Shown here: positions 1-64,000 of the stretch, piece by piece | Position numbering within the stretch: position 1 is the stretch's first letter | Layout of the letters: every line of letters starts with the position of its first letter | Assembly (NCBI GenBank): GCA_020851035.1 | Contig: JADZDM010000012.1 | Span: 62,001-126,000 of the forward strand | Direction: 5' to 3' | Source: Gemmatimonadaceae bacterium | GTDB lineage: Bacteria > Gemmatimonadota > Gemmatimonadetes > Gemmatimonadales > Gemmatimonadaceae | Length of the DNA stretch: 64,000 nucleotides | Made by a program: the position numbers and the translations under genes | Notes under the pieces: generated by a model | What the model was told of the DNA's origin: nothing | The model's database searches: none | Seen by the model: the letters and a program-made list of their open reading frames with translations, nothing else

Positions 1-993
1 TACGCCAACGACGTGGTCTACACCATCGCCGAGGCCTGTCGCGAGCACGAGCTGCCGATGCCGAACCTCATCAGCGAGAGCGGGCGCGCCCTCACCGCGC
101 ACCACGCGCTGATGCTGGTGAAGGTCATCGACGTCGAGACGAACACCGTGCCGATGATGCCGGAGCTCACCGACGACGACCACACGCTGCTCCACGAAAT
201 GCTCGAGGACTGGCACACCGTGCACAGCGGCCAGGAGCTCAAGCCGCGCAAGGTGCGCGAGATCGCGCACGACGCCAGCTTCGACAAGGACCGCGCCCGG
301 CAGTACTTCAGCGCCGACGCCCTCGACCTGCGCTCCCTCGCGATCGCCGAGCAGCTCCACCTCGGGATCATGAACGGGCTGCAGCGCCTCGTCCGCGACG
401 ACACCGAGGAGTTCGAGGACATCCTCGCCGAGGTGGAGGCCGCGCTCACCGACCGCTACTTCTGCAACTTCTCGCTGTTCCAGTCGCTCCCCGACCACTG
501 GGCCATCGACCAGCTCTTCCCGGTGATGCCCGTGCACCGCCTCGACGAGCGCCCCGACCGCATGGGCACGCTGCAGGACGTCACCTGCGATTCCGACGGC
601 AAGATCGACCGCTTCGTCGGCGACCGGAACGGCCGGCCGAGCCTCGAGCTGCACGTGCCGCGGGACGACGACGACTACGTGCTCGGCATCTTCCTCACCG
701 GTGCCTACCAGGAGATCCTCGGCGACCTCCACAACCTGTTCGGCGACACCAACGCCGTGCACGTGAAGCTGGCAGAGGACGGGCGCTACGTGGTCAGCGA
801 CATCGTGCACGGCGATACCGTCACCGAGGTCCTCAACTACGTGCAGTTCCACGCCCCGAACCTGCTTGCGACCTTCCGCCGCAAGGTCCAGAATGCCAGC
901 GGCATCACTCGCACCGAGGCCAATGCCTTCATCGCGGACTACATCGCGGGCCTCGAGGGCTACACCTATCTCGAGGGGGAGGCAGCGCGATGA
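1..993 (+). CDS. speA: Biosynthetic arginine decarboxylase, C-terminal part (5' end outside window)
   Basis: PLP-dependent decarboxylase that converts arginine to agmatine, the first step of a polyamine route. The frame is open from base 1, so the N-terminal PLP-binding barrel lies outside the window. The visible 330 residues are about half of a usual SpeA of roughly 640 residues. Family-typical stretches are visible: LISESGRALTAHHA near the start, YFCNFSLFQSLPDHWAIDQL in the middle, and the C-terminal barrel block GAYQEILGDLHNLFGDTNAV. The C-terminus GLEGYTYLE is also as in other SpeA proteins. It overlaps the next gene by ATGA, so the two are probably co-transcribed. Confidence 0.95.
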   Translation, partial: YANDVVYTIAEACREHELPMPNLISESGRALTAHHALMLVKVIDVETNTVPMMPELTDDDHTLLHEMLEDWHTVHSGQELKPRKVREIAHDASFDKDRARQYFSADALDLRSLAIAEQLHLGIMNGLQRLVRDDTEEFEDILAEVEAALTDRYFCNFSLFQSLPDHWAIDQLFPVMPVHRLDERPDRMGTLQDVTCDSDGKIDRFVGDRNGRPSLELHVPRDDDDYVLGIFLTGAYQEILGDLHNLFGDTNAVHVKLAEDGRYVVSDIVHGDTVTEVLNYVQFHAPNLLATFRRKVQNASGITRTEANAFIADYIAGLEGYTYLEGEAAR

Positions 994-1724
994 GCGACCC
1001 GGTCCCGATGGACACGCAGCCGGTGCAGGCGGCGCCCGCGAACGCCGGCTCCTGGGAGGACGCGCTCGACATCTTCTACGCGCCACGACAGGTCTTCGAG
1101 CGGCGCCGCGACGGGAAGTACTGGATCCCCCTGCTCATCCTGTGCGCCGTCTCGGTGGCGATCTACTTCCTGTCGATCCAGTTCAACGAGGCGGTGGCGG
1201 ACGCGGAGTTCTCGCGTGCGATGGCCGAGCAGGCAGCCAAGGGCGGGCAGAAGATGACGGCGGAGCAGGTCGCGGCCGCCAAGGCGTTCGCCGGCAAGTT
1301 CAAGGCGCTCGTCGTCTACATCCTGCCGGTCATGCTGGTCATCTCGGCGTGGGTGTCCGGCGTGATCATCATGCTCCTCGGGAACATGATGGGTGGGAAG
1401 CTGAACTTCGCGCAGGGGGTGACGGTCGGCGTGCTGGCCAACTTCCCGGAGGTGCTGGGGCGTGCCGTGGTCGGGGTGCAGGGCCTGTTCCTCGACACCG
1501 CCACGGTCACCAGCAAGTACGCCTTCGCCACCAGCGTGGCGCGGTTCATGTCCGCCGATGCGAACAAGTTCCTGCTCAAGCTCGGGGCGCTGGCCGACCC
1601 GTTCGTGATCTGGAGCTCGGTGCTCGTCGGGATCGGCGTCTTCGTGATCGGCCGGGTCGAGAAGGAGAAGGCCGCCGTGCTCGCGATCATCCACGCCATC
1701 GGGTACGCCATCATCGCCCGCTGA
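990..1724 (+). CDS. Yip1-family integral membrane protein
   Basis: A 244-residue protein of unknown function with a hydrophilic N-terminus of about 45 residues and roughly five membrane segments, near residues 46-67, 105-135, 140-168, 193-220 and 228-244. This pattern, and an early ...DIFYAPRQVFERRRDG... stretch, resemble bacterial YIP1/DUF1282-type membrane proteins. The bacterial members have no settled role. The start codon overlaps the speA stop (ATGA), which supports both the start and co-transcription. Family assignment is by overall pattern and not by catalytic residues. Confidence 0.75.
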   Translation: MSDPVPMDTQPVQAAPANAGSWEDALDIFYAPRQVFERRRDGKYWIPLLILCAVSVAIYFLSIQFNEAVADAEFSRAMAEQAAKGGQKMTAEQVAAAKAFAGKFKALVVYILPVMLVISAWVSGVIIMLLGNMMGGKLNFAQGVTVGVLANFPEVLGRAVVGVQGLFLDTATVTSKYAFATSVARFMSADANKFLLKLGALADPFVIWSSVLVGIGVFVIGRVEKEKAAVLAIIHAIGYAIIAR

Positions 1725-1746
1725 GCCACGCTGGCACCCGCATGCG

Positions 1747-1782
1747 ACGATCCCCCGTCAGGCGCGCCTGACGGGGGATCGT
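1747..1782. terminator. 36-bp perfect palindrome between convergent genes
   Basis: The sequence reads identically on both strands over 36 bases, with arms rich in G and C (arm core CCCCCGTCAGGCG). It lies between the 3' ends of the Yip1 gene and the superoxide dismutase gene, so it can fold in either transcript and probably ends both. There is no clear T tract on either side. Confidence 0.6.
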
Positions 1783-1809
1783 GTCGTTCACGAAGCAGGG
1801 GGGGACGGC

Positions 1810-2430
1810 TCAGCCCTTCGCCGCGGCGAAGCGTTCGCCCACCTTCGCCCAGTTGATCGTGTTGAACCAGGCATCGAGGTAGTCGGGACGCTTGTTCTGG
1901 TACTTCAGGTAGTAGGCATGCTCCCACACATCCACGCCGAGCAGGATGTCGGCCGCCCGCTTCCCGTCCATGATCGGGTTGTCCTGGTTCGGCGAGCTGG
2001 TGATGGAGAGTGCGCCGCCATCGTGCATCAGCCACGCCCAGCCGCTGCCGAAGCGGCCCACGCCCGCCGCCTTGAGCTGGTCGCGGAACGCGCTGTACCC
2101 GCCGAACGTCGAGGTCACGAGCGCGCCCAGGTCGCCGGTCGGCTCGCCACCGGCGTGCGGCGCCATGATCTCCCAGAACAGCGAGTGGTTCCAATGGCCG
2201 CCGCCGTTGTTGCGCACGGCGCCGCGCACGGCGTCGGGCACGCCGGCGAGGTCGGCGAGCAGCGCCTCGAGCGGCGTGTCGGTGAGGGTTGGCGCCTTCT
2301 CGATCGCGGCGTTCAGGTTGGTGACGTAGGCCTGGTGATGCTTGCCATGATGGATGCCCATCGTGGTGGCGTCGATGTGCGGCTCGAGCGCATCGAGCGC
2401 ATACGGCAATGCTGGCAGGGTGAATGCCAT
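1810..2430 (-). CDS. sodA: Superoxide dismutase, Mn/Fe type
   Basis: Cytoplasmic enzyme that dismutes superoxide to oxygen and hydrogen peroxide. The 206-residue product keeps the four metal ligands: H27, H82, D167 and H171. The GGGHWNHSLFW block and the PNQDNP block (Gln149) resemble Mn-type rather than Fe-type enzymes, although a cambialistic enzyme cannot be excluded. I chose the start at MAFTLPALPY because family members begin there and a GGAG lies about five bases upstream. An in-frame ATG 33 bases further upstream is less likely. It is monocistronic, with the downstream palindrome as probable terminator. Confidence 0.95.
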   Translation of the reverse strand: MAFTLPALPYALDALEPHIDATTMGIHHGKHHQAYVTNLNAAIEKAPTLTDTPLEALLADLAGVPDAVRGAVRNNGGGHWNHSLFWEIMAPHAGGEPTGDLGALVTSTFGGYSAFRDQLKAAGVGRFGSGWAWLMHDGGALSITSSPNQDNPIMDGKRAADILLGVDVWEHAYYLKYQNKRPDYLDAWFNTINWAKVGERFAAAKG

Positions 2431-2535
2431 GGAGTCTCCGGAAGAGCGTACGGAATGAGGCATGGGTGCTGCAGGAAAACTAAGCCCGGTGCCGGGCGTG
2501 CCGGTGCCAAGGCAGGCCCGGCCGGAGTGCCGCGA

Positions 2536-3177
2536 TCAGGCCTGCGCCTTCGCCTTGCGGTGCTCGCGCCACCAGCTCAGCACCCCCGGCATCACCGACA
2601 GGAGGATCACCGCCAGGATGACCTTCTCGACGTGCTGGGCCACACCGGGTATCGTCTTGCCGAGGCCGTATCCGATCATCAGCATGCTCCAGATCCAGAG
2701 GAAGCTCCCGGAGATGGAGAAGCCCGCGAACCGGGCATAGGGCATCGCACCGACGCCGGCGAGCACCGGTGCGAACGTGCGCACGATCGGCACGAAGCGC
2801 GCGATCATGACCGTCTTGCCACCATGCTTCTCGTAGAAATCGTGGGCCCGCTGCAGGTACTTCCGCTTGAAGATCAGCCCGTCCTGTCGGGTGAAGAGCT
2901 TGGGACCGGTGAATCGGCCGATCTGGTAGCCGACGCTGTCACCGACGATCGCCGACGCCATCAGCAGGAATCCGAGCGACCAGACGTGGATGCCGAACTC
3001 CGGGCGGGTCGCGCCCAGCAGCCCGGCCGTCACGAGCAGCGAGTCGCCCGGCAGGAAGAGACCGACCAGCAGGCCGGTCTCGCAGAAGATGATCAGCATC
3101 ATGCCGACGGTGCCCGCCCAGCGGACGAGCTCCGGCAGGTCACGGAGGCGCGAGAACAGGTCCTGGAGGAATTCCAT
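2536..3177 (-). CDS. DedA-family inner membrane protein
   Basis: A 213-residue DedA/SNARE-associated family protein. Members are inner-membrane proteins linked to lipid flipping (undecaprenyl phosphate or phospholipids) and envelope homeostasis. The family hallmarks are present: ETGLLVGLFLPGDSLL near the N-terminus, GDSVGYQIGR, and the FVPIVRTFAPVLAGVGAM block with its essential arginines. There are about five hydrophobic segments. The start is set at the ATG at 3177; a TTG at 3192 is in frame but has no better ribosome site. It stands alone upstream of sodA on the same strand, with 105 bases between them. Confidence 0.9.
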   Translation of the reverse strand: MEFLQDLFSRLRDLPELVRWAGTVGMMLIIFCETGLLVGLFLPGDSLLVTAGLLGATRPEFGIHVWSLGFLLMASAIVGDSVGYQIGRFTGPKLFTRQDGLIFKRKYLQRAHDFYEKHGGKTVMIARFVPIVRTFAPVLAGVGAMPYARFAGFSISGSFLWIWSMLMIGYGLGKTIPGVAQHVEKVILAVILLSVMPGVLSWWREHRKAKAQA

Positions 3178-3386
3178 CTGGTCCGGGGTCAATCACATGA
3201 AGAACGCGCCAGGACCCGGGGGAAGCCCCGGACCGCGACGCGTCGATGCGGCGGCGGATGGCGCGCGACGGCACCCGCCGACGGGCGGAAAATCACCGGT
3301 GCGGGCTGTCCGCACAACGGGACCTCCGACTACTCTGCCGTACCGTGACACCGCCGCGCCGATCCACCGCACCCTCGCCCACCACC

Positions 3387-6077
3387 ATGGACACCCACGC
3401 CCCCCATACGGTGGTGGTGGTGTCCCACACGCACTGGGACCGCGAGTGGTACCACCCCCTCGGCCGGATGCAGCAGCGGCTGGCCGCCCTCGTCGATGCG
3501 TTGCTGGACGACCGCGACGGGCTGCCCTTCCTGCTGGACGGGCAGGCCATCGTGCTCGACGACTACCGCGCGATGCGCCCCGAACGTGCGGAGCACCTGA
3601 GCGCCGCCCTCCGGGCCGGTGAGATCGAGGCCGGGCCCTGGTACGTGCTCCCGGACCTGCTCCTGCCCGGCGGAGAGGCGCTCGTCCGGAACCTGCTCGA
3701 GGGCTCCCGGACCGTCCGCGAGGCCGGGGGGGCACCTCCGCCCGTCCTCTACTCCCCGGACGCCTTCGGGCACAGCGGCGCAGGACCGGTGCTCGCCCAC
3801 GGCTTCGGCCTCGACACGGCGATCGTGTGGCGGGGCTTCGGCGGTCCCGAGCACCCGGATGGCACCGTCGCCTGGTGGGCACACCCGGGCGGCGCGGGGG
3901 TGGTGCTGTACCACCTCCCGCCCTCCGGCTACGAAATCGGCGCGTCGCTCCCCGTCGCCGATTCTGCCGCGAGCTTCCGCTGGCGCAGCATGCGCGACGC
4001 GGTGCTGGGGAACAATCCGCTGCGCATCGCGCTGCTGCCGAACGGGGCCGACCATCACGCCCGCCAGGAGCAGCGGCGCGCGGCGCTGGCGACGCTGGCC
4101 CGCGTCGCCGAGCCGCACGACGTGATTCCCGGGACGCTCGCCTCGTTCGCACATCGGCTGCGGCATGCGGCCACCGGGGTCGAACTGCCGGTCGTGACCG
4201 GCGAGCTGCGCGACTCGAGCGGCTGGACCTGGTCCCTCCAGGGCACCTTCGCCACCCGCGCCTACCAGAAGCGCACCAACGCGCAGGTCGAGCGCCTGCT
4301 GGTGCGCGAGGCGGAACCGTGGGCCGCGCTGGCGTGGTTCACCCGCGGCTGGCGGCAGGGCAGTGTGCGCGCCGCCTGGCGCATGCTCCTCTCGGCACAG
4401 CCACACGACACGCTCTGCGGCTGCTGCCACGACGACATCGCGCGCGCGGCCGACCAGCGATGGGCCGACGCGCGTGTGCTCGCCGAGGCGGTGCGGGAGG
4501 ATGCGCTGGGCGCCCTCGTCGGGTACGACGGCGCGCAGCAGCGGGAGCTGGAGGCGAACTGGCGCCCCACGCTGGTGCTGCGCAATCCGGCCGCACGGGC
4601 ACGCGGCGGCGTGGCCCGCCTGCGCCTGGTGGATGCCGTGATCGCGGATCCCGTCGGTCCCGGCAGCGCCGCGCGGTCGGGAGCACGGGTGAATCCGCCC
4701 GCAGCGCCGATCGGCTGGTCGGGTGACGAGCACCTGCAGCTCGTGCAGCGCACGCGGCAGTTCGATCGCGTCGAGTCGTCGCAGCACTACCCGCGGAACG
4801 CCGTCGTGCGGGTGACCGAGGTGCTGGCCTGGGTGCCGCCGGTGCACGGCTACGGCGTGCAGCCGGTGATGCTCGCCGAGCTCTCCGCCCTCGTGCAGGC
4901 CACGCCCGTGAAGTCGCGCGTGCGGGCTTCCGACACCGAGTTGAGCAGTGCGGCGTGGCGCATCAGCTCCACGATGCAGGGACTCGTCGCGACGCACCTC
5001 GGCACCGGGGCGCGCGTGAACGCCGTGGGCTGGCTGGAGAGCACCACCGATGCCGGCGACACCTACACGCCGTCCCTGCGTGGGGCACCGGTCGTGTCGC
5101 ACTGGTCGGCGCCGAAGATGCAGGTGCGCGGTCCGCTTCGGGTGGAATGGGAGCTGGCGGCAGCATTCGAGCGACCGGCGACAGCGATCGCGCCGGCCAC
5201 CGATCCGGTCGCCCGCGACCTGCCCTCGCGTGAGGCGGCCGAGGTGATGGTCACGGCGGGCGTCGCGCTCCAGGCGGGGGCGGAGTGGATCGAGGTCTCG
5301 ATCCGGGGCGACAACCGGGCGGGGGATCATCGCCTGCGCTGGATCCTCCCGCTCCCGGGCAGCATCCACACCGATCGCGTCATCGCCGATGCGGCGTTCG
5401 GTGCGATCGAGCGGCGGCATGTGGACCGCGATCCGCGCGAGTGGAGCCCTGAGCAGCGCCTGCCGACGGCGCCGCTCCATCGCTGGCTCCACCTCACGGG
5501 CGAGGCGTACGGACTGGGCATCGTGAGCGATGGGCTGGCCGAGTACGAGCTGCTGCCCGGCGGGCACCTCGCGATCACGCTGCTGCGCGCGGTCGGCGAA
5601 CTCTCGCGACGCGATGTCGTCGAGCGGCCCGGGCATGCCGGCTGGCCGCTGCCGACGCCGATGGCGCAGTGCCGCGGCCCATTCGAGGCGCGCTTCGCGA
5701 TCGTGATCCTCCCCGCCGACCGCGATGCCGCGCAGGCGATGCTCGAGGCCACGGCCGACGACGTGCTGCACCCGATCACCGGTGACACGCTGCGCGGCGT
5801 GGGCACGCTGCTGCATGCCTGCGAGGGGCTGACCCTGGAGGGGAAGGGGCTCGCCTTCAGTGCCGCGCGGCGCAGCGAAGATGGCCAGTGGCTCGTGCTG
5901 CGCTGCATCAACCAGTGTGATGCCGCCGTGCGCGGTGTGTGGCACCTCCCGCGCGCGGCATCCGAAGTGCGCCTCTCCCGGCTCGACGAGACGCCGGGCA
6001 TCGCGCTCACCGGCACCGGCAGCCGGATCCGGTTCGAGGCGCCACCGAACGGTGTCGTGACCCTGCTCGTGCGCTGA
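3387..6077 (+). CDS. Glycoside hydrolase family 38 alpha-mannosidase-like
   Basis: An 896-residue retaining alpha-mannosidase-type hydrolase, probably acting on imported mannosides or mannosylglycerate-like compounds. The N-terminal catalytic domain opens with HTHWDREW, whose H16 and D18 bind the zinc, and the nucleophile is D125 in SPDAFGHSG. AQPHDTLCGCCHDD near residue 335 corresponds to the GH38 helical-bundle motif. The second half is the beta-sandwich GH38 C-terminal region. No signal peptide is visible, so it should be cytoplasmic. The ATG at 3387 precedes the catalytic motif closely; a GTG at 3345 is an alternative. The exact substrate is not decidable from sequence. It points towards a convergent membrane-protein and permease operon. 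Confidence 0.85.
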   Translation: MDTHAPHTVVVVSHTHWDREWYHPLGRMQQRLAALVDALLDDRDGLPFLLDGQAIVLDDYRAMRPERAEHLSAALRAGEIEAGPWYVLPDLLLPGGEALVRNLLEGSRTVREAGGAPPPVLYSPDAFGHSGAGPVLAHGFGLDTAIVWRGFGGPEHPDGTVAWWAHPGGAGVVLYHLPPSGYEIGASLPVADSAASFRWRSMRDAVLGNNPLRIALLPNGADHHARQEQRRAALATLARVAEPHDVIPGTLASFAHRLRHAATGVELPVVTGELRDSSGWTWSLQGTFATRAYQKRTNAQVERLLVREAEPWAALAWFTRGWRQGSVRAAWRMLLSAQPHDTLCGCCHDDIARAADQRWADARVLAEAVREDALGALVGYDGAQQRELEANWRPTLVLRNPAARARGGVARLRLVDAVIADPVGPGSAARSGARVNPPAAPIGWSGDEHLQLVQRTRQFDRVESSQHYPRNAVVRVTEVLAWVPPVHGYGVQPVMLAELSALVQATPVKSRVRASDTELSSAAWRISSTMQGLVATHLGTGARVNAVGWLESTTDAGDTYTPSLRGAPVVSHWSAPKMQVRGPLRVEWELAAAFERPATAIAPATDPVARDLPSREAAEVMVTAGVALQAGAEWIEVSIRGDNRAGDHRLRWILPLPGSIHTDRVIADAAFGAIERRHVDRDPREWSPEQRLPTAPLHRWLHLTGEAYGLGIVSDGLAEYELLPGGHLAITLLRAVGELSRRDVVERPGHAGWPLPTPMAQCRGPFEARFAIVILPADRDAAQAMLEATADDVLHPITGDTLRGVGTLLHACEGLTLEGKGLAFSAARRSEDGQWLVLRCINQCDAAVRGVWHLPRAASEVRLSRLDETPGIALTGTGSRIRFEAPPNGVVTLLVR

Positions 6078-6108
6078 CCGCGGCAGCCCCGCTGCGGGGC
6101 CGCGCTCG

Positions 6109-6570
6109 TCAAACGACCGCGATGTCCTCTGTGCGGAGCAGGCGCGCGACCGCACCGAGACGCAGCAGGAACCCGGTGGCCGCCAGCGACTGCAGCAGCA
6201 GCGCCGGCACGAGCAGCCCGGGGACGAGGATGGCGAGCCGGCTCACGCCGTACAGCACCACGAAGCCCAGCACGACCCCGCGCGGCGGTGGCACGTGGTG
6301 CGCCGCTGTGGCGGCGGTCGCGGAGTGCCAGACATGGTGCAGGATGCCGAAGCTCGCCACCGCGCCGAGGCCCGGCACCACCAGCAGCCAGAGTCCCAGG
6401 GGATTGCACATCCGCTCCGGGCCGGGGATGTGCATCGCCATGCGACGCAGCGCGAGGCAGAAGGCCACCTGCGCCGACAGGTAGGCCACCACGAACACCA
6501 GCGCGGCGGCATCGAACGTCGCATGCCACGGCAGCAGGGTCAGGGCGAACGCGCGGAGGCTGTCGGCCAT
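6109..6570 (-). CDS. Small integral membrane protein of unknown function
   Basis: I do not recognise this 153-residue protein. It has three or four hydrophobic segments, near residues 18-42, 57-80 and 97-135, separated by short basic loops (e.g. LRRMAMHIPGPERM). It is the last gene of a minus-strand group after two ABC permeases, starting 32 bases past the stop of the second, so it is probably transcribed with them. It could be a transport accessory protein, but nothing in the sequence proves this. The start at ATG 6570 is tentative, because codons further upstream are also in frame and no strong ribosome site is visible. Confidence 0.6.
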   Translation of the reverse strand: MADSLRAFALTLLPWHATFDAAALVFVVAYLSAQVAFCLALRRMAMHIPGPERMCNPLGLWLLVVPGLGAVASFGILHHVWHSATAATAAHHVPPPRGVVLGFVVLYGVSRLAILVPGLLVPALLLQSLAATGFLLRLGAVARLLRTEDIAVV

Positions 6571-6602
6571 GCTGAACGCTAGCACCCGGGGCAGGGCGTG
6601 CG

Positions 6603-7439
6603 TCACCCCGCCGCCGAACGCCCCGCCGCACGCGCCTGCAGCCAGTCGCCGACGAGGGTCGCCGCCGTCACCGTCGCCACCACCGCCAGCCCCGGCGCCA
6701 GCGCCACCCACGGTGCCGTCACGAGGTGCTCGCGCCCCCCGGCGATCATGTTGCCCCAGCTCGGCGCCGGCGGCTGCACGCCGAGCCCGAGGAAGCTGAG
6801 GCCACTCTCCAGCAGGATCGCGTTGCCGATGCCGAGCGTCGTGGCCACGAGCGCCGGCGCGACCGCGTTCGGGATCACGTGCCGTGTGAGCGTCCGCCAC
6901 GATGACGCGCCGAGCACCGTGGCCGACGCCACGAAGTCGCGCCCCGCCAGGCCCAGTACCTCGGCGCGCACCAGCCGCGCCACGCCCATCCAGCCGGTGA
7001 GCGCCAGCACGGTCACCAGCGTCGGGATCCCCGGTCGCCAGAGCGCGGCACAGGCCAGCAGCAGCACCAGCCGCGGGATCGCCTGCAGTGTGTCGGAGGC
7101 GGAGGTGATCACGGTGTCGGCCACGCCGGCCCTCCACCCGGCCACCGCACCGAGCACGGTGCCGACCACGCCGCTCAACACCGCGCCGGCCACACCCACC
7201 AGCAGCGACAGGCGGCCGGCGAGCAGCAGCCGTCCGAGCACGTCACGACCGAAGGCGTCGGTGCCGAAGAGGTGCCACCCGCCGGCGTCCGCCGTCAGCG
7301 GCGCGCGGAACCGCAGCGACAGCACGTCGCCGACTGCGGTGGGGTCCCGCTGCAGCAGCGGGCCCAGCGTGCACGCCAGCGTCAGCACGGCCAGCACGAC
7401 CAGTGACACGCGGACGCGGAACGGGATTCCGACGCTCAT
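6603..7439 (-). CDS. ABC transporter permease, DppC/OppC type
   Basis: A 278-residue inner-membrane permease of the peptide/nickel/oligosaccharide importer class. The N-terminal helix is followed by HLFGTDAFGRDVLGRLLLAGR, the hallmark region of DppC-type subunits. Near residue 190 lies the EAA-like loop that contacts the ATPase (ATVLGASSWRTLTRHVIPN), and near residue 230 GNAILLESGLSFLGLGVQPP. The start overlaps the stop of the partner permease by ATGA, so the two are translationally coupled. No ATPase gene of this transporter lies in the window. The substrate may be a peptide or an oligosaccharide; the neighbouring hydrolase and lyase favour the latter. Confidence 0.9.
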   Translation of the reverse strand: MSVGIPFRVRVSLVVLAVLTLACTLGPLLQRDPTAVGDVLSLRFRAPLTADAGGWHLFGTDAFGRDVLGRLLLAGRLSLLVGVAGAVLSGVVGTVLGAVAGWRAGVADTVITSASDTLQAIPRLVLLLACAALWRPGIPTLVTVLALTGWMGVARLVRAEVLGLAGRDFVASATVLGASSWRTLTRHVIPNAVAPALVATTLGIGNAILLESGLSFLGLGVQPPAPSWGNMIAGGREHLVTAPWVALAPGLAVVATVTAATLVGDWLQARAAGRSAAG

Positions 7440-8416
7440 GCACGCCCCCGGCGCGGGTCGAGCAGTGGCAGCAGCAGGTCGGTGAGCAGGTTCGTCATGA
7501 TCACCACTGCGGCATACAGCAGCGTCACCGCGAGGATCACGGGATGGTCGCGCTGCGCGACGGCACCGAGCAGCAGCCGCCCCATGCCCGGCCACGCGAA
7601 CACCCCTTCCACGAACACCGAGCCGGCCACGATGCCCGGCACCGCCAGCGCCACCAGCGCCGCGATCGACGGCAGCGCCACGCGCACGACGTGATGGCGC
7701 CACGCCGCCGTCGCCGTCACGCCCTTTGCCAGCGCCGTGCGGCGATGCTCGCCCTGGGCGGCCTCGACGATCGCGGCGCGTGCGAAGCGTGCCACGCCGG
7801 CGGCCCCGGTCAGTGTCAGCACCAGCACCGGCAGCACGGCATGACGGAACAGGTCCAGCGGCGCCGCCGAGGGATCGAGCACCCCCGGGTCACGCATCGC
7901 GAACGCCGGGAGGCGCCACGCGGGGGGCACGCCCAGTGACGAGGCGCCGACGGTGACGGCGGCGACGAACGCCAGCGAGAGCCAGAAGGTCGGCGCGGAG
8001 TAGAGCGTCGTGCTCAGGATCGTGAGCCCCGTGTCGACGCCGCTCCCGGCGCGGCGCGCCTGTGTGCTGCCCACCAGCACGCCCAGCAGCACCGTCAGCG
8101 TGAGCGAGGCGGCGCCAAGCCCCAGCGACACCGGCAGCGCCTCGGCCAGCCGCTCCACCACCGGGCGTCCGGTGGCGAGGCTGGTCCCGAGGTCGCCCTG
8201 CGCGATATTCCCGAGCCAGCGCGCGTACTGCTGCACCAGCGGGGCATCCAGGCCAAGCTCCGTGCGCAGTCGCGCCAGCGTCGCCGCGTCCGCCTCTGGC
8301 GGCAGCAGGAGCAGCGCCGCATCACCCGGAGCCGCGTGCACCAGCGCAAACGTCAGCGTGCAGACCAGCCAGAGCAGGACGAGCGCGGTGCCGGAGCGGC
8401 GGAGCAGGTGGGCCAC
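7436..8416 (-). CDS. ABC transporter permease, DppB/OppB type
   Basis: A 326-residue permease forming the other half of the membrane channel. It begins with a helix (residues 8-28) and a periplasmic segment containing the usual RTELGLDAPLVQQYARWLGN. This is followed by GDLGTSL, which is typical of the DppB family, and by five further helices. The EAA loop lies around RTALAKGVTATAAWRHHVVR. Its start codon is only six bases from the divergent start of the substrate-binding protein. Its promoter must therefore overlap the coding sequence of the neighbour, or the two starts are more distant than assigned. Confidence 0.9.
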   Translation of the reverse strand: MAHLLRRSGTALVLLWLVCTLTFALVHAAPGDAALLLLPPEADAATLARLRTELGLDAPLVQQYARWLGNIAQGDLGTSLATGRPVVERLAEALPVSLGLGAASLTLTVLLGVLVGSTQARRAGSGVDTGLTILSTTLYSAPTFWLSLAFVAAVTVGASSLGVPPAWRLPAFAMRDPGVLDPSAAPLDLFRHAVLPVLVLTLTGAAGVARFARAAIVEAAQGEHRRTALAKGVTATAAWRHHVVRVALPSIAALVALAVPGIVAGSVFVEGVFAWPGMGRLLLGAVAQRDHPVILAVTLLYAAVVIMTNLLTDLLLPLLDPRRGRA

Positions 8417-8422
8417 GCCTCA

Positions 8423-10003
8423 ATGATCGCCCGCGGACGTGGTGCCGCCAACCGGGCGGGAAGGCTGGCCGCGGCAATGCTGCTCGCTGCCTGTGCCGGC
8501 AGCGCCCGGTCTGCCGACACCATCGTCATCGCGACCGGCACGGATCTCGAGGGAATGCAGCCGCTCACCACCGTGCATCCACTCTCGCGCCAGGTGCAGC
8601 GCTATCTCGTCTTCACGCCACTGACGCGGCTCTCGGCCACGCTCACACCGGAACCCTGGGCAGCACGGTCGTGGAGCTGGTCCGCCGACCGCACGCAGCT
8701 CGTGATGCTCGTCGACACGACCTTGCGCTGGCACGACGGGATTCACGTCACCGCCGGCGATGCACGTTTCACCCTCCAGCGCGCGCTGGATCCCGCCACC
8801 GGATACGCGCGCCGTGGCGACCTGCAGGCAATCACCCGGCTCGACTCCCGGGGGCGCGACTCACTCGTCATCACCTTCGCCCGCCCGCAGGCCGACGTAC
8901 CACTGGTGCTGGCAGAGTTGCCCGTCCTGCCGGAACACCGCCTGCACGGCGTGGCCCCGGAAGCCCTGCGACGTGACCGCTTCACTGTCGCACCCGTCGG
9001 TTCGGGCCCGTACCGCGTCGTGCAGCGTGACGCCGGCCGCCGCTGGGTGCTGCAGCGCGTGGACACCTTCCCGGCGCGGCTTGGCGGTGTCGCGGCCACG
9101 CGCACGCTGGTCGTTGCCGTGATCGACGAGGCCACCACGAAGGTGGCCGGCCTGGTGAGCGGCGCGCTCGACATCGCCGGCGTGAATCCCGCCACCGCCG
9201 CGCTGGTGCGGCGTGACCCGACGCTGCGCCTGCTGGACTACCCCACGTTCTTCAGCAACTGGCTCCTGTTCAACCCGGCCTGCGCTGTTGTCTCGGACGT
9301 GCGGGTACGTCGTGCGATCAGCCTTGCGCTCGACCGTCGCCGGATCGTGGACGCCGGCATCGGCGGGTTCGGGGTGCCGAGTGCCGCACCCAGCGCCGAT
9401 CTCGCGTCCGACACCACGCCAGCGCAGCCCGCCAGTGCCGATTCGCTGCTCGACGCGGCCGGATGGACGCGTACGGGGCAGGACACGAGACGGCGCGGCG
9501 CGGCACCGCTGGTGATCGAGATGCTGACCGTGAGCACGGGAGACAATCCCGTCGAGCAGCTCATGCAGGCCGACCTGCGCGCCCGCGGCATCGACCTCCG
9601 CATCGCCACCCGGGACATGGGTGCGCTGCTGGCGAACGCCCGCGTGCGCGCTCCGTCGCACTGCGCCGTGTACACCGGTGTCGCCGGTGATCCGTCGCGC
9701 AGTCAGCTCGGGGCGCTCTTCGATCCCGCCGCCGCCGGCGGTGCGCTGGAACTTGGTGCCGCCAGGCCCGCCGCCCTCGGCCCGTTGTTCGGCACGCTGC
9801 GGACCAGCTCCGACACCGTTGCCCACCGCGCCGCCTGGGCCGGCGTGCGGCGGATCCTCGCCGACAGCGTGCCGGGCACCGTGGTCTTCCACTCGCGCGG
9901 GGTCCAGGGACTCACGCGGCGGCTGCAGCACGTGACCATCGACCTGCGCGGTGAGCTGTACTCCGCCGCGCGCTGGACCCTCGCACCACCTGCCGACCGG
10001 TGA
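8423..10003 (+). CDS. ABC transporter substrate-binding lipoprotein, family 5
   Basis: A 526-residue extracytoplasmic solute-binding protein of the SBP family 5 (peptide/nickel/oligosaccharide) class. The N-terminus has arginines, a hydrophobic run and a lipobox-like LLAAC, so it is likely lipid-anchored after Cys cleavage. The body has the family pattern: TLRWHDGIHVTAGDARFTL near residue 105, GSGPYRV near 195, and ...VRVRRAISLALDRRRIV near 295. It is divergent from its two permeases and begins a six-gene plus-strand operon; its stop overlaps the GTG start of the lyase gene. The ligand is unknown. The gene pairing suggests that the imported compound feeds the enzymes encoded next. Confidence 0.85.
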   Translation: MIARGRGAANRAGRLAAAMLLAACAGSARSADTIVIATGTDLEGMQPLTTVHPLSRQVQRYLVFTPLTRLSATLTPEPWAARSWSWSADRTQLVMLVDTTLRWHDGIHVTAGDARFTLQRALDPATGYARRGDLQAITRLDSRGRDSLVITFARPQADVPLVLAELPVLPEHRLHGVAPEALRRDRFTVAPVGSGPYRVVQRDAGRRWVLQRVDTFPARLGGVAATRTLVVAVIDEATTKVAGLVSGALDIAGVNPATAALVRRDPTLRLLDYPTFFSNWLLFNPACAVVSDVRVRRAISLALDRRRIVDAGIGGFGVPSAAPSADLASDTTPAQPASADSLLDAAGWTRTGQDTRRRGAAPLVIEMLTVSTGDNPVEQLMQADLRARGIDLRIATRDMGALLANARVRAPSHCAVYTGVAGDPSRSQLGALFDPAAAGGALELGAARPAALGPLFGTLRTSSDTVAHRAAWAGVRRILADSVPGTVVFHSRGVQGLTRRLQHVTIDLRGELYSAARWTLAPPADR

Positions 10004-12735
10004 GCCTCTTTCTCGACCATCGAGCCCTCTGCGGGCGCCGGGAGTTCCTTCGCGATCCCGACGCGCTCGGCGGCCTCGCCGGGTCGCTGCAGCGCGAACT
10101 GCACGCGGCGCTCGACGTGCCGGTGCCGGCCGGCAAGTCCCGCCTCACGCGGCAGGGGGGGCGATGCGCGCGCTGCACGGTGCTGCTGGCGTTCGACCCG
10201 CGGCGGCCGTTCGCGCATGCGTGTCCGCAGTGTGGCACCGTGTACGACGACAGGGTGCACCACGAATGGTGGCTGATGAACGCGCACCTCTGGACCGCCG
10301 AGCAGTGCACGCGGGCGGCAGCACTGGCGTTCCTGCGCGACGACGACCTCGCCGCCCGGCGCGCCGACGCGATCCTCGAGGCGTACACCGCGCGCTACCT
10401 GCAGTGGCCCAACCGCGACAACGCACTCGGCCCCACGCGCCCGTTCTTCAGCACCTATCTCGAGTCGATCTGGCTGCTGCACCTCGCCATCGCGCTCGAC
10501 CTGCGCATGGCAGCCGCCGGTGGTGCGACGGCCCTCCACGCGGCGGCGCTCGACCGGCTCGTCGCGCCATCGTCGGCGCTGATCGCGTCGTTCGACGAGG
10601 GGCGCAGCAACCGGCAGGTCTGGCATGCTGCCGCGCTGCTCGCCTCGGCACACCTGCTCGATGACGCCGCCATGCGCGACCGCGCGGGTGCGTCGGTGGT
10701 GGCGCTGATCCGCGAGGGGCTGCACGACGATGGAAGCTGGTACGAGGGTGAGAACTACCACCTCTTCGCGCATCGCGGACTCCTCTCCGGTGTGACGCTC
10801 GCCGAGCGTGCCGGCATCGGGGTCCCGGCGGGACTGCTGGAGCGCTTCGAGCGCGGGTTCGCCGTGCCGTTCCGCACGATGCTGCCCGACGGCACGTTCC
10901 CCGCACGGCGTGACAGCCAGTACGGCGTGGCATTGCGCCAGTACCGGACGGCGGACTGGGTCGAGTGCGGCCTCGCGCGCCGTGACACGCCGCCGCTGCG
11001 CGCCGCGCTCGCCATGTTGTATGCCGACTGGCCGTCGCCGGGTGACACCGGGCGGGCCCACTCCACGGCCGACGCGGAACGCAACCAGCCAGGCCTGCGG
11101 CTCACGCGCGCCGACTGTGGCTGGCGCGCCTTGCTGCTCGCAGTGCCCGCCCTGCCGCCACTGGAGGATGCCGCGCTGCGCTCCGAACTGCTGGAGGGGC
11201 AGGGGCTTGCGGTGTTCCGACGGCGGGCTGGCGCGTTCTGGGTTGGGCTCGACTACGGCGACCCCGGCGACGGACACGGACATCCCGACCGGCTCAACGT
11301 CGTCATCGCCACCCGGCAGTCGCGCTGGCTCGACGACGTCGGCACCGGCAGCTACACCTCGCCCACGCTCGCATGGTATCGCAGCTCCCTGGCCCACAAC
11401 GCGCCGATGGTGGATGGGTGTGACCAGGGCGAGGCGCACGGCACGCTGCTCGCGCACGACGAGCAGGCTGATGCCGGCTGGGTGTCGGCGGAGTTCACGG
11501 ACCCGCGCAGCGCGGTGACCTTCGTACGAACGCTAGTCGTGCTGGACGGGTACGTCATCGACGAGCTCACCTGGACTTCGGCTCGCGACGTCGTCGTCGA
11601 CGTGCCGATGCAGGCGCAGCGCATTGCCGACCCGCGAATCACGTGGGCAGCCGCACCGTCCCATCGCACCGAGTGGCTGGTTGACCCGCAGCAGGCCGCG
11701 CTGCCGGCCGGCACTCACAGTTCCCTGGTGCTCCGCGGCCTGCCCTCGCCGGCCGGTGGCCCCGCGGATCCCGGCGCGCTGACGTTCACCTGCTCGATCT
11801 GGAGCGCCACCGACGCGCTGCTCTGGTCAGCCGGTACGATCGGCCCGCCGGCCGGCAGCGCGCATGGCCTCGTTGCCCTCCGCCAGTCCGGCCGTGCCGG
11901 TCGCAGCCTGCGCGTTTTTGCCTCCCCGGGCGCCATCGCCGATGTCGGCGTCGATGACGGTGCGATCACCGTCACCTGCGCCGACCAGTCCGTCACGACG
12001 CATCGTCGCACCGCGACCGGCTGGCGCATCAGCACCAGCCGCAATTCGGTGACAGTGCACGAATTCTCGTGCGAACTCGGCGGCGTGCGTGACCGGCCTG
12101 CCGCGCCGGCGCGGGCTACCCGCACCGCCGGTGAGTCGGTCGCCGTCGTCCGGACCTCGCGGCAGAACGTCGTGGCGATCACGCTCGGCGAGGCCCAGTA
12201 CCGCCAGACCGAAGTGCCCTGGCACCTCGCCGGACAGCCCACTGCCCAGGTCTTCGTGACCGGCCTGCAGGCGGGGATGCTCATCATCACCGTCGCGGCG
12301 CAGTTCAACCGTCCGCCGCACTTCGCGCCAGCCCGCGACGAGAATCCGCTCGACAACGAGCTCAGCGATGTGAACAGCGATGGCGTGCAGCTCCATTGGC
12401 GATCGCTGGTCGACGGCATCACCTGGAACGGGGCGCTCGCCGTGCCGGCCGGTGACATGGTCCGCCTCACCGCCGTGCACGGCAATCTCGACGGCCTCGA
12501 GGCTGCCTGGTCGCTGGAGGGGAGCACCGTGCAGGTCGTGTTCTCGCTGCCATGCCCGCCATCGGCCCCCGAGTTCAGTTTCTGCGTCTGCGTCAACGAC
12601 TGCCCGCCGGGCCGCGAGCGACGTCGCGGGCAGCTCGTGCTTGGCGGACGCGAGGGGGAGACCGCCTATCTTCGGGGAGCGCGACAGCCTCCTGACCGCG
12701 CCGTCCGCGTCCTCTTCGAACCCGAGCATCCGTGA
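10000..12735 (+). CDS. Heparinase II/III-family polysaccharide lyase-like protein
   Basis: A 911-residue protein with the two-part layout of heparinase II/III and alginate lyases: an N-terminal alpha/alpha toroid (about residues 1-400) and a C-terminal beta-sandwich (about 400-700, then a divergent tail). YEGENYHLFAHRG at 248-260 carries the Tyr-His pair expected at the active site. GDGHGHPDRLN near residue 425 is typical of the Heparinase_II_III domain. Paired CxxC motifs (CARC and CPQC, near residues 57-80) could form a zinc knuckle. There is no signal peptide, so it should be cytoplasmic, which is less common for this family. The substrate is unknown, presumably a uronate-containing oligosaccharide. 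The GTG start overlaps the upstream stop. Confidence 0.8.
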   Translation: MSLFLDHRALCGRREFLRDPDALGGLAGSLQRELHAALDVPVPAGKSRLTRQGGRCARCTVLLAFDPRRPFAHACPQCGTVYDDRVHHEWWLMNAHLWTAEQCTRAAALAFLRDDDLAARRADAILEAYTARYLQWPNRDNALGPTRPFFSTYLESIWLLHLAIALDLRMAAAGGATALHAAALDRLVAPSSALIASFDEGRSNRQVWHAAALLASAHLLDDAAMRDRAGASVVALIREGLHDDGSWYEGENYHLFAHRGLLSGVTLAERAGIGVPAGLLERFERGFAVPFRTMLPDGTFPARRDSQYGVALRQYRTADWVECGLARRDTPPLRAALAMLYADWPSPGDTGRAHSTADAERNQPGLRLTRADCGWRALLLAVPALPPLEDAALRSELLEGQGLAVFRRRAGAFWVGLDYGDPGDGHGHPDRLNVVIATRQSRWLDDVGTGSYTSPTLAWYRSSLAHNAPMVDGCDQGEAHGTLLAHDEQADAGWVSAEFTDPRSAVTFVRTLVVLDGYVIDELTWTSARDVVVDVPMQAQRIADPRITWAAAPSHRTEWLVDPQQAALPAGTHSSLVLRGLPSPAGGPADPGALTFTCSIWSATDALLWSAGTIGPPAGSAHGLVALRQSGRAGRSLRVFASPGAIADVGVDDGAITVTCADQSVTTHRRTATGWRISTSRNSVTVHEFSCELGGVRDRPAAPARATRTAGESVAVVRTSRQNVVAITLGEAQYRQTEVPWHLAGQPTAQVFVTGLQAGMLIITVAAQFNRPPHFAPARDENPLDNELSDVNSDGVQLHWRSLVDGITWNGALAVPAGDMVRLTAVHGNLDGLEAAWSLEGSTVQVVFSLPCPPSAPEFSFCVCVNDCPPGRERRRGQLVLGGREGETAYLRGARQPPDRAVRVLFEPEHP

Positions 12736-13607
12736 GCCTGCTGCGCAACATCCGCGTCGTCCTGCACGAACCGCAGGACCCCGTGAACATCGGGGGGACC
12801 GTCCGCGTGATGAAGAACATGGGGCTCGACGACCTCGTCCTGGTGCGACCGATGCGCTACGACCCCGAGAAGCTGGAGCGGATCGCGCACAACACGCGCG
12901 ACCTTGCCGGCCGCATCCGGCACGTCGACGAACTCCGGGACGCCCTCGACGACTGCGTGGCCGTCTACGCCTTCGCGGGCAAGCACCGCGCCGTCCGCTG
13001 GCCGGTGATCACGCCCCGCGAGATGGCCGCGGCGGCGCTGGAGCGCGTCCCCGACGGCCCGGTGGCGATGCTCTTCGGCCGCGAGGATCATGGCCTGCCG
13101 AACGAGGCGCTGGACCAGAGTACGGCCGTCGTCTGCATCCCGACGACCGAGCACATGTCACTCAACCTGGCGCAGGCTATCCTCGTTGGTGCCTACGAGT
13201 TACACCTCGCCGCCGGAGATGCCACGCGAATGCCGCCGCGGCGCCGGAAGGAAGGGCCGGCCTCGACGGTGGAGAATCGTGAGCTCACCATCCAGCGCAT
13301 CCATCGCGCCCTGGACCTGCTCGATTTCTTCAAGACGCGGAACCCCGAACACGTGATGCGCGCAGTCCGCTCCCTGGTCTCGCGTGCCGAACCGGCCACC
13401 CGCGAGATGGAGCTCGTCAAGTCGATGGCGATCGAGGTCGAGCGCACGCTGGAGCGCGAGACGCGCCGATCGTTCAAGGCGGCCCTCGCCGGCGACATGT
13501 ACGAGCCCCCGTCGAGCGGCATTCCGGGAATTCCCGTCGGCTCCGACGCGGACGCAGACCGTGGCGGAAGCGAGGACACCACCGGAGAGCCGGACGGCGG
13601 GGCATGA
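12732..13607 (+). CDS. SpoU/TrmJ-like RNA 2'-O-methyltransferase
   Basis: A 291-residue SPOUT-class methyltransferase that probably 2'-O-methylates tRNA, or less likely rRNA, with S-adenosylmethionine. All three SpoU motifs are present: PVNIGGTVRVMKNMG near residue 18, MLFGREDHGLPNEAL near 116 with the knot glutamate, and IPTTEHMSLNLAQA near 138. The C-terminal 120 residues include a conserved-looking helical part (ENRELTIQRIHRALDLLDFF) as in TrmJ, and then an unstructured acidic tail. It is sandwiched by GTGA and ATGA overlaps between a lyase and an aminotransferase, an odd place for an RNA-modification gene. TrmJ is the best guess for its subfamily, not proven. Confidence 0.85.
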   Translation: MSLLRNIRVVLHEPQDPVNIGGTVRVMKNMGLDDLVLVRPMRYDPEKLERIAHNTRDLAGRIRHVDELRDALDDCVAVYAFAGKHRAVRWPVITPREMAAAALERVPDGPVAMLFGREDHGLPNEALDQSTAVVCIPTTEHMSLNLAQAILVGAYELHLAAGDATRMPPRRRKEGPASTVENRELTIQRIHRALDLLDFFKTRNPEHVMRAVRSLVSRAEPATREMELVKSMAIEVERTLERETRRSFKAALAGDMYEPPSSGIPGIPVGSDADADRGGSEDTTGEPDGGA

Positions 13608-14773
13608 CGCCCGACTGGCGCGCGCGCGCCACTGCCGTCATCCCCGGTGGCAGTTCCACCGGCAGCAAGCGCCCCGCCAGCCTGTTCGGGCCGGCGCACG
13701 AGGGTCCGACCCACCTCACCGAGGCCCGCGGCTGCCGCATCCGCACCGCGGGCGGCGACTGGCTCATCGACCTCACCTCCGCCCTCGGCGCGGTGGCGCT
13801 CGGCTACGCCGATCCCGGGGTCTCCGACGCCGTGGCCGTCGCGGCACGGCGTGGGCCGGTCGCCGGCCTCTCGTATGTGGACGAGGTGACCCTCGCGGAA
13901 CGCCTGTGCGGGCGCATCGCGTCGGCCGAGCAGGTGCGCTTCCTCAAGACCGGCGCCGAGGCGTGTGCCGCCGCCATCCGCATCGCGCGGACACACACCG
14001 GACGCGACCGGGTCCTTGGCAGCGGCTATTTCGGCTGGCTCGACTGGTGGTCCGACTCCGCCGGCGTACCGGTCGGTGCACATGCCGATTACATGCCGCT
14101 GCCCTTCAATGACCGGGCAGCCTGGCACGACGCCTTCGCGAGGCATGCCGACCGGGTGGCCGCCGTGATCGTCGAGCCGATCGTCGAGACGATGGCGGAT
14201 CCGGACTGGCTCGGTGACCTCCGCGCGCACTGCGACCGGCTGGGCGCGGTCCTGATCTTCGACGAGGTGAAGACCGGATTCCGGATCGATCCCGGTGGCG
14301 CGCAGGCCGGGCTCGGTGTGGCGCCGGACCTGACCGTGATCGGCAAGGCGCTGGCCAACGGCTATCCGCTCGCCGCGGTGCTGGGACGTGCGGAGGTGAT
14401 GGCGGCCACCGAACGCACGTGGATCTCGAGCACACTGGCCACGGAGCTGACCGCACTCGCTGCGGCGCACGCTGTGCTCGACCGGCACGACGCACTCCCC
14501 GTGTGTGCCACGCTCGCGGACACCGGACGGGCGTTGCGGGAGGTCATCGCACGGGCGGCGCAGGATGCCGGTCGCGAACTCCGGACCGTCGGGCACGACG
14601 CGATGTTCATCATCCGCTGGCCGGACCAGGACACCGAGGATCGCACGCTGGCGGCGCTGCGCACGGCCGGCGTGCTGGCGAAGCGTGGGCCGTACCAGTT
14701 CGCGACCACTGCCATGCTCCCCGCCGACGTCGCCGAAGTCGGCGAGGCGTTCCACCGCGCGCTCACCCAGTGA
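13604..14773 (+). CDS. Class III aminotransferase, glutamate-1-semialdehyde-aminomutase-like
   Basis: A 389-residue PLP-dependent fold-type I enzyme. The order of motifs fits class III aminotransferases: GGSSTGSKRP near residue 12, FLKTGAEACAAAIRIAR near 116 (phosphate binding), EPIVET near 190, IFDEVKTGFR near 222, and the Schiff-base lysine K248 in VIGKALANGYPLAAVLG. It resembles the HemL-like subgroup but is shorter (HemL is about 430 residues) and has no haem-gene neighbours. It is therefore more likely a catabolic amino-sugar or amino-acid aminotransferase. It overlaps the methyltransferase gene (ATGA) and leads straight into two amidohydrolase genes. Confidence 0.85.
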   Translation: MTPDWRARATAVIPGGSSTGSKRPASLFGPAHEGPTHLTEARGCRIRTAGGDWLIDLTSALGAVALGYADPGVSDAVAVAARRGPVAGLSYVDEVTLAERLCGRIASAEQVRFLKTGAEACAAAIRIARTHTGRDRVLGSGYFGWLDWWSDSAGVPVGAHADYMPLPFNDRAAWHDAFARHADRVAAVIVEPIVETMADPDWLGDLRAHCDRLGAVLIFDEVKTGFRIDPGGAQAGLGVAPDLTVIGKALANGYPLAAVLGRAEVMAATERTWISSTLATELTALAAAHAVLDRHDALPVCATLADTGRALREVIARAAQDAGRELRTVGHDAMFIIRWPDQDTEDRTLAALRTAGVLAKRGPYQFATTAMLPADVAEVGEAFHRALTQ

Positions 14774-14775
14774 TC

Positions 14776-15600
14776 ATGGCACCTCGTCACCTCATCGACG
14801 CGCACGCGCACTTCCACTGGGCGGGTAGCCGGGCCGACTTCGCACGGTACAACGACTCGCGCCTCCATGCCGGCGAGGTGATGGGGATCACCTGCCATGT
14901 CGCGTCGATCCTCGGCAGCTGGGGGCGCAATTCCCCGACCTATTTCGCGTCGCCCACCGACGTCGTGGCGGGCAACGACGCCATGTATGCCATCGCCGCT
15001 GCGGAGCCTGGCCGCGTGCGGGCGTTCGTGCACGTGAACCCGAATCACACCGCACATGCGCTGGCGGAGATCGCGCGGGGGGTGAGGGCGGGAGCCATCG
15101 GCGTGAAGCTGAGTGCCAGCCGGCGCGCCGATGATGCACTCGTCGATGCGGTGGCGACGGCGGCGGCAGCGCACGGCCTGCCGGTGCTCCATCACATCTG
15201 GCAGCACCGCCAGCGCGAGTGGGGCGGCCAGGAGGCCAGCGACGCGGTCGACCTCGTCCGCCTGGCCGTGCGCCATCCGCGGACGAACTTCATCCTCGCT
15301 CACATCGGGGGCGGCGGTGACTGGGCCCACACCATCGAGGTGATCCGCGGCGTGCCGAATGTCTACCCCGACACCAGCGGCAGCGGCGTCGATCGCGGCA
15401 TGCTCGACGCGTACCTCGCGGCGATCGGGCCCCAGCGCCTGCTCTGGGCGGCGGACCTCACGCTGTGCACCGGGCTGGCCAAGCTGCAGGCGCTCGAGGT
15501 GATCGGGATGCCGCAGGCGGATCTCGACGACGTCTGCTGGCGGAACGCCGTGCGGATCTTCCCGGCGGGCAGCTTCGGGCTCGCAGGAGGCACGCCATGA
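14776..15600 (+). CDS. Amidohydrolase-family protein with metal-site HxH
   Basis: A 274-residue TIM-barrel protein of the amidohydrolase-2 (COG2159-like) group, which includes decarboxylases, lactonases and hydrolases. The N-terminal LIDAHAHFHW has the HxH metal pair, LHHIWQH near residue 138 and ILAHIGGGGDW near 175 supply further histidines, and WAADLTL near 225 supplies the aspartate. A likely metal-dependent enzyme, therefore, of unknown reaction. The ATG at 14776 is used; a GTG at 14770 overlapping the aminotransferase stop is an in-frame alternative. Its stop overlaps the start of a second protein of the same fold. Confidence 0.75.
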   Translation: MAPRHLIDAHAHFHWAGSRADFARYNDSRLHAGEVMGITCHVASILGSWGRNSPTYFASPTDVVAGNDAMYAIAAAEPGRVRAFVHVNPNHTAHALAEIARGVRAGAIGVKLSASRRADDALVDAVATAAAAHGLPVLHHIWQHRQREWGGQEASDAVDLVRLAVRHPRTNFILAHIGGGGDWAHTIEVIRGVPNVYPDTSGSGVDRGMLDAYLAAIGPQRLLWAADLTLCTGLAKLQALEVIGMPQADLDDVCWRNAVRIFPAGSFGLAGGTP

Positions 15601-16400
15601 CGCCGGTGCACTTCCCGGTCGACGTGAGTGCCTGGATCGGGGCCTACCCGTTCCGCGAGCTGCCGCATCCCGACGCCGAGGTCCTGGTGCGGGTGCTGGC
15701 GCGCGAGGGGATTGCGCGGGCGTGGGTCGGGGCGCTGCCCGCGGTGTGGCATCGCGACCCGGGCCCGTCGAACGCCTGGTTGTACGCCCAGCTGGCACCA
15801 TACGACGGTCTCCTCCTCCCGTCGCCCACCATCCGGCCGGACTGGCCCGGGTGGCAGGGCGGGCTCGATGACGCGGTGCGGCGCGGGGCACCCTCGGTGC
15901 GCAGCTACCCGATGCAGCTCGGCATCGGGGCAGGGGCACCGGCGCTGGCGCAGCTCGCGGTGGCCTGTGCGGACCGGGGCCTCGCACTCCAGCTGACGGT
16001 GCGGTTCGAGGACCTCCGGCAGCGTCACCCCATGGATTCTGCGGGTGACCTCACGGCCGCGCACGTGCGGGCGATCGTGCGCGCCGATGCGCGGGTGCAG
16101 GTGGTGGTGAGCGGCGCGGGCCGTGAGCTGATCGAGGAGGTGCACTGGTCGCTGACGCCGGCCGAGCAGGCGCGGTGCTTCTGGGACTGGGCGTGGGTCT
16201 GGGGGCCGCCGGAGGACCACTTCGCGCACCTGGTGGCGACCATCGGCGGTGACCGTTTCGTGTTCGGCGGCTACTGGCCGCTCCGGCTGATCCAGGCGCC
16301 GGTGGCGACCTGGCGGCTGTCGGAGGCGCAGTTGCCCGGAGTCACGATCACGTCGGGCGATGCGATCGTGGCGGAGGCGCAACGGCGGTCGGGCAAGTGA
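15597..16400 (+). CDS. Amidohydrolase-fold protein lacking the metal ligands
   Basis: A 267-residue relative of its upstream neighbour. The opening FPVDVSAWIGAYPFRELPHP aligns with the family's first strand and its G-x-[WY]-P-F-R block. The HxH metal pair is replaced by VSAW, and the later aspartate block reads FGGYWP. It therefore probably has no metal centre of its own and may be a structural or regulatory partner of the first amidohydrolase. It is the last gene of the operon (ATGA overlap), followed by a 220-base gap. The reaction and substrate are unknown. Confidence 0.7.
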   Translation: MTPVHFPVDVSAWIGAYPFRELPHPDAEVLVRVLAREGIARAWVGALPAVWHRDPGPSNAWLYAQLAPYDGLLLPSPTIRPDWPGWQGGLDDAVRRGAPSVRSYPMQLGIGAGAPALAQLAVACADRGLALQLTVRFEDLRQRHPMDSAGDLTAAHVRAIVRADARVQVVVSGAGRELIEEVHWSLTPAEQARCFWDWAWVWGPPEDHFAHLVATIGGDRFVFGGYWPLRLIQAPVATWRLSEAQLPGVTITSGDAIVAEAQRRSGK

Positions 16401-16425
16401 CGGACGCTGGCATCCGCATGAATCC

Positions 16426-16512
16426 GGACCGGCGTGTCCGAGGTCCGTGTGACAGCACGACTTGGAATAGGACCGGCGTGAACCGTGTTCCGTGCGATGT
16501 GACAACGACTTG
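16426..16512. repeat. Two imperfect direct repeats upstream of actA
   Basis: Units of about 40 bases (16426-16465) and 43 bases (16470-16512) both begin GGACCGGCGTG and end in a TGTGACA...CGACTTG stretch, with a few changes and a small insertion between. They lie 109 or more bases upstream of actA in its promoter region. They could be tandem binding sites or an old local duplication. Confidence 0.5.
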
Positions 16513-16561
16513 CGCGATTTTCCCGGTGCGGCTTTCTTTGCACTCGTATGTGCCCTGACTT

Positions 16562-16577
16562 TGTGAAAAGTTTCACA
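16562..16577. promoter_or_regulatory. CRP/FNR-family operator-like palindrome
   Basis: TGTGAAAAGTTTCACA matches the classical CRP-family pattern TGTGA-N6-TCACA exactly, with 7-base arms around an AG centre. It lies 44 bases upstream of the actA start codon. This suggests control of the respiratory operon by a CRP/FNR-type regulator, but the regulator gene is not in the window. The closeness to the start makes repression, or activation of a transcript with a very short leader, equally possible. Confidence 0.5.
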
Positions 16578-16620
16578 TGAGGGCGTCCCGCAGGGGTCGG
16601 ACTTCAACTGGTCTCACCGA

Positions 16621-17334
16621 ATGACGCAGCGGAAGAAGTGGGCAGTGATTCCGGGGTTCCTCGTCGTTGCCGCCATCGCGGCCGGCCTCTCGGCCTGGAG
16701 CGGCGCGACCGCACGCCAGGCTGACGCGGCGCAGGCCCCGGGCGCCGCCAACCCCCTCGCCTATCCCACGTTCTCGGGCCCGAGCGGCTTGAACCTCGAT
16801 GGGGTGCGCAACAACACCCAGGCCCAGGCCCTCCCCAAGACCACCGGGGACTCCGGCCTCAAGCTCGACCCGGCCAAGGGGCCGTGGGCCTACTCCGGCG
16901 CCAGTTCGCCACAGAACTATTCCCCGGAACAGCCGGTGAAGTTCCCCCACCCGCAGCACGTGCAGAAGCTCGGCATGAACTGCACCTACTGCCATTTCTC
17001 GGCCGGCCGCGCGCAGGACCCCGGACTCCCGTCGGTCTCCACCTGCATGGGGTGCCACACCCTCGTCGCCACCGGCAAGCCCGAGATCAAGAAGCTCGCG
17101 CAGTACTACGCCAAGGGGCAGCCGGTGCCGTGGCAGCGCGTGCACAAGGTGCCGGAGTACGTGCACTTCCCGCACTCCCGCCACGCGAACAGCGGTGTCA
17201 CCTGCCAGACCTGCCACGGCGAGGTCCAGAAGATGACGCAGGTCTTCCAGTACTCCTCGCTCAACATGGGCTGGTGCGTGAACTGTCATGTCGAGCGCAA
17301 GGCGCGGTATGACTGCAGCACCTGCCACTACTAG
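16621..17334 (+). CDS. actA: Alternative complex III subunit ActA, pentahaem cytochrome c
   Basis: Membrane-anchored multihaem cytochrome of alternative complex III, the quinol:electron-acceptor oxidoreductase that replaces the bc1 complex. The 237-residue product has a basic N-terminus and one hydrophobic segment (about residues 10-30). Five CxxCH haem sites follow in the second half: CTYCH, CMGCH, CQTCH, CVNCH and CSTCH. This number and the N-terminal anchor match ActA. It heads the act gene set, whose order is the usual A-B-C-D-E-F. The ATG has only a weak ribosome site. Confidence 0.95.
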   Translation: MTQRKKWAVIPGFLVVAAIAAGLSAWSGATARQADAAQAPGAANPLAYPTFSGPSGLNLDGVRNNTQAQALPKTTGDSGLKLDPAKGPWAYSGASSPQNYSPEQPVKFPHPQHVQKLGMNCTYCHFSAGRAQDPGLPSVSTCMGCHTLVATGKPEIKKLAQYYAKGQPVPWQRVHKVPEYVHFPHSRHANSGVTCQTCHGEVQKMTQVFQYSSLNMGWCVNCHVERKARYDCSTCHY

Positions 17335-17345
17335 CCGCCGCTCTC

Positions 17346-17370
17346 GGCGTGATGCAGCGCGCATCACGCC
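17346..17370 (+). other. Stem-loop between actA and actB
   Basis: GGCGTGATG and CATCACGCC form a perfect 9-base stem around a 7-base loop, in the 66-base gap between actA and actB. No T tract follows, so it is more likely an mRNA processing or stability element, or a weak attenuator, than a full terminator. Confidence 0.5.
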
Positions 17371-17400
17371 ATGTCGTGTTTCACGATTGAGGACTACTGC

Positions 17401-20400
17401 ATGAGCACTGAGTCGGGAGCCACTGGCGTCAAGCGCCGCGACTTCCTCAAGGTCCTGGGTGTCACCACGGCGGCCACCACCGTCACCGGGTGCAACACGG
17501 ATTACGTGCGGAAGCTGATCCCGTACGTGGCCAGCCCGGATGCCACCGTCCCTGGCGTGTCGAACTACTTCGCCAGCACCTGCCGCGAGTGTGCCGTGTC
17601 GTGCGGCATCCTGGTGGAGACGCGTGACGGCCGGGCCCTCAAGGTCGAGGGGAACCCGAACACCGCCATCAACCGCGGCGCCCTCTGCGCCAAGGGACAG
17701 GCGGCGCTCCAGGGCCTCTACAACCCCGACCGCTTCCGCGGCCCGATGGCACGCAAGAACGGACAGCTGACCGCCATCACCTGGGACGAGGCGCTGCAGA
17801 CGCTCGCCACCAGGCTCGGTGAGGTGCGCAGCAAGGGGCAGGCCGCCAGTGCGGTGTTCATCAACCAGCACGAGATCGGCAGCTTCCCCGCCTTCCTCGA
17901 TGGCTGGCTGGCCTCCTATGGCATGCCGGCCCACATCAGCTACGACGCCGACGCGCCGCACGCCGCGATCGCCGCACACAAGGCCGCCTACGGCGTGGCC
18001 TGGCCGACCTTCGACTTCGACGCCGCCACGCTGGTCGTGAGCTTCGGTGCCGACTTCCTCGATGGGTGGGGCCCGAGCGTCCCGCTGCAGCTGGCCTGGG
18101 CCGATGCCCGCGCCAAGATCGAGGGCGCCCCGCGGGCCATCTACATCGGCGCGCGCCGGTCACTCACCGGCCTCAATGCCGACACCTGGATCCCTGCGCG
18201 TCCCGGCTCCGAGCTCGCGATCATCCAGTTCCTGCGCGGCAGCAAGTCGGTCGCGGACGCAGCCAGCGCCTCCGACGTCTCCGCGGCGACGCTCGAGGAG
18301 CTGAAGGCCGAGATCACGGGCGCCAGGCGCTCGCTGCTCCTCGCCGGTGGCAACGCCGCTGACTCCGCCGCGGTCGCGGTCGAGGTGGCGGAGTACAACA
18401 AGGCACTCGGCAACGTCGGCACGAGCATCAAGCCCGCGTCGCCGCTCGGCATCTACCAGCGCCTCGACGTGCCGGCCGCCGTCTACAACGTGGCCGAGCG
18501 CATGAATGCCGGCGCGGTGCCGGTGCTCTTCGTGCGCGGCGCGAACCCGGTGCACACGCTCCCGAAGTCGGTGAAGTTCGCCGAGGGGCTGGCCAAGGTC
18601 GGGTTCAAGGTCGCCTTCACCAGCGTGCCGGACGAGACCGCCGAGCTGGCAGACCTCGTGCTGCCCGATCATCACAGCCTCGAGAGCTGGGGTGATGCCG
18701 AGCCGACGCCGAACGTGCTGCACCTGCAGCAGCCGTCGATGGAGCCGGTCTTCAAGAGCCGCGCGACCGCTGACGTGCTGATGGACGTGGCGAAGAAGGA
18801 TCCGGCGCTGGCGGCGAAGTATCCACTCAAGGACTACCGGTCGTTCATCGTCGCGCGCTTCCCGGGCGGCCAGTCGGCACACACGGTGGCGCTCGCGAAG
18901 GGCGTCGCCGCCGGCGCCTCGCTGCGTGCGGCGGAACGGACGACGGGCGACTTCACCCGGAAGCCGGTGGCGGCGTTCGCCGGCGCCGGTGACTTCCATC
19001 TCGTCATCAACCCGTCGCCCACGCTCGGCACCGGTGCCGGCGCGAACAAGCCGTGGCTGATGGAGCTGCCGGACCCGGTCAGCAAGGTCGCATGGCAGTC
19101 GTGGGTCGAGATGCACCCGATGGCGTGCAAGAAGCTTGGCGTCACGCGCGGCGACCTGGTCACCATCGAGACGGCGGCTGGCAAGGTCACGCTGCCCGTC
19201 TACAACTACCTGGGGATCCGGCCCGACACGATCGCCGTCTCGCTCGGCTACGGCCACAAGAGCCAGGCGGGCCGGAAGTACGATCCGGACGCCGACCGGA
19301 AGGTGCCGTTCTTCACCGGGTACGGCCGCTACGCCGAGGGGGTCGGCATCAACGCCGTGGACCTCGTCAGTGGCGACACGGATGCCGTGGCCGGCTCGAT
19401 CGCGTACACGAGCATGAAGGCGAAGGTCACGAAGACCGGCGACAACGTCGAGCTGATCACGACCGAGGGGTCGGCCCGGCAGCATTCGCGCGGCATCGGC
19501 CAGGCGATCACGCTGGCGGCGCTCATCGAGGGCCGGACGAAGAAGGAAGGGGCAGGCGAGGGCCATGCGCCGGCCACCACCACCGAGCATCACGGTGAGA
19601 CGGCCGAGCATGGCGCGACGGGCCCGAAGGAGTGGGGTGAGCAGGAGCACGAGTTCGTCGGCGGCGCGCCGCACGAGTTCCTCCCTGGCCTCAAGAGCCC
19701 GGTGGCCAACGACGCGCAGGGTGACCTCGGCGATCCCGACTCGAAGGCGAAGGGCATGTACTCCGAGCAGCACTGGAGTGGCATGGCCAAGCGCCGCTGG
19801 GCAATGACGGTGGACCTGAGCCGCTGCACCGGCTGCTCGGCCTGCGTCACCGCCTGCTACAGCGAGAACAACATCCCGACCGTCGGCGCGAGCTGGCAGG
19901 GCCGGGCACTGTCGCCGACCGTGTGGGACACGCGCCCCGGTGCGAACATCCTGAAGGGGCGCGAGATGGCGTGGATCCGCCTCGAGCGGTACTTCGAGGG
20001 GGCTCCGGAGGCCGAGACGGTGTTCGACCCGGCGTTCGACACGCGGTTCGTGCCCATGATGTGCCAGCACTGCGGCAACGCCCCGTGCGAGCCGGTCTGC
20101 CCGGTGTACGCGACGTACCACTCGCCGGACGGCCTCAATGTGCAGGTGTACAACCGCTGCGTGGGCACGCGCTACTGCAGCAACAACTGCCCGTACAAGG
20201 TCCGCTACTACAACTGGTTCGGCTACGGCGAGCCGGAGCGTCGCCAGTACGCGTTCCCCGAGCCGATGCAGATGCAGCTCAACCCGGACGTGACCGTCCG
20301 CGGCAAGGGCGTGATGGAGAAGTGCACGTTCTGCGTGCAGCGCATCCGCGAGGCCGAGACACGCGCCGACCTCGAGCACCGTCCGCTGCAGGGCGACGAG

Positions 20401-20583
20401 TTCACCACCGCCTGTGCGCAGGCCTGTCCCTCGAAGGCGATCACCTTCGGTGACGCCGCGGATCCGGCGTGGACGGTGGCGAAGCAGGTGGAGGACGAGC
20501 GAGCGTACCACGTCTTCGAGGTGCTCAACACCTACACGGCCGTGGTCTACCTGAAGAAGATCAACCACACGGTCGAGGCCTGA
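17401..20583 (+). CDS. actB: Alternative complex III subunit ActB, molybdopterin-oxidoreductase-like iron-sulfur protein
   Basis: A 1060-residue periplasmic-side subunit carrying iron-sulfur clusters. The N-terminus has a Tat-like KRRDFLKVLG followed by a lipobox-like VTGC, so it is probably exported folded and lipid-anchored. Residues 61-98 hold a [4Fe-4S] set starting CRECAVSC. Up to about residue 700 the fold is that of molybdopterin oxidoreductases, which in ActB1 is known to have lost the cofactor. A histidine-rich linker (about 720-750) leads to the ActB2 ferredoxin domain, with clusters starting at CTGCSACVTAC (about 809) and then CQHCGNAPCEPVC, CVGTRYCSNNC and CTFCVQR. The ActB1-ActB2 fusion is usual for this complex. 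Confidence 0.95.
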   Translation: MSTESGATGVKRRDFLKVLGVTTAATTVTGCNTDYVRKLIPYVASPDATVPGVSNYFASTCRECAVSCGILVETRDGRALKVEGNPNTAINRGALCAKGQAALQGLYNPDRFRGPMARKNGQLTAITWDEALQTLATRLGEVRSKGQAASAVFINQHEIGSFPAFLDGWLASYGMPAHISYDADAPHAAIAAHKAAYGVAWPTFDFDAATLVVSFGADFLDGWGPSVPLQLAWADARAKIEGAPRAIYIGARRSLTGLNADTWIPARPGSELAIIQFLRGSKSVADAASASDVSAATLEELKAEITGARRSLLLAGGNAADSAAVAVEVAEYNKALGNVGTSIKPASPLGIYQRLDVPAAVYNVAERMNAGAVPVLFVRGANPVHTLPKSVKFAEGLAKVGFKVAFTSVPDETAELADLVLPDHHSLESWGDAEPTPNVLHLQQPSMEPVFKSRATADVLMDVAKKDPALAAKYPLKDYRSFIVARFPGGQSAHTVALAKGVAAGASLRAAERTTGDFTRKPVAAFAGAGDFHLVINPSPTLGTGAGANKPWLMELPDPVSKVAWQSWVEMHPMACKKLGVTRGDLVTIETAAGKVTLPVYNYLGIRPDTIAVSLGYGHKSQAGRKYDPDADRKVPFFTGYGRYAEGVGINAVDLVSGDTDAVAGSIAYTSMKAKVTKTGDNVELITTEGSARQHSRGIGQAITLAALIEGRTKKEGAGEGHAPATTTEHHGETAEHGATGPKEWGEQEHEFVGGAPHEFLPGLKSPVANDAQGDLGDPDSKAKGMYSEQHWSGMAKRRWAMTVDLSRCTGCSACVTACYSENNIPTVGASWQGRALSPTVWDTRPGANILKGREMAWIRLERYFEGAPEAETVFDPAFDTRFVPMMCQHCGNAPCEPVCPVYATYHSPDGLNVQVYNRCVGTRYCSNNCPYKVRYYNWFGYGEPERRQYAFPEPMQMQLNPDVTVRGKGVMEKCTFCVQRIREAETRADLEHRPLQGDEFTTACAQACPSKAITFGDAADPAWTVAKQVEDERAYHVFEVLNTYTAVVYLKKINHTVEA

Positions 20584-20588
20584 CCCGA

Positions 20589-21988
<1,400 letters not shown>

Positions 21989-21989
<1 letters not shown>

Positions 21990-22489
21990 TGCAGGGCGTC
22001 CTGGCAGTCTTCCCGCAGCTGGATGCAGTCTGCGCGGCGATCCGTGACCTGAAGGCGAGGAAGGTGCCGAAGGTCACGGTCTACTCCCCCACGATCCAGC
22101 ACGAGATCGACGACGCGATCGACGCGCCGACGAGCGTGGTCCGGGTCTTCACGCTCATCGGCGGCACCCTGGGTGTCACCTTCGGCTACTGGATCTCGAT
22201 CTGGTCGTCGCAGTACTGGGCGCTGCAGGTCGGCGGCAAGGCGATCGCGAGCTGGATCCCGTACACGATCATGGGCTTCGAGATGTTCGTGATGGTCGGC
22301 TGTCTGAGCACGGTGGCCGGCATGTTCATCAACGCCGGCATCCCGCGGCTGGTGACGAACTTCGGCTTCGACCCGCGCTTCACGCACGGCGACTACGGCA
22401 TCTGGATCGAGGCCACGCCGGACAAGTTCGCCGAGCTCGAACAGACGTTGAAGGCCCATGGGGCAGTGGAGGTTCGCGGTGAGCGCTAA
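21989..22489 (+). CDS. actD: Alternative complex III subunit ActD (DUF3341)
   Basis: A 166-residue membrane subunit with a cytoplasmic N-terminal part and two transmembrane helices, near residues 53-75 and 90-115. It is of the DUF3341 type, which always accompanies ActABC. Its role is structural; no cofactor motif is visible. The ATG at 21989 overlaps the actC stop and the first residues MQGVLAVFPQLDAV fit the family, which fixes the start. Confidence 0.93.
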
Positions 22490-23213
22490 GTCCTTCCGCG
22501 TGGCCGTGACCGCACTGGCGCCGATGGCGCTCGGTGCGTGCTCGTGGTTCACCGACTTCCGCGACCAGCCGGCGATCCAGCCCTGGGACTCGGTCGCCGA
22601 CACCATCGCGCCCCGTGGCCAGCCGGTGAACTCGGTGCCGGTCACCGGCGCCCAGACCCCGGGCTACACCATCAGCTACGCCGCCTTCCCGGCCGTCCTC
22701 GACTCGTTCAATGTGGTCGTGAACCCGCGGAACGCAGCCTCGCTGAGCAAGGCGGAGCTCGACTCGTCGATCAACAACGGCCATCGCTACTACCAGCAGA
22801 ACTGCGCCACCTGCCACGGCGACACGGGCGTCGGGAACGGCCCTGTCACGAAGTACGGCATGCCGGGCATCAGCCTGCTGACCGACATGACCAAGGCGCG
22901 CACCGACGGCTACATCTACGGCATGATGCGCAACGGCCGCGGCGTGATGCCGAGCTACAACCGCATCGAGGAGCCGGATCGCTGGGACGTGGTGAACTAC
23001 GTGCGCGGGCTGCAGGGTCGCCTCGGTCGCACCGTCGCCACCGGCGCCTTCGGCTATCCCGGGCAGACCGGCTGGACCATCCCCACCTACACCAACACGG
23101 CGCCCACGCGTCCGGCGCCGATGTGGCGCCCGTCCGCGGCTCCCGCCGCACCACAGCCTGCGGGTGAACTGACCACCGCCGCGCCCGCGGCGAAGAAGGG
23201 GACGACCAAGTGA
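22479..23213 (+). CDS. actE: Alternative complex III subunit ActE, monohaem cytochrome c lipoprotein
   Basis: A 244-residue monohaem cytochrome c. An N-terminal hydrophobic run ends in LGAC, a lipobox, so the protein is likely a lipoprotein facing the periplasm. The haem site CATCHGDTG lies near residue 113, and the likely axial methionine is in GVMPSYNR near residue 157. The tail is rich in Ala and Pro. I prefer the GTG at 22479, which has GGAGG six bases upstream. An ATG at 22458, inside actD, is also in frame. Either start overlaps the end of actD. Confidence 0.92.
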   Translation: MSAKSFRVAVTALAPMALGACSWFTDFRDQPAIQPWDSVADTIAPRGQPVNSVPVTGAQTPGYTISYAAFPAVLDSFNVVVNPRNAASLSKAELDSSINNGHRYYQQNCATCHGDTGVGNGPVTKYGMPGISLLTDMTKARTDGYIYGMMRNGRGVMPSYNRIEEPDRWDVVNYVRGLQGRLGRTVATGAFGYPGQTGWTIPTYTNTAPTRPAPMWRPSAAPAAPQPAGELTTAAPAAKKGTTK

Positions 23214-24556
23214 GCATCCACAACCCGACCTATCCGCCCAGGGCCGACCTGATCGCGGCGACGTCGAAGCCGATCGCCGGCTGGGTCAAGACGGCGGCGC
23301 TGGCCGCGATGGTGGTGGGCCTCGCCGCCTTCGGCGCCGGCATCGCCATGTCGCCCGACCGCATCTGGCGCGCCTTCCACGTCAACTGGCTGTACTTCAG
23401 CGCCATCAGCTCCGGCGCCGTCATGTTCGTGGCGATCTTCCGGATCGTGACCGCGCGCTGGTCGCGCTCGATCGCGCGCCTCATGGAAGCGTACGCCGCG
23501 TTCCTGCCGGTCTCGTGGCTCTTCCTGGTGCTCAGCCTCACCATCGGCGGCAAGCACATCTTCCCGTGGGTCGCCGACCCGAACGTCCTGCCGAACGCCG
23601 AGCGCGTCTGGTGGCTCGGCAGCCACACGTTCTTCGCGCTGCGCGAGATCGGCATCCTCACGGTCCTCTACGGCCTGCAGCTCTGGTTCATCTACAACTC
23701 GCTCCGCATCGACGTGGCCCAGCTCCCGGAAGGCGGGGCAGGGTGGGCGTCGGGGCTGCGCGCGAGGATGCGCGCCGGCTGGGGCGAGGAGCGCCGCGAG
23801 TTGCACAACCAGCACTCGCAGCAGGGCAAGATCGCGGTCGCGATGGCCATCATCTTCGGCTTCGGCTGGATGATGCTCCACTACGACCTGTCGATGGCGC
23901 TGGACGTGTTCTTCTTCTCGACGCTGTGGGGCTGGTGGAGCTTCATGACCGGCATCAACGGCTTCCTGATGAGCTTCGGCATCATGTTCTTCATGTGGCG
24001 CAAGCACTTCAACAGCCCGGTCACGGACGAGATCCTCGGCGACCAGCAGATCCACGACCTCGGCAAGCTCCGCTTTGCCTGGACCGCGTTCTGGGGCTAC
24101 ACGACGTTCGCCCAGCTCCTGATCATCTGGTACGGCAACATCGGCGAGGAGACGCACTACTTCCGGCTCCGCCTCATCGATCCGTGGCTGCCGATCTCGT
24201 TCACGGTCCTGACGCTGGTGTTCCTCGCGCCGTTCCCGGGCCTGATCTCGAAGGCCGCCAAGATGTTCATCCCGACCAACATCCTCTTCGGCGTCCTGTC
24301 GCTGGTTGGCACGTACCTGCAGCGTTACATCGAGGTGTACCCCTCGCTGTACGGCATTCCGAGCGATGGTGCACCGTTCGGCTGGCAGGAGTTCGGCATG
24401 CTGGCGCTCTACCTTGGCATCTGGGTCACCTGTTACGTCCAGTTCTGCGAGGCCTTCCCGCGCCTGCGCATCAGCTGGATGACCAGCAAGTACCGTGACG
24501 AAGTACAGATCCCGGTGGACGTCCGCACGATGGAGCCGCTGCCGGCGCACGAGTAG
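23210..24556 (+). CDS. actF: Alternative complex III subunit ActF, second NrfD-like membrane protein
   Basis: A 448-residue NrfD-like membrane subunit related to ActC, with about ten helices. It forms the second membrane core of alternative complex III. Its GTG start overlaps the actE stop (GTGA). It is the last gene of the operon and is followed by a strong terminator. The cytochrome oxidase genes that often follow act genes are absent here, so the electron acceptor of this complex must be encoded elsewhere. Confidence 0.93.
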   Translation: MSIHNPTYPPRADLIAATSKPIAGWVKTAALAAMVVGLAAFGAGIAMSPDRIWRAFHVNWLYFSAISSGAVMFVAIFRIVTARWSRSIARLMEAYAAFLPVSWLFLVLSLTIGGKHIFPWVADPNVLPNAERVWWLGSHTFFALREIGILTVLYGLQLWFIYNSLRIDVAQLPEGGAGWASGLRARMRAGWGEERRELHNQHSQQGKIAVAMAIIFGFGWMMLHYDLSMALDVFFFSTLWGWWSFMTGINGFLMSFGIMFFMWRKHFNSPVTDEILGDQQIHDLGKLRFAWTAFWGYTTFAQLLIIWYGNIGEETHYFRLRLIDPWLPISFTVLTLVFLAPFPGLISKAAKMFIPTNILFGVLSLVGTYLQRYIEVYPSLYGIPSDGAPFGWQEFGMLALYLGIWVTCYVQFCEAFPRLRISWMTSKYRDEVQIPVDVRTMEPLPAHE

Positions 24557-24578
24557 CACCCGTCACTCACGGGCTGAG

Positions 24579-24613
24579 AAGACGGCCCCCGCCTCGCGGC
24601 AGGGGCCGTCTTT
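24579..24613 (+). terminator. Rho-independent terminator of the act operon
   Basis: AAGACGGCCCC and GGGGCCGTCTT form an 11-base perfect stem with a 12-base loop, ending in TTT, 22 bases after the actF stop codon. Confidence 0.85.
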
Positions 24614-24724
24614 GCTTCTGCCGCGTGAGCGGCCCCGCGGGGCCACGGCCCCGGCGATGCAGGGCCCGCGTCGCCTCGCGCCGCTGGCGCGGAGCGCGGT
24701 GGCCCGGCGCGCGCGCTGCACAAC

Positions 24725-24753
24725 TTGATCAGCGGGCCGGACTGGCTTATCGT
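24725..24753 (+). promoter_or_regulatory. Probable sigma-70 promoter of tRNA-Ala
   Basis: TTGATC (24725-24730) and TATCGT (24748-24753) are separated by 17 bases and would start transcription near 24760, about 20 bases before the tRNA. Four of six bases match the consensus in each box. Confidence 0.5.
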
Positions 24754-24778
24754 ACGGCACGCGCCGATCAGGCGTGCT

Positions 24779-24851
24779 GGGGGTCTAGCTCATCTGGTAG
24801 AGCAATTGCTTTGCAAGCAATAGGTGCGGGGTTCGAGTCCCCGGACCTCCA
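24779..24851 (+). tRNA. tRNA-Ala (anticodon TGC)
   Basis: A full cloverleaf of 73 bases can be drawn. The acceptor stem is GGGGGTC with GACCTCC and includes a G3-U70 wobble pair, the alanine identity element. The D arm is GCTC/GAGC, the anticodon arm ATTGC-TTTGCAA-GCAAT, the variable loop five bases, and the T arm CGGGG-TTCGAGT-CCCCG. The anticodon TGC is at 24812-24814 and the discriminator base is A. The CCA end is not encoded. Confidence 0.97.
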
Positions 24852-24863
24852 TGTTGCAGGATC

Positions 24864-24887
24864 CAACGACCCCTTCCGGGGTCGTTG
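24864..24887 (+). terminator. Terminator hairpin of tRNA-Ala
   Basis: CAACGACCCC and GGGGTCGTTG form a perfect 10-base stem with a TTCC loop, 12 bases after the tRNA end. A weak TCGT follows in place of a T tract. Confidence 0.7.
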
Positions 24888-24908
24888 TCGTATCTGCCAC
24901 CCATCCGC

Positions 24909-25457
24909 ATGCGAATCGCACACCCGCGCCACGCAGTTCGTACCCTCGCCGTCGGCCTGGTGCTGCCCCTCGCGGCGGCCCGGGCGCAGTGGCGCGTGGT
25001 GGAGACGCCGGCCAGCGCCGGTCGCCAGGCAGAGGTGACGGCGATGGTGCGTGAGCGGTCCGACAGCCTGGCCGACGACGCCGAGGCCATCGCACTCGTC
25101 GTCCGCTGCCGCTCGCGCCAACTCGACGCGTTCCTCACCACCCGCGATGAACTCGAGTCGGACCTGGCGGCCGACGTGCGCGTCCGGGTCGACTCGGACT
25201 CGGTGCGCCCGATCGACACGCGCTGGCAGGCCACGCGGGCCGGCACCGGCGCCTTCATCCCGTCGTCAGACCTCCGGGAGCTCATCCAGCGCCGACTGCT
25301 GCGGCCGGTCCCGGAACTCCGGATCAGTGCCGTGACGCAGCGCCGCGGCCGGGTGACGTGGACCTTTGCCGCCACCGGGTTCGAACCGGCGCTCGGTGCC
25401 CTGCGCGAGGCCTGCCCGGGCGAGCAGCGTGGCGCACTGGCCCTGCCGCGCCGCTGA
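24909..25457 (+). CDS. Secreted protein resembling type VI secretion protein VasI
   Basis: A 182-residue protein with an N-terminal signal peptide ending near LAAARAQW. The mature part has the pattern ...VVRCRSRQLDAFLTTRDEL..., then RVRVDSDSVRPIDTRWQAT, then LRELIQRRLLRPVPELRISA. This resembles the VasI family of T6SS-associated proteins and related invasion-type secreted proteins. No other type VI secretion gene is near, so it may be an orphan of that fold with another role. It lies after the tRNA terminator and ends three bases before the convergent thrE-like gene. The start at ATG 24909 puts the signal peptide at the N-terminus. Confidence 0.65.
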   Translation: MRIAHPRHAVRTLAVGLVLPLAAARAQWRVVETPASAGRQAEVTAMVRERSDSLADDAEAIALVVRCRSRQLDAFLTTRDELESDLAADVRVRVDSDSVRPIDTRWQATRAGTGAFIPSSDLRELIQRRLLRPVPELRISAVTQRRGRVTWTFAATGFEPALGALREACPGEQRGALALPRR

Positions 25458-25460
25458 CTC

Positions 25461-26801
25461 TCAGCGCCAGTCGCGCGAGACGGTCCACTCCGCCGTTCGC
25501 GTGATCTCGCCGGCGTGGCTGCCGCGGCGGGAGCGTCGCAGGGCGCCCGTGACGGCGCGTCCCGCCAGCACGCCGGCCGCCAGCGACACCCCGATCAGCG
25601 CCACGGTGAAGGCCGTGCCCACTCCCGTGATCACCTTCTGTTGCGAGAAGCTCGTCACGCTTCCGAGCCCGATGCTGCCGGGCACGAGGATCAGCAGGCC
25701 GGGCACGATCGTCACGATTGGCGTGGTGTCGCGACGCCGGGCGATGAAGGTGCTCCCGGCGCTCACGATCAGCGCGCCAAGGAACGCGCCCAGTTCGTCG
25801 CCCAGCGCACGGCCGGCGAACCGCGAGGTGAGGTAGGCGCACGATGCCGCGAGGACGATCCACGGCGCCTGCCTGCCGTCGGCTTGCAGCAGCACGGTGA
25901 AGCAGAGCGGCGCCACCAGCACGCCCACCCCCTCCACCCACCAGGGCAGGGCCGCGTGGGCCACCTGCAGCGCCACGTCGTGCGCCACCAGCCAGTCACC
26001 GGTGAACGTGCCGAGCTTGGTGCCCAGTGCCACGCCGAATCCCAGGCCCAGGAAGGTCACCAGTGCGCCGCTGAGGCGGGCGGTGCCGCTGGCCAGGTGC
26101 CGCGTGGACAGCTCGATCAGGCCGGTGGTGAAGGTCATCCCGGGCAGGAGGACGACGAGCCCCGCCACGGTGATGGCATAGCCCGCCCCGCTGTCGGTGA
26201 GTGCCGCGAAGAGCTGGGCCACGGTCGCGACGGCGAACGCGCTCAGCGGCTCCTCGATGTCGATCCACTCGGTGTGCTTCCGGCTCCGCGTCACGATCGC
26301 ACCGCAGAGGAGCCCCACCAGCGCCGCGCCAAGGAGGTCGGGCAGGGCGACCTTCAGGAACGTGGCAACGGACACGGAGACCATCACGAATGCCACCAGC
26401 ACCGGGAACTGTCCCCACTTTGGCGGCTCGCCGAGCAGCGCCTCGATCCGCTGGGTTCCGTCCACCGGCCCCAGCGTCCCGTACATCACGTCGCGCGCGA
26501 TGCGGTCCAGCCCCGCGAGGTGGCTGAGGTTGGTCGATCCGGGCTCGGCGCGGATGAGGTGGGTCCGTTGTGCGTCCGGCGGGCCGAAGGCCGCCATGAT
26601 CGACGTCGGCGTCGAGAAGAACTGCGCCTCCAGCCCCAGCTTCCGAGACACGTCCGAGAGAGTCGCCTCCAGGCGGTGCGCCGAGAACCCCGCGTTGTGG
26701 AGCGCACGCCCCAGTCGGAGGATGAAGCCGACGGACTCGCCGCTGCTGGCCGCGAGCGGGGCAGTCGGTGTGGTACCGTGGAGCGGGGCAGGGGTGGACA
26801 T
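25461..26801 (-). CDS. ThrE-family threonine/serine exporter-like membrane protein
   Basis: A 446-residue protein of the ThrE (DUF1212) family, which exports threonine and serine. The N-terminal cytoplasmic part carries LGRALHNAGFSAHRLEATL near residue 31 and ends around GEPPKWGQFP. About ten membrane helices follow in two halves (N half about 150-280, C half about 300-425), matching the fused form seen in Corynebacterium. The start at ATG 26801 fits the family. The region upstream (26802-26962) is shared with a divergent peroxiredoxin gene. Confidence 0.85.
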   Translation of the reverse strand: MSTPAPLHGTTPTAPLAASSGESVGFILRLGRALHNAGFSAHRLEATLSDVSRKLGLEAQFFSTPTSIMAAFGPPDAQRTHLIRAEPGSTNLSHLAGLDRIARDVMYGTLGPVDGTQRIEALLGEPPKWGQFPVLVAFVMVSVSVATFLKVALPDLLGAALVGLLCGAIVTRSRKHTEWIDIEEPLSAFAVATVAQLFAALTDSGAGYAITVAGLVVLLPGMTFTTGLIELSTRHLASGTARLSGALVTFLGLGFGVALGTKLGTFTGDWLVAHDVALQVAHAALPWWVEGVGVLVAPLCFTVLLQADGRQAPWIVLAASCAYLTSRFAGRALGDELGAFLGALIVSAGSTFIARRRDTTPIVTIVPGLLILVPGSIGLGSVTSFSQQKVITGVGTAFTVALIGVSLAAGVLAGRAVTGALRRSRRGSHAGEITRTAEWTVSRDWR

Positions 26802-26962
26802 GGTCCGGGGCAGTGTACCCCCGGCCCCACCCGTCGGGGAGTGCCGGTGGCTGCCGTTTCGGTGTCGGTACGGCATCTTTGGCGCTCGCTGCCGGACCGC
26901 TCCGCATGACGGTCCGGCGCGCCCGTCGCAGTGCGTTCCCGCCCCGCATCACTGGAGCCTCC

Positions 26963-27421
26963 ATGACCGTCCCCGCCGTCGGTGCCACCGCCCCGGACTT
27001 CACCCTGAACTCGACCAGCGGCCAGCCGGTCACGCTCTCGCAGTTCCGGGGCAGCGCACGGGTGCTCGTCGCCTTCTTCCCGCTCGCGTTCACGGGGGTC
27101 TGCACCGCGGAACTGTGCGCCTTCTCCGACGACTACGACAGCTTCGCGGCGGCCGGGGTGACGGTGCTGCCGGTGAGTGTGGACAGCGTGCCGACGCTGA
27201 AGGAATTCAAGGCCAAGCACAACATGTCGGTGGACCTGCTGAGCGACTTCAAGCGCGAGGCGAGCCGCGCCTTCGGCGTGCTCATGGAGGAGACCTTCTT
27301 CTCGGCCCGCGCCTACTTCCTGCTGGACACGGACGGCGTGGTGCGCTGGGCACACGTCGAGGAGACGCCCGGCAAGAGCCGCACGAACGCGGAGATCCTG
27401 GCGGCCATCGCGGCCGCGTGA
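26963..27421 (+). CDS. Peroxiredoxin (AhpE/PrxQ-like)
   Basis: A 152-residue thiol peroxidase that reduces hydrogen peroxide and organic peroxides. The peroxidatic cysteine is C47 in FFPLAFTGVC, the AhpE-type sequence. A second cysteine, C52, gives a CxxxxC spacing as in PrxQ/BCP enzymes, so it may work as an atypical 2-Cys peroxiredoxin. The active-site proline, threonine and arginine region is present (P40, T44, and R in FFSARAYFLLD). It is divergent from the thrE-like gene and stands alone. Confidence 0.9.
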   Translation: MTVPAVGATAPDFTLNSTSGQPVTLSQFRGSARVLVAFFPLAFTGVCTAELCAFSDDYDSFAAAGVTVLPVSVDSVPTLKEFKAKHNMSVDLLSDFKREASRAFGVLMEETFFSARAYFLLDTDGVVRWAHVEETPGKSRTNAEILAAIAAA

Positions 27422-27511
27422 GGGCGGAGGGGTCGCTGCCGCGCATCCGGGTGGTGATGGCGGCAGCGCCGTGATGCGATCACGGAAGGGCGGACACGGT
27501 AGCGTACGGAC

Positions 27512-27829
27512 ATGCCTCGTCCCGATGCCGCCCTCCTCGCCGTGCTCGGCACCCTGCTCCGCGCGACGGCGGACGGCCGGACGCCCGTGACGCTTCGCAC
27601 GCGCGATCCCGCGCAGGCGGCGGCACTCTCGCAGTGGCTGTCGGAGGCGCATGGCAGCCGGCGCACCGTGCGGATCGCCGTGCGCGGGCCGGCGGCGATC
27701 GAGGTGCGGCTGCCCCGTCGTGTGGCGTGGCCCGCACCGCAGGCGGCGCGGCCGGCCCTCGCCGCGCCCGGCTCCGCCCGTCACCTTTCCTCCATGCCCG
27801 ACACTTTCCAGCACGACGGAACCCCCTGA
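27512..27829 (+). CDS. Small hypothetical protein upstream of a response regulator
   Basis: I do not recognise this 105-residue frame. It is rich in Ala, Arg and Pro, and has no signal peptide or membrane segment. It begins at an ATG 90 bases after the peroxiredoxin gene and its stop overlaps the start of the response-regulator gene (TGATG). The overlap is the main argument that it is translated, perhaps coupling expression of the regulator. Its composition is also what chance gives in high-GC DNA. Confidence 0.35.
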   Translation: MPRPDAALLAVLGTLLRATADGRTPVTLRTRDPAQAAALSQWLSEAHGSRRTVRIAVRGPAAIEVRLPRRVAWPAPQAARPALAAPGSARHLSSMPDTFQHDGTP

Positions 27830-28500
27830 TGCGCATTCTCGTCATCGAAGACGACCCCATCGTGGGGCAGTTCGTGAAGCGTGGCCTCGAGGAGCAGCAG
27901 TGGACGGTGGACCTCGAATCCGACGGCGAGTCGGGTGAGCGGGCGGCCGGCCAGGGCGACGCATACGACCTGATCATCCTCGACATGCGGCTGCCGGGGA
28001 AGGACGGGCTGTCGGTGCTCCGGACCCTCCGGTCGCGCGGCTTCCAGCGACCGGTGCTCGTGCTCACGGCACAGGACGCCGTGGACGCGAAGGTGCAGAC
28101 GCTTCGCGCCGGTGCCGACGACTACGTGACGAAGCCCTTCGCCTTCGAGGAGCTGCTGGCGCGGATCGAGGCGCTGTCACGGCGCCCGCGCCAGCTCGCC
28201 TCGCCACGGCTCGAGATCGCCGACCTGGTGGTGGACCTCGACACCCGCGAGGTGGCGCGCGCCGGTGTGCGCATCGAGCTCACGCCGAAGGAGTTCAAGG
28301 TGCTGGAGTACCTCATGCGCCATCCGGGCCGAGTGATGAGCCGCACGCTGATCACGGAGTACGCCTGGGGGTATCACTTCGATCCCGGCACGAACATCGT
28401 CGACGTGGTGATCACGCACCTGCGCAAGAAGGTGGATGCGGCGCACGAGCAGAAGCTGATCGGCACCGTGCGTGGTGTCGGCTACGTGATCAAGGGGTGA
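27829..28500 (+). CDS. OmpR-family response regulator
   Basis: A 223-residue two-component response regulator. The receiver domain (1-115) has the acidic pocket E7-D8-D9, the phosphoacceptor D52 in LIILDMRLPG, the conserved Thr in LVLTAQDA and the Lys in YVTKPF. The winged-helix DNA-binding domain (about 125-223) has the usual LTPKEFKVLEYLMRHPG and NIVDVVITHLRKK stretches and ends GTVRGVGYVI. The cognate kinase follows after four bases. The target genes are unknown; the TonB-ExbB cluster starting 200 bases after the kinase gene is a possible target. Confidence 0.93.
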   Translation: MRILVIEDDPIVGQFVKRGLEEQQWTVDLESDGESGERAAGQGDAYDLIILDMRLPGKDGLSVLRTLRSRGFQRPVLVLTAQDAVDAKVQTLRAGADDYVTKPFAFEELLARIEALSRRPRQLASPRLEIADLVVDLDTREVARAGVRIELTPKEFKVLEYLMRHPGRVMSRTLITEYAWGYHFDPGTNIVDVVITHLRKKVDAAHEQKLIGTVRGVGYVIKG

Positions 28501-28504
28501 CGGG

Positions 28505-29980
28505 GTGATCCGCTCGATCCGCGCGCGCGTGACGCTGCTGTTCGCGCTGGCGCTGCTGCTCTCGGTGGTGGTCTTCGCCGGTGGCATCTGGATCGGGCGG
28601 AAGGACTCGGCCTACTACCGCGAGCTGCAGCGGTACGTGAACTCGCAGGCCGAGCTCGCGATCCGGATCATCACGCAGGCGGAGCTGCGTGGGCCGGTGA
28701 CGATCACGCGCGACTCGCTGGTGGGGCCGCAACTGACGGCCGACGTGGCGGGGGCGATGGAGGTCATCCCCGACTACCTGCTGGTGCTCGACACCGCGGG
28801 CCGTGCGGTCTACGTGTCGGCCAAGGCGCGCGACCTGCCGCCGGCCGACCTCTCGTCCCTGCAGGAGAGTGCGCTGGACATCGAGGCCGGCACCACGGCG
28901 TCACTGCTGACGCTGAAGTCCGACCAGATCTACCTCTCGGCCCGTCTCGAGAACGATCCCCGGACGCCGATCGAGCGGATCGTGGCGGGCAGCTCGACGA
29001 CGACGACGGAGGCGCTGTGGCGCGACCTGCTGCGCTCGATGCTGCTGCTGGCGCCGGTGGTGGTGCTGCTGGGTGGCACCTCCGCCTACGTCATCGGCGG
29101 GGTGGCGGTGCGGCCGATCACGACGATCATCAGTGAGCTGGAGGCGATCACCGACGGCCGGTCACTGCATCGCCGGCTCGGCGGGGCGGACGCGCAGGGG
29201 GACGAGCTGGCGCGGCTCACGAGCACGCTGAACGCCATGATCGGGCGCCTGGAGAACAGCTTCGGCGGGTTGCGCCGGTTCACGGCGGACGCCAGCCACG
29301 AGCTGAAGACCCCGCTGACGGTGCTGCGGGCCAGCATCGAGCGGGCGATGATGGCCCGGCGCGGGTCGAACGAGCAGATGGAGCACCTCGAGGCAGCGCT
29401 GAACGAGGTGACGCGGATGGCGGACCTCGTCAACAGCCTGCTCAGCCTGGCCCGCGCCGACGAGGGACGCTTCGACCTCGTGCGCGACGTGGTGCTGCTG
29501 GATGCGATCCTGCGCGACATCGCCGAGACGGCGACGATCCTCGGCGAGCCGAACGGGATCGCGGTGGTGCTGGCGTCGTGCGAGCCGCTGGCGGTGGAAG
29601 GGGACGCCCCGCGGCTGCGGCAGCTGCTGCTGAACCTGGTGGAGAATGCGATCAAGTACACGACCGTGGGCGGCACGATCGAGCTGAGCCTGACGGCGGA
29701 CCAGGGCGCAGCGGTGCTGACGGTGAAGGACACCGGGATGGGGATCGCGGCCGCGGACCTGCCGTTCATCTTCGAGCGGTTCTGGCGTGCGGATCGTGCG
29801 CGGTCGCGGGCCTCGGGCCGCGCCGGGACCGGGCTGGGGCTGGCGATCAGCCAGTACATCGCGCAGGCGCATGGCGGCACGCTCACCGCGCAGAGCCGCC
29901 TCGGGCGGGGGAGCACGTTCACGCTCACGCTGCCGGGGGCGGTGCGCCGCGAGGACGGTGCGCCGCCGCGTGTGGCCTGA
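28505..29980 (+). CDS. Sensor histidine kinase with HAMP domain
   Basis: A 491-residue membrane sensor kinase. TM1 is near residues 8-30, a periplasmic sensor region follows to about 178, and TM2 is near 179-203. Next come a HAMP linker (about 200-255) and the HisKA domain, with the phospho-accepting H265 in FTADASHELKTPLTVLR. The HATPase domain has the N box LVENAIKYT and G boxes VKDTGMGIAAAD and GTGLGLAIS. A GTG start is assigned. It is transcribed with the response regulator upstream. The signal is unknown. Confidence 0.92.
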   Translation: MIRSIRARVTLLFALALLLSVVVFAGGIWIGRKDSAYYRELQRYVNSQAELAIRIITQAELRGPVTITRDSLVGPQLTADVAGAMEVIPDYLLVLDTAGRAVYVSAKARDLPPADLSSLQESALDIEAGTTASLLTLKSDQIYLSARLENDPRTPIERIVAGSSTTTTEALWRDLLRSMLLLAPVVVLLGGTSAYVIGGVAVRPITTIISELEAITDGRSLHRRLGGADAQGDELARLTSTLNAMIGRLENSFGGLRRFTADASHELKTPLTVLRASIERAMMARRGSNEQMEHLEAALNEVTRMADLVNSLLSLARADEGRFDLVRDVVLLDAILRDIAETATILGEPNGIAVVLASCEPLAVEGDAPRLRQLLLNLVENAIKYTTVGGTIELSLTADQGAAVLTVKDTGMGIAAADLPFIFERFWRADRARSRASGRAGTGLGLAISQYIAQAHGGTLTAQSRLGRGSTFTLTLPGAVRREDGAPPRVA

Positions 29981-29992
29981 GGCGGCGGTAGC

Positions 29993-30011
29993 GCGCGCAC
30001 CGTGTGCGCGC
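29993..30011 (+). terminator. GC hairpin after the sensor-kinase gene
   Basis: GCGCGCAC and GTGCGCGC form an 8-base perfect stem with a 3-base loop, 13 bases after the kinase stop codon. There is no T tract. In the rest of the 197-base gap up to the tonB-like gene I see no convincing promoter boxes. Confidence 0.4.
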
Positions 30012-30177
30012 AACCGGCATGCCTTGCCGGGCGGTGATGGATGCGCGCCGCAATGATGTGTCCTGCGTCACGGACGCTTAAGCAAATCGTAATGGACGTC
30101 CGGTCGCGCCCGTCGCGTCACGGGGTGAGCTTGCACTCGTCCCGTTCGACCATCATCCGGCATAATGGAGAGGGTGG

Positions 30178-30888
30178 ATGTTCGATCAATTGCTGGAAAC
30201 GAAGGCCAAGAAGCAGCGAAGCACCGGCGGGACGATCATCTCGATCGTGCTGCACACGGTGCTGATCGCGGCCGCCGTCGTGCTGACGAAGAAGACAGCC
30301 GACGCGCTCGAGAAGCCGAAGGAGGAGAAGGTCATCGTCGCGGAGACGAAGAAGGAGCCGGAGCCGGAGAAGCCGAAGGAGCAGCCGAAGCAGGTGCAAC
30401 AGCAGGTTGCACAGGTGGCGCCCCCGAAGGGCTTCCAGGTCCTGACTCCGCCGATCGAGGTGCCGGACGTGATCCCGGACGTCGATCTGAGCCGCAAGGC
30501 GACCGACGAGGCCGACTTCAGCGGCAAGGGCGTGCAGGGCGGCATCGCGAAGGGTGTGGAAGGTGGCACGGGTCCGGTGATCAGCGACCAGCCGTATTTC
30601 GACTTCCAGGTCGAGAAGGCCGCCGCAGCGATCCCGGGTGTGGCACCGGCGTATCCCGAGATGCTGAAGAGCTCGGGCGTGGAAGGGGAGGCCCTGGTGC
30701 AGTTCATCGTGGACACCACCGGTCGGGCCGAGCTCGGGTCGTTCAAGGTGCTGCGCGCGTCGCACGACGCGTTCGGCCAGGCAGTCCGGGCGGCCCTGCC
30801 GCGCATGCGCTTCCTCCCCGCCGAGATCGGCGGCCGCAAGGTCCGCATGCTGGTGCAGCAGCCGTTCGCGTTCGCGCTCAGTCGATAG
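30178..30888 (+). CDS. TonB-family energy transducer
   Basis: A 236-residue TonB-like protein. It has a cytoplasmic N-terminus of about 15 residues and one transmembrane anchor (about 17-38, containing the His expected in TonB anchors). A long proline-, lysine- and glutamate-rich periplasmic linker (45-105) leads to a C-terminal TonB fold (about 150-236) containing AYPEMLKSSGVEGEALVQFI and a closing VQQPFAFALS. It transfers proton-motive energy from ExbB/ExbD to outer-membrane receptors. It heads a cluster of ExbB, two ExbD and a second TonB-like protein. Confidence 0.88.
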   Translation: MFDQLLETKAKKQRSTGGTIISIVLHTVLIAAAVVLTKKTADALEKPKEEKVIVAETKKEPEPEKPKEQPKQVQQQVAQVAPPKGFQVLTPPIEVPDVIPDVDLSRKATDEADFSGKGVQGGIAKGVEGGTGPVISDQPYFDFQVEKAAAAIPGVAPAYPEMLKSSGVEGEALVQFIVDTTGRAELGSFKVLRASHDAFGQAVRAALPRMRFLPAEIGGRKVRMLVQQPFAFALSR

Positions 30889-30942
30889 TCCCCGGCTTCG
30901 CCCGGCACCCAATCTCACCAACACCAGCACTGGGAGTCTCCG

Positions 30943-31677
30943 ATGGATCTGTCAATGATGGAGCTGTATCAGTCGATGGGCATGTTCGCGAAGGGGATCG
31001 TGTTCACCCTCTTCGCCATGTCGATCTGGTCGCTGACCGTGATGTTCTCGAAGTGGTGGTCGCTGCGCGCCGCCAAGGCCGAGACGCTGAAGTTCGCGCC
31101 TGAGTTCTCCCAGTTCCTCGAGGAGGACAACCTCGGCGAGGCGATCAAGCTGGCCGAGACGTACAAGAAGTCGCATGTCGCCCGCGTGCTCGGCGGCGCC
31201 CTCGGCGAGATCCGTCCGCTGATCCAGGACGGCTCGGTGACGGTCTCCGACATCAACACGGCGGAGCGCGCCGTCGAGCGCGAGATGCTGATGACGATCG
31301 TCGGCCTGAAGCGCGGCAACGCCGTGCTCGCGACGGTGGGTGCCACCGCGCCGTTCGTCGGTCTGCTCGGCACCACGATGGGCATCGTGAACGCCTTCAC
31401 GGGCATGGCCGCCTCCGGCTCGGGCGGTATCGCCTCGATCTCGGCCGGTGTCGCCGAGGCCCTCATCACGACCGCCTTCGGCCTGATCGTGGCCATCCCG
31501 GCGGTGTGGGCGTACAACTACTTCCAGACCAAGATCGACAACCTGACCGCCGAGATGACGTACACGTCGAAGGAGATGATCGACTATCTCATCAAGGGCG
31601 TCTCGGGCGAGTTCGGCCGTTCCCGCTTCACGCGCGAGTTCAACACCACGGCTGGCGGCCAGAAGCCCATCAGCTGA
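30943..31677 (+). CDS. exbB: MotA/TolQ/ExbB proton-channel family protein
   Basis: A 244-residue inner-membrane protein with three helices: near 15-37, and two in the second half around GATAPFVGLLGTTMGIVNAF (about 130-150) and ITTAFGLIVAIPAVWAYNYF (about 175-195). These carry the conserved glycine and threonine residues of ExbB/TolQ channels. It uses the proton gradient to power TonB. The start is supported by a GGGAG ribosome site seven bases upstream. It lies 54 bases after the tonB-like gene and 35 bases before the first exbD. Confidence 0.93.
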   Translation: MDLSMMELYQSMGMFAKGIVFTLFAMSIWSLTVMFSKWWSLRAAKAETLKFAPEFSQFLEEDNLGEAIKLAETYKKSHVARVLGGALGEIRPLIQDGSVTVSDINTAERAVEREMLMTIVGLKRGNAVLATVGATAPFVGLLGTTMGIVNAFTGMAASGSGGIASISAGVAEALITTAFGLIVAIPAVWAYNYFQTKIDNLTAEMTYTSKEMIDYLIKGVSGEFGRSRFTREFNTTAGGQKPIS

Positions 31678-31712
31678 GCGAGCTGACTCACCGTTAACGA
31701 GAGAGCGTCTCC

Positions 31713-32204
31713 ATGGGGATGTCCGCAGGCGGCGGGGGCTCGGTCAAGGCCGAGCCCAACGTCACCCCGATGATCGACGTCATGCTCGTGCTCCTGATCA
31801 TCTTCATGATCGTGGTGCCGCAGATTGCCGCTGGCTTCAAGGCGACCCCGCCGAAGGGCCAGAACATCAAGGCGCACCCCGAGGATGAGAATGCCGACCA
31901 GGTGCTGGGCATCGACAAGGACGGCCTGTACTACCTGAACAAGAAGCCGATCAACAACGCGGATCTTGAGCAGCTCGTGAAGCAGATCTACGACGCCCGC
32001 ACGATCGACAAGATCATGTACGTGAAGGCGGACGCCGGACTGCCGTACTACAAGGTGCAGGATGCGCTCGACGTCATTGCCAAGGGAGGCGTCCGCCTCT
32101 CCGGCCTGATCACGGACCAGACCCCTGGCACCGAATCGACCGTTCCCGGCGACTCACCGAAGGGCGGGGCGAACCCGCTCGACCTGAGCGGAGGGAAGAA
32201 GTAA
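31713..32204 (+). CDS. exbD: ExbD/TolR-family biopolymer transport protein (first copy)
   Basis: A 163-residue protein with a short cytoplasmic N-terminus, one transmembrane helix (about 20-44) and a periplasmic domain. The helix start NVTPMIDVMLVLLIIFM contains the proton-carrying aspartate of ExbD. The periplasmic part is about 115 residues and includes the usual ILIKADAG-like stretch, here IMYVKADAGLPYYKVQDALD. It is longer than its neighbour, with an extended C-terminal tail. Its TAA stop overlaps the start of a second exbD. Confidence 0.92.
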   Translation: MGMSAGGGGSVKAEPNVTPMIDVMLVLLIIFMIVVPQIAAGFKATPPKGQNIKAHPEDENADQVLGIDKDGLYYLNKKPINNADLEQLVKQIYDARTIDKIMYVKADAGLPYYKVQDALDVIAKGGVRLSGLITDQTPGTESTVPGDSPKGGANPLDLSGGKK

Positions 32205-32620
32205 TGGCGATGAGCGCAGGGGACTCCGAAGGTGGCCTGACGAACGACATCAACGTCACGCCGATGATCGACGTGCTGCTCGTGCTCCTGATCATCTTCA
32301 TGGTCATCGTCCCGATGGCCCGCAAGACGATCGACGTGCAGCTCCCCGACCCGACACCGCAGCCCACCCCGCCGGGGCCGCCGCCGCAGAACATCGTGCT
32401 GACGGTCATGGAAGGGGGCAAGTTCAAGGTCAATGCGGAAGAGCAGCCGAAGGCCAACCTCGGCAAGCGCCTGAAGGAGATCTACGATCCCCGTCCGGAC
32501 AAGCTGATCTTCATCAAGGGCGACTCGAACGCCGTGTACCAGGACGTGATCTTCGCCATGGACGTCGCTCGCGGCGCCGGCGTGAAGGTCATCGGCCACA
32601 TGCCGAAGACGGCGCAGTAA
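32204..32620 (+). CDS. exbD: ExbD/TolR-family biopolymer transport protein (second copy)
   Basis: A 138-residue paralogue of the preceding gene, with the same NVTPMIDVLLVLLIIFM helix and its essential aspartate. A proline-rich stretch (PTPQPTPPGPPPQ) comes directly after the membrane helix. The two proteins differ strongly after the helix, so they are probably specialised partners within one channel and not a recent duplication. The start overlaps the upstream stop (TAATG), which indicates coupled translation. Confidence 0.92.
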   Translation: MAMSAGDSEGGLTNDINVTPMIDVLLVLLIIFMVIVPMARKTIDVQLPDPTPQPTPPGPPPQNIVLTVMEGGKFKVNAEEQPKANLGKRLKEIYDPRPDKLIFIKGDSNAVYQDVIFAMDVARGAGVKVIGHMPKTAQ

Positions 32621-32645
32621 GCCGTCCCGCGCGACAGGTGCGCCG

Positions 32646-32677
32646 GTGGGCGACCAGGCTGAGGCCTGGTCGCCCAC
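32646..32677 (+). terminator. Terminator-like hairpin after the second exbD
   Basis: GTGGGCGACCAGGC and GCCTGGTCGCCCAC form a perfect 14-base stem with a TGAG loop, 25 bases after the exbD stop. Only TTGCGTT follows, so termination may be partial and allow read-through into the second tonB-like gene. Confidence 0.65.
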
Positions 32678-32751
32678 TTGCGTTGCGGGCCACGAACCTT
32701 TCACCCTGACTCAGGCGTACTATCGCAGGCCTGATCCCCTCGCCCCCGCCG

Positions 32752-33621
32752 ATGCACGACAGCAGCCTCCCCCAGAACGCAGACGTCACCCCGCGCCAGC
32801 CCGGCGAACGGCCGAAGCTCCGGCCGCTCATCGGCGTGCCCGAGGGCGCGCTGCAGGAGAATCGACGCCGCGGTGCGGTCGTCGCCGTGGTCTCGCACCT
32901 CCTGATCGTCGTGCTGCTCCTGCTGCCCGCGTTCTTCCATCGCGAGATCACCGATGCGCTCACCGATGGCGCGGGCGGCCCCGGGGCGGCCGGTGGCGGC
33001 GGTGGCGGGCGCGGTGGTGCCCCGATCATCCCGGAACGCATCCAGGTCTACCAGATGCCCGCCGCGCCCCCTGCACCCACCACACCGAGCGTGCTGCCGC
33101 CGGTGGTACCGGTCCCGCCGGAGGTGAAGAAGCCGGAGGTGACCCCCCCGGTGGAGACGCCACCCACGCCAGCCCCGTCGGCGCCGACGCCAGCGCCCGA
33201 GGCCGTGCCTGCCGCCGCGGCGCCGGGCGCCGGTGCGGGGGCTGGCGCCGGCACCGACGCTGGCCCGGGCAATGGCCCCGGCACCGGCGGCGGGAACGGG
33301 TCTGGCGTCGGCACTGGCACCGGATCGAGCGTGGGGGCCGGCACCGGCGGTGGCAACGCCACGATCTATCCACCCACACCGCGTGCCCTGTTCGTGCCCC
33401 CCAACGGCACACCACGCCGGCTCCGCGGCAAGACCATCGTCATCGAGCTCGAAGTGGACGAGACGGGGAAGGTGCTGGCCGCCGAGTTCGCGCCGCGATC
33501 CGGCGACGGTGGCTATGACGATCAGTTCCTCGCCAGCCTGCGGGAGCAACGCTTCCGACCCGCCGTGCGGGCCAACGGCCAACCGGTCAAGTTCACCTAC
33601 CGGTACGAGATTCTCCTCTAG
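32752..33621 (+). CDS. TonB-family protein with long Pro/Ala/Gly linker
   Basis: A 289-residue TonB-like protein. The cytoplasmic N-terminus has about 42 residues, longer than in the first copy. A single anchor follows at about 43-63, then a glycine-rich run, a proline-rich stretch (about 100-160) and a long Gly-Thr-Ala repeat (about 160-205). The C-terminal TonB fold (about 210-289) contains KTIVIELEVDETGKVLAAEF and ends in RYEILL. The linker suggests a wide periplasmic reach. It lies 131 bases after exbD with a hairpin between them, so expression may differ from the upstream genes. Confidence 0.82.
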   Translation: MHDSSLPQNADVTPRQPGERPKLRPLIGVPEGALQENRRRGAVVAVVSHLLIVVLLLLPAFFHREITDALTDGAGGPGAAGGGGGGRGGAPIIPERIQVYQMPAAPPAPTTPSVLPPVVPVPPEVKKPEVTPPVETPPTPAPSAPTPAPEAVPAAAAPGAGAGAGAGTDAGPGNGPGTGGGNGSGVGTGTGSSVGAGTGGGNATIYPPTPRALFVPPNGTPRRLRGKTIVIELEVDETGKVLAAEFAPRSGDGGYDDQFLASLREQRFRPAVRANGQPVKFTYRYEILL

Positions 33622-33645
33622 GGCGGTCCACTGCGGACCGCCCTT
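33621..33645 (+). terminator. Terminator after the second tonB-like gene
   Basis: GGGCGGTCC and GGACCGCCC form a perfect 9-base stem with a 5-base loop that begins at the last base of the stop codon, followed by TT and, a little later, TTT. Confidence 0.65.
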
Positions 33646-33805
33646 CGTCGTTTCGCCCCGCAAGCCGCGGCGCCGGAGCGGGGCGGGGGCTGCGGTGGCG
33701 GATCTCACAACTGGCTCCGCGCCGATCCCGTGCATACCTTGCCGCGTTCTGCTGCCCGTGCCGACGCAGGCGCGAAGACCGCTCAACCCTCATTGCCCAG
33801 CCCGC

Positions 33806-34426
33806 ATGCCGAAGCCCAGTGGGGGTCGCGCTGCCGTCCTGCCGTCGCCAGCGACGGGCGGACGGATGTTCAGCGCGCCGGGCTTCGTTGCCGCACTGAC
33901 CCGCACGGATGGCGCGATGCTCGTCGCGGGCTCGATGATCGGGGCAGGCATCTTCGTCGTCTCAGCCGACATCGCGCGGTCCGTGTCGTCGCCGTTCTGG
34001 CTGCTGATGGCGTGGGTCCTCACCGGCGCGATGACCATGGCCGGCGCGCTCTCGCTCGCCGAGCTGGCTGCGGTGTTGCCCCGTGCGGGCGGCCGGTATG
34101 TCTTCCTCGAGCAATCGATGGGCCCAGCGATGGGCCTTCTTTTCAGGTGGACGTTGTTCGTCGTGATACAGACCCGCACGATCGCTGCGGGTGCGGTCGC
34201 CTTCGGGCCGCTTCCCGACTCGCTGTTCCCGCGCACGGCGTGGCTCGGCGTCACCGTCGCGGCCCGCGGGGTGAAGGAGACCACGCGCAACCTGCCGCGG
34301 GCCCTGCTCCGCGGCACGGGCCGGGTGACCCTGCAGTACGTGATCTGCAACATGGCGCGCCTCCCGGTGTTGCCCGGACGTCCCGTCCAGCTGCTGGCGC
34401 GCCGCAATCAGTCGATCGTCGCCTGA
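33806..34426 (+). pseudogene. Decayed APC-family amino acid permease
   Basis: A 206-residue frame that keeps only parts of an APC amino acid permease, normally about 440-500 residues. The first 110 residues match TM1-TM3 well: GAMLVAGSMIGAGIFVVSA and LSLAELAAVLPRAGGRYVFL. The next residues jump to a stretch typical of the TM7-TM8 region, KETTRNLPRALLRGTGRV. The helices between, and those after, are missing. Arginines sit inside predicted helices where the family has small residues. I read this as a permease with internal and C-terminal deletions that kept frame by chance. A later ATG at 33866 is an alternative start. Confidence 0.65.
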
Positions 34427-34451
34427 CCATCCCCCAACCTCAGACTCAGTC

Positions 34452-36635
34452 ATGAACGCTTCGCAGTCCTCACTGCTCGGCATCATCATCGGGGGCAGCG
34501 TGATCGCCCTCGTGTTTGCCGGCTTCCTCGCGCGCTGGGTGCTGGCGCAGGGCACCGGCACCGACAAGATGCGGGCGATCTCCGATGCGATCCAGGAAGG
34601 CGCGGAGGCCTACCTGTCGCGGCAGAACAAGACCATCTCGGTGCTGGCGATCGTGGTCGCCGCGCTGCTCTTCGTGGGCTACGGGCTGCTGCGCAGCACG
34701 ACGCCCTCGGACCCGGTGTCCGACCCGAAGGTGCTGGCCCTGTTCGTCACGCTGTCGTTCTTTCTCGGCGCCCTCAGCTCGGGCATCGCCGGCTACATGG
34801 GCATGTGGGTCTCGATCCGGACCAACATCCGCGTGGCGAGCGCGGCGATGCAGTCGCTGAACGCCGCGCTGCAGACGGCGCTCCGCGGCGGTGCGGTGTC
34901 CGGCCTCTTCACCGTGTCGATGTCGCTGCTCGGCGTCGGTGGCCTGTTCGCCATCATCACCCTGCTGGCCCCCGAGGGCGTCACGGCGGAGCAGTGGGCG
35001 CCGAAGATCCCGTTCCTGATCGTGGGCTACGGCTTCGGGGCGAGCTTCGTCGCGCTCTTCGCCCAGCTCGGTGGCGGCATCTACACCAAGGCGGCGGACG
35101 TCGGCGCCGACCTGGTGGGCAAGGTGGAAGCCGGCATCCCCGAGGATGACCCGCGCAACCCGGCCGTGATCGCGGACCTCGTCGGTGACAACGTCGGCGA
35201 CTGCGCCGGCCGCGGCGCCGACCTGTTCGAGTCCACCGCCGCCGAGAACATCGGCGCGATGATCCTTGGCGTGGCGCTGTTCAAGTTCTTCGGCATCAAC
35301 GGCATCCTGTTCCCCCTCGTCATCGGCGCGCTCGGCCTGCTCTGCTCCGTGGTCGGTGTCATGACCGTCAGCACGAAGGAAGATGCGGACCCGATGGATG
35401 CGCTGAACCGTGGCTACTACATCACGGCCGCGCTGGTGACGGTGATGTTCTTCCTCGCCTGCCGGTGGCTGCTCGCCACGCCGGAGGCGCCGGACGCCTG
35501 GAAGAGCTTCTTCGCCTGTGGCGTGATCGGCATCGTGACCTCCATCGCCTTCGTGTTCATCACGCAGTACTACACCGAGTACCGGTACCGTCCCGTGCTC
35601 TCGATCGCCGACGCCAGCAACACCGGTCCGGCGACGAACATCATCATGGGCCTGGCGGTCGGCATGGAGTCCACCGTGCTGCCGGTGATCACGATCGGCA
35701 TCGCGCTGCTGGCGAGCTTCATGATCGGGCAGGGCAGTGGCCTGATGGAGAACGGCGTGGCGGTGGGCGGCCTGTTCGGCACCGCCGTGGCGACGATGGG
35801 CATGCTGGGCACAGCCGGCTACATCCTCGCGATGGACGTCTTCGGTCCGATCACGGACAACGCCGGCGGCATCGTGGAGATGTCGCAGCAGCCGCCCGAG
35901 ATCCGCGACAAGACCGACCGTCTCGACTCGGTGGGCAACACCACCAAGGCGCTCACGAAGGGCTACGCCATCGGCTCCGCCGCACTGGCGGCGTTCCTGC
36001 TGTTCTCGGCGTACCTGGACGAGGTGAAGAACATGACCGGCTCCCCGCTCAGCGTGGACCTGTCGAAGCCCCAGGTGTTCGTGGCGGCGCTGCTCGGCGG
36101 CATGCTGGTGTTCTGGTTCTCGTCGCTGGCGATGAAGGCCGTCTCCACGGCCGCGCAGTCGGTCATCACCGAGGTGCGCCGCCAGTTCCGCGAGAAGCCG
36201 GGCATCATGCTCGGCACCGACAAGCCGGACTACGCAGCCTGCGTGGACATCGTGACCAAGGGCGCGCTGCGGGCGATGGTGCTGCCGGGGGCGCTGGTGG
36301 TCAGCTTCCCGATCATCGTGGGCGTGGTCTTCAAGTGGCTCGGTGCGCCGGGCGAGCGCCTCGGCGCCGAGGCGGTGGCCGGGTTCCTGATGATCTCGAC
36401 GGTGGTCGGCATCCTGATGGCTGGCTTCCTGAACAATGCCGGCGGTGCGTGGGACAACGCCAAGAAGTACATCGAGACCGGCGCCTTCGGTGGCAAGAAG
36501 AGCGACGCGCACAAGGCGGCCGTCGTCGGCGACACGGTGGGTGACCCCTTCAAGGACACCGCCGGCCCGTCGCTGCACGTGCTGATCAAGCTGCTCAGCA
36601 CGATCACGCTCGTCATGGCGCCGCTGTTCATCTGA
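34452..36635 (+). CDS. hppA: Membrane-bound H+-translocating pyrophosphatase, K+-independent type
   Basis: A 727-residue integral membrane enzyme with about 16 helices that couples pyrophosphate hydrolysis to proton pumping. The substrate-binding signature is present as GGGIYTKAADVGADLVGKVE near residue 205, followed by DDPRNPAVIADLVGDNVGD. GNTTKALTKGYAIGS places Lys499 and Thr502 at the positions that distinguish K+-independent from K+-dependent enzymes (Ala in the latter). This points to a K+-independent H+ pump. The gene lies 25 bases after the decayed permease and is followed by a terminator-like hairpin. Confidence 0.96.
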   Translation: MNASQSSLLGIIIGGSVIALVFAGFLARWVLAQGTGTDKMRAISDAIQEGAEAYLSRQNKTISVLAIVVAALLFVGYGLLRSTTPSDPVSDPKVLALFVTLSFFLGALSSGIAGYMGMWVSIRTNIRVASAAMQSLNAALQTALRGGAVSGLFTVSMSLLGVGGLFAIITLLAPEGVTAEQWAPKIPFLIVGYGFGASFVALFAQLGGGIYTKAADVGADLVGKVEAGIPEDDPRNPAVIADLVGDNVGDCAGRGADLFESTAAENIGAMILGVALFKFFGINGILFPLVIGALGLLCSVVGVMTVSTKEDADPMDALNRGYYITAALVTVMFFLACRWLLATPEAPDAWKSFFACGVIGIVTSIAFVFITQYYTEYRYRPVLSIADASNTGPATNIIMGLAVGMESTVLPVITIGIALLASFMIGQGSGLMENGVAVGGLFGTAVATMGMLGTAGYILAMDVFGPITDNAGGIVEMSQQPPEIRDKTDRLDSVGNTTKALTKGYAIGSAALAAFLLFSAYLDEVKNMTGSPLSVDLSKPQVFVAALLGGMLVFWFSSLAMKAVSTAAQSVITEVRRQFREKPGIMLGTDKPDYAACVDIVTKGALRAMVLPGALVVSFPIIVGVVFKWLGAPGERLGAEAVAGFLMISTVVGILMAGFLNNAGGAWDNAKKYIETGAFGGKKSDAHKAAVVGDTVGDPFKDTAGPSLHVLIKLLSTITLVMAPLFI

Positions 36636-36653
36636 TGTGACCCGCACGGCTGC

Positions 36654-36683
36654 CGGTGCATTCCCCCCGCGGGGAGTGCACCG
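36654..36683 (+). terminator. Hairpin after hppA
   Basis: CGGTGCATTCCCC and GGGGAGTGCACCG form a 13-base stem with a single G-T wobble and a CCGC loop. It lies 18 bases after the hppA stop codon and 25 bases before the next start. There is no T tract. Confidence 0.55.
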
Positions 36684-36708
36684 ACAGGAACCGTTTCACC
36701 CGGTGCCC

Positions 36709-38220
36709 ATGTCATTGCTGCAGCGGAAGCCGATCGCCGGCGCGAGCGAGAGTTCGGGCATGAAGCGCACGCTCGGCGTGAGTGACCTCGTCCTGCTCTC
36801 GATCGGGGCCGTGATCGGTGCCGGCATCTTCGCCTCCCTCGGCACGGCCGCCGCCGGCGAGGTGCTCAAGGACGGCACCGTCGTCCGGTACGGTGCGGGG
36901 CCGGCGCTCGTCGTCAGCTTCGTGCTGCTCGGCGTCGTCTGCGGACTGGCCGCGCTCTGCTATGCCGAGCTGGCGGCGATGATCCCGGCCGCCGGCAGTG
37001 CCTACGCGTACTCGTACGCCACCCTGGGCGAGCTGGTCGCGTGGATCATCGGCTGGGACCTGATCCTGGAGTACGCGGTCGGCAACGTGGCGGTGGCGAT
37101 CGCCTGGAGCGGCTACTTCGACTCGCTCCTGAGCGGCTTCGGGATCCACCTGCCCATCTGGCTCACGCACGGCTACTTCCAGGCGATGAAGAGCACCGTG
37201 CCGGCCGTGCAGCAGGCGATCGTCGACGCCCCGCACATCGCCGGCATTCCCGTGCTCCTCAACCTCCCCGCCTTCCTCATCGTCGCGGCGATCACATGGC
37301 TGCTCTGCCGCGGCGTGAAGGAGAGCGCGCGGGCGAATGCCGTGATGGTCGGCATCAAGCTGCTGGTGCTGACGCTGTTCGTGGTGGTGGGGTCCATGCA
37401 CATCGACCCGGCCAACTACCACCCGTTCGCCCCCAATGGCTGGAAGGGGATCCACCAGGGCGCCGCGATCGTGTTCTTCGCCTACATCGGCTTCGACGCC
37501 GTGAGCACCGCCGGCGAGGAGACCATCGATCCCCAGCGGAACCTGCCGCGCGGCATCCTCCTCGGGCTGGGCATCTGCACGCTGATCTACGTGATCGTCG
37601 GCGCCGTCGCGACCGGCATGGTGCCGTATTCGCAGCTGCTCGGTGCCGATCCGCTGGCCAAGGCGCTGACGCTGGCCGGCCTGAGCACGGCGAGCTGGAT
37701 CGTCTCGGCCGGCGCCGTGGTCTCGATGGCGGCGGTGCTGCTCGTGTTCCAGTACGGGCAGCCGCGGATCTTCTACGCGATGGCGCGCGACGGGCTGCTG
37801 CCGCCGTTCGCGGCCAAGCTGCACCCCAAGTACCGCACGCCGCACGTGACGACGATCATCACCGGCGTGTGCGTCGCCCTCGGCGGCCTGGTGGCCGACG
37901 ATGCCGCGACGTATGACCTGACCAACATCGGCACCCTGGCGGCGTTCATGCTGGTGTGCCTCGGCGTGCTGGCCCTGCGGATCCGGGAGCCGGACCGTCA
38001 TCGCCCGTTCAAGGTGCCCTTCGTCTGGCCGGTGGCTGGCGGCGGCGCACTGGCCTGCCTGTACGTGATGCGCGGCCTGCCGGCGAGTGCCTGGCAGGCG
38101 TTCGGCATCTGGCTCCTGATCGGCCTCGTGCTCTATTTCGCGTACGGATACCGGAATTCCGTCCTGCGCACCGGCCGCGAGCTGCCCAAGGTGCCGGAGC
38201 TCGAAGGCCCGTCCCACTGA
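36709..38220 (+). CDS. APC-family amino acid permease, cationic amino acid transporter type
   Basis: A 503-residue, intact APC-superfamily permease with about 12-13 helices. TM1 carries the unwound substrate motif IGAVIGAGIFASLGTAAAG (about residues 31-49), and FFAYIGFDAVSTAGEETIDP near residue 256 matches the CAT (SLC7A-like) subgroup. It probably imports amino acids, possibly cationic ones; specificity is not readable. The start is set at MSLLQRKP (36709). It is followed after 19 bases by a symporter gene and is likely co-transcribed with it. Confidence 0.9.
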   Translation: MSLLQRKPIAGASESSGMKRTLGVSDLVLLSIGAVIGAGIFASLGTAAAGEVLKDGTVVRYGAGPALVVSFVLLGVVCGLAALCYAELAAMIPAAGSAYAYSYATLGELVAWIIGWDLILEYAVGNVAVAIAWSGYFDSLLSGFGIHLPIWLTHGYFQAMKSTVPAVQQAIVDAPHIAGIPVLLNLPAFLIVAAITWLLCRGVKESARANAVMVGIKLLVLTLFVVVGSMHIDPANYHPFAPNGWKGIHQGAAIVFFAYIGFDAVSTAGEETIDPQRNLPRGILLGLGICTLIYVIVGAVATGMVPYSQLLGADPLAKALTLAGLSTASWIVSAGAVVSMAAVLLVFQYGQPRIFYAMARDGLLPPFAAKLHPKYRTPHVTTIITGVCVALGGLVADDAATYDLTNIGTLAAFMLVCLGVLALRIREPDRHRPFKVPFVWPVAGGGALACLYVMRGLPASAWQAFGIWLLIGLVLYFAYGYRNSVLRTGRELPKVPELEGPSH

Positions 38221-38239
38221 CCACACCGACCGAGACCGC

Positions 38240-39490
38240 ATGTCGTTCCTGAAGAAGCTGTCGCTCACGCAGTGGATCATCGTCTCCATGATCGTCGGGA
38301 CGCTGATCGGCTGGCTCTTCCCGGAGTTCGGGCAGAGCCTGAAGCTGCTGTCCACGATCTTCCTGCGGATGATCAAGTCCGTCATCGTGCCGCTGCTCTT
38401 CAGCACCCTCGTGATCGGCATCGCCGGCCACGGCGACGACATGAAGAAGGTCGGGCGGCTGGCCCTGCGGTCGATCATCTATTTCGAGGTCGTCACCACG
38501 CTGGCGCTCGCGGTCGGCCTGATCGCGGTGAACCTCGTCAAGCCCGGCGAGGGCGTCTCGCTGGGCGCGGCGAACGCGGCGGATGCCAAGGAGTTCACGA
38601 CCACCACCCCGACGCTGTCCGGCGTGCTCGAGCACACCGTGCCGCAGAGCTTCTTCGAGGCGGCGGCGAAGAACGAGGTGCTGCAGATCGTGTTCTTCAG
38701 CGTCCTCTTCGGGATCGCGCTGGCGCGCGTGCCGGGCAAGCCCCGCCAGGTGATGCTCGACTTCTGCGAGTCACTCAGCGAGGTGATGTTCAAGTTCGTG
38801 GGCATCGTGATGGCGTTCGCGCCGATCGGCATTGCCGGGGCGATCGCGGCGACCGTGGGGCGCTCGGGACTGGCCGTGCTGCTCACCCTGCTCAAGCTCG
38901 TGCTCACGCTCTACGGTGCGCTGGCCGTCTTCATCCTGCTCGTCCTGATTCCCGTCGTGCTGCTGGCACGGGTGCCGCTCGCCGCCTTCGTGAAGCAGGT
39001 GAAGGCCTCGGCGCTGATGGCATTCTCCACCGCCAGTTCCGAGGCCGCGCTCCCCGGCGCCATGCAGGCAATGGAGAAGCTGGGCGTGCCGAAGCGGATC
39101 GTGGCGTTCGTCATGCCCACGGGCTACAGCTTCAACCTCGACGGCAGCACGCTCTACCTGGCCGTGGCGAGCATCTTCGTCGCGCAGGCCGCCAACATCG
39201 ACATGCCACTGAAGACCCAGCTGCTGATGATGCTGACGCTGATGCTGACGTCGAAGGGCGTGGCGGCCGTGCCGCGGGCATCGCTGGTCATCCTCTCCGG
39301 CGCGCTGACCACCTTCGGGCTGCCGCTCGAGGGCGTGGCGCTTATCCTCGGAGTCGATGCCGTGATGGACATGGCCCGCACCAGCGTGAACCTCGTCGGC
39401 AACTGCCTGGCGACGGTCGTGATGGCGCGGTGGGAAGGGGAGTTCGACGATGGCGCCGCTGCCGCCGTGCTGCAGCCGCAATCCGCGTAG
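38240..39490 (+). CDS. DAACS-family dicarboxylate/amino acid:cation symporter
   Basis: A 416-residue secondary transporter of the glutamate/aspartate/C4-dicarboxylate family (GltP/DctA). Signature stretches are the serine-rich re-entrant loop FSTASSEAALPGAMQAM (about 258-274) and the TM7 motif MPTGYSFNLDGSTLYL near 292, and VDAVMDMARTSVNLVGN near 373. It cotransports the substrate with Na+ or H+. The pairing with an amino acid permease upstream suggests an amino acid uptake operon. A short GC palindrome, GCGCCGCGGCGC (39490-39501), at its end separates it from the convergent metallopeptidase gene. Confidence 0.93.
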   Translation: MSFLKKLSLTQWIIVSMIVGTLIGWLFPEFGQSLKLLSTIFLRMIKSVIVPLLFSTLVIGIAGHGDDMKKVGRLALRSIIYFEVVTTLALAVGLIAVNLVKPGEGVSLGAANAADAKEFTTTTPTLSGVLEHTVPQSFFEAAAKNEVLQIVFFSVLFGIALARVPGKPRQVMLDFCESLSEVMFKFVGIVMAFAPIGIAGAIAATVGRSGLAVLLTLLKLVLTLYGALAVFILLVLIPVVLLARVPLAAFVKQVKASALMAFSTASSEAALPGAMQAMEKLGVPKRIVAFVMPTGYSFNLDGSTLYLAVASIFVAQAANIDMPLKTQLLMMLTLMLTSKGVAAVPRASLVILSGALTTFGLPLEGVALILGVDAVMDMARTSVNLVGNCLATVVMARWEGEFDDGAAAAVLQPQSA

Positions 39491-39507
39491 CGCCGCGGCG
39501 CGCCACG

Positions 39508-40383
39508 TCAGCGGCTGAACGTGTCGCAGGCGTCCACCGTCCCGGTGTCGAAACCGCGACGAAACCAGGTCATGCGCTGGGCGGCACTGCCGTGCGTGAA
39601 CGACTCGGGCCGGATTGCGCTCCCCGTCATCTCGGAGATGCGGTCGTCGCCCACGGCTGACGCGGCGCCGAGGGCCTCCTCGATGTCACCGGGCTGGAGG
39701 CGCCCCTGCTGCTGCGCGTGCCGGCCCCAGATGCCGGCGTAGCAGTCCGCCTGCAACTCGAGCCGGACCGAGAGCTCGTTGCGCGCGCCGGGGTTCCGCT
39801 GCTGCATCTGCCGCATCTGGCGCTCGGTCCCGAGCACGTTCTGCACGTGATGGCCGATCTCGTGCGCGAGCACGTAGGCCTGGGCGAAGTCCCCGGGCGC
39901 GCCGAACCGCCGCCGGAGTTCGTCGTAGAAGCCCAGGTCCACGTAGACCTTTTCGTCAGCCGGGCAGTAGAAGGGGCCGGAGGCGGACTGGGCCGCGCCA
40001 CAGCCAGTGTTCACTGCATCCCGGAAGAGCACCAGCCGGGCGCGCCGGTACTCCGCGCCGCCCTGGGTGAAGACCTTCTCCCAGTTGGCCTGCGCGTCAT
40101 CGAGCACGAAGGACATGAACTTGACGAGGGTCTCCTCTTCCGCCGACGTCTGGGCCGGGGGCCGTGGCGGGCCGCTCGGCTCAGCCGATGGCATCGGGGC
40201 TCCGCCTCCCGCGCCGAGTGCGCCGGTGAGGTCGGTCTTGAAGACGACGCTCAGGACGAGCAGCACGAGGAACCCACCGATGCCGACGCGCCCGCCACCC
40301 AGCCGGAAGCCACCACCACCGCCGGCTCGTTCGCCGCGGCGGTCTTCGAGGTCCTGGCTCGGACCGTTGTCGTCCCACTTCAT
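39508..40383 (-). CDS. YpfJ-family neutral zinc metallopeptidase
   Basis: A 291-residue membrane-anchored protein of the YpfJ/zinc-metallopeptidase (DUF) family. After a hydrophilic start with a glycine run, one helix (about 32-50) anchors the protein. The catalytic motif HEIGHHVQNVLG (about residue 170) provides the HExxH zinc site, and ELQADCYAGIWG provides the third ligand region. The first block, ...WEKVFTQGGAEYRRARLVLF, is typical of the family. The substrate and role are unknown. The ATG at 40383 is used. It is convergent with the symporter gene. Confidence 0.88.
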   Translation of the reverse strand: MKWDDNGPSQDLEDRRGERAGGGGGFRLGGGRVGIGGFLVLLVLSVVFKTDLTGALGAGGGAPMPSAEPSGPPRPPAQTSAEEETLVKFMSFVLDDAQANWEKVFTQGGAEYRRARLVLFRDAVNTGCGAAQSASGPFYCPADEKVYVDLGFYDELRRRFGAPGDFAQAYVLAHEIGHHVQNVLGTERQMRQMQQRNPGARNELSVRLELQADCYAGIWGRHAQQQGRLQPGDIEEALGAASAVGDDRISEMTGSAIRPESFTHGSAAQRMTWFRRGFDTGTVDACDTFSR

Positions 40384-40554
40384 CGTGAACCTGCTGGCGC
40401 TGAGGGAGCGACACCGCCGGCCTGTGTGGCGGCGTGTCGCAACGCGGTGCAGGGCGCCGGCGCCGCTGCGGAAGCGATGAATATTAGCGGCCGGCAACGG
40501 CGGGCAGGGGGCCTCCGGCTTGCGCGGCGCCCCCCGGACGGTGCCGGCGGGCCG

Positions 40555-41211
40555 TCAGACGGCGCTGCCGACCGGCTGCGACAGGCTCGCGACGGTCAGC
40601 AGTCGACTGTCGTCGAGGTGCTGACGGACGGCCGCCGCTGCGGCCTCGGGATCCCGGTCACGCAGCGCGGCCACGATCTCGCAGTGTTGCTGCTGGACGA
40701 GGCGTCCATGGTCGTCGGTCAGGGTGACGGCCTGGATGAAACGGCGGCTCTCCTGCATCAGCGACAGGGCGAGCTCGGCGAGTCGGCGATTGCCGCTCCC
40801 GACGGCGATGATCTCGTGGAACTCCGCGTTGGCGGCGGAGAAGACCATGATCGACTCACGGTCGCCGGGGTCGTAGCCGATGGTGCTGAGCTCCTCGAGC
40901 CGCTGGAGCTCGGGCTCGCCGAGCCGTGGCGAGGCGAGCTCGACTGCGGCGACCTCAACGATACACCGGAGCTGGAAGAGGTCCTCGGCGTCGGACAGCG
41001 TGATCGGCGTCACGGTGTAGCCCAGCCGGGGTGTCACGGCGAGGAGTCCCTCGAGGACGAGCCGTCGCATCGCCTCGCGGACCGGCGTCTTGCCGATCTC
41101 GATCCGCTCGACGATGGCGTTTTCGGTGAGCGCAGATCCGGCCGGCAGGTCGCCGTTGAGGATCATGCCACGGAGTCGAGCGTATGCCGCTTCGGCGAGT
41201 TGCATCGGCAT
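40555..41211 (-). CDS. GntR-family transcriptional regulator with FCD domain
   Basis: A 218-residue regulator. The N-terminal winged helix (about 5-70) shows the GntR pattern: AYARLRGMILNGDLPAGSAL, then GKTPVREAMRRLVLEGLL. The C-terminal all-helical FCD domain (about 80-210) includes the metal/ligand residues in FHEIIAVGSGNRRLAEL and ...QQQHCEIVAALRDRD. It is divergent from the hut operon and is the likely regulator of it. The usual GntR-type Hut repressor HutC has a UTRA effector domain, so this would be a different solution to the same task. Confidence 0.9.
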   Translation of the reverse strand: MPMQLAEAAYARLRGMILNGDLPAGSALTENAIVERIEIGKTPVREAMRRLVLEGLLAVTPRLGYTVTPITLSDAEDLFQLRCIVEVAAVELASPRLGEPELQRLEELSTIGYDPGDRESIMVFSAANAEFHEIIAVGSGNRRLAELALSLMQESRRFIQAVTLTDDHGRLVQQQHCEIVAALRDRDPEAAAAAVRQHLDDSRLLTVASLSQPVGSAV

Positions 41212-41282
41212 CGTGATGGGACCGGAGAGAACGGGTAAGCTGTGCAGGCGGGCGATGCGCAGCGGGAGGGGGACGCAGGTGA

Positions 41283-41386
41283 CGTGATATTACGAGGTCG
41301 TGCGTCGCGCTCGCCATTGTCCGTAGGTTAGACATGCGGGGCGCGGGCAGCGTTGGTGCGATCGCGGTACGCGTGTGATATATCAG
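41283..41386. promoter_or_regulatory. Possible GntR operator sites between the regulator gene and hutU
   Basis: The 227-base divergent gap contains a perfect 10-base palindrome TGATATATCA (41376-41385) and a near-palindrome CGTGATATTACG (41283-41294). Both share a GTGATAT half-site, and they are 91 bases apart. AT-rich palindromes of this kind stand out in the GC-rich gap and suit a dimeric FCD-type regulator, but the link is an inference. Confidence 0.4.
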
Positions 41387-41438
41387 ACGGGACGACGGTG
41401 GCATTTCACGACGAACTCACCACGAACTGACGACGGCG

Positions 41439-43094
41439 ATGGCCAGACACATCAGGGCGGCACGGGGTGGTACGCGAACGGCACGGGGTTGGATCCAGGA
41501 AGCGGCCAAGCGCATGCTGATGAACAACCTCGACCCCGAGGTGGCCGAGCGCCCCGACGACCTCGTCGTGTACGGCGGACGGGGAAAGGCGGCGCGTGAC
41601 TGGCAGAGCTTCGACACCATCGTCGCGACGCTCGATCGGCTCCGCGACGACGAGACGCTGCTGGTGCAATCCGGCAAGCCCGTGGCGGTGCTCGAGACAC
41701 ACCCCATGTCGCCGCGGGTGCTGATCGCCAATTCCAACCTCGTCCCGAAGTGGGCCACCTGGGAGGAGTTCGACCGGCTCGACAAGCTCGGCCTCATGAT
41801 GTACGGCCAGATGACCGCCGGGAGCTGGATCTACATCGGCACGCAGGGGATCCTGCAGGGCACCTACGAGACGTTCGCCGGCGCCGCAGACCGCCACTTC
41901 GGCGGCACCCTCGCCGGCACCATCACCGTGACCGCCGGCCTTGGTGGCATGGGCGGCGCGCAGCCGCTCGCCGTCACGCTCGCCGGTGGTGTGAGCATCT
42001 GCATCGAGGTCGACCCCACGCGCATCCAACGTCGCCTCGAGACGCGGTATCTCGACGTCGTCGCCACCTCACTCGACGACGCGATCCGCACCGCCGAGAC
42101 GGCGCGACAGGAACGACGCGCCCTCTCCATCGGCTTGCTCGGCAACGCCGCGACCATCCTCCCCGAGATGGTCGCGCGCAACTTCACGCCGCAGCTGGTC
42201 ACCGACCAGACGTCGTCACACGACCCGATGGTCGGCTATCTCCCCGTGACCGCCGCCGACGAGGACGTGGACACGCTGCGCCGCCTGCAGCCCGACACCT
42301 ACCTCGCCCGCGTGCGCGATGCCATGGTCGCCCATGTGCATGCGATCGTGACGATGCAGGAGCGTGGTGCCATCGCGTTCGACTACGGCAACAACCTGCG
42401 CGCACAGGCGCAGCTCGCGGGCTATGCCAACGCCTTCAGCTATCCGGGCTTCGTGCCCGCGTTCATCCGCGAGAGTTTCTGTGAAGGGCGGGGGCCGTTC
42501 CGCTGGGTCGCCCTGAGCGGCGATCCGGCGGACATCGCGGCCACCGACGCCGCCATGAAGGAGCTCTTCCCGGAGGATGCGCGCCTTCAGCAATGGCTGG
42601 GCTGGGCTGGTGATCGCATCGCCTTCCAGGGGCTGCCGGCGCGCATCTGCTGGCTCGGCTACCGCCAGCGCGACAAGGCCGGCCTGCTCTTCAACGAGAT
42701 GGTGCGCGACGGGCGCGTCTCGGCACCGATCGTGATCGGCCGCGACCACCTCGACGCCGGCTCCGTGGCGAGCCCGTACCGCGAGACGGAGGCGATGCGC
42801 GACGGGAGCGATGCCGTCAGCGACTGGCCGCTGCTGAACTTCGCGACCGGCATCGCGAGCGGCGCCGCGTGGATGAGTTTCCATCATGGCGGCGGGGTCG
42901 GCATGGGCTACAGCCAGCACTCCGGCCTGGTCGCCGTCGCGGATGGCAGCGCCGAGGCCGATGAGCGACTGCGCCGCTGCCTCACGAACGATCCGGCGAT
43001 GGGCGTGATCCGGCATGCCGACGCCGGCTACGAGACGGCGTTGCGCGTGGTGCGCGAGCGTGGAGTGGACATGCCGTCACTGGACCGCGCCTGA
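41439..43094 (+). CDS. hutU: Urocanate hydratase
   Basis: A 551-residue NAD+-dependent urocanase, the second step of histidine breakdown, converting urocanate to 4-imidazolone-5-propionate. The family sequence [20 protein letters not shown] lies near residue 26 and the NAD-binding [12 protein letters not shown] near 168. The region [20 protein letters not shown] (about 405) contains the active-site cysteine. Length equals the usual 550-560 residues. It starts the hut operon; its TGA overlaps the hutI start (TGATG). Confidence 0.97.
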
Positions 43095-44317
43095 TGTCGG
43101 CCACGCGCCTGCTCACCAACATCGGGGCGCTGGTCACGGTGCCGGGGAAGGGCGCCGTGCGCGGTGGCGCGATGGGCGAACTGTCGGTCACGCATGACGC
43201 CGCGGTCGCGATCACCAACGGCCACGTGAGCTGGTGCGGTTCACGTAGCGACTGGCAGGGCACGGCGCACGACGAGGTCGATCTCGGCGGTGCGGCGGTG
43301 GTGCCGGGACTGGTCGATCCGCACACGCACGTCGTGTGGGGTGGCGATCGCCTTGCCGACTTCGAGGCGCGTGCCAGCGGTGTGGCATACGAGACAATCC
43401 TCGCCGGTGGCGGCGGCATCCGTCACACCGTCGGCGAGACGTCGCGCGCGACGACGGAGGCGCTCGTGGGCAGCGCCACGCAGCGCCTGCAACGCATGAT
43501 GCGCGCTGGTGCCACGACCATCGAGGTCAAGAGCGGCTATGGTGCCGGCTGGGAGGACGAGTGCCGCGAACTCGAGGTCGTGCGCCGGCTCCGGTCACTG
43601 GTGCCGGCGCGTCTCGAGGCGACGATGCTGTTCCACCTGCCGCCGCGCGACGCCGCTGAGCGCGCGGCATACCTGCACGCGGCCACCAATGAGTGGATTC
43701 CGCAACTCGCCTCCGACGGCAGCGCCAGCGCGGTGGACATCTTCATCGAGCGTGAGGCGTTCTCCGTGGCCGACGCCGGCCAGGTGCTGCGTGCGGCACG
43801 GCGCGCGGGACTGTCGTGCAAGGCGCACACCGACCAGTTCCATGCCCTCGGCGGCACCGAGCTCGCGATCGCGCACGGCGCCTTGAGCGTGGATCACCTC
43901 GAGTCCAGCGGGCCGGACCAGGTGGCGGCACTCGCCGCGGGCAACACGGTCGGCGTGGTGCTGCCCGGCGTGTCATTGCACCTCGGCCTGCCTGCTGCGC
44001 CCGGCCGTGCACTGGTCGACTCGGGGGCGATCGTTGCCGTCGGCACCGACTGCAACCCGGGCTCGTCGCCGTTGTTCTCGATGGCGATGGCCATGGCACT
44101 CGGCGTACGGCTCAACGGCTTGTCGCCCGCCGAATCGCTCACGGCCTGCACCGCCAACGCCGCCGCGGCGCTCGGCCTGCCCGACGTCGGCCGCATCGCA
44201 CCCGGGATGTGCGCCGACCTGCTGGTGCTCCGCAGCGCCGACTGGCGCGACCTTCCTTACACCCTTGGCGATGACGTCGTGCAGCGCGTGTTCATCGCCG
44301 GTACCGAACTGTCATGA
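43094..44317 (+). CDS. hutI: Imidazolonepropionase
   Basis: A 407-residue metal-dependent amidohydrolase, the third step of histidine breakdown, opening 4-imidazolone-5-propionate to N-formimino-glutamate. The metal pair is in VDPHTHVVWGGDR (about residues 75-87). KSGYGAGWEDE near 142 is the usual KSGYGL-type block. Further ligands are in KAHTDQFHALGGTELAIAHG near 243, and the aspartate in AVGTDCNPGSSP near 315. It overlaps hutU (TGATG) and hutH (ATGA), so the three are translated together. Confidence 0.97.
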   Translation: MSATRLLTNIGALVTVPGKGAVRGGAMGELSVTHDAAVAITNGHVSWCGSRSDWQGTAHDEVDLGGAAVVPGLVDPHTHVVWGGDRLADFEARASGVAYETILAGGGGIRHTVGETSRATTEALVGSATQRLQRMMRAGATTIEVKSGYGAGWEDECRELEVVRRLRSLVPARLEATMLFHLPPRDAAERAAYLHAATNEWIPQLASDGSASAVDIFIEREAFSVADAGQVLRAARRAGLSCKAHTDQFHALGGTELAIAHGALSVDHLESSGPDQVAALAAGNTVGVVLPGVSLHLGLPAAPGRALVDSGAIVAVGTDCNPGSSPLFSMAMAMALGVRLNGLSPAESLTACTANAAAALGLPDVGRIAPGMCADLLVLRSADWRDLPYTLGDDVVQRVFIAGTELS

Positions 44318-45852
44318 CCTCACCTGCCGCGCGCGTCACCGTCGGCGCGCCGATCCAGATCGCCGATGTCGTGCGCGTCGCCCGACACCACGCCCCCGTG
44401 CAGCTCGCCACCGACGCCCGGCCGCGCATCCTCGAGAGCCGCGCCTACGTCGATGCGCTGGTGGCCGCCGAGCGCAACGTGTACGGCGTCACCACCGGCT
44501 TCGGCAAGCTGGCCAGCGTGCGCATCGCCGCCGGCGATGTGCGTCAGCTCCAGCGCAACCTCCTCGTGTCGCACGCGATGGGCGTGGGCACACCGCTGTC
44601 CACCGAGGTGGTGCGCGCGATGCTGCTGCTCCGCGCGCAGTCATTGTCATTCGGCTGCAGCGGCATCCGGATCGAGGTCATCGAGCTGCTGCTGGAGTGC
44701 CTGAACCGCGGGCTGCATCCGGTGATCCCGTCGCAGGGCTCGGTGGGGGCGAGCGGTGACCTCGCGCCCCTGGCACACATGGCGCTGCCCCTGATCGGTG
44801 AGGGGCGCGCCGAGTACCGCGGCGAGGTGCTGTCCGGCGCCCTGGCGCTCGAACGCGCCGGGCTGTCACCGGTGGTGCTCGAGGCGAAGGAAGGCCTCGC
44901 GCTCATCAACGGCACGCAGGCCATGACCGCCATCGGCGCCCTGGTGGTGCACGACGCGATGCGACTCGCGACGCTCGCCGACATCGCCGGCGCGATGTCG
45001 CTGGAGGCGCTCAAGGGAACGTCGGTGGCGTTCGACGCGCGTGTGATGGCGATGCGCCCACATCCCGGTGCCGCAGCGGCCGCCGGCAACCTGCGACGCC
45101 TGGCGGCCAACAGCCCCATCCACGCCTCGCACGCCGACTGCGAGAAGCTGCAGGATGCGTACAGCCTGCGCTGCATGCCGCAGGTGCACGGTGCCAGCCG
45201 CGATGCCCTGACGCACGTGGCCGCCGTGGTGGAGCGGGAGTGCAACGCGGTGACCGACAACCCGCTCGTCTTCGCCGCCGATGATGCCGTGATCTCGGCC
45301 GGGAACTTCCACGGCCAGCCCGTGGCGCTGGTGATGGACTACGCCAAGGTGGCGATTGCGGAACTCGCGAACATCAGCGAGCGCCGTGTGGAGCACATGC
45401 TCGATCCCGCGGTGAGCGGGTTGCCGGCGTTCCTGTCACGACAGGGCGGGCTCAACTCGGGGTTGATGATCAGCCAGTACACCGCGGCCAGCCTCGTGAG
45501 CGAGAACAAGGTGCTCGCCCATCCGGCCAGCGTGGACAGCATCCCGACGAGCGCCAACCAGGAGGACCACGTGAGCATGGGGACCACCAGCGCCCGGCAG
45601 TGCGCGATGATCCTCGAGAATGCGACGTGGGTGGTCGCGATCGAGTTGCTGAACGCGGCGCAGGGGCTGGACTTCCACCAGCCGTTGCGGCCGGGCCCCG
45701 GCGTCGGCGCCGCCCGTGATGCCATCCGCGCCGTGGTGCCGCCGCTGGAATCGGATCGCGTGCTGACACCGGACCTCGAGGCCGTGCGCACGATCATGGC
45801 CGACGGCACGCTCCGCCGTGCCGTGGAGGCGGCCATCGGTGCGCTGACATGA
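44314..45852 (+). CDS. hutH: Histidine ammonia-lyase
   Basis: A 512-residue lyase that removes ammonia from histidine to give urocanate, the first step of the pathway. The residues that form the MIO electrophile are A146-S147-G148 in GSVGASGDLAPLAHM. YGVTTGFGKLA near residue 50 carries the catalytic tyrosine, and DNPLVFAADDAVISAGNFHG near 313 also fits the family. It overlaps hutI by ATGA. No hutG or hutF follows in the window; N-formimino-glutamate must be handled elsewhere. Confidence 0.97.
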   Translation: MTSPAARVTVGAPIQIADVVRVARHHAPVQLATDARPRILESRAYVDALVAAERNVYGVTTGFGKLASVRIAAGDVRQLQRNLLVSHAMGVGTPLSTEVVRAMLLLRAQSLSFGCSGIRIEVIELLLECLNRGLHPVIPSQGSVGASGDLAPLAHMALPLIGEGRAEYRGEVLSGALALERAGLSPVVLEAKEGLALINGTQAMTAIGALVVHDAMRLATLADIAGAMSLEALKGTSVAFDARVMAMRPHPGAAAAAGNLRRLAANSPIHASHADCEKLQDAYSLRCMPQVHGASRDALTHVAAVVERECNAVTDNPLVFAADDAVISAGNFHGQPVALVMDYAKVAIAELANISERRVEHMLDPAVSGLPAFLSRQGGLNSGLMISQYTAASLVSENKVLAHPASVDSIPTSANQEDHVSMGTTSARQCAMILENATWVVAIELLNAAQGLDFHQPLRPGPGVGAARDAIRAVVPPLESDRVLTPDLEAVRTIMADGTLRRAVEAAIGALT

Positions 45853-46415
45853 GCACGCGGAGGCGCCGATGCCCCGCGCTGGTGCGCGGTCTCCTGCTGG
45901 CGGCTGCGCTGGCGTCCCCGCTGGGCGGCCAGGCGGCGAAGGAGCCGCTGGTGGGACGGCTCGTACCGACCTTCGCCTGGCCTGCGCTCAACGACAGCAC
46001 GGTGACGATCTCTCCGCTGTCGCTGGCGGGCAAGGTGGCACTGGTGGACCTCTGGGCCACCTGGTGCGGCCCCTGCGTGCGGGAGATGCCCACCCTGCAC
46101 GCGGCCTGGGTGAAGCACCGCAAGCGCGGGTTCGCGCTCGTGAGCCTGTCGTTCGACAGTGACCCGGCAACGGTGGCGCGATTCCGGCGCAGCCGCTTCG
46201 CGATGCCGTGGCAACATGTGCTGCCGTCGCGCGCGTCGCGGCAGGACGCGGTCAGGATCTTCCAGGCCGAGCAGTTCCCACGCGCGGTGCTGATCGATCG
46301 CGACGGCACGGTGTTGCGCGTGGACAAGGGCCTGCGCGGCACGGCCCTGCTCCCGACCCTCGACTCGGCCCTGGCCGGCCTGCTGGCCGGCCAGGATCGG
46401 CGGGCAGGCCGCTAG
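45849..46415 (+). CDS. TlpA-like secreted thioredoxin-fold protein
   Basis: A 188-residue protein with an N-terminal signal peptide (about 1-29, LLLAAALASPLGGQAA) and a TlpA/ResA-type thioredoxin fold. WATWCGPCVREMP near residue 70 provides the redox-active CxxC, and the cis-proline is in EQFPRAVLIDRDG near 142. It probably acts as a periplasmic thiol:disulfide reductase or a redox partner of a cytochrome or secreted enzyme. It overlaps hutH (ATGA) and so may be expressed with the hut genes, although a metabolic link is not evident. It ends 10 bases before the convergent receptor-like gene. Confidence 0.88.
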   Translation: MSTRRRRCPALVRGLLLAAALASPLGGQAAKEPLVGRLVPTFAWPALNDSTVTISPLSLAGKVALVDLWATWCGPCVREMPTLHAAWVKHRKRGFALVSLSFDSDPATVARFRRSRFAMPWQHVLPSRASRQDAVRIFQAEQFPRAVLIDRDGTVLRVDKGLRGTALLPTLDSALAGLLAGQDRRAGR

Positions 46416-46425
46416 CGAACGCGTG

Positions 46426-49400
46426 CTACCGGCGGCTCATGCTGAAGCTCGAGCCCTGCGGTGAGACGTCCAGCTCGTACCGCACGTGATCTCGCCGCAT
46501 CGACTCGACCGGTTCCTCGATGAGGCGGCGCAGGAACTCGGGCAGGATCGTGAGCTGCAGTGGCGAGAGCACGGCCTTCGCCTTCGCCCCGGTGGCGTAC
46601 GTCACCTCCCAGGCCAGCGAGTCCACCGCCTGCACCCGCTGCAGCGCCTCCTTGCCGTCATACGAGTCCGGCAGCGCCGCGAGGTACACCACCAGCGGAC
46701 GATAGACGGTGTCCAGCGCGGCCCGGTACCGGACCTCCTCGCCGGCCAGCGAGTCCTGTTGCGTCGCCGTCAGCAGCAGCGTGTCGGACAGGGCACGCAG
46801 GCCGGTGAACAGGCTGGGCATGCTGCGCTGGTAGCGGGCCATCAGCGTGTCGGCATTGAGGCGCGGCCGCGTGTCACCGCGGCGGCCGGGCTTCATCTGG
46901 CGCTGGAGTTCCTGCACTTCACCCGGCACCGAGAGATTCAGCCGGACGTCGAGCGTGACCCCGTACGGCTCGAGCGGCCGCGAGACCCGCGACGGCCGCG
47001 TCTCGCCAAAGCGGGGATTCAGGTCGTACCCGAACCTGCTCGCGGTGGCCTCGAACGAGCGCGGGACCAGCAGCACCGGGTTCGGCAACGATGCCGTGCC
47101 CCATCCGCGCAACCCGTCCGCGCCGTTGACGGCCCGGTCGATCGCGCCAAGCGGGTTCGCGAACTGCAGGGCGACACGCGCCCGGTTCGGCAGTCGGAGG
47201 AGGCGCCCGGGAAGGTCGAGGCGCAGCTGCATCGACTGGGTCCATGGCCCGTCGCAGCTGTTGCGGGCGGCGATCTGGCCGCCTTGCGCGCGCAGGCATC
47301 GCGCCACCGCGTCCGGCGCACCGGCGACCAGCGCATCGAGGGCCGGGCTGCCCGCGCGCGGGATGAACGCCCGGTCGTTCGCGCGTCCGTCACCGTTCAC
47401 GTCGCCGGCGACCATCGGCGTGAACGGCGTGCCGCTCTGCATCGAGAGGAAGAGCGACAGCCCGATCCCGGCGGGAAAGGTGCGCGCCAGTTGTGCGATG
47501 AGCTGGTGCCGCACGTCGAATGGGCTGCGGGCCCACTCGATGCGGCGCGGGTCCGCGCCACTGCCGGAGTCGAAGCCACGGCCCGCCGCACGCGCCGAGG
47601 CCCAGGTGTAGTTCAGGTTGAGGTACGTGTCTCCGCCGCTGAGGTCCGAGAGGTCGGGGGTCAGCGAGAGCGTGACGCTGCGCGCGCGGCCGCGCAGGTC
47701 GCCGCGCCGTTCGAGCACGGGCCCGAACGACTCTGAGAGCCGCGAGGCGGCGGCGGAGACGCTGCCGGTCCCCGCATCGATCGAGCTGCGAGGCACGAAG
47801 ACCGCGCGGCCACCCTCGTCCGGGAGGGTGAAGATGGGCGCATCGCGCAGGTTGCGGTCGATCACGCTCGCCTGGTCGAAGTTGAGGGCGTACGTCGCAT
47901 CGAGGCGGTAGTCGACCTTCGCCGCGCGCGACGTCCAGCCGGCGCTCGCGCGCCAGTTCCGCGGGGCGCGGTATGCGTCGCCGAGCAGCGAGACGGACGG
48001 CGCCCCGTCGGCCAGGCCGGGTGCGCCGGCGGCACAGGTGGTCGGCGCTGCGCCAGTGCCGTAGACATCCCAGTCCGGCGTCGGCGCGGCGCTGCCCACA
48101 CAGGTGATGCGCCGGAACGCACCCGGCGCACCCGTGGCACCGTCGGCGTTCGCCAGCACATCTGGGCGATAGATCCCGCGGAATGCGCCGACACCGGCAC
48201 GGATCATCCCCACCGGCAACGACGACCGGCTGGCGAGGTCCGAGGCGCGCGTCATGGTCCCGCCGGCGGCGTCCTTCACGAGGTACCACGTGATGCCGAG
48301 TCGCGGACTGACCGAGACACTCGACGGCACGCGATCCGTACGGAGGCCGAGCGTGCTCTCCAGGTGTGCATTCGGTGCCGGTGCGCCGAGGAACCGGCTC
48401 GCGTCGACCCGCGCCCCCCACAGGAGCTGGAAGACGCGCGATGGACCCCACCGGTGCGCGAAGGCCGTCGCCGCGTTCCAAGTCGCCCCGTCGCGTGCCG
48501 GCTGTGCGAGCGTCCGTGTGTACACAGACGGCGTGCCGGCCACGAGGTCGTCGAGCGTGTTGAAGCTGAACGTGCCACGCGCATCGCTCACGGTCTCGTC
48601 GCGCAGCGCGTCGATCCGGCTCCAGGCGTGCAGCTTGAAGAGGTGCGTCCGGCCGCCACGCAGGAAGCTCAGGTCGTCGGCCAGCTCCCACGTGGCGCTG
48701 GTCCGCGTGCCGGTGAGGCCGCCGTAGCCGCCGAAGCTGATCGTGGGCACCGCGACCGTCGGGTCGAGCGGATCCCCCGTGATGTCGGGAAGGCGGACGG
48801 CGCCGGCAGGGAGCCGCGACGTGGCGTCATACCGGTTCGCCTGCACCGAGACCGAGGAGCGGAAGTCGTTCTGGTATGGTCGACGTGTGCCGAGGATGGC
48901 GACGGAACCGAACTGCGCGGCGGCCGTCACCACCTGCTCGCGGCTCCCGACACCGGGCAGCGACACCGGCGTGATGCCGACTCCCGTGGAACGTTGCGCG
49001 TCGATGAGCCCCGTGAACCGCATGGCATGCATCCCGCGCGGTGTCCGGTCGAGCTGGCCGACGAGGTTGACCTGGTCCACGACGGCCGACTGGCCACTGC
49101 CGGTCAACGAAATGCCGGTGGACTGCAGGCCCTGCTGCACGAGGGTCACGTCGCCGATGTCGAGCCCGGACAGCGCGAGTACCTGCCCCGGGGCCGTCAG
49201 CAGCGTGGCCGGCTGCGCATGTCGTCGTGACAGCTGCGCCGCCGCGGTGTAGAACAGGCGATCGTCGATGATCTGGCCGGTCTGTCCGAGCGACGCCTGG
49301 AATGTGGTCGGACGAAGCCCGTAGGCGCGCGCGAGCGGATCGCTGGCCCGCAGCGCCGGCGCGTCGAGCGTGATGCTCCCGCGCCGTTCCGTATCCTCCC

Positions 49401-50181
49401 GGCCCGCCTCGAGCTCCTGGGACACCAGCGCGCCACTGAAGCCGCCGATGGAGGGATCGTAGTTCGAGAGTGAGCCGCGCGTGCGCGTGCGCGCCTCGCG
49501 CGGGATCGATGCGCCGGAGGCGAGTCCGTTGAGCGTCACCAGCGACTGGTCACCACCTGCGCCGAGTGCGGTGATGCCGTTCGGGCCCACGACCAGTCCG
49601 GGAATGGTGGCCGCGATGGCGGTGGGATTGCCTGCCGCCAGCGGGCTCACGGCACCGTAGACCCCCTCGGCAATGCGCTCGTTGCTGCCGGTGGTCGGCA
49701 ACGCACCGGTGCGGTTCGGCCGTTCGGGGCGGGGGGCCTGCGCCTGCACGCGTACCGCCGCGAGCTGTGCGCCACCGGTGGCGCGCAGCACCGCATCGAC
49801 CACGAACGCCCGCTCGGATGCGACCCGCGTCACGCGCTTGCGGAACGACTGTGCGCCCGGCGCTGCGATGAAGACCAGGTAGTCGCCAGTGCCCGGCGAG
49901 AACACCACGCGCCAGCGGCCGTCGGCGTTGGCCGTGTCCTGCTGCACCAGCCGGTCAGGGCCGCGGGTGACGAAGACGACGGCGCCGTTGATCGGCATGC
50001 CCGTCTCGGCGGAGGTGACCCGACCCGACAGTGTGTCGGCCCCGCCGGCGCCCTGCGCCTGCACTGTGCCAGCCGGCAGGAGCATGGTGAGGGCGGCGAG
50101 CAGCGCGATCAGGTATCGCGTGCAGCGGAGCACGAGCGTGCCGGGTACGTCGGTGTCACGGCGGGGAGGATGGATCATCAT
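46426..50181 (-). CDS. TonB-dependent-receptor-like outer membrane protein with carboxypeptidase-regulatory-like domain
   Basis: A 1251-residue, probably outer-membrane protein. A signal peptide (about 18-45, LIALLAALTMLLPAGTVQAQ) is followed by a carboxypeptidase regulatory-like beta-sandwich (about 50-135; GRVTSAETGMPINGAVVFV), a plug-like region (about 160-290) and a long barrel region rich in aromatic and charged strands. GTPFTPMVAGDVNGDGRANDR (about 930) is typical of large TonB-dependent receptors of this kind. It probably takes up a large substrate, energised by a TonB system like that at 30178-33621. The start is uncertain: two adjacent ATG codons at 50178-50181 and a GTG at 50253 are in frame. 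Confidence 0.82.
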   Translation of the reverse strand: MMIHPPRRDTDVPGTLVLRCTRYLIALLAALTMLLPAGTVQAQGAGGADTLSGRVTSAETGMPINGAVVFVTRGPDRLVQQDTANADGRWRVVFSPGTGDYLVFIAAPGAQSFRKRVTRVASERAFVVDAVLRATGGAQLAAVRVQAQAPRPERPNRTGALPTTGSNERIAEGVYGAVSPLAAGNPTAIAATIPGLVVGPNGITALGAGGDQSLVTLNGLASGASIPREARTRTRGSLSNYDPSIGGFSGALVSQELEAGREDTERRGSITLDAPALRASDPLARAYGLRPTTFQASLGQTGQIIDDRLFYTAAAQLSRRHAQPATLLTAPGQVLALSGLDIGDVTLVQQGLQSTGISLTGSGQSAVVDQVNLVGQLDRTPRGMHAMRFTGLIDAQRSTGVGITPVSLPGVGSREQVVTAAAQFGSVAILGTRRPYQNDFRSSVSVQANRYDATSRLPAGAVRLPDITGDPLDPTVAVPTISFGGYGGLTGTRTSATWELADDLSFLRGGRTHLFKLHAWSRIDALRDETVSDARGTFSFNTLDDLVAGTPSVYTRTLAQPARDGATWNAATAFAHRWGPSRVFQLLWGARVDASRFLGAPAPNAHLESTLGLRTDRVPSSVSVSPRLGITWYLVKDAAGGTMTRASDLASRSSLPVGMIRAGVGAFRGIYRPDVLANADGATGAPGAFRRITCVGSAAPTPDWDVYGTGAAPTTCAAGAPGLADGAPSVSLLGDAYRAPRNWRASAGWTSRAAKVDYRLDATYALNFDQASVIDRNLRDAPIFTLPDEGGRAVFVPRSSIDAGTGSVSAAASRLSESFGPVLERRGDLRGRARSVTLSLTPDLSDLSGGDTYLNLNYTWASARAAGRGFDSGSGADPRRIEWARSPFDVRHQLIAQLARTFPAGIGLSLFLSMQSGTPFTPMVAGDVNGDGRANDRAFIPRAGSPALDALVAGAPDAVARCLRAQGGQIAARNSCDGPWTQSMQLRLDLPGRLLRLPNRARVALQFANPLGAIDRAVNGADGLRGWGTASLPNPVLLVPRSFEATASRFGYDLNPRFGETRPSRVSRPLEPYGVTLDVRLNLSVPGEVQELQRQMKPGRRGDTRPRLNADTLMARYQRSMPSLFTGLRALSDTLLLTATQQDSLAGEEVRYRAALDTVYRPLVVYLAALPDSYDGKEALQRVQAVDSLAWEVTYATGAKAKAVLSPLQLTILPEFLRRLIEEPVESMRRDHVRYELDVSPQGSSFSMSRR

Positions 50182-50292
50182 GGCGCGTCGGAACGGAGGC
50201 GGCAGGCGCGGCGGCGTGCCCGGTCTACGCCGCTGCGCCACACCCTGTTTCACCCTGCTGCCTGACCCCGGCCGACCGGAAAGGGTTGCCCG

Positions 50293-52224
<1,932 letters not shown>

Positions 52225-52234
52225 GCCGTCAAAT

Positions 52235-52263
52235 CTCGCACCGGACGGAAGGGACGGTGCGAG
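52235..52263 (-). terminator. Hairpin after the DUF3037 gene
   Basis: CTCGCACCG and CGGTGCGAG form a perfect 9-base stem around an 11-base loop, read from the minus strand after the DUF3037 stop and ending in ATTTG. It probably separates the HipA-like pair from the ABC-F gene, whose start is only 11 bases further on. Confidence 0.55.
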
Positions 52264-52275
52264 CCGGGACCAGGA

Positions 52276-52668
52276 TCAGCCGGCGACGTACTGCGCGAAC
52301 AGGCGCGCCAGGACGCGGTCGGGATCGCCATCGCAGAGGCCTTCGTGCACCGGCGACGCCTGCAGCACGTCGGAACGTGGCGCGGTGAGCCAGTGGAACC
52401 GCTCCGAGGTCGGCGCCAGGGCGATGGGGCCGGCCTGCGGGTCGCCCGCGGCCACCCGTTCCATCGTGCGCAGGTAGCGCGCCAGCATGCCGACGTCCAC
52501 GCTCGGCACCCGATCGCGCAGCGTGCTCTCGTTCGTGAGCGCGAGCAGCCCGAGGAAGCCCGCCTGGCGCGCGTGGAGCAGCACGCCGACGGGGATGAAC
52601 GCACCCAGGTGCACGTGCGGGACGGCGCGCAGCACCGCGAAGTCGTACGGCATCGCGGTGTCGCTCAT
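52276..52668 (-). CDS. DUF3037 protein, partner of a HipA-like kinase
   Basis: A 130-residue soluble protein resembling the DUF3037 family, with YDFAVLRAVPHVHLGAFIPVGVL near the start and a helical second half. No catalytic motif is recognisable. Its ATG overlaps the stop of the HipA-like gene (ATGA), the usual arrangement for this family, in which DUF3037 genes follow a HipA-type kinase gene. The function of the pair is not known to me; it may be a substrate, adaptor or neutraliser of the kinase. Confidence 0.78.
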   Translation of the reverse strand: MSDTAMPYDFAVLRAVPHVHLGAFIPVGVLLHARQAGFLGLLALTNESTLRDRVPSVDVGMLARYLRTMERVAAGDPQAGPIALAPTSERFHWLTAPRSDVLQASPVHEGLCDGDPDRVLARLFAQYVAG

Positions 52669-53504
52669 CGCCGCGCCGTGTAGGGCTGCGTCGGCGCCGT
52701 GCGCAGCTGCTCGCGGGCCTCGATCGCTGCCGCGGTGAAGAGCCGCGATGCATCGCGCCGGGTGCGCAGGTAGGCCGCGTAGCGGTCGCGCGCGACGGCC
52801 GCATCCGGCGAGTCGTCCCCGGACACGGGATCCAGCAGCAGCCGGTCCGGCACCGTGGCCAGGATGGCCCGCAGCACGTCATCGTCGAGGGCCGCGACGG
52901 CCGCGGCGTCGGCGGCTTCCAGGTCGCCGGTGCGCAGCAGCAGCACGTGCTGACGGATGAGCGGGAATGGCGTGGTCATGCGCGCCGCGGTCACGCTCGG
53001 CCAGTCGTAGTGCATGTAGAGCGCCGCGCCGTGGTCGATCAGCCATGGCTTGCGCTGCCACACCAGCAGGTTCGGGTTCCGCGCGGTGCGGTCCGGGTTG
53101 GTGATGAACGCATCCAGCCACACCAGCGTGGACGCGAACGCGCTGTCCACCACGTCGTGCGCCGCGACCGGGTCGAAGTTGAAGCTCCCATCGAGGTACC
53201 GCAGGCCGATGTTGATCCCGCGGCTGGCCTTCAGCAGCTCCTGGATCTCGGGATCGGGTTCGCTCTGCCCGAACCGGTCGGGCAGCTCGATGGTCGCGAG
53301 CTCCGGCACGGGCAGGCCGAGGGCCGTCGCGATGCCATGCGCGACCATCTCCGCCACCAACACCTTCGCCCCCTGGCCGGCGCCGCGGAACTTCGCGACG
53401 AAGAGCCCCCCGCCATCGGTGTCGACGATGGCCGGCAGCGAGCCACCCTCGCGCAGCGGCTGGACATAGCGGCTGGCGGTGAGGTGCACCGGCGCCGTCG
53501 GCAC
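52665..53504 (-). CDS. HipA-like kinase-fold protein
   Basis: A 279-residue protein with a protein-kinase/PI4-kinase-like fold related to the C-terminal part of the HipA toxin. FVAKFRG near residue 36 supplies a likely ATP-binding lysine. WLDAFITNPDRTARNPNLL near 125 resembles the HipA catalytic loop, and WLIDHGAALYM near 150 supplies a DFG-like metal-binding aspartate. The N-terminal HipA domain and any HipB-like DNA-binding antitoxin are missing. The GTG start at 53504 is a choice; it lies 13 bases after the GlcNAc-kinase stop on the same strand. Its role in this amino-sugar locus is unclear. Confidence 0.75.
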   Translation of the reverse strand: MPTAPVHLTASRYVQPLREGGSLPAIVDTDGGGLFVAKFRGAGQGAKVLVAEMVAHGIATALGLPVPELATIELPDRFGQSEPDPEIQELLKASRGINIGLRYLDGSFNFDPVAAHDVVDSAFASTLVWLDAFITNPDRTARNPNLLVWQRKPWLIDHGAALYMHYDWPSVTAARMTTPFPLIRQHVLLLRTGDLEAADAAAVAALDDDVLRAILATVPDRLLLDPVSGDDSPDAAVARDRYAAYLRTRRDASRLFTAAAIEAREQLRTAPTQPYTARR

Positions 53505-53517
53505 GTGGGGCGCGATG

Positions 53518-54468
53518 TTACTGCGCCTCGACGGTGAGCCCGATCGTCCGCAACGCCAGGTGCGTCGCGCCGCGGGCGGCATCCACGGCCTGGTGGCGCA
53601 CCATGGCGCCGGGCACGAGTGTCTTGAGCCTGTGCTCGAGTCGCTTGCGCATCGGCCGGCCGCGCGCGAGGAGCCCGCCGTGCAGCGCCACCGGGATCGC
53701 CGCGCGCTCGTCGACGAAGAGTGATCGTGCCAGCGCCCGCACGTGCAGCGCCAGCTCCTCCACTGCCATCGTCACGATCGTGTTGGCCCGCAGGTCGCCC
53801 ACCTCCGCCGCCGAGAGCACGGCCGGCGCCAGCGTCGCCATGTCTGCCGGTGTGGCCGACGCGGCCCACGCGATGATCGCCGGCACATCGTCGAGCTCCA
53901 GCGCGGTCAGCACCGCACCCGTGAGCGCCGTCTCCGGCTCGCGACCATCGTGTGCCGCGGCGATGACCTGCAGTGCTTTCCGGCCGAGCCACGCACCGCT
54001 CCCCTCGTCGCCGATCACGTGGCCCCACCCGCCGCACCGCTGCATCGTGCCCGCCGGGCTGCGCCCCCAGCCGATGCTGCCGGTGCCGGCGATCAGCAGG
54101 ATGCCGGGCCCCTCGGCGAAGGCGTCGTACATCGCGGCCTCGGCATCGGAGAGCACCACCACCGTGTCGGCGACCTCCAGGCGCTCCAGCTCCTGCGTGA
54201 GGGCGATCTTCTGCTGCTCGCGCCCCACGCCGGCCACCCCGACCACCAGCGCCCGCGGCAGCAGGTGCCCCATCTCGGCATCGATCACTGCGTTGCGCAC
54301 GAGGGTGCCGATCAGCTCCGCGGCGTCGGCCTCGGCGCCCGGGCGCACGGCACTGCCCGCACCGGATGACTTGTGGAGGACCTGCGCGCGTTCATCGCTG
54401 ACGTAGACCCGCGTGCTGCTGCCGCCGCCGTCGACGCCGACGACGACCAGTTCAGTGGGTGTGCTCAT
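53518..54468 (-). CDS. N-acetylglucosamine kinase-like BadF/BadG ATPase
   Basis: A 316-residue actin-fold kinase of the BadF/BadG/BcrA group, which includes N-acetylglucosamine kinases. VVVGVDGGGSSTRVYVSD near residue 9 is the phosphate-1 motif. ILLIAGTGSIGWGR near residue 122 is the adenosine/phosphate-2 region, and GGWGHVIGDEGSGAWLGRKA near 145 is characteristic of GlcNAc kinases. It likely makes GlcNAc-6-phosphate in the cytoplasm. Its start overlaps the stop of the sodium symporter gene (ATGA), so uptake and phosphorylation are coupled. Confidence 0.88.
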   Translation of the reverse strand: MSTPTELVVVGVDGGGSSTRVYVSDERAQVLHKSSGAGSAVRPGAEADAAELIGTLVRNAVIDAEMGHLLPRALVVGVAGVGREQQKIALTQELERLEVADTVVVLSDAEAAMYDAFAEGPGILLIAGTGSIGWGRSPAGTMQRCGGWGHVIGDEGSGAWLGRKALQVIAAAHDGREPETALTGAVLTALELDDVPAIIAWAASATPADMATLAPAVLSAAEVGDLRANTIVTMAVEELALHVRALARSLFVDERAAIPVALHGGLLARGRPMRKRLEHRLKTLVPGAMVRHQAVDAARGATHLALRTIGLTVEAQ

Positions 54469-56009
54469 GGATTCGTCTCGGTCTCGGTCGCCACACGGAG
54501 CGCCGGCGCCACCGGCGCCGGGTGTGTGTACGACGACAGGATGCCTGCAGTGAGCGTGATCCCGGTGCCGATCAGCACGTACCAGGGCCACGCGATGGTC
54601 GCGACGCCGCCCAGGGTGGGCGCGAGCGAGGGGACCCGGGAGATCAGCAGCTTCGCGAACACGATCACCGCCATGCAGGCGATGCCGACGCTCATGCCGG
54701 TGATGGCATCCCGCTGGTTCGCACGCTTCCAGAGCAGCGCGAGGGAGAAGCCGCCCACCAGCCCGCCGTGGGTGAAGCTCGCGATGCTCAGCGCCACCAC
54801 CACCACCGGCGCGCCCTGCTTGGGATAGAGCAGGGCACCGAAGGTGAGCAGCACCCCCCACGCGAGGGCGAAGAGCTTGCCGGTGCGCAGCGTGCCCGCA
54901 TCCTCGGCCTTCCGGCCGGTGAGCGGGAGGTAGATGTCGTGTGTCGTGGTCGCGGCGAGCGCGTTGATCGTGGCACTGTGCGTGCTCATCGTGGCCGCCA
55001 CGATCGCGGCGAGGATCAGCCCGAGCAGGCCGGAGGGCATCCGCTCGAGGATGAAGAGCGGGAAGATCTGGTCGCTGGCCTCGAACGCCTTGCCGCCGTA
55101 GTACACGTACAGCCCGAGCCCGATGCACAGGAACAGCGTGAACTGGGCGAACACCACGAACCCGCTGGCGATGAGGGCGCGCTGCGCATCCTTGAGCCCG
55201 CGGCTGGCCAGCAGGCGCTGCACGATGAGCTGGTCCGCGCCGTGCGACCCCATGGCCAGGAACGCCCCGCCGATCAGGCCGGCGAACACCGTGTGCGGGC
55301 GGTCGAAGCCGGTGTACCAGTCGATCGCCTGCAGCTTGCCCGAGGCGCCGGCGGTGGTGATGATCGTGCTCCAGCCGCCGTCGACGCTGCGGCCGAGAAG
55401 CACCAGCGCGCAGATCCCGCCGAAGATGTAGATGCCGGCCTGGATCATCTCGGTGTACACCACCGCGCGCATGCCACCCTTGTAGGTGTAGACCACCGTC
55501 AGCAGCCCGAGGACGAGGATCGCTGCCGGCATCACGTACTCCTTCGGCAGCGTGTCCCCGAGGATCAGCGCCACCGGGATCGCGGTCGCGAAGATGCGCA
55601 CGCTGTCGGCGACGGCCCGCGTCGCCATGAACACCACACTCGTGAACCGGCGCGTCTCGGGGCCGAACCGCTTCTCGAACAGCGCGTAGGCGGTCACCAG
55701 CTCGCCGGCGAAGTACTTCGGCAGCAGTACGTAGGCCACCACGAAGCGCCCGATGATGTAGCCGGCCACGACCTGCAGGAACCCGAGGTTCCCGATGTAG
55801 CTCAGGCCCGGGATGCTGATGAACGTGAGCGCGCTCGTCTCGCTCGCCACCACGCTGAAGAGGATCCCCCACCAGGGGATGGCGTGGCTGGCCACGAAGT
55901 AGTCCTTGGCGTCCTTCTGCTTGCCACCGAGCCAGAGCCCGAGGCCCGTCGTCCCGACGAGGTAGGCCACGAGCACCAGCCCGTCGACCAGGGCGAATCC
56001 ACCTGACAT
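54465..56009 (-). CDS. Sodium:solute symporter, SSS family
   Basis: A 514-residue SSS-family transporter with about 13 helices. Signature stretches are ASETSALTFISIPGLSYIGN near residue 50 and MGSHGADQLIVQRLLASRGL near residue 254. TM1 begins LVDGLVLVAYLVGTTGLGLW. It takes up an organic solute with Na+. The neighbours (GlcNAc kinase, NagB fusion, GH3 hexosaminidase) point to an amino sugar such as GlcNAc or a related product, but SSS substrates cannot be read from sequence alone. It starts 15 bases downstream of the nagB fusion gene on the same strand. Confidence 0.88.
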   Translation of the reverse strand: MSGGFALVDGLVLVAYLVGTTGLGLWLGGKQKDAKDYFVASHAIPWWGILFSVVASETSALTFISIPGLSYIGNLGFLQVVAGYIIGRFVVAYVLLPKYFAGELVTAYALFEKRFGPETRRFTSVVFMATRAVADSVRIFATAIPVALILGDTLPKEYVMPAAILVLGLLTVVYTYKGGMRAVVYTEMIQAGIYIFGGICALVLLGRSVDGGWSTIITTAGASGKLQAIDWYTGFDRPHTVFAGLIGGAFLAMGSHGADQLIVQRLLASRGLKDAQRALIASGFVVFAQFTLFLCIGLGLYVYYGGKAFEASDQIFPLFILERMPSGLLGLILAAIVAATMSTHSATINALAATTTHDIYLPLTGRKAEDAGTLRTGKLFALAWGVLLTFGALLYPKQGAPVVVVALSIASFTHGGLVGGFSLALLWKRANQRDAITGMSVGIACMAVIVFAKLLISRVPSLAPTLGGVATIAWPWYVLIGTGITLTAGILSSYTHPAPVAPALRVATETETNP

Positions 56010-56024
56010 CAGGCCACGCCGGTG

Positions 56025-57887
56025 TTATTCGACAACGTACGCCTCCATGGCGAAGTATTCGGCCAGGCCGAGTCGGTTGAGCTGTGCCGCGGTGTCGGTG
56101 TTGCGGTCCTGCACCCGCTGCCAGAACTCACGGTCGTCCTGGCCGGGGAATGGCGCCGAGTCCTTCTGCGACTGGTGCTTGAAGATCGCCTGGATCTTGA
56201 GGCGCAGTTCCTCCTGGCTCAGCGGCACGAGCACCGTCGCCTCGGTCACCGGCCACTCCTGCCACGCCCCGCGATACAGCCATACCTCGGGACGGGGGTG
56301 CCCAAGTGCCACGTACTCCGCCAGCGCCGCATCGATCGCCTCCTTGCACATCCGGTGCGTGCCGTGCGGGTCGCTCAGGTCGCCCGCCACGAACACCACC
56401 TCCGGGTGGAACTCCTCCAGGAGGTCGCGCACGATGCGCACGTCAGCGGCACCGATGGGATCCTTGCGCACCTTCCCCGTCTGGTAGAAGGGCAGGTCGA
56501 GGAAGCGGGCGTTGTCCCGCGTCAGGCCCACCACCTCCAGCCCACCCACGGCCTCGGTCTCGCGGATGATCCGCTTGATGTCCTGGACCGCCGCCACGTC
56601 CACGTCGCCCGGGCGCTTCGACGCCAGCGCCCCGAACAGGCTGATCGCGAACTCGCGCACCTCCGGGCCCCGCAGCGCCGCCGGCGTGGTGGCCTCCGTG
56701 GTCCGCGCACCCATCCGCACGAGGAAGTCGAGGTGGCGACGCACGTCGTGGTCGAACACCGCGATGTTCCCACTCGTCATGTACGCCACCACCAGCGAGT
56801 TCTCGTTCTCCACCATCTTCCGCAGGATGCCGCCCATCGAGATCACGTCGTCGTCCGGGTGCGGCGAGAAGCAGATCACGCGCTTGTGCCGGTGCAGCTT
56901 GCTCCGTCCGCGGATCCGCGCGCCGAGCGAGTTGAACACGAAGCCGTTGATCCCGCCGGGCGTGCCATATGCCGCCACCAGTGACGACAGCCGGTGCTCC
57001 GCATAGTCCGACTGCGTGAGCTTGAGGATCGCGCGGCCCACCGTCGTCGACAGCCAGACCACCGCCCGCACCGCGAGCGACTCGGTCCACGTGACTTCGT
57101 CCACCAGCCACGGCGTGGCGATCCGCGTCAGGTCCGCCGCCGCCGCCCCGTCGAGGTAGAACGTGGTGTTCGGGTGGTCCTGCAGGAACGTCGCGGCCAC
57201 CTCGAGGTCGATCGGCCCCTCCACCGCGCGGCGCACGATCGACGCCTTGTGCTCCCCGGTTGCCAGGATCGCCACCTCCCGCGCGTCGAGGATCGTGGCC
57301 ACGCCCATCGTGATCGCCTCGCGCGGCACGTGCGGCTCGCCGAAGAAGTCGGCCGACGCGTCCTTCCGCGTCACCGCGTCGAGGGTCACCAGCCGGGTGC
57401 GGCTGTCGCGGCCGGACCCGGGCTCGTTGAAGCCGATGTGGCCGGTCTTGCCGATGCCGAGCAGCTGGAAGTCGATGCCACCGGCCGCCACGATCGCGGC
57501 CTCGTACGCGGCACACGCCGCGGCCACGTCGTCGCGCGCCAGCGTGCCGGGCGGGAGGTGCACCTGCGAGGCCGGGATGTCGATGTGCGAGAAGAAATTC
57601 TCCCACATGAACCGGTGGTACGCATGGATCGAGTCCGGCGCCATCGGCCAGTACTCGTCCAGGTTGAACGTCTCGACGTGCGCGAAACTGAGCCCGGCGG
57701 TGCGATGGCGGCGGATCAGCTCCCGGTAGACGCCGATCGGCGTCGAGCCGGTGGCCAGCCCGAGCACCGTGCGGCGTCCGGCCGCCCCGTTCGCGCGCAT
57801 GAGCGCCTCGATGCGGTCGGCCACGCGAACGGAGAGCGCGTCGGGATCGTCGCTGATGACGGTCGGGATCTTCTCTGGGTTCTGCAT
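56025..57887 (-). CDS. nagB: Glucosamine-6-phosphate deaminase fused to a PIG-L deacetylase-like domain
   Basis: A 620-residue two-domain protein. Residues 1-285 are a NagB deaminase/isomerase that turns glucosamine-6-phosphate into fructose-6-phosphate and ammonia: GLATGSTPIGVYREL, the catalytic aspartate in FNLDEYWPM, and GIGKTGHIGFNEPGS with the active-site histidine. Residues about 335-600 are a PIG-L/LmbE-type zinc deacetylase domain with CFSPHPDDDVISMGG (the metal His-Asp-Asp) and GDLSDPHGTHRMC (third ligand). Both halves keep their catalytic residues. Similar NagB-PIG-L fusions are known in Bacteroidetes. The second domain may deacetylate GlcNAc-6-phosphate or a related compound. It lies in the GlcNAc uptake and kinase operon. 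Confidence 0.92.
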   Translation of the reverse strand: MQNPEKIPTVISDDPDALSVRVADRIEALMRANGAAGRRTVLGLATGSTPIGVYRELIRRHRTAGLSFAHVETFNLDEYWPMAPDSIHAYHRFMWENFFSHIDIPASQVHLPPGTLARDDVAAACAAYEAAIVAAGGIDFQLLGIGKTGHIGFNEPGSGRDSRTRLVTLDAVTRKDASADFFGEPHVPREAITMGVATILDAREVAILATGEHKASIVRRAVEGPIDLEVAATFLQDHPNTTFYLDGAAAADLTRIATPWLVDEVTWTESLAVRAVVWLSTTVGRAILKLTQSDYAEHRLSSLVAAYGTPGGINGFVFNSLGARIRGRSKLHRHKRVICFSPHPDDDVISMGGILRKMVENENSLVVAYMTSGNIAVFDHDVRRHLDFLVRMGARTTEATTPAALRGPEVREFAISLFGALASKRPGDVDVAAVQDIKRIIRETEAVGGLEVVGLTRDNARFLDLPFYQTGKVRKDPIGAADVRIVRDLLEEFHPEVVFVAGDLSDPHGTHRMCKEAIDAALAEYVALGHPRPEVWLYRGAWQEWPVTEATVLVPLSQEELRLKIQAIFKHQSQKDSAPFPGQDDREFWQRVQDRNTDTAAQLNRLGLAEYFAMEAYVVE

Positions 57888-57950
57888 ACGTCCGGCAAGC
57901 TAATCGGACGCGCGCGTGCAGCCCGCGCGACGCCGGTGCCGGAAACAGGA

Positions 57951-57975
57951 AAGGCGGCCCCGTTCGGGACCGCCC
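57951..57975 (-). terminator. Rho-independent terminator after erpA
   Basis: Read on the minus strand, GGCGGTCCC and GGGGCCGCC form a stem with one mismatch and a GAAC loop, followed by TTTCCTGTTT. It lies between erpA and the nagB fusion gene, so the latter probably has its own promoter in the remaining bases. Confidence 0.75.
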
Positions 57976-57999
57976 TCCTGCATCGCGCGCGTGCGGCGC

Positions 58000-58356
58000 T
58001 TACGCCGAGAACGACGACCCGCAACCGCAGCCACCGGTCGCATTCGGGTTCTTGAACGTGAAGCCCGACCCCTGCATCGACGTGGTGTAGTCGATCATCA
58101 CGCCGTTCAGATACTGCAGCGAGAAGGGGTCCACGAACACCTGGAACCCATCCTGCGCCAGCAGCGTGTCATCCTCGGCCGGCTTGTCCTCGATCAGCAG
58201 GGAGTACTTGAACCCGCTGCACCCGCCGGGCTGCACAGCGACACGCAGGCCGCCGACGGTGGGATCCACCGACTCGGCTTCGAGGAACTTCTTCACCTCG
58301 ACCGTCGCGGCGGACGAAATGGTGAGCAGCACATCTGGCGTCTGCATCGTGCTCAT
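58000..58356 (-). CDS. erpA: A-type iron-sulfur carrier protein (ErpA/IscA/HesB family)
   Basis: A 118-residue Fe-S cluster carrier that delivers clusters to client proteins. It has the three family cysteines: one in QPGGCSGFKYSL (near residue 45) and the C-terminal pair in NATGGCGCGSSF. The TVGGLRVAVQPGGCSG block and the terminal CGCG place it with ErpA/HesB proteins. The start is supported by a strong GGAGGA ribosome site six bases upstream. It is monocistronic, bounded by a terminator, and metabolically unrelated to the flanking amino-sugar genes. It could supply Fe-S enzymes such as those of alternative complex III. Confidence 0.94.
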   Translation of the reverse strand: MSTMQTPDVLLTISSAATVEVKKFLEAESVDPTVGGLRVAVQPGGCSGFKYSLLIEDKPAEDDTLLAQDGFQVFVDPFSLQYLNGVMIDYTTSMQGSGFTFKNPNATGGCGCGSSFSA

Positions 58357-58488
58357 GCGACTTCCTCCGAAATGAGGGTCAGGGAATCCCGACCGGAATA
58401 CTCCGCAATTTAAGCCGGCATGGGCCGGAGGGAAGGACTGCCCCAGCTTACCGGCGGAGCCCGCCGCGGGACAGGGCCGCCGGCCTGC

Positions 58489-59703
58489 TCAGCGCGTCCC
58501 CGGCAGGGCGCGCGCGGCGGCGCCGTCCACCGCGCCCGACACGGCGTCGGCGAGCGCCACCCGCACGCCACCGATCCGGGTGTTCTGGCGCGACGGGTTG
58601 ACGCGGTTGGTGAGCAGGATCACGAAGAGGTCGCGCGCCGGGTCGATCCAGATCGACGTGCCCGTGAACCCGGTGTGGCCGAAGGCGCGGGCGGAGAGGC
58701 GATGGCCCGCCGAATTCGACCCGGTCGGTGTCTCCCAGCCCAGCGCACGCCGGCTCAGGCTCGTGTCCTGGACGCGGGTGAACTGCGCAACCGTCCGCGC
58801 CGTGGCCAGACGGACGCCGTCGAGCGTCCCGCGGTTCAGCCACATCCGGGCCACCCGCGCCAGGTCCTGCCCGGTCGCGAAGAGGCCGGCGTGCCCGCTC
58901 ACGCCGTCGAAGCGCGAGGCGTTCTCGTCGTGCACCTCACCGCGGAGCTGTCGCTGCCGCCACGGGTCGTACTCGGTCGGGGCGATCCGCGCGAGCGCCG
59001 ACGCCGGCGGCAGGAACCGGGTGTCGGCCAGGCGGAGCGGCCGGGCGACCAGCGCCTGGAACGCGCTGTCCAGCCGCATCCCGGTCAGTCGCTCGGCCAC
59101 CAGGCCGAGCAGCATGAAGTTCATGTCGCTGTAGAGATAGCGCGTGCCCGGCGGCACCTGGGGGCCTACCAGCAGCAGCTGCGCCCTAGCATCGGCCTGG
59201 TCGGTGGCCTCCTTGTAGAACGGGCGCCACGCCGCCAGCCCGCTGCTGTGCGTGAGCAGGTGCCGGATGGTGATCGTGCGCGCGCCGTCGCCACGCCACT
59301 CGGGGAGATAGCGCACCACCGGCGCGTCCAGCGCCACGCGGCCGCGGTCCACCAGCGTGAGCATCAGTGACGTCGTGGCGACGATCTTCGTGAGCGACGC
59401 GAGGTCGTAGATCGTGGTGGCGTCGGGACGGGTGGAGTCGGTCACGTCCAGTCGGCCCACGCCGAGCGACGCGATGATGCCCGCGCGTGTGCCGACGATC
59501 GCCACGCCGCCGGGGAAGGCGCTGTCCGACATCGCGCGCCCGAGCACGGCACGCAGCGAGTCCTGCACGCGTGCGCTGACCGAGGGCGCCGGTCCGGCGG
59601 GCGGCGTGGGTGGCGACAGCTCCGCGCCTTGCGCCTGTAGCGCGGTCCCCGTCAGCAGCCGGCATGCCAGCGCCAGCACCAGAGTGCGTTGCGGCAGGCT
59701 CAT
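58489..59703 (-). CDS. Secreted serine hydrolase, class C beta-lactamase fold
   Basis: A 404-residue protein with a signal peptide (1-25, LVLALACRLLTGTALQAQ). The penicillin-binding/beta-lactamase-fold motifs are in order: SLTK (about residue 104, the nucleophile and its lysine), YSD (about 191) and HTG (about 344, GHTGFTG). This group includes esterases, D-aminopeptidases and peptidases, and resistance activity is not implied. It overlaps the GH3 gene upstream (ATGA). In Bacteroidetes a GH3 and such a serine hydrolase are often fused in one protein, so these two may work together on cell-wall fragments. Confidence 0.87.
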   Translation of the reverse strand: MSLPQRTLVLALACRLLTGTALQAQGAELSPPTPPAGPAPSVSARVQDSLRAVLGRAMSDSAFPGGVAIVGTRAGIIASLGVGRLDVTDSTRPDATTIYDLASLTKIVATTSLMLTLVDRGRVALDAPVVRYLPEWRGDGARTITIRHLLTHSSGLAAWRPFYKEATDQADARAQLLLVGPQVPPGTRYLYSDMNFMLLGLVAERLTGMRLDSAFQALVARPLRLADTRFLPPASALARIAPTEYDPWRQRQLRGEVHDENASRFDGVSGHAGLFATGQDLARVARMWLNRGTLDGVRLATARTVAQFTRVQDTSLSRRALGWETPTGSNSAGHRLSARAFGHTGFTGTSIWIDPARDLFVILLTNRVNPSRQNTRIGGVRVALADAVSGAVDGAAARALPGTR

Positions 59704-61544
59704 CGGGTGCCTCCGGTGGCGGTGAGTCCATCATTGCGCGAGAAGATGCCCGGCAACGTGACCGGTGACCTGCCGGCGAAGTTCCCGCGGAACAGCGCTC
59801 GCGCCGCCGCCCGCTCCGGTCCCTCGCCCACGCTGAACGTCGCCATGTACGCCTCGATGTCGGGGAACTGGCCGATCACGTACGGATTGCCTGCTGCCAC
59901 CACGATCGGCTGGAGCTGCGACGCGATCCGTCGCACCCACGCCGCGAACGGTTCCACGATCGCGACGCGACCGGCCCCCTCCACCCGCCGCACCACGGTC
60001 ACGATCACCAGCCGGCCGCGGCGCGACCGGCGGGTGATGGAGTCGAGCGCCTCGCGCGTGGTCTGCGGGCCCACCCGGTACACCGTCACGCGCCCGCGCG
60101 AGCGGAACTCGGTGGTGAAGGCGTTCCCGCCGCCGATCTCGGTCTCGGGAGCGTAGACCACCAGCTGCATCGGGCCGCGTGCGGGGTCCAGCGGGAGCTG
60201 GTGCGCCTGGTCGCGCAGCACCGTCACCGCGCGCGTGGCGATGTCGCTGGCGACGGCCCGGTGACTGGTGATGCCCACCACCGCGCGGAGCGAGTCCAGC
60301 GAGACCTGGCGGCCGGCATGCAGCCCCACCCGCGCCTTCATCTCGAGGTTCTTGCGCGCCGCGGCATCGAGCAGTGCGGCGAACGCCGTGTCCGCTGCAG
60401 CGCGGGCCGTGAGTGCGTCGAGCACCGGCGCCACGTCGGCGGGCTTGAGCAGCACCTCGGCGCCCGCCTGCACAGACCGGATCGCGATCTCCTCCTGCGA
60501 GAACATCCGAGCCACGCCCTGCATGGTGAGCGCGTCGGTGATGGTGAGGCCGCGGAACTGCAGCGAGTCGCGCAGCTCGTCAGTGAGCACGCGTCGCTGG
60601 AGCGTGGCGGGCAGGGCATCCCCCATCCACGTCGGGTTGCTGATGTGCGCCGACATCACCGCCGCCGCACCCGCGTCGATGGCGGCGCGGAAGGGCCGCA
60701 GCTCCACGCTGTCGAGGTGGGCGTGCGTGAGGTGCACCACGGGCAGCGCGTTGTGCGAGTCGGTCTCCGTGTCACCATGACCGGGGAAGTGCTTCACCGT
60801 GGCCAGCGCGCCACCGTCCTGCACGCCGCGGGTGAACGCCGCGGCCAGTGCGGCCACGCTCGCCGGGTCCTCGCCGAACGACCGGACGTTGATGACGGGG
60901 TTGGCGGCATTGTTGTTCACGTCAGCCACGGGGGCGTACGCGAGGTGGATGCCGATGGCCCGCGACTCGCGCCCGGTGACGAGGCCCGCCTGGTAGGCCA
61001 GGGCGGTGTCGCCGGTCGCCCCGATGGCCATGGCGGTTGGCAGCACGGTGGCGCCACCGGCACGGATCATCGACGGGATGAAGAGCCCGCCCTCCAGCCG
61101 GCCGATCGACGGCTCGACGTCGCACCCCACCAGCAGCGGCACCCGGGCCATCGCCTGGAGCGTGTTCAGCTTGGCCGCGATCTCGATCGGAGAGCCGACG
61201 GACATGAGGATGCCGCCGATCCCGTCCTGACGCACCCATCTGGCGGTCGTGGCGAAGGCGCTGTCGGTCTCACTCTCGTAGTCCCCCACCAGCCACACGT
61301 GGATGAGCTGGGCAGCCCGTTCGCGAGGTGACAGCGTCCGCAGGGTGCTGTCCACCCACCGCCGTGCTGCCGGGCTCAGCGCCACGCGCGGGTCGCGGGA
61401 TTCCGGCGGCAGCGTGAACTCGCGGGATACGGCTGGGTACGCCAACTGCCGCAGCGAGCCCGGCAATGACGCCGAGTGGCTGCGGCCCTGCAGCGGCAGA
61501 ACAGCGAGCGCGGCCGTGAGGCCGGCCAGGGCGAACACGCGCAT
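59700..61544 (-). CDS. Secreted GH3 beta-N-acetylhexosaminidase, NagZ-like
   Basis: A 614-residue family 3 glycoside hydrolase with an N-terminal signal (about 1-27). The catalytic TIM barrel (about 65-390) contains ATVKHFPGHGDTETDSHN (about 257), whose Asp-His pair is the general acid/base dyad of NagZ-type enzymes. The nucleophile region is GLTITDALTMQG (about 340). A GH3 C-terminal domain (about 425-600) follows, which short NagZ proteins lack. It probably removes terminal beta-GlcNAc from muropeptides or chitin fragments outside the cytoplasm. The start is at ATG 61544. Confidence 0.9.
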   Translation of the reverse strand: MRVFALAGLTAALAVLPLQGRSHSASLPGSLRQLAYPAVSREFTLPPESRDPRVALSPAARRWVDSTLRTLSPRERAAQLIHVWLVGDYESETDSAFATTARWVRQDGIGGILMSVGSPIEIAAKLNTLQAMARVPLLVGCDVEPSIGRLEGGLFIPSMIRAGGATVLPTAMAIGATGDTALAYQAGLVTGRESRAIGIHLAYAPVADVNNNAANPVINVRSFGEDPASVAALAAAFTRGVQDGGALATVKHFPGHGDTETDSHNALPVVHLTHAHLDSVELRPFRAAIDAGAAAVMSAHISNPTWMGDALPATLQRRVLTDELRDSLQFRGLTITDALTMQGVARMFSQEEIAIRSVQAGAEVLLKPADVAPVLDALTARAAADTAFAALLDAAARKNLEMKARVGLHAGRQVSLDSLRAVVGITSHRAVASDIATRAVTVLRDQAHQLPLDPARGPMQLVVYAPETEIGGGNAFTTEFRSRGRVTVYRVGPQTTREALDSITRRSRRGRLVIVTVVRRVEGAGRVAIVEPFAAWVRRIASQLQPIVVAAGNPYVIGQFPDIEAYMATFSVGEGPERAAARALFRGNFAGRSPVTLPGIFSRNDGLTATGGTR

Positions 61545-61702
61545 GGAGACGGGTGCGGAAAAGGGGGGACCGGCCGGCGCGGCACTGCGGTCCGCGCCGG
61601 CGAGGACCGACAAGCCTAGCGAATGCAGCGCCGCGGGCGCACCCGTCCGTCGGCGGAGGGCGAAGTGGAGTTCACTCCGGGCGGGCGCGGCTGACGCTGC
61701 TG

Positions 61703-61732
61703 TTGCCGCGACTGTTCGCGGCTCCTTATCTT
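61703..61732 (+). promoter_or_regulatory. Promoter candidate for the leader and the phosphatidyltransferase gene
   Basis: TTGCCG (61703-61708) and TATCTT (61727-61732) are separated by 18 bases. Transcription would start near 61739, giving a leader of about 134 bases before the start codon at 61873. Confidence 0.45.
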
Positions 61733-61770
61733 GTTCTCCTGCATTGCTTTTTCGTGATGATGGCCCGCAC

Positions 61771-61807
61771 CCCTCACGGCGGAGAAGCCGTGGGGCTTTC
61801 TTTTTCT
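61771..61807 (+). terminator. Terminator hairpin inside the leader
   Basis: A 9-base stem (61772-61780 with 61787-61795, one G-T wobble) with a GGAGAA loop is followed by CTTTCTTTTTCT. No gene is transcribed into it from upstream on this strand, so it would end a short RNA of about 65 bases starting near 61739, or act as an attenuator for the downstream gene. Confidence 0.65.
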
Positions 61808-61872
61808 CAGTCCCGTCCGTTGGGGTATTCATCCCCTGCGGCGACCCCTCACTCCACCCGACCACCACGGCC

Positions 61873-62595
61873 ATGCTCCTTGCGCTCTGGAATGCGATCA
61901 AGGCTGGCTACCTGCGTGTCATCGCGCCGGTGGCGGACCTGCTGGTGCGCCACCGCGTGAGTCCCAACCTGATCACGACGGTCGGCACGGTCTGCACGAT
62001 GGTCGCCGGCGGCATCTTCGCCAGCGGGCACATACGGACGGCGGGGTGGTTCATGGGACTGACCGCCCTGTTCGACGTGCTCGACGGCACCGTGGCCCGT
62101 CGCACCGGCCGCAGCACGGTGTTCGGGGCGTTCTACGACTCGACCCTCGATCGCGTGGCCGACGGCTTCGTGCTCGGCGGGCTGGCCGTGTTCTACGGCA
62201 TGAACGCCACCCATCGCAGCCCGGTGATGCTCGCGATCACGATTGCAGGGCTGATCGGCACCTTCCTGACCTCGTACACCCGCGCCCGCGCCGAGTCGCT
62301 CGGTCTGGATGCGAAGGTCGGCATCATGCAGCGCCCCGAGCGTGTGGCGCTGCTGTCGGCCCCGCAGGCGTTCTTCGGGCTGGCACTGGATGGCTGGGTG
62401 CTCGCCGGCATCGTCACCCTGCTCTCGGTGACGGCCTGGATCACGGCGGTGCAGCGCATCCTGTTCGTCTACAATGTCACCCGCGCGGCGGAGTTGGTCG
62501 GCGACGAATCGCCCTCGCCGCGTCCTGCTGGTGCCACGCCGTCCGCGTCGTCGGCGACGATGCCCGACGATGTCCCCGCTCCCTACGCGCCCTGA
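61873..62595 (+). CDS. CDP-alcohol phosphatidyltransferase (likely phosphatidylinositol-phosphate synthase type)
   Basis: A 240-residue membrane enzyme with about six helices that transfers a phosphatidyl group from CDP-diacylglycerol to an alcohol. The signature DG-x2-AR-x8-G-x3-D-x3-D is present as DVLDGTVARRTG (about residue 71) and GAFYDSTLDRVAD. The next gene makes inositol-1-phosphate, so this is plausibly a phosphatidylinositol-phosphate synthase, as in actinobacteria and Bacteroides. Glycerol-3-phosphate (PgsA-like) cannot be excluded from sequence alone. The C-terminal 25 residues are low-complexity. The start is ATG 61873. Confidence 0.85.
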   Translation: MLLALWNAIKAGYLRVIAPVADLLVRHRVSPNLITTVGTVCTMVAGGIFASGHIRTAGWFMGLTALFDVLDGTVARRTGRSTVFGAFYDSTLDRVADGFVLGGLAVFYGMNATHRSPVMLAITIAGLIGTFLTSYTRARAESLGLDAKVGIMQRPERVALLSAPQAFFGLALDGWVLAGIVTLLSVTAWITAVQRILFVYNVTRAAELVGDESPSPRPAGATPSASSATMPDDVPAPYAP

Positions 62596-62628
62596 CCGGC
62601 GTCGCACATTCCCCGGAGATTTCCCCAC

Positions 62629-63957
62629 GTGACCGGTTCGCTCACTCGTCCGACGTCCATCAAGCCCGCCACCGGCAAGCTCGGCATCCTGACCCCCGGG
62701 CTGGGCGCAGTTGCCACCACGTTCATGGCCGGCGTCGAGAGCATCCGGCGTGGCCACACGAGCCCCATCGGCTCCCTGACGCAGATGGCGACCATCCGGC
62801 TCGGCAAGCGCACCGAGCACCGGTCGCCGCTGATCAAGGACTTCGTCCCGCTCGCCGGCCTCGGTGACATCGTCTTCGGAGCCTGGGACCCCATCTCGGA
62901 CGACGCCTACACCGCCGCGAAGAAGGCGGGCGTGCTGACGTCCGAGCACCTCGAGCCCCTCAAGGACTTCCTCACGGCCATCAAGCCGATGAGTGCCGCC
63001 TTCGAGTCGCGCTTCGTCACGCGCCTCCTCGGCGTCGACAACGTGAAGACCGGCCCGAGCTACCGTGACATCGCCGAGCAGCTGCGCGCCGACATGCGGA
63101 AGTTCAAGGCCGACAACGGCTGTGACCGTCTCGTGATCGTCTGGTGTGCGAGCACCGAGGCGTTCATCCAGCCCGGCCCGCAGCACGCCACCGTCGCGTC
63201 GTTCGAGCAGGCGATGGACAGCAACGACCCGGCCATCGCGCCGTCGATGCTCTACGCCTACGCCGCCCTGATGGAGAACGTCCCGTTCTGCAACGGCGCC
63301 CCGAACCTCACCGTCGACCTGCCGTGCATGCTGCAGCTCGCCAACGAGCGCGGGATCCCCGTCAGCGGCAAGGACTTCAAGACCGGCCAGACCTGGATGA
63401 AGACCGTCATCGCGCCGGGCCTCAAGGCGCGCATGCTCGGGCTCGCCGGCTGGTACTCGACGAACATCCTCGGCAACCGCGATGGCGAGGTGCTGGACGA
63501 CCCCGCGTCGTTCAAGACCAAGGAGGAGTCCAAGCTCTCCGTGCTGCACAACATCCTGCAGCCCGAGGTGTATCCGGAGCTCTACAAGGACTTCTCGCAT
63601 GTCGTCCGCATCAACTACTATCCGCCGCGCGGCGACAACAAGGAAGGCTGGGACAACATCGACATCGTCGGGTGGATGGGGTACCCGATGCAGATCAAGG
63701 TGAACTTCCTCTGCCGCGACTCCATCCTGGCGGCACCAATCGTCCTCGACCTCGCGCTGTTCAGTGACTTCGCGCACCGTGCCGGCATGAAGGGGATCCA
63801 GGAATGGCTGTCGTTCTACTACAAGAGCCCGATGGTCGCCCCCGGCCTGCAGCCGGAGCACGACCTGTTCATCCAGCAGACGAAGCTGAAGAACACGCTG
63901 CGCTTCCTGATGGGCGAGGAGCAGATCACGCACCTCGGCCTCGAGTACTACAGCTGA
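62629..63957 (+). CDS. ino1: Inositol-3-phosphate synthase (myo-inositol-1-phosphate synthase)
   Basis: A 442-residue NAD+-dependent isomerase that converts glucose-6-phosphate to inositol-3-phosphate. The Rossmann start is GKLGILTPGLGAVATTFM (about residues 16-33). SGKDFKTGQTWMKTVIAPGL near 245 and WYSTNILGNRDGEVL near 271 are the catalytic-domain stretches, and the closing HLGLEYYS is typical of MIPS. The length is close to that of Bacteroidetes enzymes, longer than the actinobacterial form and shorter than the yeast form. The GTG start at 62629 has a GGAG eight bases upstream. It lies 33 bases after the phosphatidyltransferase gene and is probably co-transcribed with it. Confidence 0.95.
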   Translation: MTGSLTRPTSIKPATGKLGILTPGLGAVATTFMAGVESIRRGHTSPIGSLTQMATIRLGKRTEHRSPLIKDFVPLAGLGDIVFGAWDPISDDAYTAAKKAGVLTSEHLEPLKDFLTAIKPMSAAFESRFVTRLLGVDNVKTGPSYRDIAEQLRADMRKFKADNGCDRLVIVWCASTEAFIQPGPQHATVASFEQAMDSNDPAIAPSMLYAYAALMENVPFCNGAPNLTVDLPCMLQLANERGIPVSGKDFKTGQTWMKTVIAPGLKARMLGLAGWYSTNILGNRDGEVLDDPASFKTKEESKLSVLHNILQPEVYPELYKDFSHVVRINYYPPRGDNKEGWDNIDIVGWMGYPMQIKVNFLCRDSILAAPIVLDLALFSDFAHRAGMKGIQEWLSFYYKSPMVAPGLQPEHDLFIQQTKLKNTLRFLMGEEQITHLGLEYYS

Positions 63958-64000
63958 TGCCGGGCAGCGTCGCGACACGGCACCCGGTCGCGCGCTGCGG

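Follow-up and report, generated by a model that had tools for sequence, protein, structure and literature searches.

Six open reading frames lie tightly packed at 8423-16400 of a 64,000-nucleotide stretch of a Gemmatimonadaceae genome (the window), and we asked whether they form a functional unit and what that unit could do. All six were present as the initial annotation had described them. Four of the joints are GTGA/ATGA overlaps of 4 bases (10000-10003, 12732-12735, 13604-13607 and 15597-15600) and the joint between the aminotransferase (AT3) and the first amidohydrolase (AH1) is a 2-base gap (14773/14776); the six genes are probably read as a single transcript. Pfam supported the family names previously given to five of the genes, and the product of the sixth (AH2), which had no Pfam match, has an amidohydrolase-like fold in its predicted structure. 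The minus strand also carries two Opp-type permease genes (6603-8416), divergent from the binding-protein gene. These had been absent from that annotation, as had the HddA-like kinase, the DapA-like aldolase and the epimerase/dehydratase described below. The genes are as follows.

3387..6077, plus strand: GH38 alpha-mannosidase-like hydrolase (Pfam Glyco_hydro_38N, 2.5e-23)
6603..7439, minus strand: Opp/Dpp-type ABC permease C (BPD_transp_1, 1.1e-25)
7436..8416, minus strand: Opp/Dpp-type ABC permease B (BPD_transp_1, 1.1e-30)
8423..10003, plus strand: SBP_bac_5 substrate-binding lipoprotein (Pfam, 4.4e-51)
10000..12735, plus strand: PL17-like heparinase II/III-fold lyase, predicted cytosolic (Hepar_II_III_C, 1.2e-10)
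12732..13607, plus strand: TrmJ-like SpoU methyltransferase (Pfam SpoU_methylase)
13604..14773, plus strand: class III aminotransferase, AT3 (Pfam Aminotran_3)
14776..15600, plus strand: AH1, metal-type Amidohydro_2 subunit (Pfam, 4.7e-26)
15597..16400, plus strand: AH2, amidohydrolase-fold partner without metal ligands (no Pfam match; predicted fold)

A small hydrophobic ORF on the minus strand (6109-6606) has no Pfam match and, in the loci compared, a relative only in a locus of the same genus (L031). Directly downstream, at 16621-21989, are the alternative complex III genes ActA, ActB and ActC, which are conserved neighbours with or without the cluster.

Conservation of the locus in Gemmatimonadota

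The lyase was present in 117 of the 298 genomes of the phylum. We compared the loci of 39 lyase-positive genomes (40 loci, three families), chosen for having the lyase, and found a common order of GH38, permeases on the opposite strand, binding protein, lyase, aminotransferase, AH1 and AH2. In 38 of these 39 genomes the lyase has the binding protein and the aminotransferase as its neighbours; the AH1-AH2 pair comes next in 34, GH38 is no more than 20 kb from the lyase in 29 (within the stretch compared), and the divergent position of the permeases is kept in most loci. Linkage outside the strain, on which the operon proposal had been made to depend, was thus found in many genera of three families, with protein identities mostly of 35-55%. 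The idea that the operon is a chance neighbourhood of one strain can draw on the unrelated SpoU gene in its middle, but it is refuted by this conservation and deserves practically no credence.

Presence of the lyase and of AH1 was correlated with a phi of 0.94 over the 298 genomes when kinship was ignored (111 shared, of 117 with lyase and 113 with AH1), and the lyase and an HddA-like kinase gave a phi of 0.90 over the same genomes, again with kinship ignored. Since presence and absence of the cluster were both seen inside genera g3 and g9, the co-occurrence does not reflect one clade alone. In one relative (G104, locus L050) all eleven genes form one uninterrupted run from which SpoU is missing: epimerase, DapA, kinase, GH38, the permeases, binding protein, lyase, aminotransferase, AH1 and AH2.

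SpoU lies between the lyase and the aminotransferase in 26 loci, and had been counted as a member of the operon. We searched for the TrmJ-like gene in 20 genomes (the window's own, 8 without the cluster and 11 with the cluster but with SpoU not inside it) and found it in 19, whether the cluster was present or absent. Six Gemmatimonadaceae without the cluster have the arrangement SpeA-SOD-DedA-SpoU-ActA-ActB-ActC at this locus, with both catabolic blocks missing; the blocks on either side of SpoU are present or absent together. Because SpoU is kept between DedA and ActA at these six empty sites, we regard this TrmJ-like tRNA methyltransferase as a housekeeping resident, and its membership in the pathway is ruled out. 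Taken together, these data show that the cluster is real and conserved in the order Gemmatimonadales and is built from known folds. The linkage in 39 genomes upholds the earlier view of a conserved, apparently catabolic unit, comprising the importer, a cytosolic lyase, the aminotransferase, the amidohydrolase pair and GH38.

Proposed import and cleavage of an oligosaccharide

We think it rather probable that the cluster serves the cytosolic breakdown of an imported oligosaccharide containing uronate and manno-sugar units, the substrate, the direction and the order of the steps being inferred.

In the first step, the lipoprotein and the two Opp-type permeases would import the oligosaccharide. 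The lipobox cysteine of the binding protein (Cys24) is kept in 36 of 37 sequences, and a simple hydropathy scan found a signal-like stretch in this protein only, not in the lyase or GH38; the scan agrees with the initial annotation in that the lyase lacks a signal peptide and, together with Pfam, confirms a GH38 without one at 3387-6077. The locus has no ATPase of its own and so does not encode a complete Opp/Dpp importer, which counts against glycan breakdown as the explanation. The sole oligo_HPY ATPase pair of the genome belongs to a separate, complete DppABCDF operon on contig C14, so the importer probably borrows DppDF.

A single-sequence search with the lyase found no solved relative, and the plasmid collection held no match to it. 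A 20-sequence profile matched the PL17 lyase 9irq at 5.3e-24 over two domains (toroid and sheet); alignments of this kind to PL17 chains cover both the toroid and the Hepar_II_III C-terminal domain that mark PL17. Among the 20 members, Hepar_II_III_C was found in all, Alginate_lyase in 8 and CBM9_1 in 3. N204, Y253, H426, H428 and Y452 are invariant in 39 of 39 lyases and align with Asn201, Tyr258, the GHGH histidines and Tyr450 of Alg17c (PDB 4nei), so that the neutralising Asn, catalytic Tyr and His of PL17 are all in place. The lyase thus resembles the PL17 oligoalginate lyases (Alg17c; AlgL17, 9irq) in profile and in catalytic residues, but differs from them at the positions of Alg17c His200 and His202, which are S203 and R205 here (Ser in 38 of 39 lyases, Arg in 39 of 39). 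It also differs in having no signal-like stretch, a CBM9-like C-terminal region, detectable in some orthologs, and an additional N-terminus in which C56, C75 and C78 point to an element resembling a zinc ribbon.

The alginate-type histidine beside the Asn is therefore missing, and we have not filed the enzyme as an alginate lyase. In a related lyase a histidine at this site has been described as key for alginate activity (PMC12088678), and substitution of Phe for His208 in a PL17 enzyme raised its glucuronan activity (PMC4765187). As both alginate-type histidines are replaced, alginate is disfavoured as the substrate, and a glucuronate-type substrate is plausible. The PL17-like profile lends inferential support to the earlier suggestion that the substrate contains uronate. 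In the second step the lyase, whose fold and catalytic residues are observed, would cleave a 4-linked uronate in the cytosol by beta-elimination. A cytosolic location had been thought unusual for the family, but cytosolic lyases behind ABC importers are already known from the alginate pit system (PMC8286568). That system likewise couples ABC import to a cytosolic lyase, whereas the present cluster has an Opp-type transporter, GH38 and a kinase, and lacks the alginate histidines.

The N, middle and C domains of GH38 all scored above their Pfam cutoffs, and its zinc-site and nucleophile residues are present (H14, H16, D18, D125 and H340, invariant in 24 sequences). Mannosylglycerate hydrolase MngB was its best NCBIfam model and was rejected at 263 bits against a cutoff of 1138. 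Intracellular GH38 enzymes act together with ABC importers in xanthan oligosaccharide pathways (PMC10881899), which makes a mannose-uronate glycan our leading guess. Those pathways (GH38 with PL8 or GH88 plus an ABC transporter) share with the cluster the ABC importer, the intracellular GH38 and uronate chemistry, but no GH88 was found in the window's genome, a heparinase-fold lyase replaces PL8, and an aminotransferase and an amidohydrolase pair are added. In the third step GH38, of which the family assignment is observed, would release an alpha-linked manno-configured sugar.

An HddA-like GHMP kinase lies between the binding protein and the lyase in families f2 and f3. In the window's genome it is unlinked, on another contig (C6:3614-4570), as it is in family f1, and this copy matched only GHMP kinase Pfam domains. 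The NCBIfam equivalog for HddA heptose kinase was rejected for the f2 and f3 members (162-182 bits against a cutoff of 600). In a fourth step the kinase, of which the co-occurrence with the lyase is observed, would phosphorylate the sugar released by GH38, probably at C1. In f1 an M20 peptidase gene neighbours the kinase gene; it was discarded as a member, being present also in genomes without the cluster.

The aminotransferase and the amidohydrolase pair

The best single-sequence PDB match of the aminotransferase was 7lld, a gentamicin C-6' aminotransferase (1.8e-43), and a profile search ranked GSA aminomutases first; its catalytic-type K248 is invariant. AT3 is not the heme-pathway HemL (GSA aminomutase), as it scored 201.8 bits against an NCBIfam cutoff of 527.3 and a separate hemL-like paralog lies on contig C25. 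Sugar-aldehyde chemistry is a lead only for this enzyme. It shares the class III fold with the gentamicin C-6' aminotransferases and GSA aminomutases, but sits in a catabolic-looking neighbourhood.

HddA-like kinases and aminotransferases of the C-6' type usually serve biosynthesis, which counts against catabolism. The cluster could instead make or recycle a modified envelope sugar: the kinase would activate a heptose-like sugar, the aminotransferase would make an amino sugar, and the lyase and GH38 would trim the self-made glycan during turnover. The kinase and the C-6' aminotransferase similarity, from families typical of biosynthesis, are what this alternative builds on. We nevertheless consider it unlikely, since no conserved glycan-synthesis gene family appeared among the clustered neighbours (part of which are annotated), no part of the cluster is more closely linked than the solute-binding importer, and the haloarchaeal homologs have importers and sulfatases around them.

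The amidohydrolases had been described as a pair, and both have amidohydrolase-like folds (mean AlphaFold pLDDT 89.4 for AH1 and 90.8 for AH2); they are not equivalent. AH1 has invariant H10, H12, K111, H140, H176 and D227, among which H10, H12, H140, H176 and D227 supply the Amidohydro_2 metal ligands. AH2, recognised by fold match only, has no conserved HxH metal ligands in 34 orthologs and carries a conserved EDxRQR motif at 138-143. The models resemble the decarboxylase clade of amidohydrolases (ACMSD and gamma-resorcylate decarboxylase; 2dvt, 4ifk), 2dvt being the nearest fold to AH1. With decarboxylases as nearest folds, the proposed ring opening finds no support and no reaction can be assigned. 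ACMSD has its site completed by an arginine from the neighbouring subunit (4ifk). Unlike that clade, AH1-AH2 is made of two different subunits, of which one has no metal ligands, and identity to the clade is about 15%. AH1 would carry the metal and its metal-free partner AH2 would shape the active site.

The pair is found well beyond this phylum. In a genome-collection scan, AH2 comes after AH1 in the majority of 80 loci (L076-L155), from Planctomycetota, Armatimonadota, Lentisphaerae, Latescibacteria, Clostridia, Bathyarchaeota and other groups, with neighbours (creatininase, ceramidase-like, Gfo/Idh) too varied to name a substrate. Only five plasmids of the plasmid collection match either half, all haloarchaeal, and there one protein of about 560 residues holds both halves, in regions with transporters, among them importers, and sulfatases. 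On the same five, at a distance of 0.4 to 27 kb, are the nearest relatives of the haloarchaeal aminotransferase, with 65-70% identity. One haloarchaeal plasmid has a further fusion (L073:10059-11684) in which the order of the halves is reversed. Four Chloroflexota loci (L103, L111, L118 and L121) have an AH1-like gene but no AH2 match; genes for a 463-residue lipoprotein-like and a 268-residue protein come after it. The widespread two-subunit AH1-AH2 is the most novel part of the cluster, and no described function for it was found in the literature searched.

This distribution bears on whether two independent modules share one site, namely an importer-lyase-GH38-kinase module for a glycan and an aminotransferase-AH1-AH2 module for a different compound. 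SpoU separates the blocks in 26 loci, AH1-AH2 occurs in many phyla without a detectable lyase relative nearby, and in three genera (L054, L056 and L059) genes identified by eye as a sensor kinase, a response regulator and PqqB/C/D/E-like genes directly follow AT3 in the place of AH1-AH2. We find such independence quite unlikely, because the genomes with the lyase and those with AH1 are almost the same, the empty sites lack both blocks, and the blocks are contiguous where SpoU is elsewhere.

A candidate route for uronate

We return to the breakdown of an imported oligosaccharide and the fate of its uronate. On contig C5 of the window's genome, a DapA-like gene is found together with an epimerase/dehydratase gene, and relatives of both stand beside the cluster in L050, L055 and L174 (of the DapA-like gene alone also in L040). 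A search of this genome (95.7% complete) for three families, KduI, GH88 and KDPG aldolase, found none of them. In a fifth step the unsaturated uronate would be processed by the aminotransferase, AH1-AH2, the epimerase/dehydratase and the DapA-type aldolase, replacing the KduI/KDPG route; the association of these genes is observed, and their chemistry and order are proposed.

Seven f2 loci (L051, L052, L053, L058, L062, L066 and L067) have DapA-like, unassigned DHO-like and MenC/NSAR-like genes after AH2 (in L066 the stretch compared covers only DapA and part of DHO). The MLE and DHO genes of f2 are absent from the window's cluster and were set aside; the MLE gene, just above the MenC cutoff, may serve menaquinone synthesis. 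PADLOC gave no match.

The catabolic interpretation draws on the conserved order, the phi values, the joint absence at six empty sites, the contiguity in G104, the PL17-like profile and triad, the GH38 active residues, the KduI, GH88 and KDPG-aldolase families not being found, the haloarchaeal plasmid context and the GH38 of xanthan pathways. More tentatively, the cluster could encode a new uronate route: after transamination, the lyase product would pass to a two-subunit amidohydrolase, one subunit metal-bearing and one metal-free, common to haloarchaea and many bacterial phyla; this is possible, though we would not yet lean on it. A keyword search of open-access papers found no published description of the cluster, and the initial annotation likewise knew of no named pathway with this set. 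If true, these proposals would help to define the diet of a widespread, poorly cultured phylum, contribute a lyase group whose active site is changed in a defined way and whose specificity is therefore likely new, and place a widespread orphan two-subunit amidohydrolase in a substrate context.

Follow-up and report, generated by a model that had tools for sequence, protein, structure and literature searches.

The window analysed here is a 64,000-nucleotide stretch of DNA from a Gemmatimonadaceae bacterium, and three of its genes form a tight tandem on the minus strand: a fusion of a NagB-like and a PIG-L/LmbE-like domain (56025..57887), a sodium:solute symporter (54465..56009) and a BadF-type kinase resembling MurNAc/GlcNAc kinases (53518..54468), in that order. 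Fusion and symporter are separated by 15 bases, and the kinase start, its first Met lying at 54468, overlaps the end of the symporter by 4 bases. This arrangement bears out the sequence-only reading, which had placed symporter, kinase and NagB in one minus-strand group. The symporter (SSF) was recognised by profile and Pfam matches, its best solved match being 5nv9, a 'putative sodium:solute symporter'. The kinase matches PF01869; the best solved match is 8zo3, an N-acetylmuramic acid/N-acetylglucosamine kinase (118.9 bits), followed by a probable GlcNAc kinase (106 bits), while its 112.6 bits against the NagK_SO3507 model fall under the cut-off of 370. These kinase searches were run on 53533-54462, a few residues short at each end.

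Upstream of the fusion, also on the minus strand, lie an IscA-like gene (58000-58356), whose family name is taken from a relative's protein, and a serine hydrolase of the beta-lactamase/PBP4B type (58489..59703; PF00144, 215.8 bits) that reaches 155.2 bits against the PBP4B model, under the cut-off of 385. They are followed by a NagZ-like glycoside hydrolase of family 3 (59700..61901; PF00933, 237.1 bits), whose true start is uncertain and which scores 144.2 bits against PRK05337, under the cut-off of 207. Genes for a myo-inositol-1-phosphate synthase and a CDP-alcohol phosphatidyltransferase adjoin the locus on the opposite strand.

The fusion, of 620 amino acids, belongs over its full length to NCBIfam NF002557 (PRK02122): the profile covers residues 3-618 and scores 861.7 bits, the cut-off being 384. 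Pfam places Glucosamine_iso at residues 14-225 (82.0 bits) and PF02585 (PIG-L) at residues 339-521 (60.2 bits against a gathering score of 28.2). The NagB-like domain (57126..57860, minus strand, residues 10-254) leads through a conserved, mostly helical linker (56883..57125, residues 255-335) into a PIG-L/LmbE-like domain with a conserved C-terminal extension (56028..56882, residues 336-620). The architecture is identical to that of the NF002557/PRK02122 'glucosamine-6-phosphate deaminase-like protein', a family name that covers the NagB half alone. As this family already describes the architecture, the fusion as such is known; in openly licensed PMC papers, we found no reaction assigned to the PIG-L half of NF002557 fusions. 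BT0258-59 and PGN_0606 are named in tables of PMC10434189 and PMC3764172. A structure model of the fusion (mean pLDDT 78.9, pTM 0.51, residues 540-599 and 609-620 under 50) is too uncertain between domains to place the two halves or to address channelling.

The NagB half passes the TIGR00502 model narrowly (239.6-242 bits against 236.9), and four other glucosamine-6-phosphate deaminase models match it below their cut-offs. Foldseek comparisons with solved NagB chains (rows 1-21) gave TM-scores by target of 0.84-0.96. Fold and catalytic residues are shared with NagB of B. subtilis (2bkv) and of humans (1ne7), from which the fusion differs by its extra second domain. Asp77, His150, Glu155 and Lys214 are invariant in 81 of 81 phylum sequences, that of the window included; we take them to be the equivalents of the catalytic Asp72, His143, Glu148 and Lys208 of E. 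coli NagB. Thr148 presumably occupies the position of E. coli Asp141. Its reading as the mark of a dead NagB half was rejected, because in the printed alignment the solved deaminase 2bkv carries Asn at this position, so that a change there seems tolerated. A second NagB-like gene in the genome (contig C21, 352191-352955) scores about 105.8-107.7 bits against the cut-off of 236.9 and shares four bases with a frame that by eye resembles a Gfo/Idh oxidoreductase. Given this score and this overlap, we consider it an unlikely candidate for the main deaminase of the cell.

In the PIG-L half, the HPDD motif (56850..56861, residues 343-346) and the HGTH stretch (56355..56366, residues 508-511), both on the minus strand, contain residues that are conserved throughout. 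His343, Asp345, Asp346, His508 and His511 are invariant in all 81 phylum sequences, including the window's, in keeping with the intact HPDD and third-ligand histidine that had been read from the letters alone. Among nine Bacteroidota sequences, HPDD and His511 are likewise kept in every one, and His508 in eight. The metal ligands of rPIG-L are His49, Asp52 and His157 (PMC4101496). By analogy, His343, Asp346 and His511 would be the metal ligands of the fusion and Asp345 its base; together these residues supply the His-Asp-His ligand set and general-base Asp expected of PIG-L/LmbE proteins. Phmmer matches the PIG-L half weakly to diacetylchitobiose deacetylases over 57-60 residues, and the Foldseek rows for PIG-L enzymes (rmsd 11.9-13.0) are little informative. 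The diacetylchitobiose deacetylases of Pyrococcus and Thermococcus, which act in chitin breakdown (PMC4101496), share the PIG-L/LmbE superfamily with this half, but they are stand-alone proteins with an unphosphorylated substrate, whereas the fusion is a two-domain chain.

This kinship suggests another order of events, in which the PIG-L half would deacetylate free GlcNAc before phosphorylation, the kinase would act on glucosamine and the NagB half would take the returning GlcN-6-phosphate. We regard this order as quite improbable. It would suit the nearest solved PIG-L relatives, which are diacetylchitobiose deacetylases, the Thermococcus enzyme acting on unphosphorylated GlcNAc2 (PMC4101496). 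However, the kinase has a MurNAc/GlcNAc kinase and a probable GlcNAc kinase as its nearest relatives, and a fusion partner of the NagB type would point to a phosphorylated substrate common to both halves. Moreover, GlcNAc delivered by MurQ is already phosphorylated.

The linkage of the three genes was followed in the 80 nearest fusion loci, nearly all titled Gemmatimonadota, Gemmatimonadetes or a group within, with flanks counted by the tblastn positions of homologues. Anywhere in these loci, homologues of the symporter were found in 56, of the kinase in 47, of the serine hydrolase in 38 and of the GH3 protein in 11. Where at least 3.5 kb of downstream sequence was available, symporter and kinase both followed the fusion on the same strand in 38 of 57 loci, so their linkage to it is not due to chance; neither lay downstream in 18 of the 57. 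Upstream, in loci with at least 5 kb of flank, the serine hydrolase was present in 30 of 46 and the GH3 gene in 10. Some scanned loci without the symporter-kinase operon had varied neighbours. A cluster with NamZ (exo-N-acetylmuramidase) as its one scanned member occurred in 17 of the 80 loci.

The sequence-only reading had found no NagA in the window and had suggested looking for nagA across the genome. The assembly that holds the window comprises 4.97 Mb in 34 contigs and is 95.7% complete. On all of it, TIGR00221 gave six short matches with 46 of 46 candidates scored; the best reached 30.7 bits, where the cut-off is 225.65. A NagA alignment of seven rows gave a best E of 0.0019 over a short C-terminal stretch of 64 columns, with 27 of 27 candidates scored. 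A hidden or divergent NagA was rejected on these grounds, no match having been obtained by either model with every candidate scored. The absence of a detectable nagA thus extends from the window to the whole assembly and favours the reading that had called for the search, although it is not absolute because of the 95.7% completeness. The fusion itself has no TIGR00221 or amidohydrolase profile match at E <= 0.001. The reaction proposed for it is that of NagA, but NagA belongs to the amidohydrolase family; to judge by sequence, the fusion could work like NagA without being a NagA by family. The replacements in amino-sugar pathways listed in PMC5583593 include none for NagA in the part of that paper considered here.

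Across the phylum, the fusion exceeds the NF002557 cut-off in 125 of 200 genomes. A NagA match was obtained in six of the 200, the same six by two models (E <= 1e-15 and E <= 1e-8), and was absent from the other 194, among them all 125 genomes with the fusion. In the first search, the B. subtilis and Bacteroides controls had no match and at most 9 candidates were scored per listed genome; the second used an alignment holding the 2vhl NagA fragment, with at most 11 candidates scored per listed genome. The six belong to one divergent family, none exceeds the TIGR00221 cut-off, and all are without fusion and without MurQ. Two of their NagA-like proteins begin, by eye, with a Tat-signal-like leader, and the adjoining gene resembles a Gfo/Idh oxidoreductase, also by eye; because of these two features, the matches may not be ordinary NagA. 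Since the six are one family, the mutual exclusion of fusion and NagA may reflect a single evolutionary event, and it was set aside as independent statistical proof.

The substrate of a NagA-type reaction should nevertheless be made in the cell, because AnmK, a NagZ-like GH3 protein and MurQ are all encoded in the genome. AnmK and MurQ together yield GlcNAc-6-phosphate. MurQ (342.7 bits, cut-off 302) and AnmK (410.6 bits, cut-off 387) lie on contig C17, within about 7 kb of each other, of an Amidase_3 protein and of the NagZ-like GH3 protein, the last at 168.7 bits and under its cut-off of 207; a NamZ protein is encoded on contig C25. In the phylum sample, MurQ accompanies the fusion in 125 of 125 genomes against 62 of the 75 others (Fisher p = 1.4e-6, a value that ignores kinship). 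All 62 of these fusion-free genomes lack a NagA match by both models, which weakens the argument, as the NagA gap is wider than the fusion. Outside the divergent family, 69 fusion-free genomes were scanned for NagB with the NF002557 model: two had full-strength matches (about 256 bits), four had matches at E 1e-28 to 1e-33, 12 had weaker ones and 51 had none. With only two of 69 at full strength, strong catabolic deaminases are nearly always accompanied by a PIG-L domain.

The same 62 genomes would be accommodated if a deacetylase of another kind performed the NagA step, whether an unrelated hydrolase or one encoded in the few per cent that the assembly lacks, and the fusion were only a deaminase with an accessory domain. 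The 95.7% completeness of the assembly leaves room for such a gene, and the genome contains other amidohydrolase-like matches as well as three more PIG-L matches that pass the Pfam cut-off. Yet most of the phylum sample, and not this genome alone, is without NagA matches, and in both phyla the PIG-L metal site stays invariant with no decay, so that we consider a hidden deacetylase of this sort a distinctly unlikely explanation.

We instead put at about an even chance the simplest account, with the likeliest substrate, namely that the PIG-L half deacetylates GlcNAc-6-phosphate for the NagB half and thereby replaces NagA. The symporter would import an amino sugar, probably GlcNAc and/or MurNAc, and the kinase would phosphorylate it, while MurQ, encoded elsewhere, would convert MurNAc-6-phosphate to GlcNAc-6-phosphate. 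With a single metal ion held by His343, Asp346 and His511 and with Asp345 as base, the PIG-L half would then strip the acetyl group from GlcNAc-6-phosphate, and the NagB half would turn the resulting GlcN-6-phosphate into fructose-6-phosphate and ammonia, perhaps with some hand-over between the two halves. The fusion would in this way be a bifunctional hexosamine-phosphate enzyme that fills the gap left by the missing NagA. That one protein both deacetylates and deaminates, as the sequence-only reading had suggested, is favoured because no NagA homologue is detectable, steps that make GlcNAc-6-phosphate are present, the operon with its MurNAc/GlcNAc-type kinase is conserved and the residues of both halves are intact. 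The proposal is only partly upheld, since a Parabacteroides relative stands beside two nagA genes and MurQ occurs without NagA in fusion-free genomes. The other PIG-L matches of the genome and the 18 of 57 loci that have no symporter or kinase downstream also count against it.

Relatives outside the phylum were sought by tblastn against plasmid records, which gave 112 records; 10 of these cover most of the fusion, all with Bacteroidota names. The Bacteroidota evidence consists of nine of these ten full-length matches, seven of which are annotated. They have the domain order of the fusion at about 42-50% identity. Two Hymenobacter loci carry GH18, SusC, SusD and MFS genes; a third Hymenobacter locus carries GH20, ROK and MFS genes; and the Fibrella locus carries two GH20 genes, a beta-N-acetylhexosaminidase, an MFS gene and a sialate esterase. 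GH18 or GH20 genes together with an MFS transporter thus occur in four of the seven annotated loci, and no nagA is annotated in those stretches. The Persicobacter locus has a ROK gene only, and the Bacteroides locus lacks genes of these kinds. In Parabacteroides distasonis, two annotated nagA genes lie directly upstream of the fusion; the PIG-L domain is therefore kept beside NagA there, and its substrate may differ from that of NagA. In the unannotated Phocaeicola and Prevotella records, the fusion is immediately preceded by a separate NagB frame. Asp77 is replaced by Tyr and His150 by Asn in all four Bacteroidales fusions, with the PIG-L residues intact, which makes their annotation as deaminases doubtful and indicates that the two halves are separable. 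Every fusion sequence seen, in both phyla, keeps the PIG-L metal site, and this conservation fits deacetylation as the putative core function.

These Bacteroidales sequences, one with nagA next door, also bear on a reading in which the PIG-L half has some other GlcNAc conjugate as its substrate, for instance a metabolite of the cell wall or one linked to inositol or a thiol, with the NagB half doing no more than share its chain. Conjugates are the main substrates of known PIG-L/LmbE enzymes (PMC4101496), and the inositol genes beside the locus belong to kinds whose clusters, each scanned through one representative, recur in 28 (myo-inositol-1-phosphate synthase) and 16 (CDP-alcohol phosphatidyltransferase) of the 80 loci. 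In the window, however, those genes are on the opposite strand, and they are not annotated near any of the seven annotated Bacteroidota loci, where plasmid annotation is incomplete. The retention of the deaminase residues in 81 of 81 phylum sequences and five of five Cytophagales suggests, moreover, that the NagB half matters there. A conjugate as substrate is unlikely in our estimate, if a little less so than the other alternatives.

Returning to GlcNAc-6-phosphate as the substrate, the observations from both phyla can be joined in a broader, more tentative proposal, which we hold somewhat short of even: most Gemmatimonadota, as well as Cytophagales, would use the PIG-L domain as their NagA, with a single chain taking GlcNAc-6-phosphate to fructose-6-phosphate; in Bacteroidales, which have a separate nagB, only the PIG-L half of the fusion would be kept, its deaminase half being dead, and the annotated deaminases would really be deacetylases. 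This pair of reactions is otherwise carried out by two unrelated proteins. We know of no PIG-L enzyme that acts on a hexosamine phosphate, and the fusion would be the first. If true, the proposal would close a gap in how an entire phylum recycles amino sugars and peptidoglycan. It would also give the PIG-L superfamily a new class of substrate, and automated annotations as 'glucosamine-6-phosphate deaminase' would need correcting in Bacteroides and its kin, whose fusions seen here are without the deaminase residues.

In openly licensed PMC papers, we found neither a PIG-L enzyme acting on GlcNAc-6-phosphate nor this functional reading, the phylum-wide NagA gap or the dead deaminase half of Bacteroidales. 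Tables of PMC9511218 and PMC9820247 list nagA and PIG-L proteins, and PMC10295696 offers the reverse guess, that a snail NagA might replace PIG-L. Among the Cytophagales fusions, all five of which keep Asp77 and His150, one copy in Hymenobacter tibetensis has Asn for His508; this strain has a second fusion on another plasmid.

The two halves of the fusion differ in conservation among the Bacteroidales. In all four fusion loci (L123, 7902-9893; L129, 7902-9887; L125, 5784-7772; L126, 5759-7768), Tyr replaces Asp77 and Asn replaces His150 of the NagB half (numbering of the window fusion), whereas the PIG-L residues are kept intact. Two of these four proteins are nevertheless annotated as glucosamine-6-phosphate deaminase. 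In L125 and L126 the fusion is immediately preceded by a separate NagB frame. Two tandem annotated nagA genes (5374-7719) directly precede the Parabacteroides distasonis fusion (L129). The second fusion copy of Hymenobacter tibetensis (L128, 7941-9884) carries Asn in place of His508 in its PIG-L half.

The Gemmatimonadaceae genome also encodes, on contig C25, a stand-alone PIG-L protein (L130, 1153-1890, minus strand; PF02585, 100.5 bits) resembling, by eye, the bacillithiol deacetylase BshB1. On contig C21, a divergent second NagB-like gene (L119, 6168-6956, plus strand; 107.7 bits, below the cut-off) overlaps the end of a Gfo/Idh oxidoreductase-looking frame. A divergent family of genomes from the phylum sample encodes NagA-like proteins (L104, 1411-2649, minus strand; L105, 169-2535, plus strand). 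Two of the three bear a Tat-like leader, judged by eye, and Gfo/Idh-like frames adjoin the genes; given these features, the proteins may act outside the cytoplasm.

Within the window, the kinase gene end overlaps, as called, by 65 bases with a gene for a HipA-like kinase domain protein (52665-53582, minus strand; PF20613, 50.2 bits), which had no tblastn match above 60 bits in any of the 80 related loci. Genes for a CDP-alcohol phosphatidyltransferase and for myo-inositol-1-phosphate synthase (61861-63957, plus strand) adjoin the fusion locus. Clusters of these types, each typed from one scanned representative, occur in 16 and 28 of the 80 related loci, respectively, which suggests that these bacteria synthesise inositol lipids.
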